A stretch of DNA of 64,000 nucleotides from Terriglobia bacterium (GTDB taxonomy: Bacteria; Acidobacteriota; Terriglobia; UBA7540), in contig JAIQGH010000004.1 in the NCBI GenBank assembly GCA_020072655.1, positions 1 to 64,000 on the forward strand, written 5' to 3'. A program made the translations under genes and the position numbers. Below, piece by piece: positions 1-64,000 of this stretch. How positions within the stretch are numbered: the stretch's first letter is position 1; every line of letters begins with the position of its first letter. Below the pieces are notes generated by a model. That model did no database searches and had not been told where the DNA came from. It saw nothing but the letters and a program-made list of their open reading frames with translations.

Positions 1-411
1 GGTGTATTCCCTTCCGGAGAGGTATGTTTGTCCTGATATGATGGTTTTAACAGGTGTTGTATCAAGGACGGGAGGTGTATTTTGATTTTCTATTAGTTTA
101 AAGACCTTTACGTCGACCTGCGCATACTTGTCAATCTCGTACGAAGCATTAATGAAGTCAAATACGTTGTCGGCATTTGGTGAGAAAAGTACTTTGTCTT
201 GCGTCAGAACAGGTATATCAACCGCTTTGTCAAAAGAAAGTGGAGCGCTTGTGACACAGCTGACATTGCCTGCCATATCCGTGGCTTTCAGTTTAAAAAC
301 ATAATTCTGATCTCCTCGCTTCTCGGTAATATTCCACTTCCCGATAGTCCCCTGGAGGGTACCTTCCCCGGCAAGCTGTTTGTGGTCGAGGGGATTGATG
401 GCTCCGGCAAG
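1..411 (-). CDS. Partial Ig-like surface protein fragment, apparently foreign
   Basis: A minus-strand frame is open from the window edge to a TGA at 412-414. Codons from about 385 down to 1 read as a beta-sandwich surface protein: a stretch GKWNITEKRGDQNYVFKL, then KATDMAGN, typical of Ig/FN3-like repeats, then FSPNADNVFDFINASYEID, which resembles the SPNGDG...ISY start of FlgD-type Ig domains. The stretch is rich in AAA, AAT and ATA codons and positions 1-300 are about 42% GC, unlike everything after position ~400. The fragment has no start or stop of its own inside this DNA. Its upstream end fades into the kinase gene read on the other strand, so the real boundary lies between about 345 and 385. 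I read it as sequence from another genome or a recent insert; the family assignment is only to fold level. Confidence 0.55.
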
Positions 412-1019
412 TCAACGCAGTTGATGCTTCTTCACCAGTGGTTGCAGGCCGAGGGGTACGGGACCGTCTTCAGCGAGTGGAATTCCTCGCCGCTGGTCAA
501 AGAGACGACGCGGCGCGGCAAGAAGAAGCAGATGCTCACCCCGGCGACGTTTTCCTTGATCCACGCCACGGATTTCGCCGACCGCATGGAGCACAACATT
601 ATCCCGCTGCTCAAGGCGGGGGCCGTGGTGCTCTGCGACCGGTACATTTATACGGCCTTTGGCCGCGACGTGGTGCGGGGGATGGACCCGAAATGGGTGA
701 GGGACCTTTACAGCTTTGCCGCCAAGCCGACGGGCGCTTTCTACTTCCGCGTGCCCCTGGATGTGGCCATGAAGCGCATCCTGGACGGGCGGACCGGAGT
801 CAAGTTTTACGAAGCCGGAATGGATTTGGGGCTCAGCGAGGACTCGGAGGAGAGCTTCCGCATCTTTCAAGGCCGCATCCTGGAAGAGTACGAGAAGATG
901 GTGCCGGAATTCGACCTTACCGTGATCGATGCCACGCTGCCCATTGAGGAACAGCAGGTGCAGATGCGCCAAATCGTCAAGGCCAGGCTGGCGCAAGCGA
1001 AACGCTTGAGGGTGGCGCC

Positions 1020-1023
<4 letters not shown>
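199..1023 (+). CDS. Thymidylate kinase-like P-loop kinase, copy A (5-prime end replaced)
   Basis: The protein from about residue 57 on is a dTMP-kinase-like P-loop enzyme: GKLFVVEGIDGSGKSTQ is a canonical Walker A, and LCDRYIYTAFGRD is the DRY-type motif of the TMK family. dTMP kinase makes dTDP from dTMP and ATP in the cytoplasm. The first ~50 residues have no kinase character and lie on the AT-rich segment that reads as another protein on the minus strand, so the ATG at 199 is probably not native and the true start was lost at the junction. It overlaps the next gene by GTGA (stop 1021-1023, GTG at 1020), so the two are translationally coupled. Both copies share an unusual GMD...SED..ESFR..Q segment near residue 210. 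Substrate is uncertain, since a housekeeping Tmk is not normally a tandem pair. Confidence 0.75.
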
Positions 1024-3580
<2,557 letters not shown>

Positions 3581-3698
3581 ACCGCAACCAGTGCGTAGCC
3601 AGCTTGACGCTCTTCTGCCCGCGGGCTTGAGCTCACAAACCCACGGCTAATTTAACCTGCGAATTCACCGTGGCTACCACTTCAGGGCGGCATCCACG

Positions 3699-3724
3699 CG
3701 TGCCGGGCTGAAGTCCGGCGCTAC
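3699..3724. repeat. GTAGCG-type repeat between convergent genes
   Basis: On the minus strand this reads GTAGCGCCGGACTTCAGCCC followed by GGCA, a short hairpin with arms GCCGGACTT/AGCCCGGC. Its TAG (3721-3723) is the stop codon of the CHAD gene. The gap between the GH1 and CHAD genes (3581-3720) also holds a weaker relative near 3618-3650 (CCGCGGGCTTGAGC). Confidence 0.7.
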
Positions 3725-4779
3725 CCCTGATCCGCGGGCTCAAAGGCCTTCGCGGGCGATTCCAACAGCCCTCTCACCCACTCTCGGACCTTCTCGAATT
3801 CCGCCGAGTCAGCGGTCATTTGGAAGTATTTGGCTTGGTCGGCCTGCTTTTGCTTCCGGTTCTGAAGGATGAGCCGCTCGACCCCCATGGCGACATCCAT
3901 TTGATCGCGCAGGAATTCCGGCCGCGCCACCATGGCAATCATCATTTGTTCGAGGACTTCCCGGTCGTGCCAATTCCCCAGGTGTTGCTGCAGCGAGCGC
4001 AACCAGGCCAGGGTGCTGCCGCTTCCCGAAACGTTGAACGCATGAATGACTTCGATTAAGTAACGGAGGCGCTTGGCGGCGATGCGCACGGCGTGAATGA
4101 CGCTCGCGCTCGAATCCTGATCGGAGCGGCTCACCTGCGCCTCGAACCTTTGCCAGACGCCCTCGAGCGATTGCGTAACGCGGGTGCCGAATTCCTCCGC
4201 CGCGGGCGTCGGCGTACGGTCCGCCTGCGGCGTCGCGCGGCCTGTGCCGCCCGGCACCAAGAGATCTTTGAGGTGAACATAGAAAACCGCGAGGTTGATT
4301 TTGCTCAGCTTGCGCACCGCCTTCTCGAAATTCTCGGCGCGCCGCTCGCGGAGGTAATGCCTCACCGCCTCCCAAATCTTGCGCCGGGCGGTGCGTTTCC
4401 TGGCCAGAATTCCCTCGACGCGCTGGAGCTGCACGTCGCAGTTACGAACCTCGCCCAGCGCCCCCCGCGAACGACGGATCTTGCGCCGCAACTTGCGGAC
4501 TTCCGCCGCGCGGGGCGCGGGATAAAGCAGATCGAGGACCTGTTGCAGACGCCGGCTGGCCACGCGCAGGTCATGGATGGCATCCGGATCGTCGCCGCGT
4601 AAAACTTTCGGCTCAAGTGATACGAAGCGATCGAGCTGCCGGAGCGCCAGCTTGCGCACTTTTCTCCACGGGTCGAAGGGCTTGGACTCCGACGCCATGG
4701 GTTCCGGCGTCACCGCCGGGCTGGGAGCGGCTTCGACATCAGGAGCGGGAGATTCCCTGGCGTGATTCGACCGGTTCAT
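3721..4779 (-). CDS. CHAD domain protein (polyphosphate-binding helical bundle)
   Basis: This 352-residue, very basic helical protein has the two characteristic CHAD repeats: IHDLRVASRRLQQVLDLL near residue 68 and IHAVRIAAKRLRYLIEVI near residue 228, each with the conserved His and the Arg/Lys ladder that lines a positively charged groove. CHAD domains are known to bind inorganic polyphosphate and to localise to polyphosphate granules; they are not themselves established enzymes. The first ~35 residues are a Pro/Ala/Glu-rich leader of low complexity. There is no CYTH triphosphatase domain, so it is a stand-alone CHAD. It is convergent with the GH1 gene, and its stop codon lies in a GTAGCG repeat. 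No polyphosphate kinase or exopolyphosphatase is in the window, though sixA lies 6 kb away. Confidence 0.9.
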   Translation of the reverse strand: MNRSNHARESPAPDVEAAPSPAVTPEPMASESKPFDPWRKVRKLALRQLDRFVSLEPKVLRGDDPDAIHDLRVASRRLQQVLDLLYPAPRAAEVRKLRRKIRRSRGALGEVRNCDVQLQRVEGILARKRTARRKIWEAVRHYLRERRAENFEKAVRKLSKINLAVFYVHLKDLLVPGGTGRATPQADRTPTPAAEEFGTRVTQSLEGVWQRFEAQVSRSDQDSSASVIHAVRIAAKRLRYLIEVIHAFNVSGSGSTLAWLRSLQQHLGNWHDREVLEQMMIAMVARPEFLRDQMDVAMGVERLILQNRKQKQADQAKYFQMTADSAEFEKVREWVRGLLESPAKAFEPADQG

Positions 4780-5160
4780 GGGAGAGGCCTCGGCGAAATG
4801 CTGGCCACGCCGCGCAGCGGCTCTCCGGCCCTCGGAGGCCCTGCCTCCGGGCTCGAATCGCAGACTGGCGGTTGATTCCGACGGCCAAGTCTACTCCCGC
4901 CGGGTCGGGGTTACAACCCAATGCGTGGCAAGGGCAATCCAGGCACCGAGAGACCGCCCCGCTGCATGTCAAGGGGGTGCCACCGCCGCCTCCCCTGAAA
5001 CTCCAGCTACGTAAGGATCCTCCCACAACTGGCATGTCTCTCCACCTCCCATGAGTTGGCCAAATCGGACATTTGGTCATAGCTGAGCTGCTCATGGTAG
5101 AATGCCTCGGCGTGTTCACCTACTCGGGCCAATACATCTTTGGAATGGGAGGCTGTCAAC
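4780..5160. other. Intergenic region upstream of the phosphoesterase gene
   Basis: This 381-base divergent gap shows no convincing gene. A possible promoter for the downstream gene is TTGGTC (5073-5078) with TAGAAT (5098-5103), but the 19-base spacer is long. GGGAGG about nine bases before 5161 is a good ribosome-binding site. Confidence 0.4.
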
Positions 5161-6921
5161 ATGAAGCAATCGCGACGACTTTCCCTGGTATTGTTCCTGA
5201 GTTTTGTCTGCGGCTCCGCGCCGGCACGGGCCCAAGACCCTTCGCTCCCACATTTCGGGCATGTGTTCATTGTGGTCGAAGAGAATCACGGTTACTCCTC
5301 CGTGGTGGGCAGCTCCAGCATGCCCTACCTGAATTCCCTGATCTCGCAGTACGGCTTGGCGACCAACTATGTTGCCGACACGCATCCCTCGATCGGCAAC
5401 TACTTCATGCTGACGACCGGGCATATCCTGACGAACAACGACAGCGAGACGCCTTCCAGCTTCCCCGTCTCGGCCGACAACATCGCGCATGAACTGGAGC
5501 TGACGGGGGGGACTTGGAAGGATTATCGGGAGATGACCGGAACCTATTATGTTCGTCACGATCCGCTGGCGTATATGACGAACATTAACAGCGCCAACCG
5601 TGTGGACTTCACCCAGTTCGCCACCGATTTAGCGAATGGGAACCTGCCCGACCTTTCCTGGATTGTGCCCAATGGTTGCGACGATGCGCACGACTGTTCG
5701 CTCTCCACGGCAGACTCCTGGCTGCAAACGAACCTCGATCCACTGGTCAAGAGCCCGGTCTTTCAGCAGGACGGGCTGCTCATCATCACCTTTGACGAAG
5801 ATTCGGGCAGTGGAAGCTGCACCGACTCCGACATCCAAGCCGGCACGTGGTGCGGCGGCCAGGTCGCCACCGTGCTCATCAGCCCGCTGCTAGTTTCGAA
5901 GGGTTTCAAGTCCTCAACCAGCTATCACCACGAGAGCGCGCTGCGGCTGATGTCAGAGGCGCTCGGCCTGGCGACCTTCCCGGGCTTTTCTTCGGGCGCC
6001 GCTAACATGTCGGACTTCTTCACCCCCCCGCCGGTCGTCACGCTTCTGCCAGCAGCCTTAACGTTCCCGAACCAGGCAGTGGGTGCGACCAGCGCCCCGC
6101 AGGTGGCAACTTTGAGGAACGGGACCTCGTCGGCGCTGAGCATCAGCGGCATAGCGATCACGGGGACTAACAGCGGTGACTTTGCTCAAACCAACAACTG
6201 CGGCTCGAGCCTGGCGGCCGGCGCGAGCTGCGCCATCAACCTCACGTTTACGCCCACCGCGCCTGGCAAACAAGCCGCAAATTTAGCCGTCAGCGACGAC
6301 GCCAGCAACAGCCCGCAGACGATCGTTTTGAATGGGGCGGGGATGGACTTCGCGATCGCGGCGGGCGCAGGCTCCGTGACTTCCGCCACGGTAAGCGCCG
6401 GGCAATCCGCTAACTATAAACTCGATATCGACCCGGAGAATGGCTTCAACCAGACAATCTCGCTCTCCTGCTCCGGCGCGCCTCCCGACGCAACCTGCTC
6501 CATCTCCCCGCCTTCCGTCAGCCTGAACGGGACCACCGCGTCTGTAGTGACCACCACCGTAGCGACGACCGCGCGGTCCGCGCTGGCTCCCTCCGCAAAA
6601 TGGACACTCCCCGGACTGAGGCAACGAGGCGCGCCCCTCGGCGGGGCGCACTGGCCGCCGGCCGCATGGTTCCTGGCGGGCTTGGCGCTACTGGCCTGGG
6701 CGGGATTCTCCAGGAAACGGCGAACTCGGCTGGCTCTGGGATTGGCCTTGCTCTCTCTTCTCCTGTGGGGTAGCTGCGGGGGGAGTGGCGGAGGAGGGAT
6801 GACCACTGCCGGGAGTTCAGGGACGCCGACGGGCACTTACAATCTGACCGTTAGGGGATCGTATACATCCGGCTCCGATCAATTGGTGCACACCATGACG
6901 TTGAATCTCACCGTGCAGTGA
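5161..6921 (+). CDS. Secreted phosphoesterase (acid phosphatase type) with choice-of-anchor D and Ig-like domains
   Basis: This 586-residue protein begins MKQSRRLSLVLFLSFVCGSA, a Sec signal peptide; the ATG at 5161 has GGGAGG upstream and is preferred over 5140. Residues ~30-290 form a phosphoesterase-family domain of the alkaline-phosphatase-like fold: HVFIVVEENHGY, then YVADTHPSIGNYF, where the Ser is the likely nucleophile, and LIITFDEDSG, with metal-ligand Asp residues, then HHESALRLM. Relatives hydrolyse phosphomonoesters or act as phospholipase C-type enzymes. Residues ~300-400 are a choice-of-anchor D (HYDIN-like) beta sandwich ending in IVLNGAGMDF, and an Ig-like domain follows. That last domain is split by two hydrophobic segments (residues ~500-540) with a basic RKRRTR between them, followed by a Gly/Ser linker. 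The C-terminus is probably membrane-associated. The substrate cannot be told. Confidence 0.85.
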   Translation: MKQSRRLSLVLFLSFVCGSAPARAQDPSLPHFGHVFIVVEENHGYSSVVGSSSMPYLNSLISQYGLATNYVADTHPSIGNYFMLTTGHILTNNDSETPSSFPVSADNIAHELELTGGTWKDYREMTGTYYVRHDPLAYMTNINSANRVDFTQFATDLANGNLPDLSWIVPNGCDDAHDCSLSTADSWLQTNLDPLVKSPVFQQDGLLIITFDEDSGSGSCTDSDIQAGTWCGGQVATVLISPLLVSKGFKSSTSYHHESALRLMSEALGLATFPGFSSGAANMSDFFTPPPVVTLLPAALTFPNQAVGATSAPQVATLRNGTSSALSISGIAITGTNSGDFAQTNNCGSSLAAGASCAINLTFTPTAPGKQAANLAVSDDASNSPQTIVLNGAGMDFAIAAGAGSVTSATVSAGQSANYKLDIDPENGFNQTISLSCSGAPPDATCSISPPSVSLNGTTASVVTTTVATTARSALAPSAKWTLPGLRQRGAPLGGAHWPPAAWFLAGLALLAWAGFSRKRRTRLALGLALLSLLLWGSCGGSGGGGMTTAGSSGTPTGTYNLTVRGSYTSGSDQLVHTMTLNLTVQ

Positions 6922-6936
6922 AACAGCAGTATGGAA

Positions 6937-6969
6937 GCGCAGACCTCTGAAAACCGCGGAGGTCTGCGC
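6937..6969. repeat. Perfect 11-bp inverted repeat, likely bidirectional terminator (family 2, copy A)
   Basis: Arms GCGCAGACCTC (6937-6947) and GAGGTCTGCGC (6959-6969) are exact complements around an 11-base loop. The hairpin sits between convergent genes, and its sequence recurs at 7720 and 10059. Confidence 0.75.
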
Positions 6970-6975
6970 CACCCA

Positions 6976-7452
6976 CTACTTAGCAGGCGGGGGGCCGGCC
7001 ACCGTCATGCCATGACGTCGGAAGACCTCCGTCATCTTCGCGCGGTCGGGCGGGCCGCCGGCGGCGGCACCGATTACTTCGGCAGCTTCGCGGAAGTACG
7101 CGGGGCCCATGATCGCGGGGGTTATGACGGCAAGCTGTTTCACATCCTCACTGCCGAGGTTATCGAAGCGGTGCACAGCGCCTCGGGGGATGCACAGCGC
7201 CTGCCCGGGACCAACCTCGATGGGCGTGCCGTCAACCGTCCAGGTAAGGACGCCCTCGATGCCGTAGAGGACCTCCTCGTAGGCGTCGTTCTTGTGGGCC
7301 GGCGCCGCCAGCTTCTGCCCGACGGGGACGAGAACCTCGAACACCGACACGCTGCCGTTGGAATCATCGCCCGTGAGGAGGAACCGGATCCCTAGGGGAC
7401 CAATCTTGATGGTTTCTTCCGAAGGATTGACTCTGGTCGTACGCTGCTGCAT
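6976..7452 (-). CDS. Small cupin-domain protein
   Basis: This 158-residue single-domain cupin has motif 1 around PAHKNDAYEEVLYGIEG (His53, Glu60) and motif 2 CIPRGAVHRFDN (Pro89, Gly91, His94). These supply fewer metal ligands than the classical HxH...E/H set, so a weak metal site or a sensing or storage role is possible. Cupins of this kind serve as dioxygenases, isomerases or sugar/hormone-type binders, and nothing here picks one. The start at 7452 is preferred because AAAGGAG lies eight bases upstream, whereas the longer frame to 7500 has no such site. It is convergent with the phosphoesterase gene, separated by a strong hairpin. Confidence 0.8.
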   Translation of the reverse strand: MQQRTTRVNPSEETIKIGPLGIRFLLTGDDSNGSVSVFEVLVPVGQKLAAPAHKNDAYEEVLYGIEGVLTWTVDGTPIEVGPGQALCIPRGAVHRFDNLGSEDVKQLAVITPAIMGPAYFREAAEVIGAAAGGPPDRAKMTEVFRRHGMTVAGPPPAK

Positions 7453-7760
7453 AAGCGATCTCCTTTGAGTAAAGCTATCCGACATTTCCGATTTGGCCAC
7501 GCCAGATCGCTCGCATCCTGCACCACCTAGACCGCGCTCGAATCGAAATCAAACCCGGCTCCACTAACGGGCTGGCGCCGACTCCTGGTTTGTGGGGTCT
7601 GCGACTTGGAAAACGGACTAGTCCTCGTCCTCCTCATGTATCGGCAATCCACGCAGAGCAGCTTGGTAGCGCACACTTGGTGTGTAAGTCCGCGGCCTTG
7701 CGTATCCCCACGATCAAGAGCCGCAGATCTCTGAAAACCGCCGAGGTCCGCGCTCCCCAC
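7453..7760. other. Intergenic region with one palindromic repeat
   Basis: Apart from the repeat at 7720-7753, I see no gene, promoter or RNA that I can support in these 308 bases. Confidence 0.4.
7720..7753. repeat. Inverted repeat, family 2, copy B
   Basis: GCAGATCTCTGAAAACCGCC then GAGGTCCGCGC matches the 6937 copy over the loop and most of both arms, with a few compensating and non-compensating changes. It abuts the stop of the diguanylate cyclase gene. Confidence 0.65.
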
Positions 7761-9917
7761 TCAAGCCTGGGAGCGAGAGGGGGGCTCCGTTTCATCCTCT
7801 CCCCCTTCGGCGTCCGCGGGGACGACGATGCGGTCGCGACCCTCGGCCTTGGCGGGATATAAGGCCGAATCCGCGGTGCGCAGCAGGGTTTGCGCGGTCG
7901 CGCCATGTTGCGGGAAGACGGCGATGCCGATCGAGAGGCTGACGGATCCGAGGGATTGGCCACGCAGGGTGACGTTGAGGGAGCGGGCCGCTTTGCGGAT
8001 GTGCTCGGCGCGCCGGCGGCAGATGCTGAGCGTGGCGTTGGGGAGAATCAGCAGGAACTCTTCTCCACCGTAACGGCAGGCGATATCCTCCTTGCGCGTG
8101 CGCGCGGTGAGCACCTCGCCCAGGCTGCGCAGGAGCTCGTCACCCGCTTCGTGCCCAAACGTGTCGTTGAATTGCTTGAAATGGTCGAGGTCGATCAGGA
8201 TGACGCCCAGATACTTCTCCTCGCGCGCCGCGCGGCGCAACTCCCGCTCCAAGGATTCCTCCAGGTATCGCCGGTTGAACAGTCCGGTGAGGGAGTCGCG
8301 AATGGACTGGCTGCGCAACCGGTCGCGCAGGTTCAAATTGGCCAGCGCCAGGGCAATCTGGTCCGCGAGCGCCATCGCCAGCCGCTGAGGGTTTTCCAGG
8401 GCCAGGGCCCCGGCAGAGTCTGTCGGACCGCCAGGCGGGCCCGACCCGACGACGGGTTCAACCAGATGGAGGACGCCGAGCGTCTCGCCAAGCGCCACCA
8501 TCGGCACGCAGAAGGATGCCGCGCGGACCGGTCGCCCCAGGTGGTAGCAGGGCAGGTCCGTGTCGGCGTGCTCGACTCGGTGCAGCCGGCCCAGCCGCAG
8601 CGCCCAGCAATCTTCCGGCGGGAAATTCAGCTCGCCCTCCAGGCTCTCTCCCCAGGTGGCCACCGCTTCCACCATGCTCCGCGAGTTGTTGGTGATGCAG
8701 AGCGCGCCAGACCACTGGGGGAGCAGTTTGCGAATGGCGTGCACGATGACCTCGAAAGCCTCCCCGACGTTCTGGCAGGACTGAAGCAGCTCTCCAGCCT
8801 CGCCCAGGAGCATGATCTCGCGCGCGCGCTTCTCGAGCTGGTTAACGTTGACTTCGAGTTGCTGCTTGGATCGTCGCAGGTTTTCTTCCGTCAACAGCCT
8901 CTCGCCGATGGCTCGAAACGCCACGACGGCGCCAATAATCCTCGCGCCCTCGCGCATCGGCGCGCTCGTGTACTCGACGGCGATAGGGCTGGCGTCCTTC
9001 TTCCAGAACACCTCTGATTCGACGTGGCGGGACAGGCCGCCTTGGAGGGCGGTGTAGATGGGGCAGTCCTCGCGGGGATAAGGGCTGCCGTCTGCCCGGG
9101 AGTGATGAATGAAGGCGTGCATGGGTCGGCCGATCAATTCTTCCGGCTCGTAGCCGAGCAGGCGCGCCGCGGCACGGTTGATGTAGGTAGTGTTTCCAAT
9201 CGCATCCAACCGATAAATCCCTTCTCCCGCAGCGCCTAAAATCAGCTCGGCTTCCCGCCGCATTTCCTCGCTGGCCGTCTCGGCGCGACGCCGCTGGCGA
9301 GAATCCCGCCCCACCAGGAGTGCTGCCACCGCACAGGTGCCCAGCGCCACCAGCATCCCCAGAACGATGACGACCGTGGTCCGGCGGTCCTGCACTTTCG
9401 CCCGGCGCGAGCGCTCACCGAAGATCTGCCGTTCCACCCCCGCCATCTCACCGATTTGCTGGTGAATCTGCTCCATGGCCCGCCGGTCCCTATCCGAGCG
9501 AATCAGTTCCGCGGAACCCGCCCAGCCTCGCTGCTTCCGCGCGGCGACAATGGCCTGGGTGAGGCCGAGTTTGGCCTCGATGAGCGATTCGATTCCCCTC
9601 AGCCTTCGTTGCTGGTCAGCATCATCGGCGGTCAGCTCGCGGAGGCGTTGAATCTGTCCAGGGATCACGGCGCGGGTGACTTCGTAGGGTTGAAGGTAGG
9701 CTTCCTGGCCCGTGACCGCGTAACCTCGCCCCGCCGACTCCGCGCCTTTGAGGGAGGATTGGACCCCCTGAAGCGCTTCCAATACTTCCTGCGCACGCCC
9801 AGCTTGGCCCACGGTTTCGGCGCGTTCCCGCACGCTGAAAAATACGAATCCACCGATGGCCATCAATAGCACCATCGCCACGCCGAAACCTGCCGCGATC
9901 TTTCTTTCCGGCTCCAA
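7761..9917 (-). CDS. Membrane diguanylate cyclase: CHASE3-PAS-GAF-GGDEF
   Basis: This enzyme should make cyclic di-GMP from two GTP at the inner membrane. A first transmembrane helix (IAAGFGVAMVLLMAIGGFVFF) and a second (VVIVLGMLVALGTCAVAALLV, about residue 185) bracket a CHASE3-like periplasmic sensor containing ESAGRGYAVTGQEAYLQPY. A PAS domain follows (AAGEGIYRLDAIGNTTYINR), then a coiled coil, a GAF domain and a GGDEF domain. The active site is intact (RYGGEEF, about residues 615-621), DLDHFKQFND is present, and an RKED five residues upstream is a product-inhibition I-site. I chose the TTG at 9917 (AGGAAG upstream, MEPERKI typical of the family); a GTG at 9956 adds 13 residues without a ribosome site. 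The signal sensed is unknown. Confidence 0.88.
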   Translation of the reverse strand: MEPERKIAAGFGVAMVLLMAIGGFVFFSVRERAETVGQAGRAQEVLEALQGVQSSLKGAESAGRGYAVTGQEAYLQPYEVTRAVIPGQIQRLRELTADDADQQRRLRGIESLIEAKLGLTQAIVAARKQRGWAGSAELIRSDRDRRAMEQIHQQIGEMAGVERQIFGERSRRAKVQDRRTTVVIVLGMLVALGTCAVAALLVGRDSRQRRRAETASEEMRREAELILGAAGEGIYRLDAIGNTTYINRAAARLLGYEPEELIGRPMHAFIHHSRADGSPYPREDCPIYTALQGGLSRHVESEVFWKKDASPIAVEYTSAPMREGARIIGAVVAFRAIGERLLTEENLRRSKQQLEVNVNQLEKRAREIMLLGEAGELLQSCQNVGEAFEVIVHAIRKLLPQWSGALCITNNSRSMVEAVATWGESLEGELNFPPEDCWALRLGRLHRVEHADTDLPCYHLGRPVRAASFCVPMVALGETLGVLHLVEPVVGSGPPGGPTDSAGALALENPQRLAMALADQIALALANLNLRDRLRSQSIRDSLTGLFNRRYLEESLERELRRAAREEKYLGVILIDLDHFKQFNDTFGHEAGDELLRSLGEVLTARTRKEDIACRYGGEEFLLILPNATLSICRRRAEHIRKAARSLNVTLRGQSLGSVSLSIGIAVFPQHGATAQTLLRTADSALYPAKAEGRDRIVVPADAEGGEDETEPPSRSQA

Positions 9918-10303
9918 GACTATCTTCCTGCCCGAAGAGTATCTCGGGGGGCACACAACCAGCCGGATAGCACGAAGTCTCGCCCCTCATAGGCTCTGCG
10001 GCTCAGGCTCAGCACCACGAGATCCGCCCCGATGGGGTGCATCGGGGTCAGGGCCGATGCCGCAGACCTCCGAAAGCGGCGGCCTGCCCGACCCGCTGTC
10101 CTGCTTTGACCGCAGGGGCGTTTACGTCGTGGTTTTTGTGAAGTGTGCGGCCGCCCGGCGATGCCCACCGCATAGAGGTAAGGTCGGTATACATCCGTAG
10201 CACGCGAAAAGCAAGGGGGGATGTGAGCCGCCAGCGTCAGTTCGCAATTTGAATTGATGGTAGCTACCAGCGTCGGCAAGCCGGGCGGCCCCGGCGCCGT
10301 TCC
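9918..10303. other. Intergenic region with repeats
   Basis: It holds CCGCCCCGATGGGGTGCATC (10024-10043), an imperfect relative of the CCCCGAT...ATCGGGG repeat, and a family 2 copy at 10059-10087. I see no gene. Confidence 0.4.
10059..10087. repeat. Inverted repeat, family 2, copy C (diverged)
   Basis: GCCGCAGACCTCCGAAAGCG then GCGGCCTGC keeps the left arm GCAGACCTC of the 6937 copy, while the right arm is diverged. Confidence 0.5.
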
Positions 10304-10852
10304 TCAGGCCAGCTTGCGCAGCAGGCGCGGGGTGAGCCACCAGACGAGCTGGCCAGGGGATTTGGGCGGGAACTCAACAAAGGTGATCAGGCAGCAGCCG
10401 CCCTTCTTGAGCGCCAAGTGCGCGTGGCGGCCCGCGCCGACCAGGCGCGCCGCGAGCTCGCTCAGGTCGGGCTCGTGACCGATCACCATAACTCGCCGGC
10501 GGCTGGGCTGCTTGGCGAGGAATGTCAGCAGGGCTTCCGGCGAGCCGCCCGGGCCTAACGCGTCGCAGGAGTCGCGCGGCACGCGCCCGCCCATTTCTTC
10601 GCCGACGATCTCGGCGGTCTCGGCCGCGCGCACGAGCGGGCTGGTCACGATCCAATCCAGGTCAAAGCCGGCGCGCACGAGACCCGCGGTGATCTCCCTC
10701 ATCTTCTTCTTGCCCTCGGGGGTCAGCGGGCGCTTGGCGTCCTCGGAAAAGCCGGGACTCCCCCGATCGACCGCGATCCCGTGACGCATGATGTAAAGGT
10801 CGTACCCGGTCGTTCGAGTCTGTTCGGATTCTGCATTGTCTCGCTGTGCCAT
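10304..10852 (-). CDS. sixA: Phosphohistidine phosphatase SixA
   Basis: This 182-residue member of the histidine phosphatase (phosphoglycerate-mutase-like) superfamily carries the RHG catalytic motif in YIMRHGIA (Arg23-His24-Gly25), the KRPLTPEGKKKM segment typical of SixA, VTSPLVRAAETAEIV and the second catalytic His in VIGHEPDLSELA. SixA removes phosphate from phosphohistidine in signalling or phosphotransferase proteins in the cytoplasm. The first ~16 residues are a hydrophilic extension before the YDLYIMRHG strand, and a shorter start cannot be ruled out. It lies on the same strand as, and just downstream of, the PLD-type gene, so the two could be co-transcribed. Residue content and length fit the family well. 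Confidence 0.87.
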   Translation of the reverse strand: MAQRDNAESEQTRTTGYDLYIMRHGIAVDRGSPGFSEDAKRPLTPEGKKKMREITAGLVRAGFDLDWIVTSPLVRAAETAEIVGEEMGGRVPRDSCDALGPGGSPEALLTFLAKQPSRRRVMVIGHEPDLSELAARLVGAGRHAHLALKKGGCCLITFVEFPPKSPGQLVWWLTPRLLRKLA

Positions 10853-10933
10853 CGCGTGTTGGCCGAGACGTTCCGTCCCATCGTCTCGTCCCGCCTCCTT
10901 CTGGGTGACCTCCGGGCATTGCGGCCGCCGCCT

Positions 10934-11392
10934 TTACCGTGCCGGCTGGGACTCCGCCCAGAGCGCTTCAAATTCCTGCTGGTAAACTCCCGCCTGCGTG
11001 GAATCGCGAAGGATCACCAGATCCTCGCAGTTTTGCTCTTCGGATTCAATCGTCCAGTTGTAGCTGCCCGTCACGAGCACCTGGCCGTCGATGATCGCGA
11101 ACTTGTGGTGCATCTTCGAGCCCGGCCCGCGCCGCCCGTGCCCCACTCGGAACGGGATCCTCCCCGGCGAGAACAGCGCTTGGGACGAAGGCGACTCTTC
11201 GTATTTCTTCTGGTCGAGGACGACCCGAACTCGGATTCCTCGCGCGAGCGCAGCGGCCAGGGCGCTCGCCAGCCGCGGATGGTTGAAGCGATAAAGGGCG
11301 GCATCGAGAGAATGGTTCGCTTGCGCAATGAGCTGCTCAAGTGCCTCGGCGGCCCCCTCTGTGCGCGTCATGATCACGATTAGCTCATTCAT
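10934..11392 (-). CDS. Phospholipase D-like nuclease, single HKD motif
   Basis: This 152-residue protein has one PLD-superfamily unit: HHKFAIIDGQVLVTGSYNWT contains the HxKx4D catalytic motif (His95, Lys97, Asp102) followed by the conserved GSxNWT. Single-motif members such as Nuc dimerise to form one active site and cleave phosphodiesters, usually DNA. There is no clear signal peptide: the N-terminus MNELIVIMTRTEGAAEAL reads like the first strand and helix of the domain, so a cytoplasmic enzyme is likely, unlike periplasmic Nuc. The ATG at 11392 is taken in preference to 11440 because the extra 16 residues lie outside the fold. It is the first gene of a likely pair with sixA. Confidence 0.8.
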   Translation of the reverse strand: MNELIVIMTRTEGAAEALEQLIAQANHSLDAALYRFNHPRLASALAAALARGIRVRVVLDQKKYEESPSSQALFSPGRIPFRVGHGRRGPGSKMHHKFAIIDGQVLVTGSYNWTIESEEQNCEDLVILRDSTQAGVYQQEFEALWAESQPAR

Positions 11393-11490
11393 CCTGCTGT
11401 CGCGTGGGAGGATTGTAAGGTGACTCGCGCCGGGCTGCAAGGCTACGGCACCGAAGGGTTATCCAGCTTATTAACGTGTAGCGATGCTCT

Positions 11491-11730
11491 CTAGGGCGGC
11501 AAATGCCGTGCTGAAGAGCCCGTGGGAAAGCCTCGAATCGCGCGCCCCAAACAGTTCTCCCACTCCGCCTCCGCCAACTCCTCCGCTTTCTTCTTCACCT
11601 CTTCCAGAGCCATCCCGTGCAGTTGCTGCCAGGCTCCGCCAGCAGACTCGATAGTGCTGCCTTCTGCTCGTTCATCGAGAGCGCCTCCCTTCTCCTGCCT
11701 CTCCCGGCAGGCGATCTCGACCGGAGACAC
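11491..11730 (-). CDS. Possible small hypothetical protein (79 aa)
   Basis: A GTG-initiated frame encodes 79 residues with a helical, charged segment (LEEVKKKAEELAEAEWENC). The ribosome site is weak (GAAGAGAG), there is no family I recognise, and a plus-strand frame of similar length overlaps it. It may be a real small protein or an artefact of GC-rich DNA. The rest of the 11393-11823 gap shows nothing else. Confidence 0.25.
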   Translation of the reverse strand: MSPVEIACRERQEKGGALDERAEGSTIESAGGAWQQLHGMALEEVKKKAEELAEAEWENCLGRAIRGFPTGSSARHLPP

Positions 11731-11823
11731 GCTCTCTTCTTTCTAACCCCAATTTTCAGCACGAAATGTTACAGCCCAGTTGCGGCACGGTTAAGACCTT
11801 CCCCTGACGCCAACCCGTGGCCA

Positions 11824-12669
11824 TCACATAGAGGCTAAAGCCCGGCGCGACCTCTTCCGGTCGAGCACATAGAAGCACTTTTGAGCGGTAGCGGCAGTCG
11901 GCGAAACGAAGCCCGCCACGCGGTATCCCACGGCAAAGGAATGCTGGAATATTCGGCGCGTTTCCATGCGCCAACGGAGGGCGAGCTCCGGCGCCTTGCT
12001 GCGCATCGTGTCGGTTTGGGCAGGAATCTCCACCAGCACGCGCGGAGCGCGCAAGCGGACATCCAGCCGGACGTTCTCCAGCAAGCCTTTTGGGTTGACG
12101 CGGGTGAGGTTGGCGCGAGGCGTGTCGGCGATGGCCCCGAGGTTCGCGGGGCCATCCTTCAGACGCCGGATGACGGCGGCAGAGGCGATGCGCCAGTTCA
12201 CGACGAAGCGGTCACTCGGCACTCCCCTCTCGATCGTGCTCGCAAAGGGGCCGTAGCAGTTCGGGACGTATTCCTCGACCTCAGCGGCGAGGCGCGTCAG
12301 ATTGAGCGTGGCGTTGCGGCTCTGCAGCGGATCGTACGTCCAGCAGATGGACTGGATGCCTTCGGCGAGCGCGATGTTCCGGTGGGCCAGCTTCATGCGG
12401 AAGCCGAGGCCCAGGTCGCGAAACCCTTCCCGCACGGCCATCATGTGCGACCAGTGAATCAAGCGGCCGTGGCGCCGCGCCAGAATCGCGTAAAGGAAGC
12501 CAACAACCTTCTTGCCCACCAAGGCGCCCAGAACCACGCCCGCGTATTTCTGCGTCACGGCCATGAGCTCTCTGCCGGCCCCCAGCGTCCCCCAGACTTC
12601 GTCCTGAAGGCGCTCGCAGGCGCTGAATTCGTCGAAAGTCCTAAGCAGCTGGATCTGCACTCGTCGCAC
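11824..12669 (-). CDS. GNAT-like N-acetyltransferase (COG3375 type)
   Basis: A ~281-residue protein with a GNAT fold in its first half: FSACERLQDEVWG, then VVLGALVGKKVVGFLYAIL (strand pair), HWSHMMAVREGFRDLGLGFRMK (the acetyl-CoA-binding helix region) and WTYDPLQSRNATLNLTRL. This order matches the predicted acetyltransferases of COG3375, whose substrate is unknown. The second half (RLKDGPANLGAI, VRLRAPRVLVEIP, YRVAGFVSPT) belongs to the same family and ends in a C-terminal beta strand FYVLDRK. I chose the GTG at 12669 (GGGGA upstream, product starts RRVQIQLLRTF); longer starts add 33 residues of Arg/Pro-rich sequence. The 3-prime end runs into a GGCTAAAGCCCGGCGC repeat at 11834-11849. Confidence 0.75.
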   Translation of the reverse strand: MRRVQIQLLRTFDEFSACERLQDEVWGTLGAGRELMAVTQKYAGVVLGALVGKKVVGFLYAILARRHGRLIHWSHMMAVREGFRDLGLGFRMKLAHRNIALAEGIQSICWTYDPLQSRNATLNLTRLAAEVEEYVPNCYGPFASTIERGVPSDRFVVNWRIASAAVIRRLKDGPANLGAIADTPRANLTRVNPKGLLENVRLDVRLRAPRVLVEIPAQTDTMRSKAPELALRWRMETRRIFQHSFAVGYRVAGFVSPTAATAQKCFYVLDRKRSRRALASM

Positions 12670-12926
12670 GATGTCCCCGGATGGATGGGAGTCGGAGCGC
12701 CATCGTACCATTCTTGCCCGCGGGCGGGAAAGCGGGCCCGACTTGCATGGCGCGACGCCCCCATGCACAAACTTATCCCGACCATAAAAACTTCTAATTT
12801 CACAATCGCGCGGCGTGCGGGGAAAATAGAGCTATACCCTCGGCCACCGGGCCGTTGACGGGGTTGGAGCTGTCGAGGGGGAGGGCCTCACCCTCCCGAA
12901 GTCAGACAGATCAGGGGGCACGCACC

Positions 12927-17484
<4,558 letters not shown>

Positions 17485-17492
<8 letters not shown>

Positions 17493-18900
17493 GGTAAGCG
17501 GCTTCAAGGAGTACACGCGCGAGATGCCGGAGCGGCGCCCCGTCGCCGAGCGCGTCAACGACTGGTTTGAGGTCTACCAGGAGTTCCCCGAAAGCAAACT
17601 CCGCACCCAGGCGGCACGGTGCATGGACTGCGGCGTCCCTTTCTGCCACACCGGGTGTCCCCTTAATAACATCATCCCGGACTGGAACGATCTCGTTTAC
17701 CGCGATCGCTGGAAGGACGCCATCCGCGTCCTCCATTCCACGAATAATTTCCCGGAGTTTACCGGACGGGTTTGCCCGGCGCCTTGTGAGGCGGCGTGCG
17801 TGCTGGCCATCAACGAACCCGCCGTCACCATCAAGCAGATCGAGAAAACCATCATCGAACACGCCTTCCGTGAAGGTTGGATCGTTCCCGAACTTCCCCT
17901 GCGCCGCACGGGCAAGCGCGTGGCGGTCGTGGGCTCGGGGCCCGCAGGGCTCGCCGCGGCCCAGCAATTAAATCGTGCCGGACATTGGGTAACTGTCTTT
18001 GAGAAGGCGGACCGGATTGGTGGGCTGCTGCGCTACGGGATCCCCGACTTCAAACTTGAGAAACATGTGGTCGACCGCCGTCTTGAGCAAATGGAACAGG
18101 AGGGCGTCAAATTCCAGACCAACGCCCACGTGGGCCACAACGTGCCGGCCGAGGACCTGAGGAACGAATTCGACGCCATCCTGCTGGCTGGCGGGGCCGA
18201 AAGCCCGCGCGACCTGAAGGTTCCGGGACGCGAATTGAAGGGCATTCACTTCGCCATGGAATACCTGCCCCAGCAGAATCGCGTGGGCGCCGGCGAGCGC
18301 GTGGAAAACCAGATCCTTGCCACCGGCAAACGCGTGGTGATCATCGGCGGCGGCGACACGGGCGCCGACTGCCTGGGCACGGCGCACCGGCAGAAAGCGG
18401 CCTCCATTCATCAGTTCGAGATCCTGCCCATGCCGCCCCTGGAACGCTCGCCAAGCACACCTTGGCCGCTCTGGCCACTGCAGCTCCGCTCGGAGAGTGC
18501 GCATGAAGAAGGCGGCATTCGCGACTGGGCCATCAACACCACGCAGTTCACCGGGGACGAGAGCGGCCATGTGACGAGGCTGCACGCCGTGCGCGTTGAA
18601 CCGCCACCCAAATTTGAGGCGATTCCCGGAACCGAGTTCACACTCGACGTCGACCTTGTTCTGCTGGCCATGGGCTTCCTGGGGCCGGTGCGGAACGGCA
18701 TGATCGAGCAACTGGGGCTCAAGCTCGACGCGCGCGGCAACGTCGAGACTGATGAGAACTATATGACTTCCAATCCCGGTGTCTTTGCAGCCGGCGATAT
18801 GCGCCGCGGGCAATCGTTGGTCGTCTGGGCCATCACCGAAGGCCGCAAAGCCGCCCGCGCCCTCGATCAGCACCTCATGGGAAAGACCTACCTGCGGTAA
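17485..18900 (+). CDS. gltD: Glutamate synthase small subunit
   Basis: GltD passes electrons from NADPH through FAD and 4Fe-4S clusters to GltB. The 471-residue protein has the N-terminal Cys clusters [17 protein letters not shown] and CPAPCEAAC, the FAD Rossmann motif [17 protein letters not shown], the NADPH motif [15 protein letters not shown] and the C-terminal [18 protein letters not shown], all family signatures. I chose the GTG at 17485 because the product then starts [13 protein letters not shown], standard for the family, with GGTGAGG eight bases upstream inside the end of gltB; the GTG at 17473 is an alternative. The gene ends about 100 bases before the convergent osmC-like gene, with no clear T-run terminator between them. 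Confidence 0.96.
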
Positions 18901-19000
18901 AAGTCGCGAGCCAATCTGAATGGTCATTCAGGGGACGGAATTGGTCACCCTTCGGCGGAAGTGGGGCGTGCCGCCGGCGGCGGTTGATTTCGTGTTCCGC

Positions 19001-19459
19001 TCAGGCCGCCGGGGCGGCAATGCGGATTTCGGGGAGCATTTTCACGGCGGCGGTAATGGAATTTGAGACCAGGCAGCCCTTGTGAGCGTCGTCGAGAATC
19101 TGCCGCGCGCGCTCGGTGTCGGACTCCGATTTCAGCACCAAGTGTGGGCGGAGGATGATCTCCGTGAAGCGATACTTGCCCTCGACGAATTCGAGCACCC
19201 CCTCGGCCGTGCTCTCATAGCTCGCGAAATCCAGCTCTTTGCGCTGGGCGAAGGCTAGGAAGGTCATCAGGGTGCAAAGGTCCACTGAGGCCACGAACAT
19301 GTCCTCAGGAGTCCAGAAGCCCGCGTCGCCTTTGAATTCCGGCGGGCTCGACACTTCGATGTCAGGCCTGCCGTCGGAGGAGACGACCGCCCGGCGCCCG
19401 GACTTCCAGGCTACGCCGGTGAGGTAACGGAAAGTCTTGTAGGTTTTCTTCGGCTCCAT
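19001..19459 (-). CDS. OsmC/Ohr family peroxiredoxin-like protein
   Basis: This 152-residue OsmC-fold protein carries the two redox cysteines in the expected places: Cys62 in VASVDLCTLMTFLAFA and Cys129 in DDAHKGCLVSNSI. OsmC and Ohr proteins reduce organic hydroperoxides with a thiol cofactor. Ohr normally has Cys within ACxAACF and VCPYSxA contexts, so this sequence looks closer to the general OsmC branch, and its peroxide preference is unknown. AGGGGG seven bases upstream supports the ATG at 19459. It is convergent with gltD and shares a strand with the ferredoxin gene, 194 bases further upstream. Confidence 0.88.
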   Translation of the reverse strand: MEPKKTYKTFRYLTGVAWKSGRRAVVSSDGRPDIEVSSPPEFKGDAGFWTPEDMFVASVDLCTLMTFLAFAQRKELDFASYESTAEGVLEFVEGKYRFTEIILRPHLVLKSESDTERARQILDDAHKGCLVSNSITAAVKMLPEIRIAAPAA

Positions 19460-19653
19460 GAGAACCCCCTAGAGAGTAGCGCCCTGAGCCGTGGATAGCT
19501 GTTCGTCGCTTCTTTCTGGGCCCGCAATTGTTCAGATGATCCTCGTCGCGCCGGAGTTCGTCTGGAGCAATCGCGCACGGAGGGAGACGCTCCGCGCTTG
19601 GTGGCAAGCATCTACCAATCCGGACCGCAATCCTGCGGCCCTCTACGCGCGAT

Positions 19654-19953
19654 TCACGTGCCCCCGATGAGCGGGCGCTCGCCGCGAGCCTCCGCTCGCA
19701 GGCGGCGGAGAATGGCGCGAAACTCCGCGCGGCTGGGGAGTGTGATTCCTCCTCCTCGGCACAGTTGGGCGCACATGTCGCAGCCCGGCACGCAACTGTA
19801 CGGATGAGCGACGAAGGGCCGGCCGGTCTCCGCATCATAGGCGAAGACCCCGTAGGGGCAGAAGTTGAGGCAGTCCAGGTCGCGCAGGCAGACCTCGGGA
19901 TTCATCGTTGGGAACCAGGGCAGTTTCTCGCGCGGAATTCCCGGATACGGCAT
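19654..19953 (-). CDS. Small ferredoxin-like 4Fe-4S protein
   Basis: A 99-residue protein with seven cysteines in two groups: VCLRDLDCLNFCPYGVF (spacing C-x5-C-x3-CP) and YSCVPGCDMCAQLC (C-x3-C-x2-C-x3-C). The fold is that of a bacterial ferredoxin, but the first group has only three Cys at unusual spacing and the last Cys is followed by Arg and not Pro, so one or two clusters are possible. It starts MPYPGIPREKLPWFP, with GAGAGGAG upstream of the ATG. A ~30-residue charged helix follows the clusters. It sits next to the arsenic genes but is transcribed away from arsR2, so a link is only suggestive. Confidence 0.8.
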   Translation of the reverse strand: MPYPGIPREKLPWFPTMNPEVCLRDLDCLNFCPYGVFAYDAETGRPFVAHPYSCVPGCDMCAQLCRGGGITLPSRAEFRAILRRLRAEARGERPLIGGT

Positions 19954-20050
19954 GGGGGGCTCCTCTCAACGTCCAGCCGCGGCTGCCACGCGCCAGCCTG
20001 CGTGTGTTCCTGAAGGGGTCTTGATTTTCACCGCTAGCTCCCGCCAGAAT

Positions 20051-20434
20051 CTAAGCCGCTTGCGACTGAAGATCCTCGCCCTCAACTTGCAAAATGCCAG
20101 ACTTCAAACGGCCCAAGGAGGCATACTCATGCAGGTTCCTCAGGTCAGCCTGGAAAGTGGGTGAAAGCTCTAACGTCTCGCACAGGAATGACCGGAGGGC
20201 ATGCCACCAAGGAGCGTCCCGGTCGAGCGCGTAACACACTCGCGCACCTTCGCGCCGGTCACGCACCAACCCGGCTTTGCGCAGATACGCTAAGTGCCGT
20301 GAGATGAAAGGCTGGCTTAATCCGAGAACAGCCTGAAGGTCGCCAACGCAGACGTTGCGGTAGGACAAAATGTTCACGATCCGCAAACGGTTGGGGTCTG
20401 AAAGGGCCTTAAGTAAGCTGGAAAGTTGCGTCAT
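20051..20434 (-). CDS. ArsR-family regulator, copy 1
   Basis: A 127-residue winged-helix repressor of the ArsR/SmtB family: LLKALSDPNRLRIVNIL, then DLQAVLGLSQPFISRHLAYLRKAG (recognition helix) and the wing LVRDRREGARVCYAL. Unlike copy 2 it lacks the paired Cys of the classical arsenite site, having single cysteines at 29, 67 and 85, so it may sense through a different geometry or another signal. GGAG six bases before the ATG at 20434 supports that start; an upstream frame to 20647 has no domain content. It is divergent from copy 2 across a 286-base gap. A CATATATG palindrome (20444-20451) just upstream of the start could be its own operator. Confidence 0.85.
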   Translation of the reverse strand: MTQLSSLLKALSDPNRLRIVNILSYRNVCVGDLQAVLGLSQPFISRHLAYLRKAGLVRDRREGARVCYALDRDAPWWHALRSFLCETLELSPTFQADLRNLHEYASLGRLKSGILQVEGEDLQSQAA

Positions 20435-20658
20435 TTCGCTCTCCACATATATGGCCATGCAGATAAGGTTCCAGTTCTGCTCAATCTGTGCGACTTTGTG
20501 TCGTAGCCTCCTGGAATTTTGCTGAAAGCAAGGCATAAGGGGCTGGGCGCGGTTTGCTACTCCGAATGAGCAGCGTCGAGGGCGTTCCTTTCTGGACAGG
20601 ATGACGCTGCTGCGCGGAACCGATTGCTGGCGACATAAGCCGGACAATAAAAAAGGGC

Positions 20659-20701
20659 TTGTCGTAGCGGGAACCGTGGTTTACGATATGCGTGTATACA
20701 C
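20659..20701 (+). promoter_or_regulatory. Promoter with palindromic operator for the arsenic operon
   Basis: TTGTCG (20659-20664), a 17-base spacer and TACGAT (20682-20687) form a sigma-70-type promoter. A perfect 10-bp palindrome, GTGTATACAC (20692-20701), covers the expected start site, as expected for repression by ArsR. The ribosome site GGAGG follows at about 20711. Confidence 0.65.
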
Positions 20702-20720
20702 ATAGAGACGTGGAGGCAGC

Positions 20721-21122
20721 ATGGAGGAGTTGGAGGGCTACTTCAAAGCGCTGGCGGATATCAGCCGTCTGCGGATCATCAATCTGCTTCTCCATGGGGA
20801 ACTCTGCGGCTGCGACATTCAACGTGTGCTGGATGCTCCGCAACCGAACGTTTCCCGGCACCTCACGTACTTGAAACATGCAGGGTTGGTTCGGGACCGC
20901 CGCGAGGGATTCCGGGTCTACTATCGCCTGCCCGAGCCGCCATCGGGGCATCTCCGGGAATTGTTCCAGTTTCTCCGCGGAGCTTTCGAGCGCGAGCGGA
21001 CCCTTTGCGATGATCTGCTGAGTCTGCAAAGGGCGATTAAAGATGGCGCCTGCACGATCCAGAACGCGTCAGCGCTGGCGAAGACCTCGCCGGACATTCT
21101 AGAGGCGGACCCGCGAGGATGA
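20721..21122 (+). CDS. arsR: Arsenite-responsive repressor ArsR, copy 2
   Basis: This 133-residue ArsR protein contains GELCGCDIQRVL, in which Cys29 and Cys31 form the CxC of the classical arsenite-binding site (ELCVCDL in the enteric protein), within the DNA-binding helix region. QPNVSRHLTYLKHAGLVRDRREG is the recognition helix and wing. It should repress its own operon and release DNA when As(III) binds. Two further cysteines occur in the C-terminal helix (RTLCDDLL, GACTIQ) and could add a third ligand. The gene is first in arsR-ACR3-arsC. The promoter overlaps a GTGTATACAC palindrome, and GTGGAGG precedes the ATG. Confidence 0.92.
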   Translation: MEELEGYFKALADISRLRIINLLLHGELCGCDIQRVLDAPQPNVSRHLTYLKHAGLVRDRREGFRVYYRLPEPPSGHLRELFQFLRGAFERERTLCDDLLSLQRAIKDGACTIQNASALAKTSPDILEADPRG

Positions 21123-21209
21123 CCATGGCCCAAGGCCAGCGTGAGGAAGCCTCGCCTGTCAAGTTGGGTCAGATTTGACACTCAAGATTCGAGTGGGGAG
21201 GAAACAGTG

Positions 21210-22352
21210 ATGACGGACAAGAAACACCCAGGGGAGAACCCCGTTCTGCAGGTTCTCGCCAAGGTTCAAAACTTCAAGCTGCTGCCGGTCTTCGTCCTGG
21301 TCAGCATGGGCTTGGGAATTGCCATCGGAAGGGTCTACGGGATCTCGAACTTCTCGCTCACCCCCCCGATTGAGGCAATCAAAGCGATCTTTCGCGGCGA
21401 GTACGTTTTCAATCTTCCCAATTCACTGGCCTTGGGCGTGGTCGCGGGGCTCTTCCTGATGATCTACCCGGCCATGGCGAACATTCGCTTTGGCGATTTC
21501 GGTAAGGCGGTCAAATCTCCCAAACAGCTCCTCGTGGTATTGTTCCTCAACTTCGCCGTGGCGCCTTTCTGGATGTATCTCCTTGCCAACATCTTCTTCC
21601 CCAAGGGAAGCGACTTTCACACGGCGCTGGTTCTCTATGGGTTGGCACCCTGCATTGCCATGGTCATTGTCTTTACCTTTCTATCCCTCGGCAACAACGC
21701 CCTGGCCGTGGTGCTTGTGGCGATGAACTCCATCCTGCAGATGATCCTCATTCCTGTCTACGCGAAGTGGTTGCTGGGCGAGGTCAAATTCAGCGTGGAG
21801 GTCGTGGCCGAGAGCGTAGTCCTTTACCTGGGCGTCCCGCTCGTGGCGGGTTTCCTGACCCGGCGCTGGGGCGTGCGCCGCTACGGGGAAGCAGGTTTTG
21901 GAAAAGTCAAAACGATTCTCGATACGCTTTCGATCCTGGGTCTGCTTTTCACCCTCGTCGTCATGTTCGCCTTGAAGGGCGACCTGATCTTGGGGAGGCC
22001 GCAGATTATTCTTCATCTGGCGGCCCCCATGGTGATCTTTTTCTGGACGATGTTTCCGCTTGCGTACCTCGCGGGGTGGAAATTGCGGTTCAGTTATGAA
22101 GACTCTGTCGCCGTGGGCTTCAATTCGACCGGACGCGATTTTGAGATTGCGATCGCAATTGCCATCACCGCCTTCAATCCGACCGTGGCTCTGGCTACGG
22201 TTGTCGGGCCCTTGATCGAAGTGCCCGTGATGCTGGTTCTAGTCGGGTTCGCTCGCCGGTCGCGCCGTGCTCTGTTTGGTGCCAGCTTTGCCGCTCCAGC
22301 CTCCGAGGTTTGCGAGGCCAAGGCCGCACCGTATCAGCAGGCGGTCAAGTGA
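21210..22352 (+). CDS. ACR3-type arsenite efflux permease (BASS superfamily)
   Basis: A 380-residue polytopic membrane protein with about ten hydrophobic helices. The Cys essential in ACR3 pumps lies in LYGLAPCIAMVIVF (Cys148), and FNSTGRDFEIAIAIAITAF is the discontinuous-helix motif of the bile-acid/arsenite transporter fold. ACR3 exports As(OH)3 using the proton gradient. The sequence of the second motif (STGRDFE and not ASNNFE) is somewhat away from typical ACR3, so it belongs to a divergent branch, but its place between arsR and arsC supports an arsenite role. The ATG at 21210 has GGGAGG upstream; a longer frame adds soluble residues only. The gene lies 70 bases before arsC. Confidence 0.88.
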   Translation: MTDKKHPGENPVLQVLAKVQNFKLLPVFVLVSMGLGIAIGRVYGISNFSLTPPIEAIKAIFRGEYVFNLPNSLALGVVAGLFLMIYPAMANIRFGDFGKAVKSPKQLLVVLFLNFAVAPFWMYLLANIFFPKGSDFHTALVLYGLAPCIAMVIVFTFLSLGNNALAVVLVAMNSILQMILIPVYAKWLLGEVKFSVEVVAESVVLYLGVPLVAGFLTRRWGVRRYGEAGFGKVKTILDTLSILGLLFTLVVMFALKGDLILGRPQIILHLAAPMVIFFWTMFPLAYLAGWKLRFSYEDSVAVGFNSTGRDFEIAIAIAITAFNPTVALATVVGPLIEVPVMLVLVGFARRSRRALFGASFAAPASEVCEAKAAPYQQAVK

Positions 22353-22422
22353 AGAGGCCGTTGGAACGACCAAATGAAAATGCTCATCTCGGGTTGAGCT
22401 TTCGAGGGGATAGGAGCCCGCC

Positions 22423-22875
22423 ATGAAGGTCCTGATTCTCTGCACCGGCAACTCGGCCCGCAGCCAAATGGCGGAAGGGATTCTGCGCGCTCTGAGCAAG
22501 GGGGAGATCGAAGTGGCGAGCGCGGGCACGCATCCTTCCTGCGTCCATCCGCTGGCCGTCGAGGCATTGCGGGAGATCGGCATTGATATCAGCCAGCACC
22601 GCTCGAAATCCGTTGACGAGTTCAGCGGTCAGCGGTTCGATGTGGTGATCACCGTGTGCGACCGCGCGCAGGAGAGTTGCCCTGTCTTCCCGGGGGCGCC
22701 GAAAAGAATCCACTGGAGCTATGATGATCCCGCGGCGGTCGAGGGCGCCCCGGAAGAAAAACTGGCAGCCTTCCGGCGCGTGCGCGACGATCTGGCCGTG
22801 CGCCTAAGCTCATTCCTCGATGCGGTTGGCAGTGCCGATTCCTTCCCAGGACCCAGCGTGCCTCGGGGCCTATAA
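22423..22875 (+). CDS. arsC: Arsenate reductase, low-molecular-weight phosphatase type
   Basis: A 150-residue thioredoxin-coupled ArsC. The phosphatase-like P-loop is LCTGNSARSQMAEG with nucleophilic Cys7, and the disulfide-relay pair Cys79/Cys86 is in VITVCDRAQESCPVFPG, at the same mutual spacing as in the Staphylococcus enzyme (10/82/89). HWSYDDPAAVEG follows and matches the family. It reduces As(V) to As(III), which the upstream permease then exports. AGGGGATAGGAG lies before the ATG. The last ~15 residues (SADSFPGPSVPRGL) extend past the fold. Confidence 0.94.
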   Translation: MKVLILCTGNSARSQMAEGILRALSKGEIEVASAGTHPSCVHPLAVEALREIGIDISQHRSKSVDEFSGQRFDVVITVCDRAQESCPVFPGAPKRIHWSYDDPAAVEGAPEEKLAAFRRVRDDLAVRLSSFLDAVGSADSFPGPSVPRGL

Positions 22876-23178
22876 ATCCATTGGCCTCCGATCCTGCCCT
22901 GCCGAAAAGACAAAGCGTGAAGTATCCGGTGCGCTCCTTGCGACTTCGGTTGCGTGTCATGGGCACATAGCCCTTGACGAGGGATGGGCCGTGTGCGATC
23001 GGCTTGCGGACAAAGCCGATTGCATGCGCCGGTATCACTGTGTACAATGCGGGAACTGGTTGGGGGATGGCGCCACGTCCCACCGCTCGTGTGGTTGTTC
23101 ATCGAGAGGCGATCTATGCGTCTTTCGGAACCTTCGATAGCTGCGACGGCCGGTTTCTGCTGGTAGAAGGATAAAGGT
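22876..23178. other. Intergenic region after arsC
   Basis: These 303 bases hold a good promoter at 23020-23048 for the PilZ gene. No gene is supported, and no clear terminator hairpin with a T-run follows arsC. Confidence 0.4.
23020..23048 (+). promoter_or_regulatory. Sigma-70-type promoter for the PilZ coiled-coil gene
   Basis: TTGCAT (23020-23025), a spacer of exactly 17 bases, and TACAAT (23043-23048). The implied leader to the ATG at 23179 is about 125 bases. Confidence 0.6.
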
Positions 23179-24348
23179 ATGGGACAGAGTCCGTTTGCCA
23201 AGAAGAGCCTCTTCTCGCAGGGGCCGCGGAACCAGCGACGCAGTACGCGCCTTGATCTCGAAGTGCCCATCATCCTGTCAGGGCGGGACGCCTTGGGACA
23301 GTCGTTCCGCGAAGAGACCGTGACGCGCATCGTCAACTTGCACGGCGCCAAGGTTCGCACCAGCCGCCCAGTGCTGGTGGGAATGATGGTCACGGTGGAG
23401 AACATCCGCTCCGGGCAGGGCGGGAAAGCGATCTGCGTGCAAGTGTATGAAGCGCTGCCCGGCGAAGCGACTCACGACATTGCGGTGCAACTCGTCCATC
23501 CCGGGAACATGTGGGGAGTGGAGAATCCCCCCGCCGATTGGGAGTTGGTGGCAGCCGAGCTTGGGGGGCGAAGGATCGCGGTGCCAGACCAGGGGAGTGC
23601 CCCGGCGGTGGCGACACCGCGGACGCTGGCAGGAGCGCCCCCTTCCCCGCCCCGCGCGCCGGAGGCGGCCCCGGCGGTTCTGAGTGCGCAGCTGGCTGGA
23701 CTGGAGAAGCGCGCGGCAGAAATCGTGGGCGCCGCCGCCGAGAGCCTGCGCGCCCGGGCGGATGAGGTTGTGAGTGAAGGACAGCGGGATTTTCACCAAC
23801 AACTCGAGGTGATGGTGAAAGAGGCTCGAGAACGAGCCACCCAAGGTATGGAAGAGACCTATGCCCAATTGTCGTCGGCCATCGAGATCCTCCGGGGCGA
23901 GGCGTTAACGGAGATCGACCGTGTGGCAGCGCAGAATTTCGAGAAAAAGTTGGACGCCCTGGTTTCAGGCGCTGAGAACGAGATGCAGGGCCGTGCGGAG
24001 AAGGCCACAGCCGACCTGCGGGCAGCGCTTGAGACCTTCCGCTCGGAGGCCATGGGCGAGGTCGCTCGGGAGGCCGTGACAAGTATTGAACAGCGGCTTG
24101 CGGAGCTCTCGAATGAAAATGAAAAGCGCATTGCCCAGCGAATCGATCAGGCGTTTGCAGAATTGGAAGCCGCTTTGGTGACGTTCCGCGCCGATCTCGG
24201 CGACGAACTGGCGGCGCGGCAGCAGCAGGCTCTGCAATCCACCGAGCAAGCACTCCGCGCGCGCGTGGCTGCCATGGTTTCCGCCTTCCTCGCTCCCGCG
24301 GGCGAGGCTCCCGCCACGCCGCAAGTGAATCCTGCCGCGAAGAAGTAG
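23179..24348 (+). CDS. PilZ-like domain joined to a long coiled coil
   Basis: This 389-residue protein has an N-terminal PilZ-like domain (residues ~18-115): RNQRRSTRLDLEVPI supplies the RxxxR element, and IVNLHGAKVRT stands where PilZ has (D/N)xSxxG. The Ser is therefore lost and cyclic di-GMP binding is uncertain. After a Pro/Ala linker (residues ~135-175), residues ~175-370 form a nearly unbroken amphipathic helix with repeated AEIVGAAAESLRARADEVV-like segments, resembling apolipoprotein-type or chemoreceptor-like coiled coils. A Pro/Ala tail follows. There is no signal peptide or membrane segment. GAAGGATAAAGGT precedes the ATG. The window encodes two cyclic di-GMP enzymes, so an effector would fit, but no partner is known. 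Confidence 0.75.
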   Translation: MGQSPFAKKSLFSQGPRNQRRSTRLDLEVPIILSGRDALGQSFREETVTRIVNLHGAKVRTSRPVLVGMMVTVENIRSGQGGKAICVQVYEALPGEATHDIAVQLVHPGNMWGVENPPADWELVAAELGGRRIAVPDQGSAPAVATPRTLAGAPPSPPRAPEAAPAVLSAQLAGLEKRAAEIVGAAAESLRARADEVVSEGQRDFHQQLEVMVKEARERATQGMEETYAQLSSAIEILRGEALTEIDRVAAQNFEKKLDALVSGAENEMQGRAEKATADLRAALETFRSEAMGEVAREAVTSIEQRLAELSNENEKRIAQRIDQAFAELEAALVTFRADLGDELAARQQQALQSTEQALRARVAAMVSAFLAPAGEAPATPQVNPAAKK

Positions 24349-24691
24349 CCGGGCACTTTTCCCGCTTGACACCAGGCCATCCGTGAGCAAGGCAGACCTC
24401 CTGGCGCGATGAAGGGGGTCGTGTATCTCCTGGGAACGCCGACGGCGGGGAGGTCTGATATAATGTGCATTGTGTGGGGAAAGGGGCGATTTGCTTCCCA
24501 CACGAACGACACAGGGCTTTCGCGCGACCTCGGGGCGATGATTTGGGTCGGCGTCGCCCGCACCCTCCCGATCTTCGGGCCGCCTGCAGCGGCACTCCTG
24601 CCGCTGACACTCCCGGTGATGACTTAGGTCGTAGGAAGGGGACGAGGCCCGCCTTAATCTGTTGTTGAACAGGGTTTTATAGAGGATTGCC
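24349..24691. other. Leader region upstream of korAB
   Basis: This 343-base gap has an extended -10 promoter at 24456-24464 and then a ~220-base untranslated leader containing several GC-rich inverted segments. It matches no riboswitch I recognise, and no open frame in it is convincing. Confidence 0.4.
24456..24464 (+). promoter_or_regulatory. Extended -10 promoter for korAB
   Basis: TGATATAAT gives a perfect TATAAT with a TGn extension. No good -35 box is seen, which is usual for this promoter type. Confidence 0.5.
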
Positions 24692-26536
24692 ATGGCCACT
24701 ACGCATGTCGCTGCCCAGGAAGCAGAAGCTTCGGTCGAGCCGCAACAAGTCGTCAATGATCTGAGCATTCAGGTTGCGACCGTCAACGGCTCGGGCAGCC
24801 AGACCGCCAATATGGTCCTTCTGCGCGCTATCTTTCAAATGGGCATCCCGGTTTCGGGCAAAAATCTCTTTCCCTCCAACATTGCGGGCCTGCCGACTTG
24901 GTTCACGATCCGAGCCTCGAAGCAAGGCTATATCGCGCGCCGCAAGGAAGTTGACTTCCTTGTGGCCATGAATCCGGAGACGGCGGACGAGGATGTCCGG
25001 GACATCCGCCCGGGTTCGGCAGTGGTTTACGACGAGCGCCTGAACCTCAACCGGCTGCGCAAGGATCTCGTCTTCTATCCCGTCCCCTTCGACCAGCTTG
25101 TGGCCCCGGTCTGCCCCGACGCCAAATTGCGGAAGCTGGTTCGCAACATGATCTATGACGGCGTGGTGGCAAAGCTCCTGGGCGTCGAAATGGAAGAAAT
25201 CCACAAGGCCTTGCAGAAACAGTTCCGCAAGAAAGCCAAGGCAGCGGAGCTCAACTGGAACGCCGCGAAAGCTGGTTACGAATTTGCGGAAAAGAAGCTG
25301 CCCAAAGCCGACCGCTTCTACCTGACGCGCATGGACGCGACGCGCGGCAAGATCATCATCGACGGCAATGCTGCCGCAGCACTCGGCGCCATGTTCGCCG
25401 GCGTCACGGTCGTGACCTGGTATCCCATCACGCCTTCTTCTTCGCTTTGCGAAACGCTGATCGAATACATGAAGCGCTACCGCATCGATCCCGAAACCAA
25501 GAAGGCAACCTTCGCCATCGTGCAGGCCGAGGACGAACTGGCAGCGATTGGTATGGTGCTGGGCGCGGGCTGGGCGGGCGCGCGGGCGATGACTTCGACC
25601 TCCGGGCCGGGAATCTCGCTTATGTCGGAATTTGTGGGCTTGGGCTATTACGCCGAAATCCCCGGCGTCATCTTCGACATTCAGCGCGTGGGCCCCTCGA
25701 CCGGTTTGCCCACCCGCACCTCGCAGGGCGATGTCCTTTCCACGGCTTTCCTCTCGCACGGCGACACCAGGCACCCGATGCTTTTCCCGGCTTCGGTTGA
25801 AGAGTGCTTTTCCATGGCCATCGCGGCTTTCGATCTGGCCGAAGAGCTCCAGACGCCCGTCTTCGTCATGAGCGACCTGGACCTGGGGATGAACAATTGG
25901 ATGGCGGATCCGTTCGCCTATCCGGAGAAGCCGATAGCGCGCGGGAAAGTGCTGAGCAAAGAAGACCTCGAGCGCCTCGGCGCCTTCGAACGCTACCGTG
26001 ACGTGGACGGTGACGGCGTTGGTTACCGCACGCTTCCCGGCACGGACCATCCGGCGGCGGGTTACTTCACGCGCGGCAGCGGCCACAACGCGAAAGCCAT
26101 ATACAGCGAGCGCCCCCACGATTACACCGACAACATGGACCGCCTGGCGCGGAAATTCGAAACCGCCCGGCTCCGGGTTCCGGCCCCTGACATCCGCGAA
26201 GCTGCAGGACGCGAGGTGGGCATCATTGCTTACGGAACCAGCCATTGGGCGGTCGTCGAAGCTCTGGACCAATTGCGGCAGGAGCACGAGCTCGACATCA
26301 GTTACTGCCGACTGCGCGCGTTCCCGTTCAATGAGGTTGTGCGGGACTTCGTCCGCCGCCACCGGCGCGTCTATGTGGTCGATCAGAACCGCGACGCGCA
26401 GATGTGCCAGCTCCTGCGGCTGGACATGGATGCACAAGATGTGAAGAAGCTGCGCAGCATCCTCCATTACAACGGCCTGCCGCTCGACGCACGCAGCGTG
26501 ACGGATTCCATTGTCGCGCAGGAGGAGGAGAGATAA
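24692..26536 (+). CDS. korA: 2-Oxoacid:ferredoxin oxidoreductase, fused gamma-alpha subunit
   Basis: This 614-residue subunit belongs to the 2-oxoglutarate/2-oxoacid:ferredoxin oxidoreductases. Residues ~25-205 are the gamma domain (VNGSGSQTANMVLLRAIFQM, GIPVSGKNLFPSN, PTWFTIRASKQGY), fused to the alpha domain: GNAAAALGAMFAGVTVVTWY, the YPITPSSSL motif, IVQAEDELAAIGMVLGAG and TSTSGPGISLMSE. With KorB it converts a 2-oxoacid plus CoA to acyl-CoA and CO2, reducing ferredoxin; the reverse reaction fixes CO2. Sequence alone does not separate 2-oxoglutarate from other 2-oxoacids, though KorAB is the usual annotation for this two-subunit layout. GAGGATTGCC precedes the ATG. korB begins two bases after its stop. 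Confidence 0.93.
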   Translation: MATTHVAAQEAEASVEPQQVVNDLSIQVATVNGSGSQTANMVLLRAIFQMGIPVSGKNLFPSNIAGLPTWFTIRASKQGYIARRKEVDFLVAMNPETADEDVRDIRPGSAVVYDERLNLNRLRKDLVFYPVPFDQLVAPVCPDAKLRKLVRNMIYDGVVAKLLGVEMEEIHKALQKQFRKKAKAAELNWNAAKAGYEFAEKKLPKADRFYLTRMDATRGKIIIDGNAAAALGAMFAGVTVVTWYPITPSSSLCETLIEYMKRYRIDPETKKATFAIVQAEDELAAIGMVLGAGWAGARAMTSTSGPGISLMSEFVGLGYYAEIPGVIFDIQRVGPSTGLPTRTSQGDVLSTAFLSHGDTRHPMLFPASVEECFSMAIAAFDLAEELQTPVFVMSDLDLGMNNWMADPFAYPEKPIARGKVLSKEDLERLGAFERYRDVDGDGVGYRTLPGTDHPAAGYFTRGSGHNAKAIYSERPHDYTDNMDRLARKFETARLRVPAPDIREAAGREVGIIAYGTSHWAVVEALDQLRQEHELDISYCRLRAFPFNEVVRDFVRRHRRVYVVDQNRDAQMCQLLRLDMDAQDVKKLRSILHYNGLPLDARSVTDSIVAQEEER

Positions 26537-26538
26537 CC

Positions 26539-27588
26539 ATGGCCAGCACGGCAACATCTCCGGCGCCACCGAGGAAAGTGAACCGGATCGGCCTGGAAAT
26601 CCACGCGTATAAAGGCAATCGCAGCACGCTTTGCGCGGGTTGCGGGCACAACGCCATCTCCGAGCGCATTATCGAGGCATTCTACGAACTGGGCATTGAG
26701 CCGTACCGGGTGGCGAAACTTTCCGGCATCGGCTGCTCCTCGAAAAGCCCGGCCTATTTTCTGGGGACCTCGTGCGGGTTTAACGCCGTCCACGGACGCA
26801 TGCCCTCGATTGCCACGGGCACCATGCTCGCCAATCGGACGCTGCTCGCCCTCGGCGTGAGCGGCGATGGCGACACGGCCTCGATCGGCATCGGCCAGTT
26901 CGTCCACCTCATGCGGCGGAACCTGCCGGTGATTTACATCATCGAGGACAACGGCGTCTATGGCCTCACCAAAGGCCAATTCTCCGCTACCGCCGACATT
27001 GGCTCGAAACTGAAGACCGGCGTCGTGAACGACCTCCCGCCCATCGACACCTGCGCGCTGGCTATCCAGCTCGGGGCCACCTACGTCGCCCGGTCGTTCT
27101 CCGGCGATAAGCGGCAACTGCTGGCCCTGCTCGAAGGGGCCATCGCCCATCACGGGACCTCGATGCTCGATGTGATCTCGCCCTGCGTCACCTTCAACGA
27201 CCACGAGGGGTCAACCAAGAGCTACAGCTACGTCAAAGACCATGACGAGCCCCTCGCCGACATCAGCTTCGTGCCGTTTTTCCAGGACATCACCGTGGAC
27301 TATGCGCCAGGTACCGCCACTGAAATCACCCTGCACGACGGGTCGCGAGTGATTCTTAAGAAGCTTGGCGAGGACTATGACCCGACGAACAAAGTCGAGG
27401 CGCTTCGCGTGCTGACCCAGGCGCACGACAAGGGCGAAGTGGTGACCGGCCTCTTCTACGTGGACACGAAGCGCGAGAGCTTCCTCGACCTGCTCAACGT
27501 CGTCGATGAGCCGCTGGCGACCTTGCCTGAATCCAGAGTGCGTCCGCCCAAGACGGCCTTGGACGAAATCATGGAGGACCTGAAGTAG
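26539..27588 (+). CDS. korB: 2-Oxoacid:ferredoxin oxidoreductase, beta subunit
   Basis: This 349-residue thiamine-diphosphate subunit has TLCAGCGHNAISERIIEAF (cluster/cofactor region), GIGCSSKSPAYFLG, the ThDP-Mg motif GDGDTASIGIGQF...IEDNGVYGLTKGQFS, and SPCVTFNDHEGSTKSYSYVKDH typical of KorB. It holds the active-site ThDP and one 4Fe-4S cluster (Cys in LCAGCGH, GIGC and SPC). The ATG at 26539 has GAGGAGGAG upstream in the end of korA; the open frame extends further but only in the shadow of korA. It is convergent with the rhodanese gene, with GTAGCG-type repeats between them. Confidence 0.94.
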   Translation: MASTATSPAPPRKVNRIGLEIHAYKGNRSTLCAGCGHNAISERIIEAFYELGIEPYRVAKLSGIGCSSKSPAYFLGTSCGFNAVHGRMPSIATGTMLANRTLLALGVSGDGDTASIGIGQFVHLMRRNLPVIYIIEDNGVYGLTKGQFSATADIGSKLKTGVVNDLPPIDTCALAIQLGATYVARSFSGDKRQLLALLEGAIAHHGTSMLDVISPCVTFNDHEGSTKSYSYVKDHDEPLADISFVPFFQDITVDYAPGTATEITLHDGSRVILKKLGEDYDPTNKVEALRVLTQAHDKGEVVTGLFYVDTKRESFLDLLNVVDEPLATLPESRVRPPKTALDEIMEDLK

Positions 27589-27650
27589 GAGTCCGCTTGT
27601 AGCTCTCCGTGCCCCTTGTGATGCTGTGTGGCTCAATGGGGCTTGGAGAG

Positions 27651-27698
27651 GTAGCGCCCCGATTTATCGGGGCATGCCGAGCTAAAGCCCGGTGCTAC
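27651..27698. repeat. GTAGCG-type palindromic repeat
   Basis: Begins GTAGCGCCCCGATTTATCGG and ends GCTAAAGCCCGGTGCTAC. Two hairpins, CCCCGATTTATCGGGG and an outer GTAGCG/TGCTAC pairing, lie between convergent genes. The minus-strand TAG (27695-27697) is the rhodanese stop codon. Confidence 0.75.
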
Positions 27699-28069
27699 TT
27701 TTCTGTCGGGAGCCCTGCCTCCCTCCAGCCGCGCCAGCCTCCGGCGAGCGACCACACGCGCTTATAACCCATCTTCTGAAGATTATCGGCGGAGAGCACC
27801 GAGCGGAAACCGCCACCGCAGTAGAGGATGATCTCGGCGTTGGGGTCCGAGATTGCCACCTCAATATCGCGCTCGATGATCCCCTTGCATAGATGCAAGG
27901 CGCGCGGCAGGTGACCCGCCGCCCACTCTTCCGATTCCCGCACGTCGATAAGATAGAACCCTCCGCCCTCGTCCAACCTGCTTTTCAACTCCGCGGCGCT
28001 AATCTCCTTCACGCGTTTCTTGGCGTCCTCGACCAGCGCCAAAAATCCCGGCGAATGGTGCTTGGCCAT
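27695..28069 (-). CDS. Rhodanese-like sulfurtransferase
   Basis: A 124-residue single rhodanese domain: ISAAELKSRLDEGGGFYLIDVRESEEWAAGHLPRAL, with catalytic Cys84 in YCGGGFRSV (the six-residue CxxxxR loop with Arg89), then LQKMGYKRVWSLAGGWRGW. Such proteins carry a persulfide on the Cys and hand sulfur to cyanide, thiols or biosynthetic enzymes; partners cannot be inferred from the neighbours. The ATG at 28069 follows GGGGAGAA, while the upstream extension of the frame runs through a repeat and is not coding. The stop codon is supplied by the repeat at 27651-27698. Confidence 0.9.
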   Translation of the reverse strand: MAKHHSPGFLALVEDAKKRVKEISAAELKSRLDEGGGFYLIDVRESEEWAAGHLPRALHLCKGIIERDIEVAISDPNAEIILYCGGGFRSVLSADNLQKMGYKRVWSLAGGWRGWREAGLPTEK

Positions 28070-28098
28070 TTCTCCCCCTGCCGATGACAACCGCTGCT

Positions 28099-28150
28099 GT
28101 AGCGCCGGCCTGCGACCGGCGTCTTTCGCCCCGATCCATCGGGGCGCTAC
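28099..28150. repeat. GTAGCG-type palindromic repeat
   Basis: Reads GTAGCGCCGGCCTGCGACCGG, then a short spacer, then CCCCGATCCATCGGGGCGCTAC. The outer arms GTAGCGCC/GGCGCTAC are nearly perfect. It lies upstream of the rhodanese start. Confidence 0.75.
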
Positions 28151-28275
28151 AGAAAAAGAACGTCCCTGTATTGTGCAATTCTCATTAGGTGCCAGTTGGG
28201 TTACCGCGACCTCCCACCTGCGGCACGGCGTTGTGCACGGCAATCCAAGACTGTGCCCCACCCGTTCCGGCGTGG

Positions 28276-29430
28276 TTACTCTTTCTCACAGTCGAGCTGC
28301 GATTTGAATCCGTCGATTCCCCCGCCCTGAGCCACTTCAACGCGCTGCTCCTGCTTCGTGCAGCCTCGCTTGCTGAGCGTCAAGAAATTCGGGCCGGGGA
28401 TTAGCTCGACGACGATGAGTCCATCGGCGTTCGTTTCGCCCTTGGCGTTCTCAATCACCGGTCCGTTGGTCCAGACAATTTCGCACCGGACTTTGCCAAG
28501 CGGAGCTCCCTTTGAGTCTGTCACCCGCAGGACAACTGGTTTGTGCAGGATTTTCTCCGCCTCATAGGTCTCCGGTGGGGACATGACGAACTCGATGCTG
28601 CCCTCAGGATCGCTTGGGGTGAGCTCGATATGCCGAAAGACGACGGTGTCCTCCGCGATGTTGGGCCGACGCACCGTGACCCAATAGACGCCCAACGACA
28701 GGTGCGTGAATCGGTAGCGGCCATCGGCGTCCGTCTCGGCCTGGGCGACGAGTCGCTCCTGCTCGTCGCTCAGTGAAACCAGGGCGTCAATTATCCCGCC
28801 GCCCTCCGCGCGCGCGACATTGCCCGCAATCGAACCCTGACCCGTCGGGGCTTGAAGTTCGATCTCCACGCTGTTGCTCTCGAGTTCGCCCTGCCACAGC
28901 GCGATACCGAGAATGCGTTCCAAGTCCGCCCCGTTGGAATAACGGGCGCGATAGATGACGGAAAGACGGTAGCGCCCCCACAAGGAGGTTCCATTCCCCT
29001 CTGGGCCGGATTGGGCCGGCAGGAGCTGGATCGTGGCCTTCTCGGCTGTGTCCTCGTCCGCATCGAGCCGCACGAGTTTTGGCCGAGGAAGCCCCACACT
29101 CTCAAACACACTTCCACGTGCTGGAGTGTTGATTTCCTGCGCGCTCGGTGCGCCCAGGGGGTCGAGTCGAACCTCAAGTGCGGAGCCCTCGCCCGCCTGA
29201 CTCCGAGCGCGACGGTAAAGATACAGCGGCGCCTTTCCGCCGTTATGGAATTGGAGGGTGACGCGCGCGGGATAGGGCGTAGCGATCGTCAACTGTTCGA
29301 GGGAGATCAGCAGCTTGAGATCGTCGCTGGGGGCTGCTTGTGCTGGAGCCTGCTGGGCCAAAATTGCCAATGCCAGGGCGAGGAGAACCGCCGTCGCGGC
29401 ACAACAGCGAACGCGCCTCCGCCCAACCAT
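28276..29430 (-). CDS. Secreted protein with carboxypeptidase-regulatory-like domain
   Basis: A 384-residue exported protein of unknown function. The start at 29430 (MVGRRRVRCCAATAVLLALA) gives a signal peptide ending near AQAAPS; an upstream in-frame extension is not hydrophobic. The first domain is a beta sandwich (LEQLTIATPYPARVTLQFHN). A carboxypeptidase-regulatory-like/CNA-B-type domain follows (GSIAGNVARAEGGGIIDALV...DADGRYRFTHLSLGVYWVTV), then a second Ig-like domain (VLRVTDSKGAPLGKVRCEIV...ADGLIVVELIPG). These domains are common in acidobacterial surface and TonB-associated proteins and usually serve as scaffolds. It ends with three scattered Cys and a KSQLDCEKE tail. It lies close to and on the same strand as the rlmI-like gene. 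Confidence 0.75.
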   Translation of the reverse strand: MVGRRRVRCCAATAVLLALALAILAQQAPAQAAPSDDLKLLISLEQLTIATPYPARVTLQFHNGGKAPLYLYRRARSQAGEGSALEVRLDPLGAPSAQEINTPARGSVFESVGLPRPKLVRLDADEDTAEKATIQLLPAQSGPEGNGTSLWGRYRLSVIYRARYSNGADLERILGIALWQGELESNSVEIELQAPTGQGSIAGNVARAEGGGIIDALVSLSDEQERLVAQAETDADGRYRFTHLSLGVYWVTVRRPNIAEDTVVFRHIELTPSDPEGSIEFVMSPPETYEAEKILHKPVVLRVTDSKGAPLGKVRCEIVWTNGPVIENAKGETNADGLIVVELIPGPNFLTLSKRGCTKQEQRVEVAQGGGIDGFKSQLDCEKE

Positions 29431-29512
29431 GCCACTCGCGACCTGAAGAAATCCGCCCAAGAATCCATTATACATGCGTGGCGGCGCCAGTCCGGACGTG
29501 CACAAGCGCTGC

Positions 29513-30679
29513 CTAGAGCACGCGAAGAATCAGGCATTTCAGGTAGTGAGTTTCAGGAACGGTCAGAAGAATGGGATGGTCGCGGGATTGCGTTCGCCGC
29601 TCGACGATCACCAGCGTGCGATGAGCGTCGAGCGCCGCCGAGGCGACCGTTTCCAGCAGGTCGGCGTCGCTCACGTGAAACGAGCAGGAACAGGTAATGA
29701 GATAGCCGCCCGGATTCAGCCTCTTGAGCGCGCGCAGGTTCAGCTCCTTGTAACCCCGCAGCGCGGATTCGCGGCTGGATTTCTGACGCGCGAAAGCGGG
29801 CGGGTCCAGCACAATCGTATCGAAACGCCGCCCCTCCTGGTCGGCGGTCTTGAGGAAGTCGAAGCAGTTGGCTTCCCGCCATTCGATGCTGGGGATGCCG
29901 TTCAATTCCTGATTCCGGCGAGCCAGTCGGAGTGCCTCGGCGGAAACTTCGACGCCCACGACCGATTCACACTGCGTGGCCAGCGTGATCGCGAAAGCTC
30001 CGGTGTAAGCAAAACAATCGAGCAGACGGCCGCGCGCGTACTTCTTCGCGGCAATGCGATTCTCGCGCTGGTCGAGGAAGCCGCCGGTTTTTTGCCCGCC
30101 CTTCAGGTCGTAACACAACTTAACGCCGTTATCCTCGACGATAACTTCGTTAACGTCTTCGCCCGCGAGCACGCCCACCTGCTCGGGTAACCCTTCGAGC
30201 GCGCGCACGGCGACGTCATTCCGTTCGAGAATCGCACGCGGTGTGAACTGCTCCTCGAGGATTTCGACCACGGTCGGCTTCAAGCGCTCCATCCCCTGGC
30301 TTAGTGTTTGGAGGACGCAACAATCCCCGTAGCGGTCGACGATGAGCGACGGCAGCAGATCACCCTCCGCGGCGACCAGCCGATAAGCGCACGCGCCCTC
30401 GACAACCTGCTCGCGGTACGCTGCCGCAGCCCGAATCCGTTCGGCGAGGAACGCGCGGTCAAACGGCCGGCTCTCTCGGGTGAGCAACCGCAACGCGATC
30501 TGAGATTTGTCGCTGTAAAGAGCTTGACCCCAGAAATGTTTTTTCCTGTCAACCAGGCGCACAACGTCGCCCGGCGCCGCGCCCGGGGCGTCAGTAACAT
30601 CCGCGCGATAGATCCAAAGATGGCCCGAGGCAATACGGTCAATCCCGCGGGCGGTGATGGTGACGGCAGGGGAGCTCAC
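29513..30679 (-). CDS. rlmI: Class I rRNA cytosine-C5 methyltransferase (RlmI-like)
   Basis: A 388-residue SAM-dependent RNA methyltransferase: an N-terminal PUA domain (residues ~1-75; SGHLWIYRADVTDAPG, GDVVRLVD), a middle domain (DLLPSLIVDRYGD, VVEILEEQFTPRAILERND), the segment VKLCYDLKGGQKTGGFLDQR, then a Rossmann methyltransferase with LLDCFAYTGAFAITLAT (motif I), VGVEVSAEALRLARRN, FDTIVLDPPAF (motif IV) and ITCSCSFHVSDADL. RlmI methylates 23S rRNA C1962; related YccW/RlmK-type proteins have the same layout, so the exact target is inferred. The start is a GTG at 30679. It is convergent with nothing; its 5-prime end faces the M2 peptidase gene. Confidence 0.9.
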   Translation of the reverse strand: MSSPAVTITARGIDRIASGHLWIYRADVTDAPGAAPGDVVRLVDRKKHFWGQALYSDKSQIALRLLTRESRPFDRAFLAERIRAAAAYREQVVEGACAYRLVAAEGDLLPSLIVDRYGDCCVLQTLSQGMERLKPTVVEILEEQFTPRAILERNDVAVRALEGLPEQVGVLAGEDVNEVIVEDNGVKLCYDLKGGQKTGGFLDQRENRIAAKKYARGRLLDCFAYTGAFAITLATQCESVVGVEVSAEALRLARRNQELNGIPSIEWREANCFDFLKTADQEGRRFDTIVLDPPAFARQKSSRESALRGYKELNLRALKRLNPGGYLITCSCSFHVSDADLLETVASAALDAHRTLVIVERRTQSRDHPILLTVPETHYLKCLILRVL

Positions 30680-30843
30680 GTGCAGAATGTATCACAAGGT
30701 TGCGCTCGGGGCCTTCCCGGGTCTGACGTTCGCCCCGCATGAATCGCTGCGAGGTTCGACGCTCGTGGAGGTTCGGGCGGTTGATTCGATCTGCTGCAAC
30801 GCCTAAGATACCTCGGTCATTCTCTCGAGGAGGAATGCCGCAT

Positions 30844-32679
30844 ATGCGTGCGCAAAGGATTGCTGTTCTCGTGCTGGCTTTGGCGATTGTTTTCGGTGGC
30901 CCTACTTGGGGAGCAGAAAAGAATCAGGCGTCGCACCATCCTCCCACCGTTCAGGAGGCGGAGAGATTCATCGAGCAAGCGGAAGCCCGCCTGAACAAGC
31001 TCGCGATCGCCAGCTCGCAGGCCGACTGGGTGCAAGCTACTTACATCACCAACGACACGGAGGCGCTGGCCGCTTCCGCCCGGGGGGAGTTCTTGGGCGC
31101 CGTCACTGAGCTGGCCCACAGGGCGAAGCGCTTCGAGGCAATGAAGCTGCCCCCGCCGGTGGCCCGCAAACTGAAGCTGTTGAAGCTTTCTGTTTCCGCA
31201 CCAGCACCCCAGGATCCTAAGGAGCGCGCTGAGCTGGCGCAGCTCAGCACTTGGCTGGAGGGCACTTACGGCAAAGGGAAGTACTGCCCGCAAAGTGGGC
31301 CATTTGCGGGCAAGTGCCTCGGCCAAAGCGAGATGGAAGAAGCCATGGCTAGGACCAAGGATCCCGCCACCCTGCTCGATCTTTGGGAGGGTTGGCGCAG
31401 GTTTTCTCCGCCCATGCGCCCCAAGTACACGCGTTTCGTCGAGCTGGCGAACAAGGGAGCCCGAGAAATGGGCTTCGCCGACCTTGGCACCTTGTGGCGG
31501 TCGAATTACGACATGACCCCGCAAGAGTACAGCGCGGAGTTGGACCGGTTGTGGCAACAGGTGCGCCCGCTGTACATCGCCCTGCATACCTACGTGCGGT
31601 CGCAGTTGGTGAAGAAATACGGGCCGCAGGTCGTGCCGCCCAACGGGCCGATTCCCGCCCATTTGCTGGGGAATATCTGGGCGCAGGATTGGACCAACAT
31701 CTATGATTTGCTCGACGTGCCGGGCAGCGGCGGAGGCGTGGACCTCACTCCCATCCTCCGGGAGAAGAAGGCCAACGACCTGGGGATGGTGCGCTACGGC
31801 GAGCGCTTCTTCACGTCGCTCGGCTTCGACCCGTTGCCGGAGACCTTCTGGACGCGCTCGCTCTTCCTCAAGCCGCGCGACCGCGACGTCGTCTGCCACG
31901 CCAGCGCCTGGGACATCGACAACCAGCAAGACGTCCGCCTGAAGATGTGTATTCAAATCCGCGACGAAGATTTCCGCACCATCCACCACGAACTGGGCCA
32001 TAACTTCTACCAGCTCGCCTACCGGCACCGACCCTTCCTCTTCCAGGACAGCGCCAACGACGGCTTCCACGAGGCGGTCGGCGACACCATCGCGCTCTCC
32101 ATTACGCCGGAGTATCTGCAGAAGATCGGCCTGCTCCGACAGGTGCCCTCCACCGAAAGCAACCTCGGCTTGCTCATGCACGGGGCACTCGAGAAGGTAG
32201 CCTTCCTGCCCTTTGGGCTGGTCATCGACCAGTGGCGTTGGCGGGTCTTTTCCGGCGAGGTGAAGCCGGCGGACTACAATCGGGCTTGGTGGGATCTGCG
32301 CACCAAATACCAGGGCGTGGCCGCGCCGGTGGCGCGCACGGAGAGTGACTTCGATCCCGGGGCGAAATTCCACGTCCCTGCCAATGTTCCCTATACGCGC
32401 TACTTCCTGGCCGCGATTCTCCAGTTCCAGTTCCAGCGAGGTCTGTGCCGGGCGATCGGTTATACCGGCCCGCTACACCGGTGCTCAATCTATGGCAACC
32501 AGGAGGCCGGCGCGCGGCTGAAGAAAATGCTGGAAATGGGGAAAAGCCGTCCCTGGCCGGAGGCGCTCGACGCCCTCACGGGAGAGCGTCAGATGGACGC
32601 TACGGCCATGCTCGACTACTTCGCGCCGTTGAAGAAGTGGCTCGACGAGCAGAACCAGGGCAAGCCGACCGGCTGGTAA
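30844..32679 (+). CDS. M2-family zinc metallopeptidase (ACE-like)
   Basis: A 611-residue exported peptidase. MRAQRIAVLVLALAIVFGGP is a signal peptide; the ATG at 30844 sits ten bases after GGAGG, whereas the ATG at 30835 is too close to it. The zinc site is IHHELGHNF (His382, Glu383, His386) with the third ligand Glu410 in FHEAVGDTIALS, as in angiotensin-converting enzyme. The mostly helical body, including YDMTPQEYSAELDRLWQQVRP, matches M2. Bacterial M2 enzymes are dipeptidyl carboxypeptidases, probably periplasmic here. The C-terminus (LPALKKWLDEQN-like) is intact. It is divergent from the rlmI-like gene and 41 bases upstream of queA. Confidence 0.92.
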   Translation: MRAQRIAVLVLALAIVFGGPTWGAEKNQASHHPPTVQEAERFIEQAEARLNKLAIASSQADWVQATYITNDTEALAASARGEFLGAVTELAHRAKRFEAMKLPPPVARKLKLLKLSVSAPAPQDPKERAELAQLSTWLEGTYGKGKYCPQSGPFAGKCLGQSEMEEAMARTKDPATLLDLWEGWRRFSPPMRPKYTRFVELANKGAREMGFADLGTLWRSNYDMTPQEYSAELDRLWQQVRPLYIALHTYVRSQLVKKYGPQVVPPNGPIPAHLLGNIWAQDWTNIYDLLDVPGSGGGVDLTPILREKKANDLGMVRYGERFFTSLGFDPLPETFWTRSLFLKPRDRDVVCHASAWDIDNQQDVRLKMCIQIRDEDFRTIHHELGHNFYQLAYRHRPFLFQDSANDGFHEAVGDTIALSITPEYLQKIGLLRQVPSTESNLGLLMHGALEKVAFLPFGLVIDQWRWRVFSGEVKPADYNRAWWDLRTKYQGVAAPVARTESDFDPGAKFHVPANVPYTRYFLAAILQFQFQRGLCRAIGYTGPLHRCSIYGNQEAGARLKKMLEMGKSRPWPEALDALTGERQMDATAMLDYFAPLKKWLDEQNQGKPTGW

Positions 32680-32720
32680 TCTTACGCGGGGGCCGGATTC
32701 GAGATTACAATTCCTGAGGG

Positions 32721-33806
32721 ATGCTCCTCGAAGAGTTCAACTATCCGCTTCCCTCCGAGCTGATTGCCCAGCGACCGCTCGAGGAGCGTGATGCCTCGCG
32801 CATGATGGTGCTCGACCGCCCGGCCGGCACGTTTCGCGACCGAACGTTTCGCGAGATTCCCGAAGCTCTGAGAGCGGGAGATCTGCTGGTCTTCAACAAC
32901 ACCAAGGTCTTTCCCGCCCGCCTGCTGGGCCGGCGGAGAGGCGCGACCGCGCAGCGCATGGGCAGACACAATCCCGCTGCGCGCGAGTTTCTCACCGCCG
33001 AAGTGGAATTGATGCTGACCCGTCAGGAAAGTGAGGACGTGTGGGAGGGGTTGGTCCATCCCGGGCGGAAGATCAGGACCGGCGAAGTCCTCGTATTCGG
33101 TGAAGGCGAGGTCGAGGCGGAGGTCATCGGTCGTGGCGAGCACGGCCTTCGTCGCGTCCGCCTGACCGCGCGCAGCGGTTCAATTGAAGCGGCCATCGAT
33201 CGCGTGGGGCACGTGCCTCTGCCCCCTTATGTCCGCCGCCCCGACGACGCTCGAGACCGCGAGACTTACCAAACCGTCTATGCCAAAGTGCGCGGCGCCG
33301 TCGCCGCGCCCACCGCGGGCTTTCACTTTACGGAACGCGTCCTCGTGGATTTGCGCGCGCGCGGCATCGAAAGCTGCGAGATCACGCTGCATGTAGGGCT
33401 CAGCACTTTCCAGCCGGTGCGGACCCTGCAGATCGAACAGCACAAGATGGGAACCGAACGATACGATATCTCCGCCGACGCCGCGGCAGCCATCAATCGC
33501 GCCCTCGACGACGGTCGCCGGATTGTTGCCGTGGGGACGACCAGCGTGCGCGCCCTCGAGCACGTGGCGCGCGAACACGACGGCCGCGTGGTCGCGGGCA
33601 GCGACGAGACGAGCTTGTTCATCATTCCCGGCTTTCAATTCCGCATCGTTCGCGCGCTGCTCACCAATTTCCACCTGCCAAAATCCACCTTGTTGATGCT
33701 GGTCTCCGCCTTCGCGGGCAAAGAACTCCTCCTGCGCGCCTACGGACACGCCATCAGCGAGCGCTACCGCTTCTACAGCTACGGCGACTGCATGTTGATT
33801 CTGTAA
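32721..33806 (+). CDS. queA: tRNA preQ1(34) S-adenosylmethionine ribosyltransferase-isomerase
   Basis: A 361-residue QueA, which transfers and isomerises the ribosyl group of SAM to preQ1 in tRNA to make epoxyqueuosine. Family segments run in order: YPLPSELIAQRPLEERDASRM, GDLLVFNNTKVFPARL, GHVPLPPYVRR, TYQTVYAKVRGAVAAPTAGFHFT, ITLHVGLSTFQPV, VGTTSVRALEH and LTNFHLPKSTLLMLVSAFAG, ending YRFYSYGDCMLIL. Residues ~80-95 carry a short basic insertion (QRMGRHNPAAREF) not present in all members. Length and ends match the family. It follows the M2 gene closely, but the products are unrelated. Confidence 0.95.
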   Translation: MLLEEFNYPLPSELIAQRPLEERDASRMMVLDRPAGTFRDRTFREIPEALRAGDLLVFNNTKVFPARLLGRRRGATAQRMGRHNPAAREFLTAEVELMLTRQESEDVWEGLVHPGRKIRTGEVLVFGEGEVEAEVIGRGEHGLRRVRLTARSGSIEAAIDRVGHVPLPPYVRRPDDARDRETYQTVYAKVRGAVAAPTAGFHFTERVLVDLRARGIESCEITLHVGLSTFQPVRTLQIEQHKMGTERYDISADAAAAINRALDDGRRIVAVGTTSVRALEHVAREHDGRVVAGSDETSLFIIPGFQFRIVRALLTNFHLPKSTLLMLVSAFAGKELLLRAYGHAISERYRFYSYGDCMLIL

Positions 33807-33809
33807 CGG

Positions 33810-33940
33810 CGGTTTTTGACCGCCGGCATCTGTGGTGGGAGGGCGACTTTTAGGACGGCGTCCGGCCGAGGGGTGGAGTGTCGGGCTGCCCGCCCCGGCT
33901 CGCCCCGGGAACGCGCCGGGTTGAAGCCGGTCCTCCGGCA
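33810..33940. repeat. GC-rich repeat-like spacer after queA
   Basis: GGCGGTTTTTGACCGCC (33809-33825) is a small hairpin with an internal T-run and could end queA transcription. CGCCGGGTTGAAGCCGGTC (33914-33932) is a diverged member of the GCCGG...CCGGC repeats. Confidence 0.45.
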
Positions 33941-33944
33941 TCGC

Positions 33945-33972
33945 TTGTTTACCGCGCTTCACGTGCTATCAT
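33945..33972 (+). promoter_or_regulatory. Promoter for the Uma2 gene
   Basis: TTGTTT (33945-33950), a 16-base spacer and TATCAT (33967-33972). The expected start site falls on or next to the ATG at 33980, so the message would be leaderless. Confidence 0.5.
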
Positions 33973-33979
33973 TGAGTGT

Positions 33980-34531
33980 ATGAAAGCCGTCCAGCACCGT
34001 CTCACCTATTCCGAGTTCCGCTTGTTGCCTGAGGATGGCAAGCGCTATGAACTCATCAACGGAGAAGTCATAGTGACTCCCGCCCCGAGCGAGAAACATC
34101 AGAGAGTTTCCATGCGCCTGGCCTCCCACCTTTTTGCTTTTGCCGAGCAGCATAAGTTGGGAAGCGTGTATGCGGCGCCCTTCGAAGTCGTGTTGAATGA
34201 TCGGCTGGCTTTTCAACCGGATATCGTTTTTGTATCCGCTGCCAGGCGGCACATCATCGGGCCGGAGTACATTCTAGGAGTACCCGACCTAGTGGTTGAG
34301 ATCCTTTCACCTCATCGCCCGGCGCTCGATCGCGTGACCAAATTCGAACAGTACGCGCAACACGGCGTGCCCGAATATTGGATCGTGGACCCTGTCGGCG
34401 AACGGGTCGAAGTGTTCAGGCTCTCTGGGTCAGACTACGAATTGCGGGCGAGGCTCTCTGGGGAGCAAAATCTAGAGTCGCCGTTGTTTCCCGGCTGGTG
34501 CCTCTCCGTTCAAGCCCTATTCGCCAGTTGA
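33980..34531 (+). CDS. Uma2-family (DUF820) restriction-endonuclease-fold protein
   Basis: A 183-residue member of the Uma2/DUF820 family, a PD-(D/E)xK nuclease fold common in cyanobacteria, Chloroflexi and acidobacteria. Motifs in order: YELINGEVIVTPAPSEKHQ, FQPDIVFVSAAR with the putative catalytic Asp, and PDLVVEILSPH with the ExD/ExK-like Glu, then KFEQYAQHGVPEYWIVDP. Its biological role is unknown; transposon association and DNA binding have been suggested for the family. The ATG at 33980 starts the domain exactly and has no ribosome-binding site, but a promoter lies at leaderless distance. It is convergent with a GNAT gene across a terminator hairpin. Confidence 0.9.
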   Translation: MKAVQHRLTYSEFRLLPEDGKRYELINGEVIVTPAPSEKHQRVSMRLASHLFAFAEQHKLGSVYAAPFEVVLNDRLAFQPDIVFVSAARRHIIGPEYILGVPDLVVEILSPHRPALDRVTKFEQYAQHGVPEYWIVDPVGERVEVFRLSGSDYELRARLSGEQNLESPLFPGWCLSVQALFAS

Positions 34532-34605
34532 TCACCCCCGCACGTCCATCATCTGATAGCGAAGCCTTCGGAGTGTCCGCCGGCTGACGGACTGCGCTTC
34601 CGCTT

Positions 34606-34642
34606 CGCTTTTTGCGAGCTTCGCTCGCGCCCGCGAAAAGCG
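34606..34642. terminator. Bidirectional terminator hairpin
   Basis: CGCTTTTTGCG (34606-34616) pairs with CGCGAAAAGCG (34632-34642), placing T- and A-runs on the two strands between the convergent Uma2 and GNAT genes. Confidence 0.6.
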
Positions 34643-34654
34643 TCCGCCTTCTCC

Positions 34655-35149
34655 TCAAAAATCCTTGCAGAATACCGCCTGGGTCTTGACGACTCGATAG
34701 TCAAGCGACGCATAGAAGGCATGGGCGTCCTTGCGGAGCACGTTGGAGCGGAGATAAACGGATCGGAGGCCGCGCGCGCGAGCCCATTGCTCGGCGTGCC
34801 TCATCAAGAGCTTGCCCACGCCGCGCTGGCGTTGGCTCTCGTCCACGACGAGCCCGCCGATCTCGGCCTGGGGATCGCTCTCAGCGGTGTGTTTGACGAA
34901 GACATGGACCCAGCCGATGACAGGCCCAGCGCCGAGTTCCGCAACGTAAACCGCGTGCTCGTCGCGTGGGAGCAGGTGACCCAAGCGCGCGCCCACCTGC
35001 TGCGGAGTGGACGGGTAGCCGAGCTGCGTCGCCAGTTCTGCGACGCGCTCGGCATCCCCGAAGGTGGCGGGCCGAACGCGAAGCTCGCTCAGGGGTTCAC
35101 CTCGTTTCCTCGACCTGGCTGGCCTGGCCCCATCAACCCCAGCGCACAC
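34655..35149 (-). CDS. GNAT-family N-acetyltransferase
   Basis: A ~164-residue GNAT enzyme: LRVRPATFGDAERVAELATQLG opens the fold, IGWVHVFVKHTAESDPQAEIGGLVVDESQRQRGVGKLLMRH supplies the beta-bulge and the QRQRGVG acetyl-CoA loop, and AHAFYASLDYRVVKTQ closes it. The acceptor cannot be told. The GTG at 35149 leaves ~20 residues (GVDGARPARSRKRGEPLS) ahead of the fold. The real start may be nearer 35089, where a rare CTG follows GAGGTG, so the N-terminus is uncertain. The last residues, VFCKDF, match family ends. Confidence 0.82.
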   Translation of the reverse strand: MCAGVDGARPARSRKRGEPLSELRVRPATFGDAERVAELATQLGYPSTPQQVGARLGHLLPRDEHAVYVAELGAGPVIGWVHVFVKHTAESDPQAEIGGLVVDESQRQRGVGKLLMRHAEQWARARGLRSVYLRSNVLRKDAHAFYASLDYRVVKTQAVFCKDF

Positions 35150-35192
35150 GCGGGCGGGCGTCCCGACTTGTCGGGGCGGTCCACTGGACCGC

Positions 35193-36647
35193 TCAGTCCC
35201 ACCTCACGCGCACGCGATACTTCAGGATCGACTCTCCGTTGGCCGCCACGGGCACGGTGAAGCGCGCCGCAAAGGCCGCGGTCTTCTCCCACTTGAACGT
35301 GGAGTCCAGAATCCGCCAGTCGCCCCCGATGGGTTCATTGACCAGCACCGTGATGGGCTCCGCCTTGTGATTGCGCAACGCGATTTCGAAGGCCAGCTCG
35401 TAAGTGTGCGGCCCGAGCGACTGGAAATCCGTCTGTTTCCGCTCCGCCACGATGTCGAAGGCGTTGCCGATCAGCAGGTCGAGCGTTTCGTCCTTGGGTG
35501 TGTGGTCGATGCGGTCTTCGCCGATAAACTGCACCCGGCCCTTGGAATCGCCCTGATAGACGCGCACGGTGCCGGCCGGAAGCGGAATGCCCAGCGAGTT
35601 GGCCTGCGAATTCTTGAACTTCATGCGCACTTGGATGGGATCCTTGAACGGTTGCCCTGGCCGCTGCTGGTTGTGATAGTAGAACTGTTGGCCGTTGACC
35701 TCGAAGACTTTCTCGATATTGACACCCGTAGACGCGAGCAGGCTGATCTGCTTGGTTTCGTTGTTCCGCACCGTCGTGGGGCGCTCGAGCGTATAGAGGT
35801 GATATTCGGAAAGCCCTTCTTCCGCAAACTGCGCTGCCGCCGGGGCGGCCATCGCCTTCATGGCCCGACCCTCGAGAGCCATGTCTCTCTGCTGGTAGAC
35901 GCGGTGCAGCTCACCGGCCACGAGTTGCAGCATGGCGTTCTTGAACGCCGTGCCGCTGTTGTTGACGATGGTGACCCAGCCGTTCAAGTCTCCAGTCTTC
36001 TGGTCGGCGGCGACGGTGAGCACATAGTCCGAGTTCCAGTTGATTTGATTCGTCAGGTAAGAGGCCTCGACCGTCTGCTCGCCCGAGTGGCGATTATCGA
36101 GCAGCCAGACGAGTGTGGGCTTGCTGTAAAGGTTCTCAGGCAGGTCGGGAAAGACGTAGCGGTCCGCTCCCATGCCGGTGATGATCTGGTTGCCGACCTG
36201 CCAGACCGGCCCTTCGTTGTAAGCGAGCAGCGTCGCCTCGACGGGATCCTCGCGCGTCGTGTTGTTTTCCGTGCGCAAGCGCACGAGGGTTAGCTCTTTC
36301 CCCACGTATTTCTGCAGCAGTTTTTGGGGGCTCAAGAGGTCATATTCGTAATTCTGCTCGAGCACGGCCAGGTCTTTGGGCGCGGTGAGGGAAACGATGT
36401 GGACCGTGGCGGGATTCACGGCGGCGGCAATATCCATGAACCGCAGGTCGATCGTGCCTGTCGCGAGTTTCACCCGGCGAACATCGCGCACCAGGGCGAT
36501 ATTGGAGTTGTAAACGGTGACCGCAAGTTCTTTCTGGTCGGCTTCCGTCGAGGTCTGCGCGGTCTGAGCAAAACTTTCGGGCATGAAAAGAAATAGAGCG
36601 CAAGCCAGCGTCCAGATCAATCTCGGCAAAGGGGTTCGGTTCAACAT
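35193..36647 (-). CDS. DUF4139 domain protein, secreted
   Basis: A 484-residue exported protein. MLNRTPLPRLIWTLACALFL begins a signal peptide that ends near SFAQ; the ATG at 36647 has AAGGTG upstream. The rest is DUF4139-like: AVTVYNSNIALVRDVRRVKL near the N-terminus, LPENLYSKPTLVWLLDN, then WNSDYVLTV (the segment where these proteins share a beta-sandwich core), KNAMLQLVAGELHRV, and the C-terminal AFDIVAERKQTDFQSLG and ILKYRVRVRWD. Related proteins are widespread and described only as mucoidy-associated or as a domain of unknown function; I cannot assign an activity. It is divergent from the DUF6569 gene, 196 bases away. Confidence 0.85.
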   Translation of the reverse strand: MLNRTPLPRLIWTLACALFLFMPESFAQTAQTSTEADQKELAVTVYNSNIALVRDVRRVKLATGTIDLRFMDIAAAVNPATVHIVSLTAPKDLAVLEQNYEYDLLSPQKLLQKYVGKELTLVRLRTENNTTREDPVEATLLAYNEGPVWQVGNQIITGMGADRYVFPDLPENLYSKPTLVWLLDNRHSGEQTVEASYLTNQINWNSDYVLTVAADQKTGDLNGWVTIVNNSGTAFKNAMLQLVAGELHRVYQQRDMALEGRAMKAMAAPAAAQFAEEGLSEYHLYTLERPTTVRNNETKQISLLASTGVNIEKVFEVNGQQFYYHNQQRPGQPFKDPIQVRMKFKNSQANSLGIPLPAGTVRVYQGDSKGRVQFIGEDRIDHTPKDETLDLLIGNAFDIVAERKQTDFQSLGPHTYELAFEIALRNHKAEPITVLVNEPIGGDWRILDSTFKWEKTAAFAARFTVPVAANGESILKYRVRVRWD

Positions 36648-36843
36648 GGAGCACCTTCCAGGGCTGATTTTCGTCCTTCCGCCTGTAGAACGCACAGCCT
36701 AGCGTTTCTTGCAGCAGAAATAAAGTCGCATCATCGCGTCGGACTCCAAAAAAACTCTGCAAGCTTTGCGGCGCCACGCGTTCCATCCGTGAAGCGGCGC
36801 GAGGTATGGGACGAGCGGGCCGCAGGATCGTAGGAGGTGGAAC

Positions 36844-37986
36844 ATGCGAAAGGACTGGATGACCGCAGGCGTGATGCTTGTGTTATTGGCCGTGCCACTC
36901 GTGGGGCAGGTGGTTCGACCGCGGCCGGAGCCCTTGCCGAAGGGCAGAGGCGTGGCTGAGTTCCGGGAGAGCTGGAAAGCGCTCCCGCCCATCACGCGGC
37001 GCAACCTGAGCGTTTACCCTGTCGTCTCGACGCTGGGCGCGGACACTTCAGGTTTCATCACGCTGGACGAAGGCGTCGCGGCGGGAACGGTGAAGATTCT
37101 CGAGCGTGGCCAAGTGGACGGCGCCATCTACCGGCGGCGTGACAGTCGCCGCTGGCCGCCCCCAGTCGAGCAATTCCCGGAGCGCGGCGGAGCGAGCGTG
37201 AACGAGCTCGTCCTGCTGAACGAATCGAGCCGGCCGTTGCTGCTGCTCGCCGGCGAAGTGGTTTCCGGCGGAAAGCAAAACCGGATCATCGGCGCGGACC
37301 TGGTCGTGCCGCCCAAGAGCGACCCGCTGCCCCTCACCGTTTTCTGCGTCGAGCACGGGCGGTGGTCGGCGGGCGGCGGATCGTTCGGCTCTGCGAAGGC
37401 CATCGCGCATCCGGAGATTCGCCTCCAGGCGCAGGCGAACAAAAGCCAGCAAGGAGTTTGGGACTCCGTATCCCGCGCGGCGGGAGCGGTTGCCGCGGCC
37501 TCGCCGACCCAGGACTACAACGCCGTGCTCCACAGCGAGGCAGCCCAGGAGCGAGTGGAGAAAGCCGCCCGGTCGATCGAAGTTGACTACGAACGCGAAT
37601 TGCGCGAACAGGTCGGCGGCCGAGGCGCCGTCGGCGTGGTCGTGGCGATCAACGGCGAGCTGGTCTGGAGCGACGTGTTTCCCAATGCGGAGCTCTTTCG
37701 AAAGTACTGGCCCAAGCTGCTGCGCTCTTACGTGATGGAAGCGGAGAGCCGCGAGCCGGGCGAGGTCTCGCCTTGGGGCGATAAGCGCATTAACTCGCCG
37801 AGCCCCAAGCGGGCGGAAGCCTTTCTGCTCGAAGATCGTGGCCGCGTGAGTATCAAGATCGAGCCCGCCGCGTATCGTCGCACGGAGATCGCCTCGGGCG
37901 ATTATCAGATCGTCGCCCTCGAAGCTGTCGAGAAATCCGAGGAGCCGGGTCTGATGCTCCATTACAACAAGATGGCACGGAGCTGA
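36844..37986 (+). CDS. DUF6569/ARPP-1 family secreted protein
   Basis: A 380-residue protein with a signal peptide (MRKDWMTAGVMLVLLAVPLV, cleavage near VVGQ) and the DUF6569/ARPP-1 signature: NLSVYPVVS, FITLDEGVAAGTVKILERG, VNELVLLNESSRPLLLLAGEVVSGGKQNRIIG and LTVFCVEHGRWS. The family has no established activity; its name comes from gene neighbourhoods with ADP-ribosyl-glycohydrolase and phosphatase genes, and none of those is close here. AGGAGGTGGAAC precedes the ATG. The C-terminal half (VDYERELREQVGGRGAVGVVV, DVFPNAELFRKYWPKLLRSY) is a conserved second domain. Function unknown. Confidence 0.85.
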   Translation: MRKDWMTAGVMLVLLAVPLVGQVVRPRPEPLPKGRGVAEFRESWKALPPITRRNLSVYPVVSTLGADTSGFITLDEGVAAGTVKILERGQVDGAIYRRRDSRRWPPPVEQFPERGGASVNELVLLNESSRPLLLLAGEVVSGGKQNRIIGADLVVPPKSDPLPLTVFCVEHGRWSAGGGSFGSAKAIAHPEIRLQAQANKSQQGVWDSVSRAAGAVAAASPTQDYNAVLHSEAAQERVEKAARSIEVDYERELREQVGGRGAVGVVVAINGELVWSDVFPNAELFRKYWPKLLRSYVMEAESREPGEVSPWGDKRINSPSPKRAEAFLLEDRGRVSIKIEPAAYRRTEIASGDYQIVALEAVEKSEEPGLMLHYNKMARS

Positions 37987-38011
37987 CCGCGGGGCTCCTC
38001 CACCGCACCTC

Positions 38012-38039
38012 ATAGGGGCGATGCGCGGATCGCCCCTAC
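38012..38039. repeat. GTAGGGGCG inverted repeat
   Basis: ATAGGGGCGATGCGCGGATC then GCCCCTAC: arms AGGGGCGAT/ATCGCCCCT with a GCGCGG loop. The minus-strand TAG (38036-38038) is the stop codon of the HAD gene. Confidence 0.65.
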
Positions 38040-38722
38040 CTGAACTCTGCCTGGATCTTCCCTAAATCAACTTCGTCAAATTCGTGGAATACCCACTCGG
38101 CGTGGCGGAGTTCCTCGGGCGGGCGACTGTGGGCGAGCGCCAGGCACTTCATTCCCGCCTTTTGCGCGGCGACGACGCCGAGCGGTGCGTCTTCGATGGC
38201 CAGGCACTCGGCGGCCGCGAGTGGCGGATTCTCGAGCGGAGGCAGTTGCCGGAGCCGCTTGAGCGCCAGGAGATAGACTCCCGGGTCGGGCTTCGAGCGC
38301 TCGCAGTCATCGGCGGTGGCCAGCACCGAAAACAATTCGCGCAGGCCGAGCCTGCCGAGCAGGTGCTCGATTTCGACGCGCAGGCTGCCGCTGGCGATGG
38401 CAAGCGGGAATCGTGCTGCTGCTTCTTTCACAAACTCGACCGCGCCGGGCATGGGCGGCAAACCGTTGCGGATGATTTCCTGATAGGCATGGAATTTCCA
38501 TGCGAGGAGCGCGTCGCGACGCTCGGCGTCGAGCGGCCGATCGTGACTCTGGTACAGGTGCTCGATCATGCCCCGGTCGTCGAGCGCCAGGTAGTCGCGG
38601 AAATACTCGTCCTCGGTGACCGTCCAGCCTTCCTGAGCGGCCATCTGCTGGGTCAGTTTAAGGATCAGGTACTCGCTGTCAACGATGACACCGTCAAAGT
38701 CAAAGATGATGGCACGCAACAA
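38036..38722 (-). CDS. HAD-superfamily phosphatase (beta-phosphoglucomutase-like)
   Basis: A ~228-residue HAD hydrolase with motif I IIFDFDGVIVDSEYL (nucleophile Asp in DFDG), motif II ASGSLRVEIEHLL, motif III around KPDPGVYLLALKRL and motif IV in CLAIEDAPLGVVAAQKAGM. The helical cap between motifs I and II is of the beta-phosphoglucomutase/phosphoglycolate phosphatase type. The substrate is not determinable. I chose a TTG at 38722 (GGAG eleven bases upstream) because the fold begins with LLRAIIFDFDG; a GTG at 38776 adds 18 residues and is also possible. The stop codon belongs to the 38012-38039 repeat. Confidence 0.83.
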   Translation of the reverse strand: MLRAIIFDFDGVIVDSEYLILKLTQQMAAQEGWTVTEDEYFRDYLALDDRGMIEHLYQSHDRPLDAERRDALLAWKFHAYQEIIRNGLPPMPGAVEFVKEAAARFPLAIASGSLRVEIEHLLGRLGLRELFSVLATADDCERSKPDPGVYLLALKRLRQLPPLENPPLAAAECLAIEDAPLGVVAAQKAGMKCLALAHSRPPEELRHAEWVFHEFDEVDLGKIQAEFR

Positions 38723-38926
38723 GGTTGGTTCCGCTCCAACGGGGATGAGGGCGCTGCTCCCGAGACCCGCGCCCACAGGGGCTAGAGGAGCCTTGCCCCC
38801 CCAAAAACGCGCTCGCCGAGGTAAGAAGCCCGCTATGATACACTTAAGTTTTCAGGCGCGGCAAGGCGCGCGGCCGATACCCCCGCGGGGGCGCCCAGCA
38901 TCCAATAACTGAGGAACGTACAGAGC

Positions 38927-39652
38927 ATGAATCAAGCGCTCAGCATCCCGGTGGCGTTGGTGGCGGGAGTGGTGTCATTCCTCTCTCCCTGCGTGCTGCC
39001 GCTGGTGCCGGGCTATATTTCGATGCTCTCCGGCGCCTCAATGGAAGAACTGAAGGCCAACGCCAGCGCGGGACTGGGGGCGCGGATTTTCCGCAACTCG
39101 CTGGCCTTCGTCATCGGATTCTCGGTGGTGTTTGTCGCCCTCGGCGCCTCGGCGACGGCAGTGGGCAACTTCCTGCTGGCGAAGCGGACGATCTTCAATA
39201 TCGTCGCGGGCATCGTCGTCATTATTTTCGGGTTGCATTTGACGGGGCTGGTCAGAATTCCGCTGCTCTATCGCGAGGCCAGGATGAACACGGGCCAGCC
39301 GAAGCGCGGCCTGGGCGGCTCCTTCTTGTTGGGGTTCGCCTTCGCATTCGGTTGGACGCCCTGCATCGGGCCGATTCTGACGGGCATCCTGGCGCTGGCG
39401 GCCACCCGCGACACGGTTTTCCAGGGGATGTTCCTGCTAGCCGTTTATTCGGCGGGGCTGGCGATTCCTTTTGTTCTGACGGGCCTCGGACTGAGCCAGT
39501 TCCTGAAGTTCTATGGTGGTTTCAGGCGGCACTTACAGGTCGTTGAGGTGCTCTCGGGGGTTCTCCTGATTGCGATTGGCGGGTTGATGGCCTTCAACAA
39601 ACTCGGAATGCTCTCGGGGTACTTGCGCTTTTTGAACGTGTTCTCGCTGTAG
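38927..39652 (+). CDS. ccdA: CcdA-type cytochrome c biogenesis / thiol-disulfide transporter
   Basis: A 241-residue membrane protein with six hydrophobic helices. Two conserved redox cysteines lie in transmembrane segments: Cys22 in FLSPCVLPLVPGY and Cys146 in AFGWTPCIGPILT. CcdA moves reducing equivalents from cytoplasmic thioredoxin across the membrane to extracytoplasmic thioredoxin-like proteins such as TlpA/ResA, as DsbD does. Neighbours agree with this: a TlpA-like protein and a DsbD-alpha-like protein lie downstream on the same strand. lgt lies between, separated from ccdA by a 206-base gap that holds repeats. The C-terminus (YLRFLNVFSL) is intact. Confidence 0.93.
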   Translation: MNQALSIPVALVAGVVSFLSPCVLPLVPGYISMLSGASMEELKANASAGLGARIFRNSLAFVIGFSVVFVALGASATAVGNFLLAKRTIFNIVAGIVVIIFGLHLTGLVRIPLLYREARMNTGQPKRGLGGSFLLGFAFAFGWTPCIGPILTGILALAATRDTVFQGMFLLAVYSAGLAIPFVLTGLGLSQFLKFYGGFRRHLQVVEVLSGVLLIAIGGLMAFNKLGMLSGYLRFLNVFSL

Positions 39653-39666
39653 GGCTCGGCTTGAGC

Positions 39667-39803
39667 GGCTGCGGAAAAACTCGTCGGGAATGTCATTCTG
39701 AGGAGCCGCAGGCGACGAAGAATCTCGTAAGTCCCTTGGGTGAGAAGCTGAAGATCCTTCGCTCCGCTCAGGATGACATTGTTGAAGCGTTTTTCCGCAG
39801 CCT
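39667..39803. repeat. Nested inverted repeat between ccdA and lgt
   Basis: Outer arms GGCTGCGGAAAAAC (39667-39680) and GTTTTTCCGCAGCC (39789-39802) are exact complements. Inside lie TGTCATTCTGAGGAGC...GACGAAG (39691-39720) and CTTCGCTCCGCTCAGGATGACA (39758-39778), a second, imperfect inverted pair. A transcript would fold into a ~135-base cruciform-like stem. Confidence 0.8.
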
Positions 39804-39807
39804 GTTT

Positions 39808-39844
39808 AGCCGGGCACATGTGCCGGCCTGAAGGCGGGCGCTAC
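39808..39844. repeat. GTAGCG-type repeat upstream of lgt
   Basis: AGCCGGGCACATGTGCCGGC then CTGAAGGCGGGCGCTAC ends with the CGCTAC element of the main repeat family, just before the AAGGGAAGGAATT ribosome site of lgt. Confidence 0.65.
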
Positions 39845-39858
39845 AAAAGGGAAGGAAT

Positions 39859-40689
39859 TTGCACCCAATCCTTTTTGATTTCGGCTTCTTCCAGTTGCCC
39901 ACTTACGGAGTGCTCCTGGTAACAGCGCTGGTGACGGCCATTTACACGGCCGTGCGGGAAGGAAAGCGCGAGGGCTTGGAGTCCGGCCGGTTGCTCGATT
40001 TCAGCACCTGGCTCATCGTCGTGGCCCTCGTGGGCGCTAAGGCGCTGATGGTGCTGACCGACTGGCGATTCTACTGGGAGAACCCATCGGAAATCCTCAG
40101 CCGCTCAACCCTCCTCGCGGGCGGGGTGTTCTATGGCGGCTTTATCGCCGCGGTCTTCTTTGCGGTCTGGTACGTGCGCGTCTATCGGCTTCCGCTTTGG
40201 AAGGTTTTCGACATCTATGCGCCGGGTATCGCGCTGGGGCTGGGCATCGGCCGGCTCGGATGTTTCGCCGCAGGCTGCGACTACGGCAAGCCCACCACCT
40301 CCGCCCTCGGCGTGGTCTTCAAAAGCCGCGTAGCCCATGAAGTGGCGGGCACGCCCCTGGGTGTGCGCCTGCATCCTACGCAGATTTATGAATCGCTGGC
40401 TTGCCTGCTGATCTTCGCGATTCTCGTCTGGAGCTTTCGGACGAAGCGGTACGACGGCCAGATCTTCCTGCGGTATATTACGCTCTACGCGGTGGCGCGC
40501 TTCCTTATCGAGTTCCTGCGCGGGGATGAAGACCGAGGGTTTGTGTTCAACCATCTTCTCTCCACGTCGCAGTTCATCGCGCTGCTGGCCTTGGGAGCGG
40601 CGGCGGTGTTGTACTGGTATTTGCACTCGCCGCGCAGTGCAAGCGCGGTGTCAGACGCAAGCGTGCCGGCCGTCAGGCGCGCGCGGTGA
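39859..40689 (+). CDS. lgt: Prolipoprotein diacylglyceryl transferase
   Basis: A 276-residue integral membrane enzyme that transfers a diacylglyceryl group from phosphatidylglycerol to the lipobox Cys of prolipoproteins. It has ~7 hydrophobic helices, the N-terminal PILFDFGFFQLPTYGVLL, STLLAGGVFYGGFIAAVFF, the GRLGCFAAGCDYGKPT motif in place of the GRxGNF of proteobacterial Lgt, RLHPTQIYESLACLLIF and FLIEFLRGDEDRGF with the catalytic-region Arg. It starts with TTG at 39859, eight bases after AAGGGAAGG, and ends with a short Ala/Arg tail. Its place between ccdA and tlpA suggests a shared envelope-biogenesis theme, though gaps of 206 and 135 bases surround it. Confidence 0.92.
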   Translation: MHPILFDFGFFQLPTYGVLLVTALVTAIYTAVREGKREGLESGRLLDFSTWLIVVALVGAKALMVLTDWRFYWENPSEILSRSTLLAGGVFYGGFIAAVFFAVWYVRVYRLPLWKVFDIYAPGIALGLGIGRLGCFAAGCDYGKPTTSALGVVFKSRVAHEVAGTPLGVRLHPTQIYESLACLLIFAILVWSFRTKRYDGQIFLRYITLYAVARFLIEFLRGDEDRGFVFNHLLSTSQFIALLALGAAAVLYWYLHSPRSASAVSDASVPAVRRAR

Positions 40690-40824
40690 TGAGGCTAAGG
40701 GTAGCGATCCGGACCGGCCAGGAACTGAAGGCTGAGTTAAGAGGGCGTTTCGGCAAGGGCAACCAGGGCGCAAATAGGGCGAACAAGGACCGTATACGAG
40801 GATGGGGGAGAGTGCGGGGCCCGC

Positions 40825-41667
40825 ATGGAGAGTGAATCGGTGAAGACGTATCGAGTGGCATTTGGCGCCTTGTTGGCGATCCTCCTGGTCGTGGGACTGT
40901 ATTTCGTCAACCGTTACTGGATCGCCCCGGCGACGCAAAGGCATGCCGCCAAAGCCACAAGCGGGGACCGGCCGATGGCACCGGCCTTCAGCTTGACGGA
41001 TCTCAACGGCCGAAAAATCAATCTGGCTGACGAAAGAGGGAAGGTCGTGCTGCTGGATTTCTGGGCGACGTGGTGCGGCCCCTGCCAGTTGGAGATTCCC
41101 GGCTTCGTCAAGCTCCAGGAGCGCTACCGCGACCAGGGCCTCGTGGTGATCGGCGTCTCGATGGACGACAGCGTTGAGCCGGTGCGCGACTTTTACCGCG
41201 AGTTTAAGATGAACTATGCCGTGGCCATGGGCGACCAGCGGATTGGCGAGCTTTATGGCGGCATCATCGGCCTGCCCACAACCTTCCTCATCGGCCGCGA
41301 CGGACATATCTACGCCAAGCACACGGGCGCCACGGACATTTCGGTGTTTGAAGACGAGATCAAGACCCTGCTCGCCGCCGACGCCAATTCTGGGGTAGCA
41401 GAGCTCAGGCCGGTCGGCGGCACGCGGCCGCAAGAGAGGATCGAGCTGGGCGACCCGGCCGAGATCGACTCCGAAGTCCCGGGCGTCAATCTCTCCAAAC
41501 TGAACCCCCAGCAGGTGGCCATGTTCAAGAAGCAATTGGAAACCCTGCACTGCGATTGCGGGTGCAAGCTCACTATTCTGAGGTGCCGTCAGATTGACCG
41601 CGCCTGCAACATCAGTAGACGCGTCGCGCGGGAACAACTCGAAAAGTTTCTGAAACCCTCGGTGTAG
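40825..41667 (+). CDS. TlpA-like membrane-anchored thioredoxin with C-terminal CxCGC domain
   Basis: A 280-residue redox protein. Residues ~10-28 are an N-terminal membrane anchor, and residues ~50-190 a TlpA/ResA-type thioredoxin: PAFSLTDLNGRKINLADERG, WATWCGPCQLEIPGF with the active Cys84/Cys87, and the cis-Pro in GLPTTFLIGRDG. It should act outside the membrane as a reductant fed by CcdA. Unusually, residues ~228-280 form an extra domain: LSKLNPQQVAMFKKQLETLH, then CDCGC (Cys243, 245, 247), Cys254-Arg255 and Cys261, then NISRRVAREQLEKF. The same spacing recurs in the protein encoded at 42280. A link of ~40 polar residues separates the two domains. The start is an ATG at 40825. Confidence 0.9.
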   Translation: MESESVKTYRVAFGALLAILLVVGLYFVNRYWIAPATQRHAAKATSGDRPMAPAFSLTDLNGRKINLADERGKVVLLDFWATWCGPCQLEIPGFVKLQERYRDQGLVVIGVSMDDSVEPVRDFYREFKMNYAVAMGDQRIGELYGGIIGLPTTFLIGRDGHIYAKHTGATDISVFEDEIKTLLAADANSGVAELRPVGGTRPQERIELGDPAEIDSEVPGVNLSKLNPQQVAMFKKQLETLHCDCGCKLTILRCRQIDRACNISRRVAREQLEKFLKPSV

Positions 41668-41685
41668 CCGAGGTCCAATCCTCCT

Positions 41686-42264
41686 ATGAAAAATTCTCTT
41701 TGCAAGGTGTGGCTCGCATTCTGCGCAACTGTCTTGGCGGCCCTCGCGGCCGCAGTGGCCGCGCCACAGAACGCGCCGGAGGTTGTGGCGGTGAAAACCG
41801 TGCTCGCCGCGGACGGCGTTCATCCGGGCAAGACTCTCAAGGTCGCGGCCCTCGCCCACATTACCCCGGGCTATCACATCAACGACCACAAGCCGACGCT
41901 CGACTACCTGATCCCAACCGAGTGGAAGCTCGATTCTCCGAGCCCACTCAGCGTGGAGACGGTTGTCTATCCGAAAGGCGAGCTGAAGAAGTTCGCCTTC
42001 TCCGACAGGCAGCTCTCAGTATACGAAGGAGACCTGACGGTGGGAGCGTTGCTCCGGGTGGCGCGCGACGCCACGCCGGGGGCCTATACGCTCAAAGGGA
42101 AGTTTAGCTACCAGGCCTGCAACGACCATGCCTGCCTTCCGCCGAGGAGCTTGCCAGTAACGCTGACCGTCAACGTGGTGGGCCGCCGGACTCCTCTGAA
42201 GACTTTGAACCAAGACATCTTCAGCAGGTTGGAGGGACTCGAACCGGCGGGCAAGAACCTCTGA
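41686..42264 (+). CDS. Secreted DsbD alpha-domain-like protein
   Basis: A 192-residue exported protein with signal peptide MKNSLCKVWLAFCATVLAAL (cleavage near AVAAP). The mature part is like the N-terminal (alpha) domain of DsbD, an Ig-fold thiol module: VHPGKTLKVAALAHITPGYHIN, then YPKGELKKFAFSD, and the redox pair in GKFSYQACNDHACLPPRSL (Cys145 and Cys150, spacing as in DsbD-alpha, where the signature is YQ.C.....C.PP). In DsbD this domain hands electrons to periplasmic partners such as DsbC. Here it is a free protein and would be fed by CcdA or the TlpA protein. It starts 18 bases after the tlpA-like gene and ends 15 bases before the next. Confidence 0.87.
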   Translation: MKNSLCKVWLAFCATVLAALAAAVAAPQNAPEVVAVKTVLAADGVHPGKTLKVAALAHITPGYHINDHKPTLDYLIPTEWKLDSPSPLSVETVVYPKGELKKFAFSDRQLSVYEGDLTVGALLRVARDATPGAYTLKGKFSYQACNDHACLPPRSLPVTLTVNVVGRRTPLKTLNQDIFSRLEGLEPAGKNL

Positions 42265-42279
42265 GCCGCCGAAAAGCGG

Positions 42280-42705
42280 ATGGATCCCACACCCGCCAAC
42301 TCGACACCATCCGACGGACCCGCACCGGGCAAAGGCCCCACGCGCGGGGCCATCGCGATGGTCGTCCTGACACTGGGGCTGCTCGCGGCGCTGGTGTGGA
42401 CCTTCAAGCCGCGGCGAGTGCCGTTCACGCCGGCGCCGCTCGATTCTCTCCCCGCCGGTTGCCCGAAACTTGCGCGGGAATTCGTTCCGACCAATATCGC
42501 CGACTTCCCGAGTTCGCTTCTGGCTGGCCTCTCGCCCGACGAGAGGAGGCAGGCGATCTTCCGCCTGAACATGCAGCCTTGCCCGTGCGGCTGCAACTCC
42601 AGTGTGGCCCACTGTCGCATTACCTACCCGGATTGTGAGATCTCGCGCAAGCTGGCTGAGGAGATTGTCGCCAAGATCAAGGCTGAAAGGGTTCAACATC
42701 GGTGA
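42280..42705 (+). CDS. Membrane-anchored CxCGC-domain protein
   Basis: A 141-residue protein of unknown function. Residues ~1-22 are Pro/Ala/Gly-rich and ~23-41 (GAIAMVVLTLGLLAALVWT) a membrane anchor. The C-terminal ~65 residues contain LSPDERRQAIFRLNMQP, then CPCGC (Cys101, 103, 105), Cys112-Arg113 and Cys119, then EISRKLAEEIVAKIK. The Cys pattern CxCGC-x6-CR-x5-CxxSR is identical to that in the TlpA-like protein two genes upstream, and the flanking helix also aligns. It may bind metal or exchange disulfides. A further, lone Cys (PAGCPKLARE) is near residue 62. The ATG at 42280 is 15 bases after the upstream stop, so the genes form an operon. Confidence 0.85.
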   Translation: MDPTPANSTPSDGPAPGKGPTRGAIAMVVLTLGLLAALVWTFKPRRVPFTPAPLDSLPAGCPKLAREFVPTNIADFPSSLLAGLSPDERRQAIFRLNMQPCPCGCNSSVAHCRITYPDCEISRKLAEEIVAKIKAERVQHR

Positions 42706-42834
42706 TGGAACGCCGACGACAGAACCCGGCAATCATCAGGCCAGGATAGATTTGGACTTTACGCGGGCGGCTCGCGTGGGTAATATCAGCCCCACGATCG
42801 CGCTGGCATTACGCTCCGGGCTTGGGGAGCACGG

Positions 42835-43401
42835 ATGAAGATTGGTATTATTTCCGACACGCACGCGTACTTCGACCCGCGCCTGCCGGAGTTGTTGGCG
42901 GGCGTGGACGCCATCCTGCACGGAGGCGACGTCGGGTCGGTGGAGGTTCTGGACGAACTCGCTCAGATTGCCAAAGTCCATGCGGTCCGCGGCAACGTGG
43001 ACCCGCGTGAGCTCGAGCTCCCGCCCTCACTCTGCATGGGGTTCGAGAATGTCCAGGTGGAAGTGCATCACCAGTTGGCAATCCCCCAGTCCGAGCTCGA
43101 GGCCTGGTCGGACGGCGCGCTGCTGGTGAAGATGCGCCCGGAGCGCCGCGATGGTTTCCTGAAAACCTTCGGCGAGGCGACGCGCGTGGTGGTTTTCGGG
43201 CACAGCCACAAACCTTGCCTCTTGACGATGGGGCACAAGATCTTCTTCAACCCGGGCAGCGCCGGTCAGCAACGGTTCTCGCTACCACGCTGCTTCGGGA
43301 CACTGGAGATTTTCCCGCGCGGCGTCCGCGGCTCGCTGGTGAGTCTGGAGCGGCACAATGAGAGATTGCCCGCGAAAGTCTGGTTGCCGGTGGGAGGTTA
43401 G
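42835..43401 (+). CDS. YfcE/MJ0936-type metallophosphodiesterase
   Basis: A 188-residue calcineurin-like phosphoesterase with the metal-binding order D-x-H...GD...GN(x)D/H...GHSH: MKIGIISDTHAYFDPRL, ILHGGDVGSVEVL, VHAVRGNVDPRE, then VVFGHSHKPCLL and FFNPGSAGQQRFSLPR. Such enzymes have two-metal active sites and cleave phosphodiesters, with cyclic nucleotides in some members. The natural substrate is unknown. The start is an ATG just after GGGGAGCACGG. It lies 130 bases after the Cys-rich gene and five bases before a microprotein gene, so it may head its own unit. Confidence 0.9.
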   Translation: MKIGIISDTHAYFDPRLPELLAGVDAILHGGDVGSVEVLDELAQIAKVHAVRGNVDPRELELPPSLCMGFENVQVEVHHQLAIPQSELEAWSDGALLVKMRPERRDGFLKTFGEATRVVVFGHSHKPCLLTMGHKIFFNPGSAGQQRFSLPRCFGTLEIFPRGVRGSLVSLERHNERLPAKVWLPVGG

Positions 43402-43406
43402 CCACC

Positions 43407-43505
43407 ATGCTGACCCTAAAGAAAGTCAAACGCATCCTGGAAATTGTCGCGACCGTGGCCGCGGTGGCGGTGGTTTTGATCGAGAAGTTGGAGAAGAAAT
43501 CGTAG
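43407..43505 (+). CDS. 32-residue single-pass membrane microprotein
   Basis: Reading MLTLKKVKRILEIVATVAAV then AVVLIEKLEKKS, this tiny frame encodes a basic N-terminus, one hydrophobic helix and a charged C-terminus, a typical single-span microprotein. The ATG at 43407 is preceded by GGGAGGTTA with eight-base spacing, a strong ribosome site, and it starts five bases after the phosphodiesterase stop. Its TAG stop lies in a GTAGCG repeat. Translation is not proven; a partner, if any, may be the preceding enzyme. Confidence 0.6.
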   Translation: MLTLKKVKRILEIVATVAAVAVVLIEKLEKKS

Positions 43506-43554
43506 CGCGCCGCTTCAGCACGGCGTGCCGGGTCACCCGGTAACGGAGCGCTAC
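43502..43554. repeat. GTAGCG...CGCTAC repeat between convergent genes
   Basis: GTAGCGCGCCGCTTCAGCAC at the left and ACGGAGCGCTAC at the right form outer arms GTAGCGC/GCGCTAC around a hairpin GCCGGGTCACCCGGT. TAG at 43503-43505 ends the microprotein, and the minus-strand TAG at 43551-43553 ends gltX. Confidence 0.78.
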
Positions 43555-45020
43555 GCCCGCAGACGCTCGGCTGCCCTGAGCAGCCGCTCGACGACCCGCC
43601 TCCGCCCCAGCACGGCCATCACCTCAAACAATCCCGGGGCCACGGCTTGACCCGTCAGCGCCACCCGCGAAGCGTTGATGAGCAGGCCGGCTTTCACTGC
43701 CTTTTCTTCGGCTAGAAGGCGCAAAGCCTTCTCCGTTTCCTGACGATCGAACGGGTCAATGCCCGCGAGCCGCTCGGCGAGCGCCGTGAGCAAAGCCGGC
43801 AGAGAGGCGTCCTTCCAGAACTTCTTCGCCGCTTCCGGATCGTATTCGTACTCATCCGAAAAGAAGGCGCGAAACGCGCCGGAGAAATCTTTGAGGGTCC
43901 GGGTTCGCGATTGGAGCAATCGCACGGCGGCCTCGAATCGGCTTCGATCTTCGTCCTGAATTCTGAATTCCGAATTCTGAATTCTCTCTCCCACTGCGGG
44001 CCGCATTTGAGCGTTGTGCAGCTCCTCCTCCACCAGCGGCAGCAGCCGTTCGACGGGCAGCGTGCGGAGATATTCGGAGTTCATCCAGGCGAGTTTCTCG
44101 GGGTCGAAGACCGCGTTGGATTTCGAGATCGCGCTCAGCTCGAATTCCCTCACCATCTCCTCAATGGGCACGATTTCCTTGCCGCCCGGCGGCGTCCAGC
44201 CTAGCAGCGCCAGGAAATTCACCAGCGCCTCCGGCAGGATGCCCTGCTCGCGGTAAGCCTCAACGGAAGTGGCGCCGTGCCGCTTGGACAAGCGCGCGCG
44301 GTCCGGCCCGAGGATGAGCGGCAGGTGCGCGAAGACCGGTGTCGGCGCGCCGAGCGCCTGGTACATCAGGATTTGTTTGGGTGTATTCGAGAGGTGGTCG
44401 GCCCCGCGCACCACGTGGGTCACGCGCAGGTCGAGGTCATCGGCCACAACGCCCAGGTGATAGGTGGGGTGGCCGTCGGAGCGCAAGAGCACAAAATCTT
44501 CGATGTCGGTGTTCTCGATTTCAATGTGGCCGAAGACCTGATCGTCAAAGCTCGTCTTGCCCGCTTCAGGGACTCGGAAGCGGATGGCGAACGGCTCGCC
44601 CGCAGCGCGCCGACTCGCCCGCTCGGCCTCGGACAGATGGCGGCAGGCTCCGTCGTATTTCCAAGCGCGCCGCTCGGCCTCGGCTTGGGCGCGCCTCGCC
44701 TGAAGCTCTGCGACCGAACAGAAGCAAGCATAAGCGTGTCCAAGCCGTTCGAGTTCCGCGGCCATCGCGCGATATCGTGCGAGACGCTCCGACTGCAGGA
44801 TCGGCCCCTCGTCCCACGTGAGCCCCAGCCACTCCATGCTGCGCAGGATGGCCGTAGTCAACTCAGGTTTCGAGCGATCCACGTCGGTATCTTCAATGCG
44901 CAGGATGAACACGCCGCCGTGATGCCGCGCGAAGAGCCAGTTGTAGAGCGCCGTGCGCGCTCCTCCCACGTGCAGATAGCCGGTGGGCGAGGGGGCGAAG
45001 CGGACGCGGATGCCAGTCAT
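43551..45020 (-). CDS. gltX: Glutamyl-tRNA synthetase
   Basis: A ~489-residue class I synthetase that charges tRNA-Glu. The HIGH-type motif is APSPTGYLHVGGARTAL, IEDTDVDRS follows, and the KMSKS-equivalent is ARLSKRHGATSVEAYRE. The C-terminal anticodon-binding domain includes LKDFSGAFRAFFSDEYEYD and ends AERLRA. Near residue 350 an in-frame low-complexity stretch (ERIQNSEFRIQDEDR) is encoded by a repeated GAATTCTGAATTCC tract, which breaks the usual alignment between two helices. An ATG at 45023 and one at 45020 are adjacent; I chose the second. The stop codon lies in the 43502-43554 repeat. The TonB gene upstream is on the same strand, 153 bases away. Confidence 0.95.
   Translation of the reverse strand: MTGIRVRFAPSPTGYLHVGGARTALYNWLFARHHGGVFILRIEDTDVDRSKPELTTAILRSMEWLGLTWDEGPILQSERLARYRAMAAELERLGHAYACFCSVAELQARRAQAEAERRAWKYDGACRHLSEAERASRRAAGEPFAIRFRVPEAGKTSFDDQVFGHIEIENTDIEDFVLLRSDGHPTYHLGVVADDLDLRVTHVVRGADHLSNTPKQILMYQALGAPTPVFAHLPLILGPDRARLSKRHGATSVEAYREQGILPEALVNFLALLGWTPPGGKEIVPIEEMVREFELSAISKSNAVFDPEKLAWMNSEYLRTLPVERLLPLVEEELHNAQMRPAVGERIQNSEFRIQDEDRSRFEAAVRLLQSRTRTLKDFSGAFRAFFSDEYEYDPEAAKKFWKDASLPALLTALAERLAGIDPFDRQETEKALRLLAEEKAVKAGLLINASRVALTGQAVAPGLFEVMAVLGRRRVVERLLRAAERLRA
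43958..43985. repeat. GAATTC tandem repeat inside gltX
   Basis: The 28-base tract carries four GAATTCY-type units in a row (GAATTCTGAATTCCGAATTC, then TGAATTCT). It is in frame and adds about nine residues to GltX. Confidence 0.8.
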
Positions 45021-45172
45021 CAATTTGTCCTGCTGACGATCAGGGGCCGACGGCGCGGATTAATGCTGCGCGCCCAAGCCCCCTCATCGTATGCCATCCA
45101 CCAGGGGAAAGGAAGGCGGCTGCGTGGCCTGCCGAACAGCAACCTCACGGGCGAAGTCAGCCGGATCGAAGC

Positions 45173-47392
45173 TCAGAAATGAAAACGGTAGCGCAGTTCC
45201 ACCGCGACCTGGCGCGGCTGCGCGAAATGCGTCCCCCCGAACGTGTTGCTGTTATCCAGCAGATAGCGCCGGTTCATCAAATTCAAAGCCTGCACTTGCA
45301 GCGACCACGACTCGCCGAACGACTTCCCGAGCGCTAAGTCGGCGGTGGTATGCGAGGGCAAGTGCGCCGGCCCATCGCCATTCAGAAACCCCGAGCCATA
45401 GGCCACCACCAGGGAAGCCCAAATCTTTCGCGGCAGATCGACGTACAGGTTGGCGCTCAACGTGTCGCGCTGGTCGTGGTCGAGAAAGTAGTAGCCGGCA
45501 TTTTCCGGTGGCGCGAAGTCCGTCAAGCCGCCGCTCACTCCTCCCTGCGCCTCGACGTACTGGCGCGAGTAAGCGAGACGCGTGCTCGCTCGCCCGAAAA
45601 GGCGAGGGGATCGAAGGCTTGCTTCCCAGCCACGAATGCGCGCGCGCTCCAGCGTCAACGGGAAGAAGATGTTGGAATTGCCGAGCGCGTCGTGGTCGAA
45701 GAAATTCTTGGCGCCGGTTCGGAAGTTGGTGATTTCCGCGAGCCAGCCGCGGGCGGGAATAGTCAAGCCGAATTCGTGTTGTTCGTCCCTCTCGCCGCGC
45801 AGGGGGATGAAACCGAACCCTTGAGCGAGGGCCACGTCCAGAAGTGGACCCGAGACGGTCGTGAGCGGTGGCGCCTGGTAGAAGCGGCCGTAATATCCAT
45901 GCAGCGTCCAGCCCAGTTTGGGCAGGCGCAACGCGGCTCCCAGGCGAGGATCGGCGGCAGTCTCAGTGATCGCACCGGAAAACCGTGTCAGGCGCACACC
46001 GCCGTTGAGCGTCAGCCAAGGTGTGAGCCGGTACTGGTCTTCGACGAACAGCGCACCGACGTTTCCCCAGACCCGCTCGCGTTGGGCCAGAGAGGCCAAA
46101 CTGGGGTCGGTCGAAGTCAAGCTCAGAAATGTGTTTTCCCGCTCCGCGAAGCCGGTAACTCCCACCTTCGCATTGTGGCTGCCGGTGGTCACCGCGAGCG
46201 TGATATTCGCGCCGACGTAATGGGAGGATTGGTCGTTCTCGGGAATCACCGGACGGTCCCCGGCTAGTCCCAGGTAATCCGCGCGATTGAAGTGGTAGTA
46301 CGGCGAGACGGTGAACAACAGGCCGTGGCTCGCGGTGCGGACCCAGGAGAAATTCACAAAGGCGTCGCGCTCGCGGTCCAAATCGCGGATGCCGGCCGAC
46401 TGGTCGGCGGGAGTATTCGGAATCTGGTAATGGTCTCGCCGCAGCGAGGTGACCAGCCGGAGTTGATCGCGCGGCGTGGCGTTGAAGATCAACGAAGCGA
46501 ATCCTCCGACGCCGCTGGTGAGATCGTGAACAACTTCGGAAACCGGCGTCTCCAGCCCCAGGTCCGAGCGGTTGGCGTTCACACTGGCGTAATACGCGAA
46601 CCGCTCCGTATGGCTCCCGAGGCTGAGCTGGTCGTTGGTGGTATGGAAGTTGCCGTAATTCGCCACCAGTTCGGCTTCCTGGTTACGCTCGAAGCCGGAG
46701 CGCGCGACCACATTGAAGACGCCGAAGGTGCGGTCGCCGTATTCAGCCGAATAGCCGCCGCGCTGAACCTCGATATAGTCGATGTCCTTGGGATCGAATT
46801 GCGGTCCCACGTTGGAGGCGATGCTGGTATTGGGGACCGGAACCCCGTCCACCAACCAGCTCACTTGGTGTCCGCCGCGGATGTGGAGCTGGTCGTGAAC
46901 GATATAGGCGCCGGGGACAAAGTCGGTGATCATGGCCAGGCTGTTGGTCTGACTCGCGCCCGGCGTGCGCGCGATTTGCGCGCGATTCACCACGCTTTGG
47001 GAGGCCGAAGACTCAAAGGGAATGGCTTCGGGCGCCGCAGAGACAGTGACCGACTGCCTCACCGTCTCGATCTCGAGAAGGAAATGCAGAATTGGCGCGC
47101 CGCCCGATGCCACGTCGACCGTCATCTCGCCGGGGCGAAATCCTTCGGCAGTGACGGAAACGGAGTATTCGCCGAGCGGCACCGCGGTAAAATCGAATTC
47201 GCCATCGGCATTGGTGCGCGTCTGCTGAGACCAGTCCGAAGAGCGCGCGCGCAGCACGGCCTGCGCCCCAGCGATGGGCCGGTGCAGCGGGTCGTGAACG
47301 ATCCCGCGGACACCACCAAAAATGGTCGCCCCAGCGGGCGGGGCGAGGAAGACGCCTAGCGCGAAGCATCCAAGCAATATCCAAAATCTCAT
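45173..47392 (-). CDS. TonB-dependent outer-membrane receptor with N-terminal carboxypeptidase-like domain
   Basis: A 739-residue receptor. MRFWILLGCFALGVFLAPPA is a signal peptide (ATG 47392, TTGGAGGCTCGCC upstream). Residues ~25-105 are a carboxypeptidase-regulatory-like domain (GGVRGIVHDPLHRPIAGAQA, TNADGEFDFTAVPLGEYSVS), then a plug domain (VVNRAQIARTPGASQTNSLA, DQLHIRGGHQVSWLVDG) and a 22-stranded barrel ending VELRYRFHF with a C-terminal Phe. It takes up a substrate using TonB energy. The N-terminal extension is the layout common in acidobacteria. The gene upstream encodes a Cys/His-rich secreted protein, so metal uptake is a guess. The wider frame to 47638 adds only non-coding residues. 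Confidence 0.92.
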   Translation of the reverse strand: MRFWILLGCFALGVFLAPPAGATIFGGVRGIVHDPLHRPIAGAQAVLRARSSDWSQQTRTNADGEFDFTAVPLGEYSVSVTAEGFRPGEMTVDVASGGAPILHFLLEIETVRQSVTVSAAPEAIPFESSASQSVVNRAQIARTPGASQTNSLAMITDFVPGAYIVHDQLHIRGGHQVSWLVDGVPVPNTSIASNVGPQFDPKDIDYIEVQRGGYSAEYGDRTFGVFNVVARSGFERNQEAELVANYGNFHTTNDQLSLGSHTERFAYYASVNANRSDLGLETPVSEVVHDLTSGVGGFASLIFNATPRDQLRLVTSLRRDHYQIPNTPADQSAGIRDLDRERDAFVNFSWVRTASHGLLFTVSPYYHFNRADYLGLAGDRPVIPENDQSSHYVGANITLAVTTGSHNAKVGVTGFAERENTFLSLTSTDPSLASLAQRERVWGNVGALFVEDQYRLTPWLTLNGGVRLTRFSGAITETAADPRLGAALRLPKLGWTLHGYYGRFYQAPPLTTVSGPLLDVALAQGFGFIPLRGERDEQHEFGLTIPARGWLAEITNFRTGAKNFFDHDALGNSNIFFPLTLERARIRGWEASLRSPRLFGRASTRLAYSRQYVEAQGGVSGGLTDFAPPENAGYYFLDHDQRDTLSANLYVDLPRKIWASLVVAYGSGFLNGDGPAHLPSHTTADLALGKSFGESWSLQVQALNLMNRRYLLDNSNTFGGTHFAQPRQVAVELRYRFHF

Positions 47393-47529
47393 GGCGAGCC
47401 TCCAACAGCTATAAGTTTCTCTGACCGCCGCCGCGCTGGCGAGCACCGGGTTTCTCGGGGGCAGATGCGGAAATTTCCGCCCGGCGCCAGCCGCGAGGCG
47501 TGGTGTAAGTGGAAATTGATCTCTGAGGC

Positions 47530-47904
47530 TCAGACCGCGAAGCGCGGAGGTTGCTCGGGGGGATAGGAATGACCAGGGAGCAGAAGAAAGATTGGCGCGT
47601 GGACGTTCCACCGCGCGGAGACAGGCGGGATGCGACATGAACAGTCCGCGGGGACGATGAGAACATTCAAATCGTGCAAATGGATTGCGGCGTCTGCCGG
47701 TTCAATCCCGCAGTGACCGCCATTCGCCATGGCGCACATCGGCGCTTTGCCCCCGCCGTGGACATGGCCTTTGCACGAGCACGCAGCAGGCGGGCACGCG
47801 CAAGACTCCAGCGGCGCCTTCACCGACATCCAGCGGAGCGATGGAATGAGGAGCGATGGCACGAGGAGCGATGCCGTGACAAAAATGGCCACAATAAAAC
47901 GCAT
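47530..47904 (-). CDS. Secreted Cys/His-rich protein upstream of the TonB receptor
   Basis: A 124-residue exported protein of no family I recognise. MRFIVAIFVTASLLVPSLLI is a signal-like helix. The middle is dense in metal ligands: ESCACPPAACSCKGHVHGGG then MCAMANGGHCGIE, with CSC again near residue 88 (nine Cys and several His and Met in ~65 residues). The pattern of CxC, HxH and GGHCG suggests binding of copper or a similar soft metal. It ends in a Pro-rich LLPGHSYPPEQPPRF tail with another hydrophobic patch (APIFLLLPG). It lies 137 bases upstream of the TonB gene on the same strand, and a promoter with TTGCCC/TAAAAT precedes it, so the two are a likely unit. Confidence 0.65.
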   Translation of the reverse strand: MRFIVAIFVTASLLVPSLLIPSLRWMSVKAPLESCACPPAACSCKGHVHGGGKAPMCAMANGGHCGIEPADAAIHLHDLNVLIVPADCSCRIPPVSARWNVHAPIFLLLPGHSYPPEQPPRFAV

Positions 47905-47946
47905 AAGGATTAGCTGCTCTGTCAGCCCTGGAAGCCCTGAACAACC

Positions 47947-47975
47947 ATTTTACACCGGTAACGAGCATGGGGCAA
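47947..47975 (-). promoter_or_regulatory. Promoter for the Cys/His-rich protein and TonB unit
   Basis: On the minus strand TTGCCC, a 17-base spacer and TAAAAT, with the ATG at 47904 about 42 bases downstream. Confidence 0.55.
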
Positions 47976-47991
47976 CCTGTCGCGCGGTTAG

Positions 47992-48036
47992 GTAGCGCCG
48001 GGCGGAATTTGTCCCGACGGCGTCGGGAGCCCGGCA
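47992..48036. repeat. GTAGCG-type repeat, diverged
   Basis: GTAGCGCCGGGCGGAATTTG then GTCCCGACGGCGTCGGGAGC and CCGGC. Arms GCCGGGC/GCCCGGC are recognisable. Confidence 0.5.
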
Positions 48037-48386
48037 CACGCCGCCGAGTCAATACATTGCAGGTGGGAGGTCAAGGTGTTAGGGGAGGAACGCGCCGAGA
48101 CGAAGGTCCCCTGGCGGCAGGGATAGGAGGATCCCGCCGCCAAGGGCGACAGCGCCACGACGCGTTTGGAGGCAGGTTAAGGAATGGCGCTGTTCAAGGC
48201 ACACTCGCCTTCCCCTTTTACTCGGCAGAAGCGGCGAGATTCTTGAAGACTTTTGTGGGGACGCCGTCAGGGGAGGAGAAAGCTGCTCAAGCGGGCGCAT
48301 AGGGCATTCCCAAATGCGTTCGCGACATTATCCCTGCCCTGGCGCACCAAGGCTTTAGGAGCCGCGTTATCGCTGCCATAAATCTG

Positions 48387-48458
48387 ATTTGTCCAAAGTT
48401 TTTTTATCACCGCCAAAAAAACTATTTCCTTGACGCAAATTTGTCCAAATTTTAATGT
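48387..48458 (+). promoter_or_regulatory. Porin/ammonium-module promoter with repeated operator-like site
   Basis: The sequence ATTTGTCCAAA occurs exactly twice, at 48387-48397 and 48439-48449, 52 bases apart (about five helical turns). The second copy, extended to ATTTGTCCAAAT, lies between TTGACG (48430-48435) and TAATGT (48453-48458), which form a sigma-70-type promoter with a 17-base spacer. A protein bound there would block polymerase, and two sites on the same face could allow looping. No ntrC/sigma-54 GG-N10-GC element is convincing. Confidence 0.6.
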
Positions 48459-48543
48459 CGAAATTGCTGGTTGTTACGGTCACCGGAACCGCGGGAAACG
48501 CGGCCCGGGATAGACCTCGGGGGAGAAAGCGACATGCAACAAC

Positions 48544-49920
48544 ATGAAGGTTCTTCGTCCAGTTCTTCGTTTAGTACTTGGAACGTGTCTTGCGTGCCTG
48601 ATTTCTCCGACGCTCAGGGCTCAGGATCAAGCGTCTGACTCCCAGGCTGATATCTCCAAGCGGGTAGAGCAACTTCAAAAGGAAGTTGAAGCGCTGCGCG
48701 CCGAGCTGGCCAAGATGAAAGACCAGCAGGCGGCACCTGCGTCTGCGGCCAGTCCCGCCCCGACTCAAGCCGCCCTATCTGCGGCGCCCCCGGCTCCCGC
48801 CACGGCGGCAGAGCCAGCTCCCGCCAGTGGAACCCCCGCCACGCCCGCGGAGCCGGCTTCTGCGTCCGGTGGCAATCCGCTCGCGGGGCTTCTCGCCCAT
48901 ACGAACGTCACGGGTTTTGTTGACACCTACTACGGATACAACTTCAACCAGCCGAACAACCGTACAACTAACTTCCGGGCGTTTGACGGGCCGAACAATC
49001 AGTTCTCGCTGAACATGATTGAACTGATTTTCGACAAGGCCCCCGACGCCAACAACAGCCGCTTGGGATACCACCTGTCGTTCGGTTATGGCAATGCCAT
49101 GAACGTGGTGAACTCAACGGAGCCCGGAGGGCTGGGGTTCGCGCAGTACCTGAAAGAAGGTTATTTGTCGTATTTGGCTCCCGTGGGCAAGGGATTGCAG
49201 TTCGATGTGGGCAAGTTCGTGACCCCACACGGCGAGGAAGTGATTGAGAGCAAGGACAATTGGAATTACTCGCGGGGCCTGCTCTTCACCTATGCCATTC
49301 CGTTCTACCACTTTGGCCTGCGCGCCAAATACGCCTTCAACAGCAAGTTCGCTTTGACGGGATACCTGACGAACGGGTGGAACAACATCGTTGACAACAA
49401 CACCGGCAAGACCGGCGGGGTCACGCTGGCCTGGAACCCGAGCAAGAAGGTCTCGATCGTCCAGAACTATATGGCCGGACCTGAAATGCCCAACACCAAC
49501 GCCCATACACGCCAATTGAGCGACACGGTCGTCTCAATTTCTCCGACCTCGAAGCTCACCTTGGTCGTGAATTACGACTACGGCCGGGGTGATCAACCGC
49601 TCGGCTTCCTGCAGCCGGTTTATTGGACCGGCGTGGCGGGTTACGTCCACTATGCGTTCACGGACAGCCTGGCCTGGACGACGCGTTATGAATATTACAA
49701 TGACCGTGACGGGTTCACGACCGGCACACCCCTCGGCACACACTTCAACGAAGTCACGGAAACGTTTGAAAAGCGGCTGCACAAGAACCTGATTGCCCGG
49801 CTGGAATATCGCTACGACAACTCCAACCACCCCGTTTACACGAAGGGGAGCTCTCCGGTAACGGGTCAGAGCACGGTGGCCGCCGGGTTCATCTACGCGT
49901 TTGACTGGAGGGAATTTTAG
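48544..49920 (+). CDS. Porin (OmpL/BBP2-like beta barrel) with N-terminal coiled coil
   Basis: A 458-residue outer-membrane porin. MKVLRPVLRLVLGTCLACLI is a signal peptide, residues ~34-60 (DISKRVEQLQKEVEALRAEL) a periplasmic coiled coil, ~62-112 a Pro/Ala linker, and ~115-458 a barrel of amphipathic strands (GFVDTYYGYNFNQPNN, FSLNMIELIFDKAPDA, RLGYHLSFGYGNAM, RLEYRYDNSN, AGFIYAFDWREF) ending in Phe. The layout matches the beta-barrel porin-2 family. Given its place as first gene before amt, diffusion of ammonium or small nitrogen compounds into the periplasm is likely but not shown. The ATG at 48544 follows CATGCAACAAC and has no strong ribosome site; GGGGGAG lies ~20 bases upstream. Confidence 0.88.
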   Translation: MKVLRPVLRLVLGTCLACLISPTLRAQDQASDSQADISKRVEQLQKEVEALRAELAKMKDQQAAPASAASPAPTQAALSAAPPAPATAAEPAPASGTPATPAEPASASGGNPLAGLLAHTNVTGFVDTYYGYNFNQPNNRTTNFRAFDGPNNQFSLNMIELIFDKAPDANNSRLGYHLSFGYGNAMNVVNSTEPGGLGFAQYLKEGYLSYLAPVGKGLQFDVGKFVTPHGEEVIESKDNWNYSRGLLFTYAIPFYHFGLRAKYAFNSKFALTGYLTNGWNNIVDNNTGKTGGVTLAWNPSKKVSIVQNYMAGPEMPNTNAHTRQLSDTVVSISPTSKLTLVVNYDYGRGDQPLGFLQPVYWTGVAGYVHYAFTDSLAWTTRYEYYNDRDGFTTGTPLGTHFNEVTETFEKRLHKNLIARLEYRYDNSNHPVYTKGSSPVTGQSTVAAGFIYAFDWREF

Positions 49921-50119
49921 CAGCTCCCACCAGCCTATCGACGTCGGGAAAGTCTGAAGTTCAGGGCAAATTCACAATTCAGGATGGAAAGCGGAGATCG
50001 CGTACTTTTTGCGGGATGGCGGCTTGGTTCTCGAATCAAACACCCCCAATGACCAGCGGCCAAGCCGCTCCCGCGCCAGGGTCTGAGCACGTTGTGGAGA
50101 GACAAGGAAGGAGCGCCCC

Positions 50120-50320
50120 ATGGCAGCAAATCGGAAACAAGGAAGTTACCTGGCGGAGTTCATCGTGGCCTTTACGATGTTTCCCGCTGGGCTAGTCTTG
50201 ATCACTTCGGCGAGTCGAGGCATCGGCACCCTGCTCACCATCGTCGGGCTGGGCCTGCTTTTGCACTCGGCAGTAGGGCTCTATCGAATCAAGAAGCTGG
50301 AATTCTCCCGCGGGAGTTAA
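50120..50320 (+). CDS. Small membrane protein (66 aa), ammonium module
   Basis: A 66-residue protein with two hydrophobic helices: AEFIVAFTMFPAGLVLITSA and GIGTLLTIVGLGLLLHSAVGLY, ended by a basic RIKKLEFSRGS. The ATG at 50120 follows AAGGAAGGAG with good spacing. No family is recognised. It sits 199 bases after the porin and 131 bases before another tiny membrane protein, ahead of amt. Together with the 60- and 61-residue neighbours it may be an accessory subunit of the transporter or a membrane regulator; this is inference from position and shape. Confidence 0.7.
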   Translation: MAANRKQGSYLAEFIVAFTMFPAGLVLITSASRGIGTLLTIVGLGLLLHSAVGLYRIKKLEFSRGS

Positions 50321-50451
50321 GCAAGGTGGATGAGCGGGTGAAATGGACACCGGGGTCCACAAGCGAATGACGATCGTATTCGGGAATTCGGATTAGGCAA
50401 GGCGGCGCGTGGAAACGCGCCTGAGTCTCACGACTACCGAAGGAGAGAAGC

Positions 50452-50634
50452 ATGAAAATCACGGGTCTATTGCTCGCTATCGTGGGATGGCTGATACCCG
50501 TTCTGGGTCTCAGTTTGACTTCCTCGAACGCCGCGCGGCTTACGCTGTGCCTGATTGGGATCGCGGTGTGCTTGGTGGGGATTCTGGGGGTTTTGAACAG
50601 AGCCTTCCTGCAGAATGCAATCTGGAAGCAGTGA
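50452..50634 (+). CDS. Small membrane protein (60 aa) directly before amt
   Basis: A 60-residue, very hydrophobic protein: MKITGLLLAIVGWLIPVLGL then LTLCLIGIAVCLVGILGVLN form two helices, with short hydrophilic ends (RAFLQNAIWKQ). AAGGAGAGAAGC precedes the ATG at 50452, a strong ribosome site. It ends 65 bases before amt. It differs in sequence from the 66-residue neighbour but has the same two-helix shape. No family assigned. Confidence 0.7.
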   Translation: MKITGLLLAIVGWLIPVLGLSLTSSNAARLTLCLIGIAVCLVGILGVLNRAFLQNAIWKQ

Positions 50635-50699
50635 AGTAGAAGCAAACGTCGGAGACCAGTAGGGGAAGTGAAGTGAATGCCGAAAACCAGGAGAATCAC

Positions 50700-52424
50700 A
50701 TGCGACTTCGCAAGAGACTGACACGCTGTCTTCCCGCAGCAAGCATTTTGCTGGTTCTGTGTGGGATACCCGCATGGCCACAGAACCAAACTCCCCCCGC
50801 AACTCCGAGCCAGGCCGCAACCCCGCCTGCTGCGGCCGCCGCGCCGAGCCTCACCGCGCCGCTCGCCCTGAAAGATGCGAATCCCCCGTCGTCCGATGAT
50901 CTGGCCAAGGGCGATCCGGGCGGGACGCTGACCGGGACCGTCAACGATGTGGCGGTGTCGGACGCCAAGAAGGGCCTCACGCTCGGCGACGCGGTGAACC
51001 AGATTGGCCAAAACAAAGTGGCGATCAACTTCGTGTGGACGCTCGTCGCCGGCTTCCTGGTGATGTTCATGCAGGCGGGGTTCGCCATCGTGGAGACCGG
51101 CCTGTGCCGGGCCAAGAACGCCAGCCACACGATGATGATGAACTTCATGGTTTACGGGTTCGGGCTGTTCGCCTACTGGGTCTGCGGCTTTGCCTTTCAG
51201 ATGGGCGGCGTGGGAGCCACGGCCAACCTCGGCGGGACGGCCCCGCTGAGTTCGGAATACACCGTCAATTTCCTCGGGAAAACCTGGGGCCTTTTCGGGA
51301 CGCACGGGTTCTTCCTGACCCAGGGCGGCACCTACGACGTAGCGGTGATGGTCCTGTTCCTTTTCCAAATGGTGTTCATGGACACCGCCACCACCATCGT
51401 GACGGGCGCGGCCGCGGAGCGCTGGAAGTACGTAGCCTTCGCGATCTCAACGTTCTTCCTCGGCGCCATCACCTATCCATTCTTTGCCAACTGGGCCTGG
51501 GGAGGCGGATGGCTCTCCCAACTCGGCGCAAATTTCGGCCTGGGACACGGGTACTGTGACTTCGCCGGTTCGGGTGTGGTGCACGCCGTGGGTGGGCTGA
51601 CGGGACTCGCCGTCGCCATGCTCGTCGGGCCACGCCTGGGCAAATACAACCGCAACGGGTCTCCCAATGCGATTCCCGGCCACGACATGGTGCTGGTCCT
51701 GACCGGCTGCTTCATTCTGGCGTTTGGATGGTTCGGCTTCAATCCCGGAAGCACGCTGGGCGCGTCCGGGAACGGCGCCCTGCGAATCGGCTCCATCGCG
51801 GTCAACACCATGCTCGCGGGGTGCACGGGTTCTTTTGGCGCGCTTCTCTATATGTGGATCCGCTACGGGAAGCCGGACGCCTCGATGTCTGGCAACGGAC
51901 TCCTGGCCGGTCTGGTGGCGATTACCGCTCCCAGCGGCTTCGTCAACACAGTGGGCGCGGCCATCATCGGCCTCGTCGCCGGGGTCCTGGTTTGCCTCAG
52001 CGTTGAGTTCTTTGACCGCGTGGCGAAGGTCGATGATCCCGTGGGAGCCATTTCGGTGCACGGCGCGAATGGCCTTTGGGGCGTTATCTCCGTGGGCCTG
52101 TTTGCCGACGGGAAATCGAACTATGGCGGAAGCTGGAACGGCGTCCCGGGCTCGGTCACGGGCCTGTTCTACGGCGATCCAGGACAACTGATTGCCCAGT
52201 TGGTTGGCGTCGCAACCTTACTGGGTTTTGTGTTCGCAGCGTCCTTCGTCTTCAACTGGGTTGTGGACGTGCTCGTCGGACAGCGCGTATCCCCTGAAAC
52301 CGAACTGGAAGGACTGGATGTTCCTGAGATGGGCGCGCTGGGTTATCCGGAATTCGTCTTGAAGGTTCACCGCGAGCAGGCTCCCATCACGGGTATCGGA
52401 GCCGCTGTGGAAGCGACGACCTAA
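50700..52424 (+). CDS. amt: Ammonium transporter Amt
   Basis: A 574-residue Amt/MEP/Rh channel. An N-terminal signal-like segment (MRLRKRLTRCLPAASILLVL) and ~70 residues of Pro/Ala linker precede the core, which is longer than the usual ~430 residues. Core motifs: FVWTLVAGFLVMFMQAGFA, NASHTMMMNF, TTIVTGAAAERWKY, DFAGSGVVHAVGG with Asp287 and pore His295, and the twin His454 in VHGANGLWGVI. It conducts ammonium inward and is blocked by P-II proteins when nitrogen is plentiful; a P-II gene lies 2.2 kb downstream. The ATG at 50700 follows CAGGAG; a GTG at 50673 is an alternative. The C-terminal tail (PETELEGLDVPEMGALGYPE) is the conserved cytoplasmic P-II contact region. Confidence 0.95.
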   Translation: MRLRKRLTRCLPAASILLVLCGIPAWPQNQTPPATPSQAATPPAAAAAPSLTAPLALKDANPPSSDDLAKGDPGGTLTGTVNDVAVSDAKKGLTLGDAVNQIGQNKVAINFVWTLVAGFLVMFMQAGFAIVETGLCRAKNASHTMMMNFMVYGFGLFAYWVCGFAFQMGGVGATANLGGTAPLSSEYTVNFLGKTWGLFGTHGFFLTQGGTYDVAVMVLFLFQMVFMDTATTIVTGAAAERWKYVAFAISTFFLGAITYPFFANWAWGGGWLSQLGANFGLGHGYCDFAGSGVVHAVGGLTGLAVAMLVGPRLGKYNRNGSPNAIPGHDMVLVLTGCFILAFGWFGFNPGSTLGASGNGALRIGSIAVNTMLAGCTGSFGALLYMWIRYGKPDASMSGNGLLAGLVAITAPSGFVNTVGAAIIGLVAGVLVCLSVEFFDRVAKVDDPVGAISVHGANGLWGVISVGLFADGKSNYGGSWNGVPGSVTGLFYGDPGQLIAQLVGVATLLGFVFAASFVFNWVVDVLVGQRVSPETELEGLDVPEMGALGYPEFVLKVHREQAPITGIGAAVEATT

Positions 52425-52445
52425 AGGAAAAGAGGAGGGTTATCA

Positions 52446-53021
52446 GTGGCGAGCTCGATATTTCCTTTGACCTTTGATGTGCAGGAGATCCGGCCTGAAG
52501 CCCGGACCTCCGCGATTGTTCCTCGCGGAACTGCCCCCCTCAGCGCCGAGGCGCTGAATTCTTTTCACGAAGGGATGGAATTGCTGGGCCTGGGAAGGCC
52601 GGGCGAGGCCATCGGCAGGCTGGAAAGCGCTGTCGCTCGCGCCCCGGAATATGCCGATGGTTTCGTCGGGCTGGGCATGGCGTATGCCATGGACAGCCGG
52701 GTGTACCCGGCCCTCGACAGCTTCGAGAAGGCGGCGGAATTGGATCCTGCCAACTTCTTCGCGCACTTCAAGCTGGCGCAGTTTTGCTTTAAGTTGCGAA
52801 TTCCGAAGAAAGGCTACGAAGAGGCCGAACTCGCCCTGCGATGCGCGACCTCGCTCGAAGAGCGACGGCTGGTGGCGCAGATCTTGAAGGAAGAGCGTCA
52901 GCGCGAGGCGGGGGGAGTAAAGCGGCCGACCTGGAATAAGCCGTTTTCGAGAATCTGGACGCGCGTGGGATTCGGTCTTTTGCTTGCGGCTTGCCTGATC
53001 CTGGTTCTCCACGTGAGGTGA
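52446..53021 (+). CDS. Tail-anchored TPR protein
   Basis: A 191-residue protein starting at a GTG (52446) after AGGAGGGTTATCA. Residues ~36-140 are about three TPR-like helix pairs: NSFHEGMELLGLGRPGEAIG, GFVGLGMAYAMDSRVYPALDS and FAHFKLAQFCFKLRIPKKGY. A C-terminal membrane helix (RVGFGLLLAACLILVLHVR) anchors it, with the TPR on the cytoplasmic side, so it is a likely scaffold. It follows amt by 22 bases and is on the same strand. No specific family is recognised, and the interacting partner is unknown. Confidence 0.8.
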   Translation: MASSIFPLTFDVQEIRPEARTSAIVPRGTAPLSAEALNSFHEGMELLGLGRPGEAIGRLESAVARAPEYADGFVGLGMAYAMDSRVYPALDSFEKAAELDPANFFAHFKLAQFCFKLRIPKKGYEEAELALRCATSLEERRLVAQILKEERQREAGGVKRPTWNKPFSRIWTRVGFGLLLAACLILVLHVR

Positions 53022-53062
53022 CTTCGCCCGGCCTCCAACTCAGCGCCGCAGGGAGAGGATTT

Positions 53063-53248
53063 ATGCCGGTGACAAAAACGATTGTGAATCTGCTCTGGCA
53101 ACAACGTGTCGTCCTGGCTTGCGCGCTCACGGCGGCCGTGTTTCTCGTGGGAGTGTGGCATGCGCCCCTGATCCCGGTGGTGATCGGATGCATGGCGGCG
53201 TTATCGCTCAAGCTGATCAGCGCAAGACGCAAGCCGCCGCGTGATTAG
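53063..53248 (+). CDS. Small membrane protein (61 aa), before the antiporter
   Basis: A 61-residue protein: MPVTKTIVNLLWQQRVVLAC then two hydrophobic runs (ALTAAVFLVGVWHAPLIPVV, GCMAALSLKLISARR) and a basic end. The ATG at 53063 has GGGAGAGGATTT upstream. It lies 41 bases after the TPR gene. It is the third tiny two-helix protein in this module; the sequence resembles neither of the others, and no family is assigned. Confidence 0.6.
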   Translation: MPVTKTIVNLLWQQRVVLACALTAAVFLVGVWHAPLIPVVIGCMAALSLKLISARRKPPRD

Positions 53249-53313
53249 GCTCGGGCGCGAAGGCTTTCCTCGGGTGCAAAGACAGTGGCGGGGGAATACC
53301 CGGACCAATTTCC

Positions 53314-54591
53314 ATGGATGTCTCGCTTCAAATCCTGCTCGTTGTGGCTGTCCTGATCCTCCTGGCGAAGGCGGTAGGTGGATTGTGCCACAAGTTCAGT
53401 ATGCCGCCGGTGCTGGGCGAGCTGCTGGCAGGTGTTATTCTCGGCCCCACCCTGCTCAATATCTGGAAATTCCCGTGGCTTGCAGGCAGCCAAGCCGTGG
53501 CGGGCAATCATGCCATTTCCCTTCCCGCCGCGGTACACGTCTTAGCGCAGATCGGCGTGGTCGTTCTGATGTTTCTTGCGGGGCTGGAAACCGACACGAA
53601 GCTGATGAAGGCCACGGCAGCCCCGGCATTCTGGGCGGCCGCCGGCGGAGTGGTGTTGCCCCTGGCAGGCGGCGCGGCGCTGGTGCACGAGCTGGGATTC
53701 GGCTGGGCGGAGTCGGTGTTCATCGGCACCGTGCTCACGGCGACCAGCGTTTCGATCACCGCGCAGACGCTGATGAACATGAACCGGCTGAGGTCGAAGG
53801 CCGGAACCACCATCCTGGGCGCCGCGGTGATCGACGACGTGCTGGGACTGATCGTTCTCTCCCTCGTGATTGCGGTGGAGTTTCAGCGCGCGCCCAACGC
53901 CGCGTCGATGTGGAGCGGCACGGGCTGGGTCGCGGCGCGAGTCGTCATCTTTGGCGTGCTGACCTTCCTTTTCGGGCCTCGCCTGATCCGCTGGGCCTTC
54001 CGGTACGCCCGCCACTTCCAGGGGCCGCACATCTCGGTGGCGGTGGGCCTGGGCATCGCCTTCATCTTCGCGTTTGCGGCGGAAGCGGGAGGTGGCATGG
54101 CAGCGATCACCGGCTCCTACCTGGCGGGACTCTTCATGGCTGCAAGCCCGGCGCGGGACGAAATTGTCGGCGATGTGCGGTCGATGGCCAACGCGTTCTT
54201 CGGGCCGCTTTTCTTCTGCTCCGTCGGGCTGGAAATGAACGGGCGGAACTTGGGCGGGCAGCTCAACCTCTTCCTGGTCGTGATGGCCATCGCCGTCGTG
54301 GGCAAGGTGGCCGGGTGCGGGGGCGCCGCCCTCGCTCAGGGCTTCAGCCGGCGGGATTCGCTGGTGGTGGGTGTCGGGATGATTCCGCGCGGTGAAGTCG
54401 GATTGATTACGGCCAGCATTGGCTGGACCGCGGGCGTCATCGGAGGAGATGTCTATTCGGTCATGGTGATCGTGGTTTTGGCAACCACGCTGATTAGCCC
54501 CGTGCTCTTACGGTTCTCCCTGCCTGCCGACGATCGAGGTGAACTCGTCGAGAGCGCAACTGTCGCCGCGAACGTGGCGGAAGGATCGTAA
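53314..54591 (+). CDS. CPA2-family cation:proton antiporter
   Basis: A 425-residue antiporter with ~12 hydrophobic helices. The core Asp pair lies in GAAVIDDVLGLIVLSLV (Asp174, Asp175), the electrogenic DD signature of CPA2 (as in NapA and KefC-type proteins). FSMPPVLGELLAGVILGPTL and FLAGLETDTKLMKATAAPA match the N-terminal region. There is no C-terminal RCK/TrkA-N domain, so it is of the short Na+/H+ or K+/H+ type. It could balance charge or pH during ammonium uptake, or be controlled by the P-II protein encoded 59 bases downstream; neither is shown. The ATG at 53314 has no strong ribosome site, only a weak GGGGGAA about 16 bases upstream. Confidence 0.9.
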   Translation: MDVSLQILLVVAVLILLAKAVGGLCHKFSMPPVLGELLAGVILGPTLLNIWKFPWLAGSQAVAGNHAISLPAAVHVLAQIGVVVLMFLAGLETDTKLMKATAAPAFWAAAGGVVLPLAGGAALVHELGFGWAESVFIGTVLTATSVSITAQTLMNMNRLRSKAGTTILGAAVIDDVLGLIVLSLVIAVEFQRAPNAASMWSGTGWVAARVVIFGVLTFLFGPRLIRWAFRYARHFQGPHISVAVGLGIAFIFAFAAEAGGGMAAITGSYLAGLFMAASPARDEIVGDVRSMANAFFGPLFFCSVGLEMNGRNLGGQLNLFLVVMAIAVVGKVAGCGGAALAQGFSRRDSLVVGVGMIPRGEVGLITASIGWTAGVIGGDVYSVMVIVVLATTLISPVLLRFSLPADDRGELVESATVAANVAEGS

Positions 54592-54650
54592 GGGCGGTCT
54601 GGCTGCTAGAGATGGCTCTGCGCTCCATCAAATGTGAGGGATAAACCGAT

Positions 54651-54989
54651 ATGACGAAACTCGAAGCGATCATTCAACCCGCGCGGCTCGACTCCGTCCG
54701 GGAAGCACTCCAGGCCGTCGGCGTGGCGGGGGTGACGGTTTGGGAAGTGCGCGGACACGGACGCCAAAAAGGCCACACCGAGGTCTATCGTGGCAATGAA
54801 TACACCGTCGACCTCTTGCCCAAAATCAAGATTGAAGCCGTCATGCCGAATCACTTGGTGGAACCGGCGGTCGCGGCTGTCATCAAATCCGCGAAAACCG
54901 GGAAGATTGGCGATGGCAAAATCTTCCTGACCAAGCTGGACGAGGCTATCCGGATTCGCAATGAAGAACGGGGCGAGGCGGCGCTATAG
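54651..54989 (+). CDS. glnB: Nitrogen regulatory protein P-II
   Basis: A 112-residue canonical P-II trimer-forming protein. MTKLEAIIQPARLDSVREAL is the start of the fold, GRQKGHTEVYRGNEYTVDLL is signature 1 with the T-loop uridylylation site Tyr51, and TGKIGDGKIF is signature 2, the ATP-binding region. It senses ADP/ATP and 2-oxoglutarate and controls Amt, GlnE or other targets. Here it is the last gene of the module. GlnK normally sits next to amt; this one is separated by a TPR protein, a tiny membrane protein and an antiporter. GAGGGATAAACCG lies before the ATG. Confidence 0.95.
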   Translation: MTKLEAIIQPARLDSVREALQAVGVAGVTVWEVRGHGRQKGHTEVYRGNEYTVDLLPKIKIEAVMPNHLVEPAVAAVIKSAKTGKIGDGKIFLTKLDEAIRIRNEERGEAAL

Positions 54990-55518
54990 CCACTCGGTCT
55001 TCGCAGGCCTTTCCGAGGCTTCGCCATCCCGGCCGAGGTCAGCGTGCACGAGCTTCCCTGTGTTCTCTCGCTCGTTCGGGGCCGGGCGTGTGGATAAACA
55101 AGATAACGTCGTTGACCATCCCCTTCCCGCCTCTCGCGTTGCGGCAGAAGGAGTTAGCAATTCGGTCGGCGTCCGAGGCGGTCCCGCCAGGGTTTTGGCC
55201 TGCGGGCGGACCTTTATTACACTGTTAACAAACGACAAGTAACACCTCAATCCGGTCCTCCGCGCTAACCTTCGGCGGTCACGGGTCGCCAGAAAAATGG
55301 CGCACGGCCAAGGATAATTCTTGACGTGCGCAGCCCGGTTGGGTATAGTGCCTATAATTTACGCGGCAATCGGATCGTCGGGAGGGACGGTTCGAGAGCC
55401 GCTGGTTTCAGTTCCAGCAAGGATCACCCATCGATAAAGCGCCAGCGAGGGGTCAGGCGAGCAAGAACGCCGAGGAAGAGGCGGCAGAATTCGCCCTGTC
55501 CGCCTGGAGAGCGCTCGG
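54990..55518. other. Intergenic region with promoter and leader
   Basis: The first ~330 bases hold no gene, repeat or terminator I can support. A promoter at 55321-55349 follows, then a ~165-base untranslated leader with several short hairpins, such as GGTTCGAGAGCC and CTGGTTTCAGTTCCAG. It does not match a cyclic di-GMP riboswitch in the parts I recognise. Confidence 0.4.
55321..55349 (+). promoter_or_regulatory. Promoter for the GGDEF/HD-GYP gene
   Basis: TTGACG (55321-55326), exactly 17 bases, and TATAGT (55344-55349). A TATAAT at 55353-55358 is too far downstream to pair with the same -35 box. Confidence 0.65.
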
Positions 55519-58311
55519 ATGGGGACCACTTTCGGTCAGTTCCCTCTGCTTTTCATCCTTCCCACCCTTACCTCGCTCATCCTTCTCGTCTATATCGTTC
55601 AACGCTTGCACCACCACCGGACGGAAGGCCGACGCAGTGAGAAGCAATTGCTACACTTCTCCAACCTGGAATTGCTCACCACCGCGGTCTCTTCGACCTC
55701 GGACCTGAAGAAGTTGGCCGATCAAACGCTCGAGAGAATTCTCCAAGCGCTCGGTCTAACCCACGGTTTTGCCCTCCTTCGCCTTCCCGGGACCAGCGAG
55801 GGGGACTGCTCGGCGGCTCGCGGCTTCTCGGAGCAAGCGCAGGCGCGTTTGGGGAAGGCTCCCCTGCGCGACTACCTCGCCTCCTCCGGCGAACGCTGGG
55901 GCGGCCTAATGGTTTTCCCGGATTTGCTTTGCCCCGACCTGATCGCCGCCTGGCACCGCGACCCGCTTTTTCCGCAGTTCCGCGAAGTGATCACCACCGA
56001 AGGCCCCAGAACGCTCCTGGTCTTGGGACTGCAGACCGGGCACCAGTCCTACGGCGCCCTGCTGGTCGGGAGCCCCAAGGTGCGATCTTTCCGCCCCGGG
56101 GAACTTCGCCTGATTCTGGCGATCGGGCACCAAATCTCGGTGGCGCTTGAAAACCGCTCGCTTCAGAAGACTGCGGAGCGCCACGAGGAAGAGCTCAGGG
56201 GCTTCTCGCTCGTGTTCCAAGAGTTGCCCAACGGAAGGGCGGAAACGATGTCCGGCCCGGCCGAAGGAGCCACCGATCCCGGGGCCGGTCCACAGCCGGC
56301 GGATGCGCTCTCGGAATATGTGCTCCGCACGCGCGAGCCTTTGTTGATTGCCCGCGACTTCCTGAATACGGCACGACGCCTGGGGGTCTCCCCCATCGAT
56401 CCCCGCATCCTGGCCTGGGCCGGGGTGCCCATCCAGCTCTCGGACGGCTCGGTCGCCGTGCTCGCCGTGACGGACTACGAAAGCGAAGGCGCCCTGGACG
56501 AGCGGCGTTTTGATTTGCTCAAAGTGCTGGCCGGAGAGGTGGCGGTGGCAATCGAAAACGCCCGGCTGTTCCAACAGGAGCAGCGTCGGGCGCGCCACTT
56601 GGCCTTGCTCAACGAACTGGCGCGCAAGGCCACCGAGGTTCTCGATCCCAAGGAGTTGCTCGCCGGCATCTGTGAGCAGTTGCGCGCTGCCTTCGGGTAC
56701 GAATTGGTACGCGTGGAAACAATCGACCGGGACGAACTGGTGATGCAGGCGTTGGAGGGCTATGCCCCTTCCCTGCTGGGCCGCCGGCGCAAGCGCGCCG
56801 AAGGGCTGGCGGGTTTTGCCATCGAAAGTGGGGAGCCGGTCCTGGTGAACGACGTCACCCGCGACGAACGCTACATCCCGTTCCATTCCGGCGCCCGCTC
56901 TGCCTTGATGGTGCCCCTCAAGTATCGCACGGAAGTGCTGGGCGTTCTGTCGATCGAGTCCCTGCGGCCTCACAGCTTTTCTCAGCAGGACGTGCTCACC
57001 CTCTGCACTTTGGCGGACCATCTGGCCATTGCCTTGAAGAACGCGCAGGCCTATCAGGTCGCGCAAGAGCAGGCCATCACGGATAGCCTGACGGGCCTCA
57101 AGACCCACCGCTACTTCATGGAAGCCCTGGACGCGGAGTGGCGTCGCTCGCCGCGGTCCGGCCGGCATTTCTCCTTGATCATGATGGACCTCGACGACTT
57201 CAGACTCGTCAACGACCGTTACGGGCACTTGGAAGGCGACCGGGTCCTGACGAACGTCGCCAGAGTGATGGAGGCGCGCTGCCGGCAATCCAACGTGGTG
57301 GCCCGGCTCGGCGGCGATCAGTTCGCCATTCTGCTGCCGGAGACCAGCATCGAGCAGGCGGAGATTCTGGCCGAGCGCTTGCGGACCAGCTTTTCGGCGG
57401 ACTCGTACTTGTCCAGTCACGGCGTGACGGCCAGTTTCGGCCTCGCTACGTTTCCCATCCATGGGGTGACCAAAGAGGAGATCATGCACGTGGCCGAGGC
57501 CGGAGTTTATCTGGCCAAGCACGAGCGGGGCAACAGTGTGCGCGTGGCCTCCAGTTCCGCGGAGGGTCCCGGCGCCGCGTGGGAGGAACAGTTGCTTCAC
57601 GCCTATCTGGGCGTGGCCGTGAAACGCATGTTCTCGACTGGCCCCGAGGTCTTCAATGAGTACTTGTCGCGCTTCGAGGCGGCCACGCGCGATCCGGGAG
57701 GAGATAACCCTTCGCTGATGGACACCGTCACGGCGCTGGCCTTCACCATCGACGCCAAAGACCATTACACGGAGGGTCATTCCCAATCGGTCTCACGCCT
57801 GGCCGCTCAGATCGGGCAGCAGCTCGGGCTTTCCCGCGAGGAGCTCGAAGAGATTCGCTTGGCGGGCATCCTGCACGACATCGGCAAGATCGGGGTCCCG
57901 GAGAGCGTGCTCAACAAGCCGGCATGCCTGACCCCGGAGGAATATGAGTTGATCAAGACTCACGCGGCTCTGGGTGAAAGGATCCTGATGCCGCTCAAGG
58001 TCAAGGCCATCGGGCGCATCTCCAAGATGGTGCGGCACCACCACGAGCGCGTGGATGGAAAGGGTTATCCGGATGGCTTGTCGGGTGAGCAGATCCCCGT
58101 CGGTGCGCGGATTATCACTATTGCCGACTGCTTTGACACGCTCATCTCGGAGCGCGCTTACAAGAAAGCCAGCCCGCGTGAAGACGCCGTCGTGGAACTC
58201 GTGAGAGGTAAGGGAACTCAGTTCGATTCGGCGATTCTCGACGCTTTCCTGAATACGCTCGCCACCGCTACCAACCGCCGCACCAACGCGACCTGGTCGG
58301 AAACCAACTGA
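55519..58311 (+). CDS. GAF-GAF-GAF-GGDEF-HD-GYP protein, probable cyclic di-GMP phosphodiesterase
   Basis: A 930-residue signalling protein. One membrane helix (FPLLFILPTLTSLILLVYIVQ, residues ~8-28) is followed by three GAF-like domains (about 40-220, 250-350 and 365-510), a GGDEF domain (~520-680) and an HD-GYP domain (~735-920). In the GGDEF domain the site reads RLGGDQF (Gly598 to Phe602); Gln601 replaces the metal-binding Glu, so the cyclase is probably inactive, though it could still bind GTP. The HD-GYP domain is intact: GHSQSVSRLA, LHDIGKIGVP (His786-Asp787), HHERVDGKGYPDGL and ITIADCFDTL. It should hydrolyse cyclic di-GMP. The ATG at 55519 follows GGAGAGCGCTCGG. Confidence 0.92.
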   Translation: MGTTFGQFPLLFILPTLTSLILLVYIVQRLHHHRTEGRRSEKQLLHFSNLELLTTAVSSTSDLKKLADQTLERILQALGLTHGFALLRLPGTSEGDCSAARGFSEQAQARLGKAPLRDYLASSGERWGGLMVFPDLLCPDLIAAWHRDPLFPQFREVITTEGPRTLLVLGLQTGHQSYGALLVGSPKVRSFRPGELRLILAIGHQISVALENRSLQKTAERHEEELRGFSLVFQELPNGRAETMSGPAEGATDPGAGPQPADALSEYVLRTREPLLIARDFLNTARRLGVSPIDPRILAWAGVPIQLSDGSVAVLAVTDYESEGALDERRFDLLKVLAGEVAVAIENARLFQQEQRRARHLALLNELARKATEVLDPKELLAGICEQLRAAFGYELVRVETIDRDELVMQALEGYAPSLLGRRRKRAEGLAGFAIESGEPVLVNDVTRDERYIPFHSGARSALMVPLKYRTEVLGVLSIESLRPHSFSQQDVLTLCTLADHLAIALKNAQAYQVAQEQAITDSLTGLKTHRYFMEALDAEWRRSPRSGRHFSLIMMDLDDFRLVNDRYGHLEGDRVLTNVARVMEARCRQSNVVARLGGDQFAILLPETSIEQAEILAERLRTSFSADSYLSSHGVTASFGLATFPIHGVTKEEIMHVAEAGVYLAKHERGNSVRVASSSAEGPGAAWEEQLLHAYLGVAVKRMFSTGPEVFNEYLSRFEAATRDPGGDNPSLMDTVTALAFTIDAKDHYTEGHSQSVSRLAAQIGQQLGLSREELEEIRLAGILHDIGKIGVPESVLNKPACLTPEEYELIKTHAALGERILMPLKVKAIGRISKMVRHHHERVDGKGYPDGLSGEQIPVGARIITIADCFDTLISERAYKKASPREDAVVELVRGKGTQFDSAILDAFLNTLATATNRRTNATWSETN

Positions 58312-58375
58312 CCGGCCTCACTGCAGTTGTGGGCTGCCGGCGCCCGGCAACGCGATGCTTCAGCCGCCCAGTTTG

Positions 58376-59116
58376 CTAACTTCGACCGGCCGCGTGAATG
58401 AAGTACACACCTACGAAGCCCCCAGCTACGAGGACGATCCAAAGAAGAACCATTAAGACCCGGTTGAGAACCCCCAGCTCTTTCTCGACGACATAGGTTC
58501 GCGCCAAGTGATCTCCCAGGCGCTGGCGCAGTCGGGAGAATATGGCAATGAAGTATCCCACCAGATACAGAAACAGAGCGTCGATGATTCGGAGGATGTT
58601 GCGGATCAGCGAGGGCCCGAGCCCGCAAGGAGCCCCATCCTCGTTGATGACCTTGACGCCGGCGACTGCTTTGCCCAAGGTCATTCCCAGAAGGCCCTCG
58701 CAAAGCCAGGGGTAAATGAACCCCAGGATAACAACGATGGCAAGGGTCACCAGCGCGCCGGTCCCGGCCAGGTCAAATCCGCTGGTGGTGACTCCGCCCC
58801 ATCGTGATCCTGCCCACATCCCAACTACGCCAAACAACACCAGCATCAAGACCGTGTCAAGAATCACGGCGATCAACCTGTCGCCAAGCGCCGCGACCCG
58901 ATAGCCCGCGACGATGCGGTCGACGCCGGTGTGTGGCGCCGCAGGGGCCGGTGCGGGCGGCGGCGCGGCCACGGCCGGCGGGGACGGAGCGTCAGCGTGC
59001 GCCACGGGCGGCGGGTTCGCAGCCGCGGGCTTCGCGGAAGCTGAGAGGAGCGCGCCGCACGAGCCGCAGTGTATGGCCGTGTCGGGGTTCGATGAACCAC
59101 ACGAAGTGCAAACCAT
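58376..59116 (-). CDS. Zinc-ribbon plus RDD-family membrane protein
   Basis: A 246-residue protein. MVCTSCGSSNPDTAIHCGSC is a small zinc ribbon (Cys3, 6, 17, 20), followed by a Pro/Ala linker (residues ~28-64) and an RDD domain: GYRVAALGDRLIAVILDTVL with the paired Arg/Asp, GMTLGKAVAGVKVINEDG, then LRIIDALFLYLVGYFIAIFS and KGLGDHLARTYVV-type residues. RDD proteins have three or more membrane helices and have been linked to ion transport, but their function is unclear. A fourth helix closes the protein (MVLLWIVLVAGGFVGVYFI). GGAGGTAGCAT precedes the ATG at 59116. It is convergent with the HD-GYP gene. Confidence 0.85.
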   Translation of the reverse strand: MVCTSCGSSNPDTAIHCGSCGALLSASAKPAAANPPPVAHADAPSPPAVAAPPPAPAPAAPHTGVDRIVAGYRVAALGDRLIAVILDTVLMLVLFGVVGMWAGSRWGGVTTSGFDLAGTGALVTLAIVVILGFIYPWLCEGLLGMTLGKAVAGVKVINEDGAPCGLGPSLIRNILRIIDALFLYLVGYFIAIFSRLRQRLGDHLARTYVVEKELGVLNRVLMVLLWIVLVAGGFVGVYFIHAAGRS

Positions 59117-59271
59117 ATGCTACCTCCAGGGTTTAGGGTGCGCCTAGTATACACCCCCACTCAAGACGCCACAGCGCCGCGCCTCGGAGCGGCGTCCGAG
59201 GTGTCGGGCGCTTGCCTGATGGCGACCGCTACATGAAGCGAGAGGGGCGGTACGCTTCCATCGCCCGAGAG

Positions 59272-60393
59272 CTAGTGCCTTTTGAAATTAAGTCGGCGAC
59301 GATCTCCGCCGTGATGGGGGCGAGCAGAATACCGTTGCGGAAGGAGCAGAATACCGTTGCGGAAGTGGCCGGTGGCCAAGAAGAGATTGACGATTTCCCC
59401 GTGCCCAAGGATGGGGAGATGGTCGGCGGTATCCGGCCGCAGACCTGACCACGCGCGTCGAAACTTCAGACCCTTGACGAAAGGCGCGATGCGCTCCACG
59501 CCCTCCAAAATCGAGCGCAGTCCCTCGGCGGTGACCGCCTTGTCGAATCCTACGTACTCGGCCGTCGTGCCCGCGAGCACCCGCCGGCCCGGGCGAGGCA
59601 CCAGATAGTGATGACCGGCGCGGACGACCAGCGGCAGTTCCGCGGGCGAATCGAACTCCATCATCTGGCCGCGGCAGGGTTGGACCGGCAGCTTGATGCC
59701 GAGCGGTTCGGCGAGGGCGCCGGACCAGCAGCCCGCGGCCAGCACGAAATGGCTCGCCGAGAGCTTGATCTTGCCCGTCGGGCCGATCGCGGTCATGGCA
59801 TCGATATCCTGGACGCGCCCGCTCTGCAAGTTCAGCCGAATCACCGCGTGCCGGGGGCGGATCTCCACACCCAGCCGCCGGCACGCCGCGATGACGGCAT
59901 CGCACAGTCGCTCGTTGTCCAACCAGTGATCTCCCGGAACGAACGAGCTATCACGAATTTCCGGCGAGAGTCCGGGAACGCGGCGATGCATCTCTGCCGG
60001 CGCAAGGCGTTCAATCGGCAGGCCCTGGCGAGATTGAGCCTCGTAGATCCTCTGGAGCGCGCCACACTCGGCGTCGTCAATGGCCACAAGAAGCGCGCCA
60101 TCGCGGCGATACCCGACGTCCTGACCGCTCAGCTCCTCGATCTCGGCAACGTAATGGGGATAGAGATCGCGACTGGCGGCGCACAGTTCGAAGAACGCGT
60201 CGGGGTCAACCGTCTCCCCTTGCGGCGCGAGCATGCCTGCTGCGGCGGAACTCGCTTCCGCGCCGGGTTCGCCACGATCGAGCACACAGACGCGGAGCTT
60301 TGCCTGCGCCAGCCGGAGGGCAATCGAGCAGCCAATCAGCCCCCCGCCGATGACGATGACGTCCGCCGTGGGTGTTGAGAATCCTTCCGTCAT
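59272..60393 (-). CDS. thiO: Glycine oxidase ThiO with frameshifted C-terminus
   Basis: An FAD-dependent amine oxidase: ADVIVIGGGLIGCSIALRLA (FAD), CVLDRGEPGAEASSAAAGML, VGYRRDGALLVAI, VPGDHWLDNERL, FVLAAGCWSGALAEPLGIKL, then VQPCRGQMMEF and RAWSGLRPDTADHLPILG. ThiO oxidises glycine to the imine used for the thiazole of thiamine. The 22-base unit at 59322-59343 is repeated exactly at 59344-59365, which shifts the frame. The observed protein ends GILLLPQRYSARPHHGG..., whereas removing one copy gives the family-like GILLAPITAEIVADLISKG, ending at a stop at 59229-59231. So about 20 C-terminal residues are replaced. The duplication may be a real mutation or an assembly error. ATG 60393 starts the fold; a TTG at 60435 is upstream. 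Confidence 0.88.
   Translation of the reverse strand: MTEGFSTPTADVIVIGGGLIGCSIALRLAQAKLRVCVLDRGEPGAEASSAAAGMLAPQGETVDPDAFFELCAASRDLYPHYVAEIEELSGQDVGYRRDGALLVAIDDAECGALQRIYEAQSRQGLPIERLAPAEMHRRVPGLSPEIRDSSFVPGDHWLDNERLCDAVIAACRRLGVEIRPRHAVIRLNLQSGRVQDIDAMTAIGPTGKIKLSASHFVLAAGCWSGALAEPLGIKLPVQPCRGQMMEFDSPAELPLVVRAGHHYLVPRPGRRVLAGTTAEYVGFDKAVTAEGLRSILEGVERIAPFVKGLKFRRAWSGLRPDTADHLPILGHGEIVNLFLATGHFRNGILLLPQRYSARPHHGGDRRRLNFKRH
59322..59365. repeat. 22-bp exact tandem duplication in thiO
   Basis: GAGCAGAATACCGTTGCGGA then AG, twice in direct succession with no change. Length 22 is one more than a multiple of three, so it shifts the reading frame. Confidence 0.92.
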
Positions 60394-60622
60394 GATCACG
60401 CCAACTGCCGCAGGCCTCCAATCTTGGGCATGCAAGGGCGAGAGTCAAGACGTTTTTCGATTCAGTCAACAGCCCGGCACGGCACCTCACAGGATTCAAA
60501 CCTGAAGAGCGGCTTCCCGGGAGAACTCAGGATTGTGGCATAATGAGATTTCCATTCGGAAAGGAATCTCTCGGGCTATTGAATGGAACCACGCTTCGCC
60601 CGCGCAGCATCGAGGAGCCACC

Positions 60623-61261
60623 TTGCCCTGTCCCATCTGCGAGAAACGCGATCCGCGAAGGTTTTGCCCGGCGCGAGGTGACACGATCTGCGCCATCTGT
60701 TGCGGCACGGAGCGCGAAGTCACCATCGATTGTCCGGTCGATTGCCCTTATCTCATCGTCAGCCGCCGGTATGACCTCGAACGGCGGGAGGTGGACTGGT
60801 CGAAAGTTCCGTTCGCGGACGTCAAGATTCCCGCCTCGTTTGTGGCCGAGCACGAGAGTTTTCTCGCGGCGCTCTCCTACGCCATTTGCCGCGCGGCGCA
60901 AGATGACCGGCTGGTCGTGGATGCCGATGTCCTTGCGGCGCTGGGGGCCTTGGTGGAGGCCTATCGGACGCTGGCAAGCGGCATCTATTTCGAGAGACCT
61001 CCTGACTATCGGGTGCAGCGGGAAGTCTACGACGCGGTGAGAACGGCGATCGAGGAATTCAAGAAGGCCGAAGCCGAGACGCGCGGCACGGCCCGCTTGC
61101 GCGATGGGGAGATCCGCGATGCGCTGATTTTTCTCGCGCAGCTTGGCACCACGCGCGCGAACGGTCGTCCCAAAGGCCGCGCCTTCCTCGATTTCCTGCG
61201 CACCCAGTTCAAGTCGGGAGAGTTTGCCAAGCCTGCGTCGAATATCGTGCTGCTGCCTTAA
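60623..61261 (+). CDS. Conserved Cys-rich zinc-binding-type protein
   Basis: A 212-residue protein of unknown function. It starts with TTG at 60623, six bases after GAGGAG, giving MPCPICEKRDPRRFCPARGD. The N-terminal ~45 residues have eight Cys (3, 6, 15, 23, 26, 27, 37, 41) in CPxC, CxxCC and DCPVDC groups, and should hold one or two zinc ions or a cluster. A helical C-terminal part follows (HESFLAALSYAICRAAQDD, YRVQREVYDAVRTAIEEFKK). I recall similar proteins in acidobacteria, with the same Cys pattern, annotated as hypothetical. It is followed by dnaG, 148 bases downstream. The open frame extends upstream to 60533, but that part has no Cys pattern and a poor start. Confidence 0.75.
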   Translation: MPCPICEKRDPRRFCPARGDTICAICCGTEREVTIDCPVDCPYLIVSRRYDLERREVDWSKVPFADVKIPASFVAEHESFLAALSYAICRAAQDDRLVVDADVLAALGALVEAYRTLASGIYFERPPDYRVQREVYDAVRTAIEEFKKAEAETRGTARLRDGEIRDALIFLAQLGTTRANGRPKGRAFLDFLRTQFKSGEFAKPASNIVLLP

Positions 61262-61264
61262 AGA

Positions 61265-61405
61265 GCCGGGACTCGGGACTGGGGGCTCGGGAAGAGCGAA
61301 TAGTAAACAGTGAATGGGCGAGAGCAGGGCGCTGTGAAGGGAGCGAGGGCTCTCTCGATTTCCGTATTTGACTGTCGACGGTGAACTGTCGACTGTCGAC
61401 TTTTC
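61265..61405. repeat. Low-complexity repeat tract upstream of dnaG
   Basis: GGGACTCGGGACTGGGGGCTCGG (61268-61290) and GACTGTCGACGGTGAACTGT then CGACTGTCGAC (61371-61401) are short-unit tandem repeats. They fill the spacer and leave no ribosome-binding site before the dnaG ATG. Confidence 0.6.
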
Positions 61406-61409
61406 CTCC

Positions 61410-63170
61410 ATGAGCCAAGTGGACGAAGTTCGCGCGGCGGCCGACATCGTCAAGATCGTCGGTGACTATGTCAAGCTGCGCAAGGCCGGAGCGAACTTCG
61501 TGGGCCTTTGCCCCTTTCATCAGGAAAAGACCCCGTCTTTCGCGGTGCATCCCACCAAGCAGATCTTCCACTGCTTCGGCTGCGGCGTGGGCGGCGATGT
61601 CTTCAAATTCGTGATGCTGATCGATAGCCTCAGCTTTCCGGAGGCGCTGCGGCGCGTGGCGGAGAAGGCGGGCGTGCGGCTGCGCGAGGCGGTTCATGAC
61701 GAGGCCTCGGATGCGAGCGCGCGCGAGCGTGCCGCGCTCCACAAGATCCACGAGGTGGCCGCGAAGTTCTACGCCTCGCAGCTCGGGGCGACGGCGGAGG
61801 GGCGGGCCGCCCGCGCCTATCTCGCCGACCGGGGTCTGAGCGACGAGACCGTGGGGCGGTTCCTGCTGGGGTATGCCCCCTCCGACGGCCAAGCGCTGAC
61901 GCGCCGTCTGCTCGATTCCGGCTTCGAAACTGCGATGCTGGAGAAAAGCGGCCTCGTGCTTCGCGACTCCGAGGGGCTTCGCCATTTCGACCGCTTCCGC
62001 CGCCGCATCATCTTTCCCATCGCGCGCGAGTCAGGGAAGACCGTGGCCTTCGGCGGTCGGGCGCTGGGCGACGACCAGCCAAAGTACCTGAACTCTCCGG
62101 AAACCGCCATCTACACGAAGAGCCGCGTGCTGTACAACCTGGACCGGGCTGGCCCCACGATCCGCAAGCTCGATTACGCCATCCTCGTCGAAGGCTACAT
62201 GGACTGCATCGCGGTGGCGTCCGCGGGGATTGAAAACGTCGTGGCGAGCTGCGGGACGAGCCTGACCGAGAGCCAAGTCCGTCTGCTTGGCCGGTATTCG
62301 CGGCGCGTGGTGGTGAATTACGACCCGGACTCGGCGGGCGTCGCGGCAACAGAACGCTCGCTGAGCCTGTTGCTCGAAGAAGGCTTCGAAGCGAAGGTCC
62401 TGGCGCTGCCCGGTGGGCTCGATCCTGATTCCTTCATCCGCCGCCAAGGAGCCAACTCCTACCGTGAACTCCTGGCTGCCGCGCCGACCTATCTTGACTA
62501 TCTCACCGAGCGCGCCGCCAGCGCTCACGATCTCTCCCGACCGGAAGGCAAGGTGGCCGCAGCCAATGCCGTGATGCCGTACCTCGTCCGCGTGCCGAAC
62601 GCCATGCTGCGCGCGGAGCTTGCCAACCGCTTGGCGGAACGCCTTCGCCTGGATGATCGCTTGCTCCGCGAAGAACTCAGGCGAGCTTCAAGCGAAGGCC
62701 GGCGCGAGTTGCAGGGCTACGCCGGCATGGGACCGGGGCGAGCAACCCCGGCCGAAAAGAAACTGCTTCGGGCGTTTTTCGAGGATGCAAAGCTTGCGGA
62801 CGAGTTCCTACCTCAAATCGTGGAAAGTAAGGTTTGCGAAGGTCAGCCGACGGCGCAGCTTTTCAAGCAGTTGTGGGAATGGCGCCAGCGTGGCGAGAAG
62901 TTGGAGGCCGCGCAGGCTGAGGCTTGGCAGGACAAAGAAAATCAACACTTGGTCTTTGAGAGCTTGTTCGAACCCGGACAGCCTCCCGACCGGCAAGAGG
63001 TTATGGCGTGCATCCGGGCACTCCATACGCGGAGGGCGGAGCGCGAGCGTGATCGGCTTCAGGCTGAGATACAGGCCGCTGAGCGGGAAAAAGACCAGCG
63101 GAAGCTGGTCGAGTTACTAGAGGCTAAGGCCAAGATAGATAAAGAGTTACGGCCTGTCCGAGGTTCCTGA
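61410..63170 (+). CDS. dnaG: DNA primase
   Basis: A 586-residue primase that lays RNA primers for DNA replication. The N-terminal CHC2 zinc domain has CPFHQEKTPSFAVHPTKQIF (Cys34, His37) and HCFGCG (Cys55, Cys58). The TOPRIM core carries AILVEGYMDCIAVASAGIEN and VNYDPDSAGVAATERSLSLL, and RRIIFPIARESGKTVAFGGR precedes it. The C-terminal helicase-binding region is present (residues ~445-580). The ATG at 61410 (MSQVDEVRAAADIV) starts the fold; the in-frame TTG at 61368 lies in repeat sequence. It is upstream of rpoD, the usual order of the primase-sigma operon, but rpsU is absent from the immediate upstream region. Confidence 0.95.
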   Translation: MSQVDEVRAAADIVKIVGDYVKLRKAGANFVGLCPFHQEKTPSFAVHPTKQIFHCFGCGVGGDVFKFVMLIDSLSFPEALRRVAEKAGVRLREAVHDEASDASARERAALHKIHEVAAKFYASQLGATAEGRAARAYLADRGLSDETVGRFLLGYAPSDGQALTRRLLDSGFETAMLEKSGLVLRDSEGLRHFDRFRRRIIFPIARESGKTVAFGGRALGDDQPKYLNSPETAIYTKSRVLYNLDRAGPTIRKLDYAILVEGYMDCIAVASAGIENVVASCGTSLTESQVRLLGRYSRRVVVNYDPDSAGVAATERSLSLLLEEGFEAKVLALPGGLDPDSFIRRQGANSYRELLAAAPTYLDYLTERAASAHDLSRPEGKVAAANAVMPYLVRVPNAMLRAELANRLAERLRLDDRLLREELRRASSEGRRELQGYAGMGPGRATPAEKKLLRAFFEDAKLADEFLPQIVESKVCEGQPTAQLFKQLWEWRQRGEKLEAAQAEAWQDKENQHLVFESLFEPGQPPDRQEVMACIRALHTRRAERERDRLQAEIQAAEREKDQRKLVELLEAKAKIDKELRPVRGS

Positions 63171-63185
63171 AAAATTCCATCACAG

Positions 63186-63213
63186 TTGCAAACGACTTGG
63201 TGTAGAATATCAT
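63186..63213 (+). promoter_or_regulatory. Candidate rpoD promoter
   Basis: TTGCAA (63186-63191), a 16-base spacer and TATCAT (63208-63213), inside the dnaG-rpoD gap. The expected start lies near 63220. Confidence 0.55.
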
Positions 63214-63219
63214 CAAACT

Positions 63220-63330
63220 ATGTGGAGCCATTGGGGATTGAGTGGCGTCCTAAGATGGCTCCCGCGTTCCCGGACGCGACACCGCCCGAAAGGTTGGTGT
63301 CGTTTTTTGTGTCCTACGTGCAACCCTTGA
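63220..63330 (+). CDS. Possible leader peptide (36 aa) before rpoD
   Basis: ATG at 63220, right at the expected transcript start, opens a 36-codon frame with four Trp codons (MWSHWGLSGVLRW, and KGWC later) ending TGA at 63328-63330. It overlaps the terminator hairpin, as in attenuation leaders. It may well be chance, as there is no ribosome site. Confidence 0.2.
   Translation: MWSHWGLSGVLRWLPRSRTRHRPKGWCRFLCPTCNP
63277..63308 (+). terminator. Rho-independent terminator/attenuator in the dnaG-rpoD gap
   Basis: CGACACC (63277-63283) and GGTGTCG (63296-63302) form a 7-bp stem with a 12-base loop, followed directly by TTTTTT (63303-63308). It ends dnaG transcripts or attenuates rpoD. Confidence 0.75.
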
Positions 63331-63360
63331 TGATTGTCCACCCGCAGGGGGTCCGATCCG

Positions 63361-64000
63361 TTGGCCTTTGACGATAAGTTTGATCAGCTCAACAAACTGA
63401 TCTCGATGGGGAAGGAGAAAGGTTACCTCCTCTACGACGAGGTCAATGACTTGCTGCCGTCCGACGTGCATTCCGCCGAAGACCTCGACGACCTGCTCTC
63501 GATGTTTGACAACGCGGGTATCGAGGTGCTCGAATCCCCGCGCGCCAAGGGCGGCGACAAGCTGGGGCTGGAGAAACCGGACGAGATCAAGGCCGAGGAA
63601 GGCGCCGAGGATCTTGACCTCGATCTCTCTCCCGGCGCCCTCGACAAGACGAACGATCCCGTCCGCATGTACCTGCGCGAGATGGGGACGGTGCCCCTGC
63701 TGACCCGCGAAGGCGAAGTGGAGATTGCCAAGCGGATCGAGCGCGGGCAGCTCCACGTGTTCAAGGCGCTGGCGCGGTCGGCCATCGTTCGCCAGGAGTT
63801 GTTCGCGCTTCGCACGGCGCTCGAGGAAGGCAATCGTTCCATCAAGGAAGTCGTCACCTTCAACGACGACGACCTGAGCGAGGACCGGGTCGAGGAGCGG
63901 CACGCGGATATCATCGCCCGCGTGGACGAACTCGAGCGTCTGAACAAGCGGCTGAACCAGCTCAAGGCGAAGCGCGACTCGATTCCGCGCAGCAAGCGGC
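63361..64000 (+). CDS. rpoD: RNA polymerase primary sigma factor RpoD, N-terminal part
   Basis: The frame opens with TTG at 63361 (AFDDKFDQLNKLISMGKEKG, region 1.1), runs to the window edge without a stop and is 213 codons long here. Region 1.1 continues with YLLYDEVNDLLPSDVHSAED, which buffers free sigma from DNA. The start of region 1.2 is NDPVRMYLREMGTVPLLT, a near-perfect match to the primary sigma signature, and then EVEIAKRIERGQ. CAGGGGGTCC lies eight bases before the TTG. The gene follows dnaG, with a promoter and a terminator hairpin between. As the housekeeping sigma it recognises TTGACA/TATAAT-type promoters like those listed here. The rest of the gene lies beyond 64000. Confidence 0.95.
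   Translation, partial: MAFDDKFDQLNKLISMGKEKGYLLYDEVNDLLPSDVHSAEDLDDLLSMFDNAGIEVLESPRAKGGDKLGLEKPDEIKAEEGAEDLDLDLSPGALDKTNDPVRMYLREMGTVPLLTREGEVEIAKRIERGQLHVFKALARSAIVRQELFALRTALEEGNRSIKEVVTFNDDDLSEDRVEERHADIIARVDELERLNKRLNQLKAKRDSIPRSKR

Follow-up and report, generated by a model that had tools for sequence, protein, structure and literature searches.

A conserved unit upstream of sigma70-type promoters, a probable regulatory element of nitrogen and amino-acid assimilation genes in Terriglobia

Introduction

The sequence lying upstream of the porin-amt gene cluster in the window (the whole stretch of 64,000 nucleotides analysed here) is, as judged from its conservation, probably the upstream portion of a regulated promoter of sigma70 type that belongs to a nitrogen and amino-acid assimilation regulon of Terriglobia (Acidobacteriota). 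The element is a unit of about 30 bp, TTTAT-N7-A(T/G)AAAA..CTATT, placed at one fixed distance from the -35 hexamer and present once before gltB and twice, 37 bp apart, before the porin-amt module. In relatives the unit, TTTAT-N7-ATAAAAACTATTnATTT, is found before gltB, glnA, amt, amino-acid permease, glnD, thrB-like and leuA genes, and it is this set of targets that marks it as a nitrogen/amino-acid regulon element.

Acidobacteriota are abundant in soil, and a literature search found no paper on the control of nitrogen genes in this phylum, nor on this element. The control of glutamate synthase by a LysR activator is already known (GltC, according to the accessible part of PMC6794564). The analysis offers a defined DNA element, a list of targets in which each gene can be checked in turn and a single candidate regulator, making the control of nitrogen genes directly testable in cultured Terriglobia.

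Results

Two units upstream of the porin promoter

The promoter region of the window contains the following features:

48367 to 48397, + strand: unit 1, formed by TTAT-N7-ATAA (48367-48381) and ATTTGTCCAAA (48387-48397), free of gaps in 10 aligned promoters
48404 to 48429, + strand: unit 2, formed by TTAT (48404-48407)-N7-AAAA (48415-48418) and CTATTT (48422-48427)
48430 to 48435, + strand: -35 hexamer TTGACG, its place kept in 10/10 promoters (TTTGAC or TTGGAC)
48439 to 48449, + strand: second copy of ATTTGTCCAAA, within the 17-bp spacer, unconserved and taken as chance
48453 to 48458, + strand: -10 hexamer TAATGT, kept at the 17-bp spacing

Ten porin promoters of the family can be aligned without gaps over a block of about 70 bp, which consists of two direct repeats 37 bp apart (TTATC-N6-AnAAA...ATTTG / TTTTTTATCnncgCCAgAAAAnnnATTTG). 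The first repeat ends in GGCCAA and the second runs into the -35 (TTTGAC), the conserved repeat covering 31-68 bp overall, upstream of and into the -35. In these 10 promoters the information per column amounts to 1.26 and 1.39 bits in the units and 0.43 bits in the spacer. Unit 2, 37 bp downstream of unit 1, abuts the -35.

The first-pass annotation had placed a TTGACG-17-TAATGT promoter here and a regulatory site ahead of the porin-amt module, and both proposals are upheld: the promoter keeps its position in the aligned orthologues, with the -35 and -10 separated by about 17 bp as in sigma70-type promoters, and the site is conserved in the porin promoters of the family. A unit model of 39 sequences (R3) matches the promoter at 48401-48460 with 35.0 bits, the E value being 4.6e-8 for the genome and 6.8e-10 for the window, and an independent model (R2) matches it at 48364-48456 with E 1.7e-8. 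On the core of unit 1 (48367-48382) R3 gives the third-best match of the window, which at E 1.5 is weak alone. Directly after the -10, GCTGGT (48466-48471) is kept in many porin promoters of the family; other Terriglobia carry CTGGTCAC or GCTGGCAGC at that position, which is a candidate initial-transcript element.

The genes behind the element are:

48544 to 49920, + strand: outer-membrane porin, BBP2 (PF07642, Pfam E 3.5e-85), the first gene downstream of the element
50120 to 50320, + strand: ORF of 66 aa, situated between porin and amt and without a Pfam match
50452 to 50634, + strand: ORF of 60 aa, likewise between porin and amt and without a Pfam match
50673 to 52424, + strand: amt, ammonium transporter (PF00909, E 2.1e-104; TIGR00836 above cut-off)
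52446 to 53021, + strand: TPR protein of the same cluster (Pfam)
53314 to 54591, + strand: sodium/hydrogen exchanger of the same cluster (PF00999, E 1.8e-62)
54651 to 54989, + strand: P-II nitrogen regulatory protein (PF00543, E 1.1e-28)

A genome survey of Acidobacteria describes amtB in an operon with glnK, and the words LysR and NtrC are absent from its main text (PMC5900883). The 66- and 60-aa ORFs are both conserved in G003 (L004/L087), and the 66-aa ORF is the first gene behind a second copy of the element in G003 and G020.

The repeated word ATTTGTCCAAA

Two exact copies of ATTTGTCCAAA occur on the + strand at 48387-48397 and 48439-48449, and the second falls inside the 17-base spacer between TTGACG (48430-48435) and TAATGT (48453-48458), both as first annotated. 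The further reading given to them, a repressor operator pair 52 bp apart and facing one side of the helix, is extremely improbable. In its favour, the repeat is exact and copy 2 lies within a perfect 7-2-7 palindrome in the promoter spacer, AAATTTG-TC-CAAATTT, the palindromy of copy 1 being limited to TTTG-TC-CAAA. However, copy 2 is kept in 0/9 of the other aligned promoters, where 2-7 of its 11 positions survive, and exact 11-mer repeats at a distance of up to 100 bp occur 34 times in the 64-kb window (first-order Markov shuffles: mean 4.0, maximum 12), so that exact repetition alone is weak evidence. Beyond the two copies the whole 4.36-Mb assembly holds no further exact ATTTGTCCAAA; allowing one mismatch there are 24 places versus 20 for the reversed control, and the word itself is thus not enriched.

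Copy 1 behaves differently in the alignment, with 7-11 of 11 positions kept across 10 orthologous porin promoters (consensus ATTTGGCCAA). Conservation upstream of orthologues therefore stands for copy 1 (10 promoters) and fails for copy 2, which is confined to this genome. Judged by these alignments the 52-bp pair is already refuted as a conserved feature and we dropped it as a functional unit, since copy 2 is not conserved; the operator pair is not supported, the conserved repeat being a different one, 37 bp apart and upstream of the -35. The repeated word is half real, copy 1 forming part of a conserved switch sequence and copy 2 being a coincidence. The excess of exact 11-mer repeats (34 against a mean of 4.0) was noted for the window, in the region 41489-56523.

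A second site before gltB

The window carries one more site, upstream of the glutamate synthase genes:

12773 to 12827, + strand: second element site, before gltB, TTAT-CCCGACC-ATAAAAACTTCTAATTTCACA-N17-GAAAAT
12855 to 17492, + strand: gltB, glutamate synthase large subunit, 74% identity to the query over residues 7-400, start codon uncertain
17473 to 18900, + strand: gltD, behind gltB, assigned by sequence

Here the unit is present once, as TTATCCCGACCATAAAAACTTCTAATTTCACA at 12773, followed by 17 bases and GAAAAT. R3 matches 12771-12829 with E 1.0e-6 in the genome and 1.5e-8 in the window, this sequence being itself in the R3 training set. Two strong R3 sites exist in the own genome, porin-amt (48401) and gltB (12771), both within the window, and the next match has E 0.37. 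A regular pattern gives 2 matches against 0.03 expected, which serves as a description and not as a test, having been written after both sites were seen.

The strongest test is that of the gltB promoters with a porin-trained matrix, since porin and gltB promoters are unrelated sequences. Trained on porin unit 2 only and run with 200 shuffles per locus, the matrix gives the own gltB site 20.6 bits (0/200 shuffles as good), and the gltB site TTAT-N7-ATAA is found in 14 of the 17 scored family loci (at most 2/200 shuffles). The loci outside this group are L272, with 3/200 shuffles, and L254 and L256, which failed; three more gltB loci were left unscored, their gene start not being found. In family f10, an R2-type porin-trained matrix is passed by only 7 of 20 gltB promoters, most of which show ATCGAAATTCTGnATTGTACT.

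The element in relatives

Of 61 genomes, 25 have a porin match with an E value of 1e-20 or lower. The model R1 was made from 10 porin promoters, with L014 excluded for alignment gaps, and 33 of the 61 genomes contain an R1 match at E ≤ 1. At E ≤ 1e-4 there are 29 matches, 10 of them training sequences, whose first gene is a BBP2 porin in 21 cases, an amino-acid permease in three, the 66-aa ORF followed by amt in two, glnA in two and in the remaining one (G018) an ORF cut by the contig end. Several of the R1 porins are followed by glnA, three by Pfam and three by sequence only. Glutamine synthetase was ruled out for the gene after the L092 porin, which Pfam assigns to dynamin, and in G019 the LysR gene adjoining a weak R1 match (L081, E 0.08) was put down to chance, as the match leads to a carboxypeptidase-like/TonB-type ORF and to no nitrogen gene. 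A regular-expression search upstream of the remaining distant porins of the 25 genomes revealed no element.

A genome scan with porins gave 67 loci, including Terriglobia, Acidobacteriales and Candidatus Sulfotelmatobacter. The porin promoters of other Terriglobia present a diverged form, TTTATC-n4-CCATAAATTTAATTTnTCAAA..GAT..AGAAGAACTATGcgTTGGACT, with ATAA and TTAT half-sites at 11-bp steps. R2 was built from 21 of these diverged promoters, without any sequence of the window's family; over 299 genomes of the class, with 13 candidates scored per genome, it reaches E ≤ 0.001 in 27, a count from which the frequency of the element cannot be read because the scan is insensitive.

Of the 39 family genomes searched with R3, 33 contain a match at E ≤ 1; L098 and L099, which stand outside its alignment, are both matched. 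The threshold E ≤ 0.01 yields 69 matches in the 39 genomes, 38 of which are training sequences. By first gene these are 26 gltB, 20 porin, five permease, two glnA, two amt, two PP2C phosphatase with Ser/Thr kinase, two HAD protein, two glcD, one thrB-like, one glnD and six unassigned. The 31 non-training matches comprise 14 gltB, two porin, two permease, one glnD, one thrB-like, two glcD, two PP2C-kinase, two HAD and five unassigned, of which two lie at contig ends. Slightly above the threshold (E 0.019-0.023) stand two thrB-like genes, one of them followed by ilvB, and leuA. The thrB-like proteins fall below their family cut-offs, glnD reaches its own, and ilvB and leuA exceed theirs. The first-pass annotation had suggested a search upstream of porin, amt, glnA and gltB in related genomes, and sites of this type do precede gltB, glnA and amt there.

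Some individual loci deserve mention. A glcD-like glycolate oxidase gene lies behind the element in G188 and G035 (L333, L353), which would connect nitrogen with glycolate or photorespiration-type metabolism. The pair of PP2C phosphatase and Ser/Thr kinase is found behind it in G036 and G031 (L340, L344), and at L086 a PP2C gene also comes after the permease. At L343 (G027:C142) a gltB-type promoter (E 5.0e-6) has no gltB behind it and a DUF4097 protein follows 650 bases on, which may reflect rearrangement or misassembly.

LysR-A as a candidate reader

A LysR protein is matched at E ≤ 1e-25 in 58 of 61 genomes, mostly once and with 47-52% identity in the family. This protein, LysR-A, is present in all 14 other Terriglobia tested. 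The own genome gives four LysR matches; two of them resemble the opposite ends of one LysR-A gene cut by a contig break. LysR-A adjoins gltB or gltBD in 9 of the 14 other Terriglobia genomes, aspartate kinase in 8/8 family loci read and also in the own genome, and thrB, proC and lysC in G226; its neighbours hence come from the same pathways as the targets of the element. In G250 (L108) a second LysR-A copy lies directly upstream of the porin promoter, the first being beside gltB, and at L105 a close relative (82%) occupies the same place. Among the 38 porin loci that offer 1 kb or more of upstream sequence, four have a LysR gene directly upstream, and these genes come from three lineages. In the own genome and its family no LysR gene lies beside the porin or gltB.

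The LysR-A neighbourhoods hold no R2 or R3 match and hence show no sign of self-control, and in two genomes, G022 (90% complete) and G018 (80%), the element is present and no LysR-A orthologue was found. Clustering of the ORFs at the 38 porin loci revealed no adjacent transcription factor common to all. LysR proteins of two further lineages sit upstream of the porin promoter at L130/L202 and L093, their nearest NCBIfam models being GltC and AlsR, below cut-off.

The site itself has the T-N11-A dyad of LysR regulators, as TTAT-N7-ATAA in the gltB units and TTAT-N7-AnAA in porin unit 2. A main LysR site near -65 with a second near -35 was not found, the dyad centres lying, from the assumed start, near -91 and -54 (porin) and near -54 (gltB). 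The 37-bp step corresponds to 3.5 helical turns, which is no whole number and was counted against our best explanation.

Discussion

Its fixed position immediately before the -35 makes the unit look more like the site of an activator than of a repressor. In the mechanism that we envisage, a protein would bind the unit and recruit or help RNA polymerase upon shortage of nitrogen (glutamine or glutamate), and the porin, the ammonium channel and GOGAT would then be made together. The signal is probably nitrogen supply, given gltB, glnA, amt and glnD among the targets; some R3 targets (glcD, PP2C-kinase, HAD) are not plainly nitrogen genes and were counted against it. The reader of the element could be LysR-A, a conserved LysR-type regulator that would act like GltC, an assignment that we place at somewhat under even chances. 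More tentative still is the wider model, in which Terriglobia would use LysR-A as one LysR-type global regulator at TTAT-N7-ATAA sigma70 promoters in place of NtrC, covering ammonium uptake, glutamine and glutamate synthesis and part of amino-acid synthesis, with promoters of a single unit or of double units 37 bp apart giving a graded response.

A regulator of another kind, such as an Lrp/AsnC-type or OmpR-type protein, may read the element while LysR-A merely lies near gltB, which we hold to be rather unlikely. In enterobacteria the targets of Lrp form a set of the gltB, ilv, leu and thr type, which that of the element resembles, and the tandem units ending at the -35 would also fit activators of the OmpR/PhoB type; moreover, the LysR-A loci show no match to the element. 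Against such a reader, the sites of OmpR-type proteins are direct repeats, whereas TTAT-N7-ATAA forms a dyad in 11-bp steps, and LysR-A is found beside gltB in 9 of 14 genomes, with a second copy beside a porin promoter.

The idea that a repressor operator overlaps the promoter is less probable again, and we consider it quite unlikely. Unit 2 touches the -35, where a bound protein could block the polymerase, and many regulators both activate and repress, but the unit stops at the upstream edge of the -35 in all promoters read; the -10 and the spacer, the latter unconserved at 0.43 bits per column, are left free. As for an A/T-rich upstream element of strong promoters (UP or curved DNA) working with no regulator, the A/T tracts at steps near 11 bp and the position of all sites upstream of the -35 would agree with it. 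It is nevertheless very improbable in view of the invariant letters of TTAT and ATAA, with their TpA steps, of the GC-rich 7-base gap of constant length, and of strong matches that stand before a narrow gene set, two of them in the own genome.

An activator of LysR type, the candidate proposed here, can be compared with several known systems. The first-pass annotation suspected that the nitrogen regulator might not be NtrC, and in agreement with this 0 proteins of the genome reach the NtrC equivalog cut-off (TIGR01818: 67 matches, the best with 458.2 bits versus 558.6), which is a strict one, passed by 1/14 control genomes. The target genes are of the type controlled by NtrC and sigma54 (amt and glnA, with P-II next door), whereas the promoters here have a conserved sigma70-type -35/-10. 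The -24/-12 pattern TGGCAC-N5-TTGC, allowed at most two mismatches, is absent from 48350-48550; a copy with one mismatch lies at 48579, inside the porin gene, and the window as a whole contains 60 matches against 70.6 expected. NAC, the nitrogen assimilation control protein, is of LysR type and acts on sigma70 promoters of nitrogen genes, an arrangement to which candidate LysR-A would correspond, but LysR-A of L108 scores 79.8 bits versus the NAC cut-off of 309.

GltC is the LysR-type activator of the glutamate synthase genes gltAB of Bacillus subtilis, as set out in the part of PMC6794564 available. The likeness consists in a LysR gene that adjoins the glutamate synthase genes, divergently in L238, L239 and L247, and in gltB as target. 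In contrast, LysR-A of L108 reaches 130.6 and 82.9 bits versus NCBIfam cut-offs of 350 and 300, the LysR-A of the window's family lies beside aspartate kinase and not gltB, and the regulon also includes porin-amt, glnA, permease and amino-acid genes. The DNA sites resemble LysR-type sites such as those of CynR, which are described in the accessible part of PMC5002191 as 15-bp inverted repeats ATAA-n7-TTAT; the half-site letters, the 7-base gap, the T-N11-A form and the several repeats upstream of the promoter are shared with that account. The main dyad here is instead TTAT-N7-ATAA, in units every 37 bp, and its centres, from the assumed start, lie near -91 and -54 and not at the -66, -44 and -34 given there for CynR.
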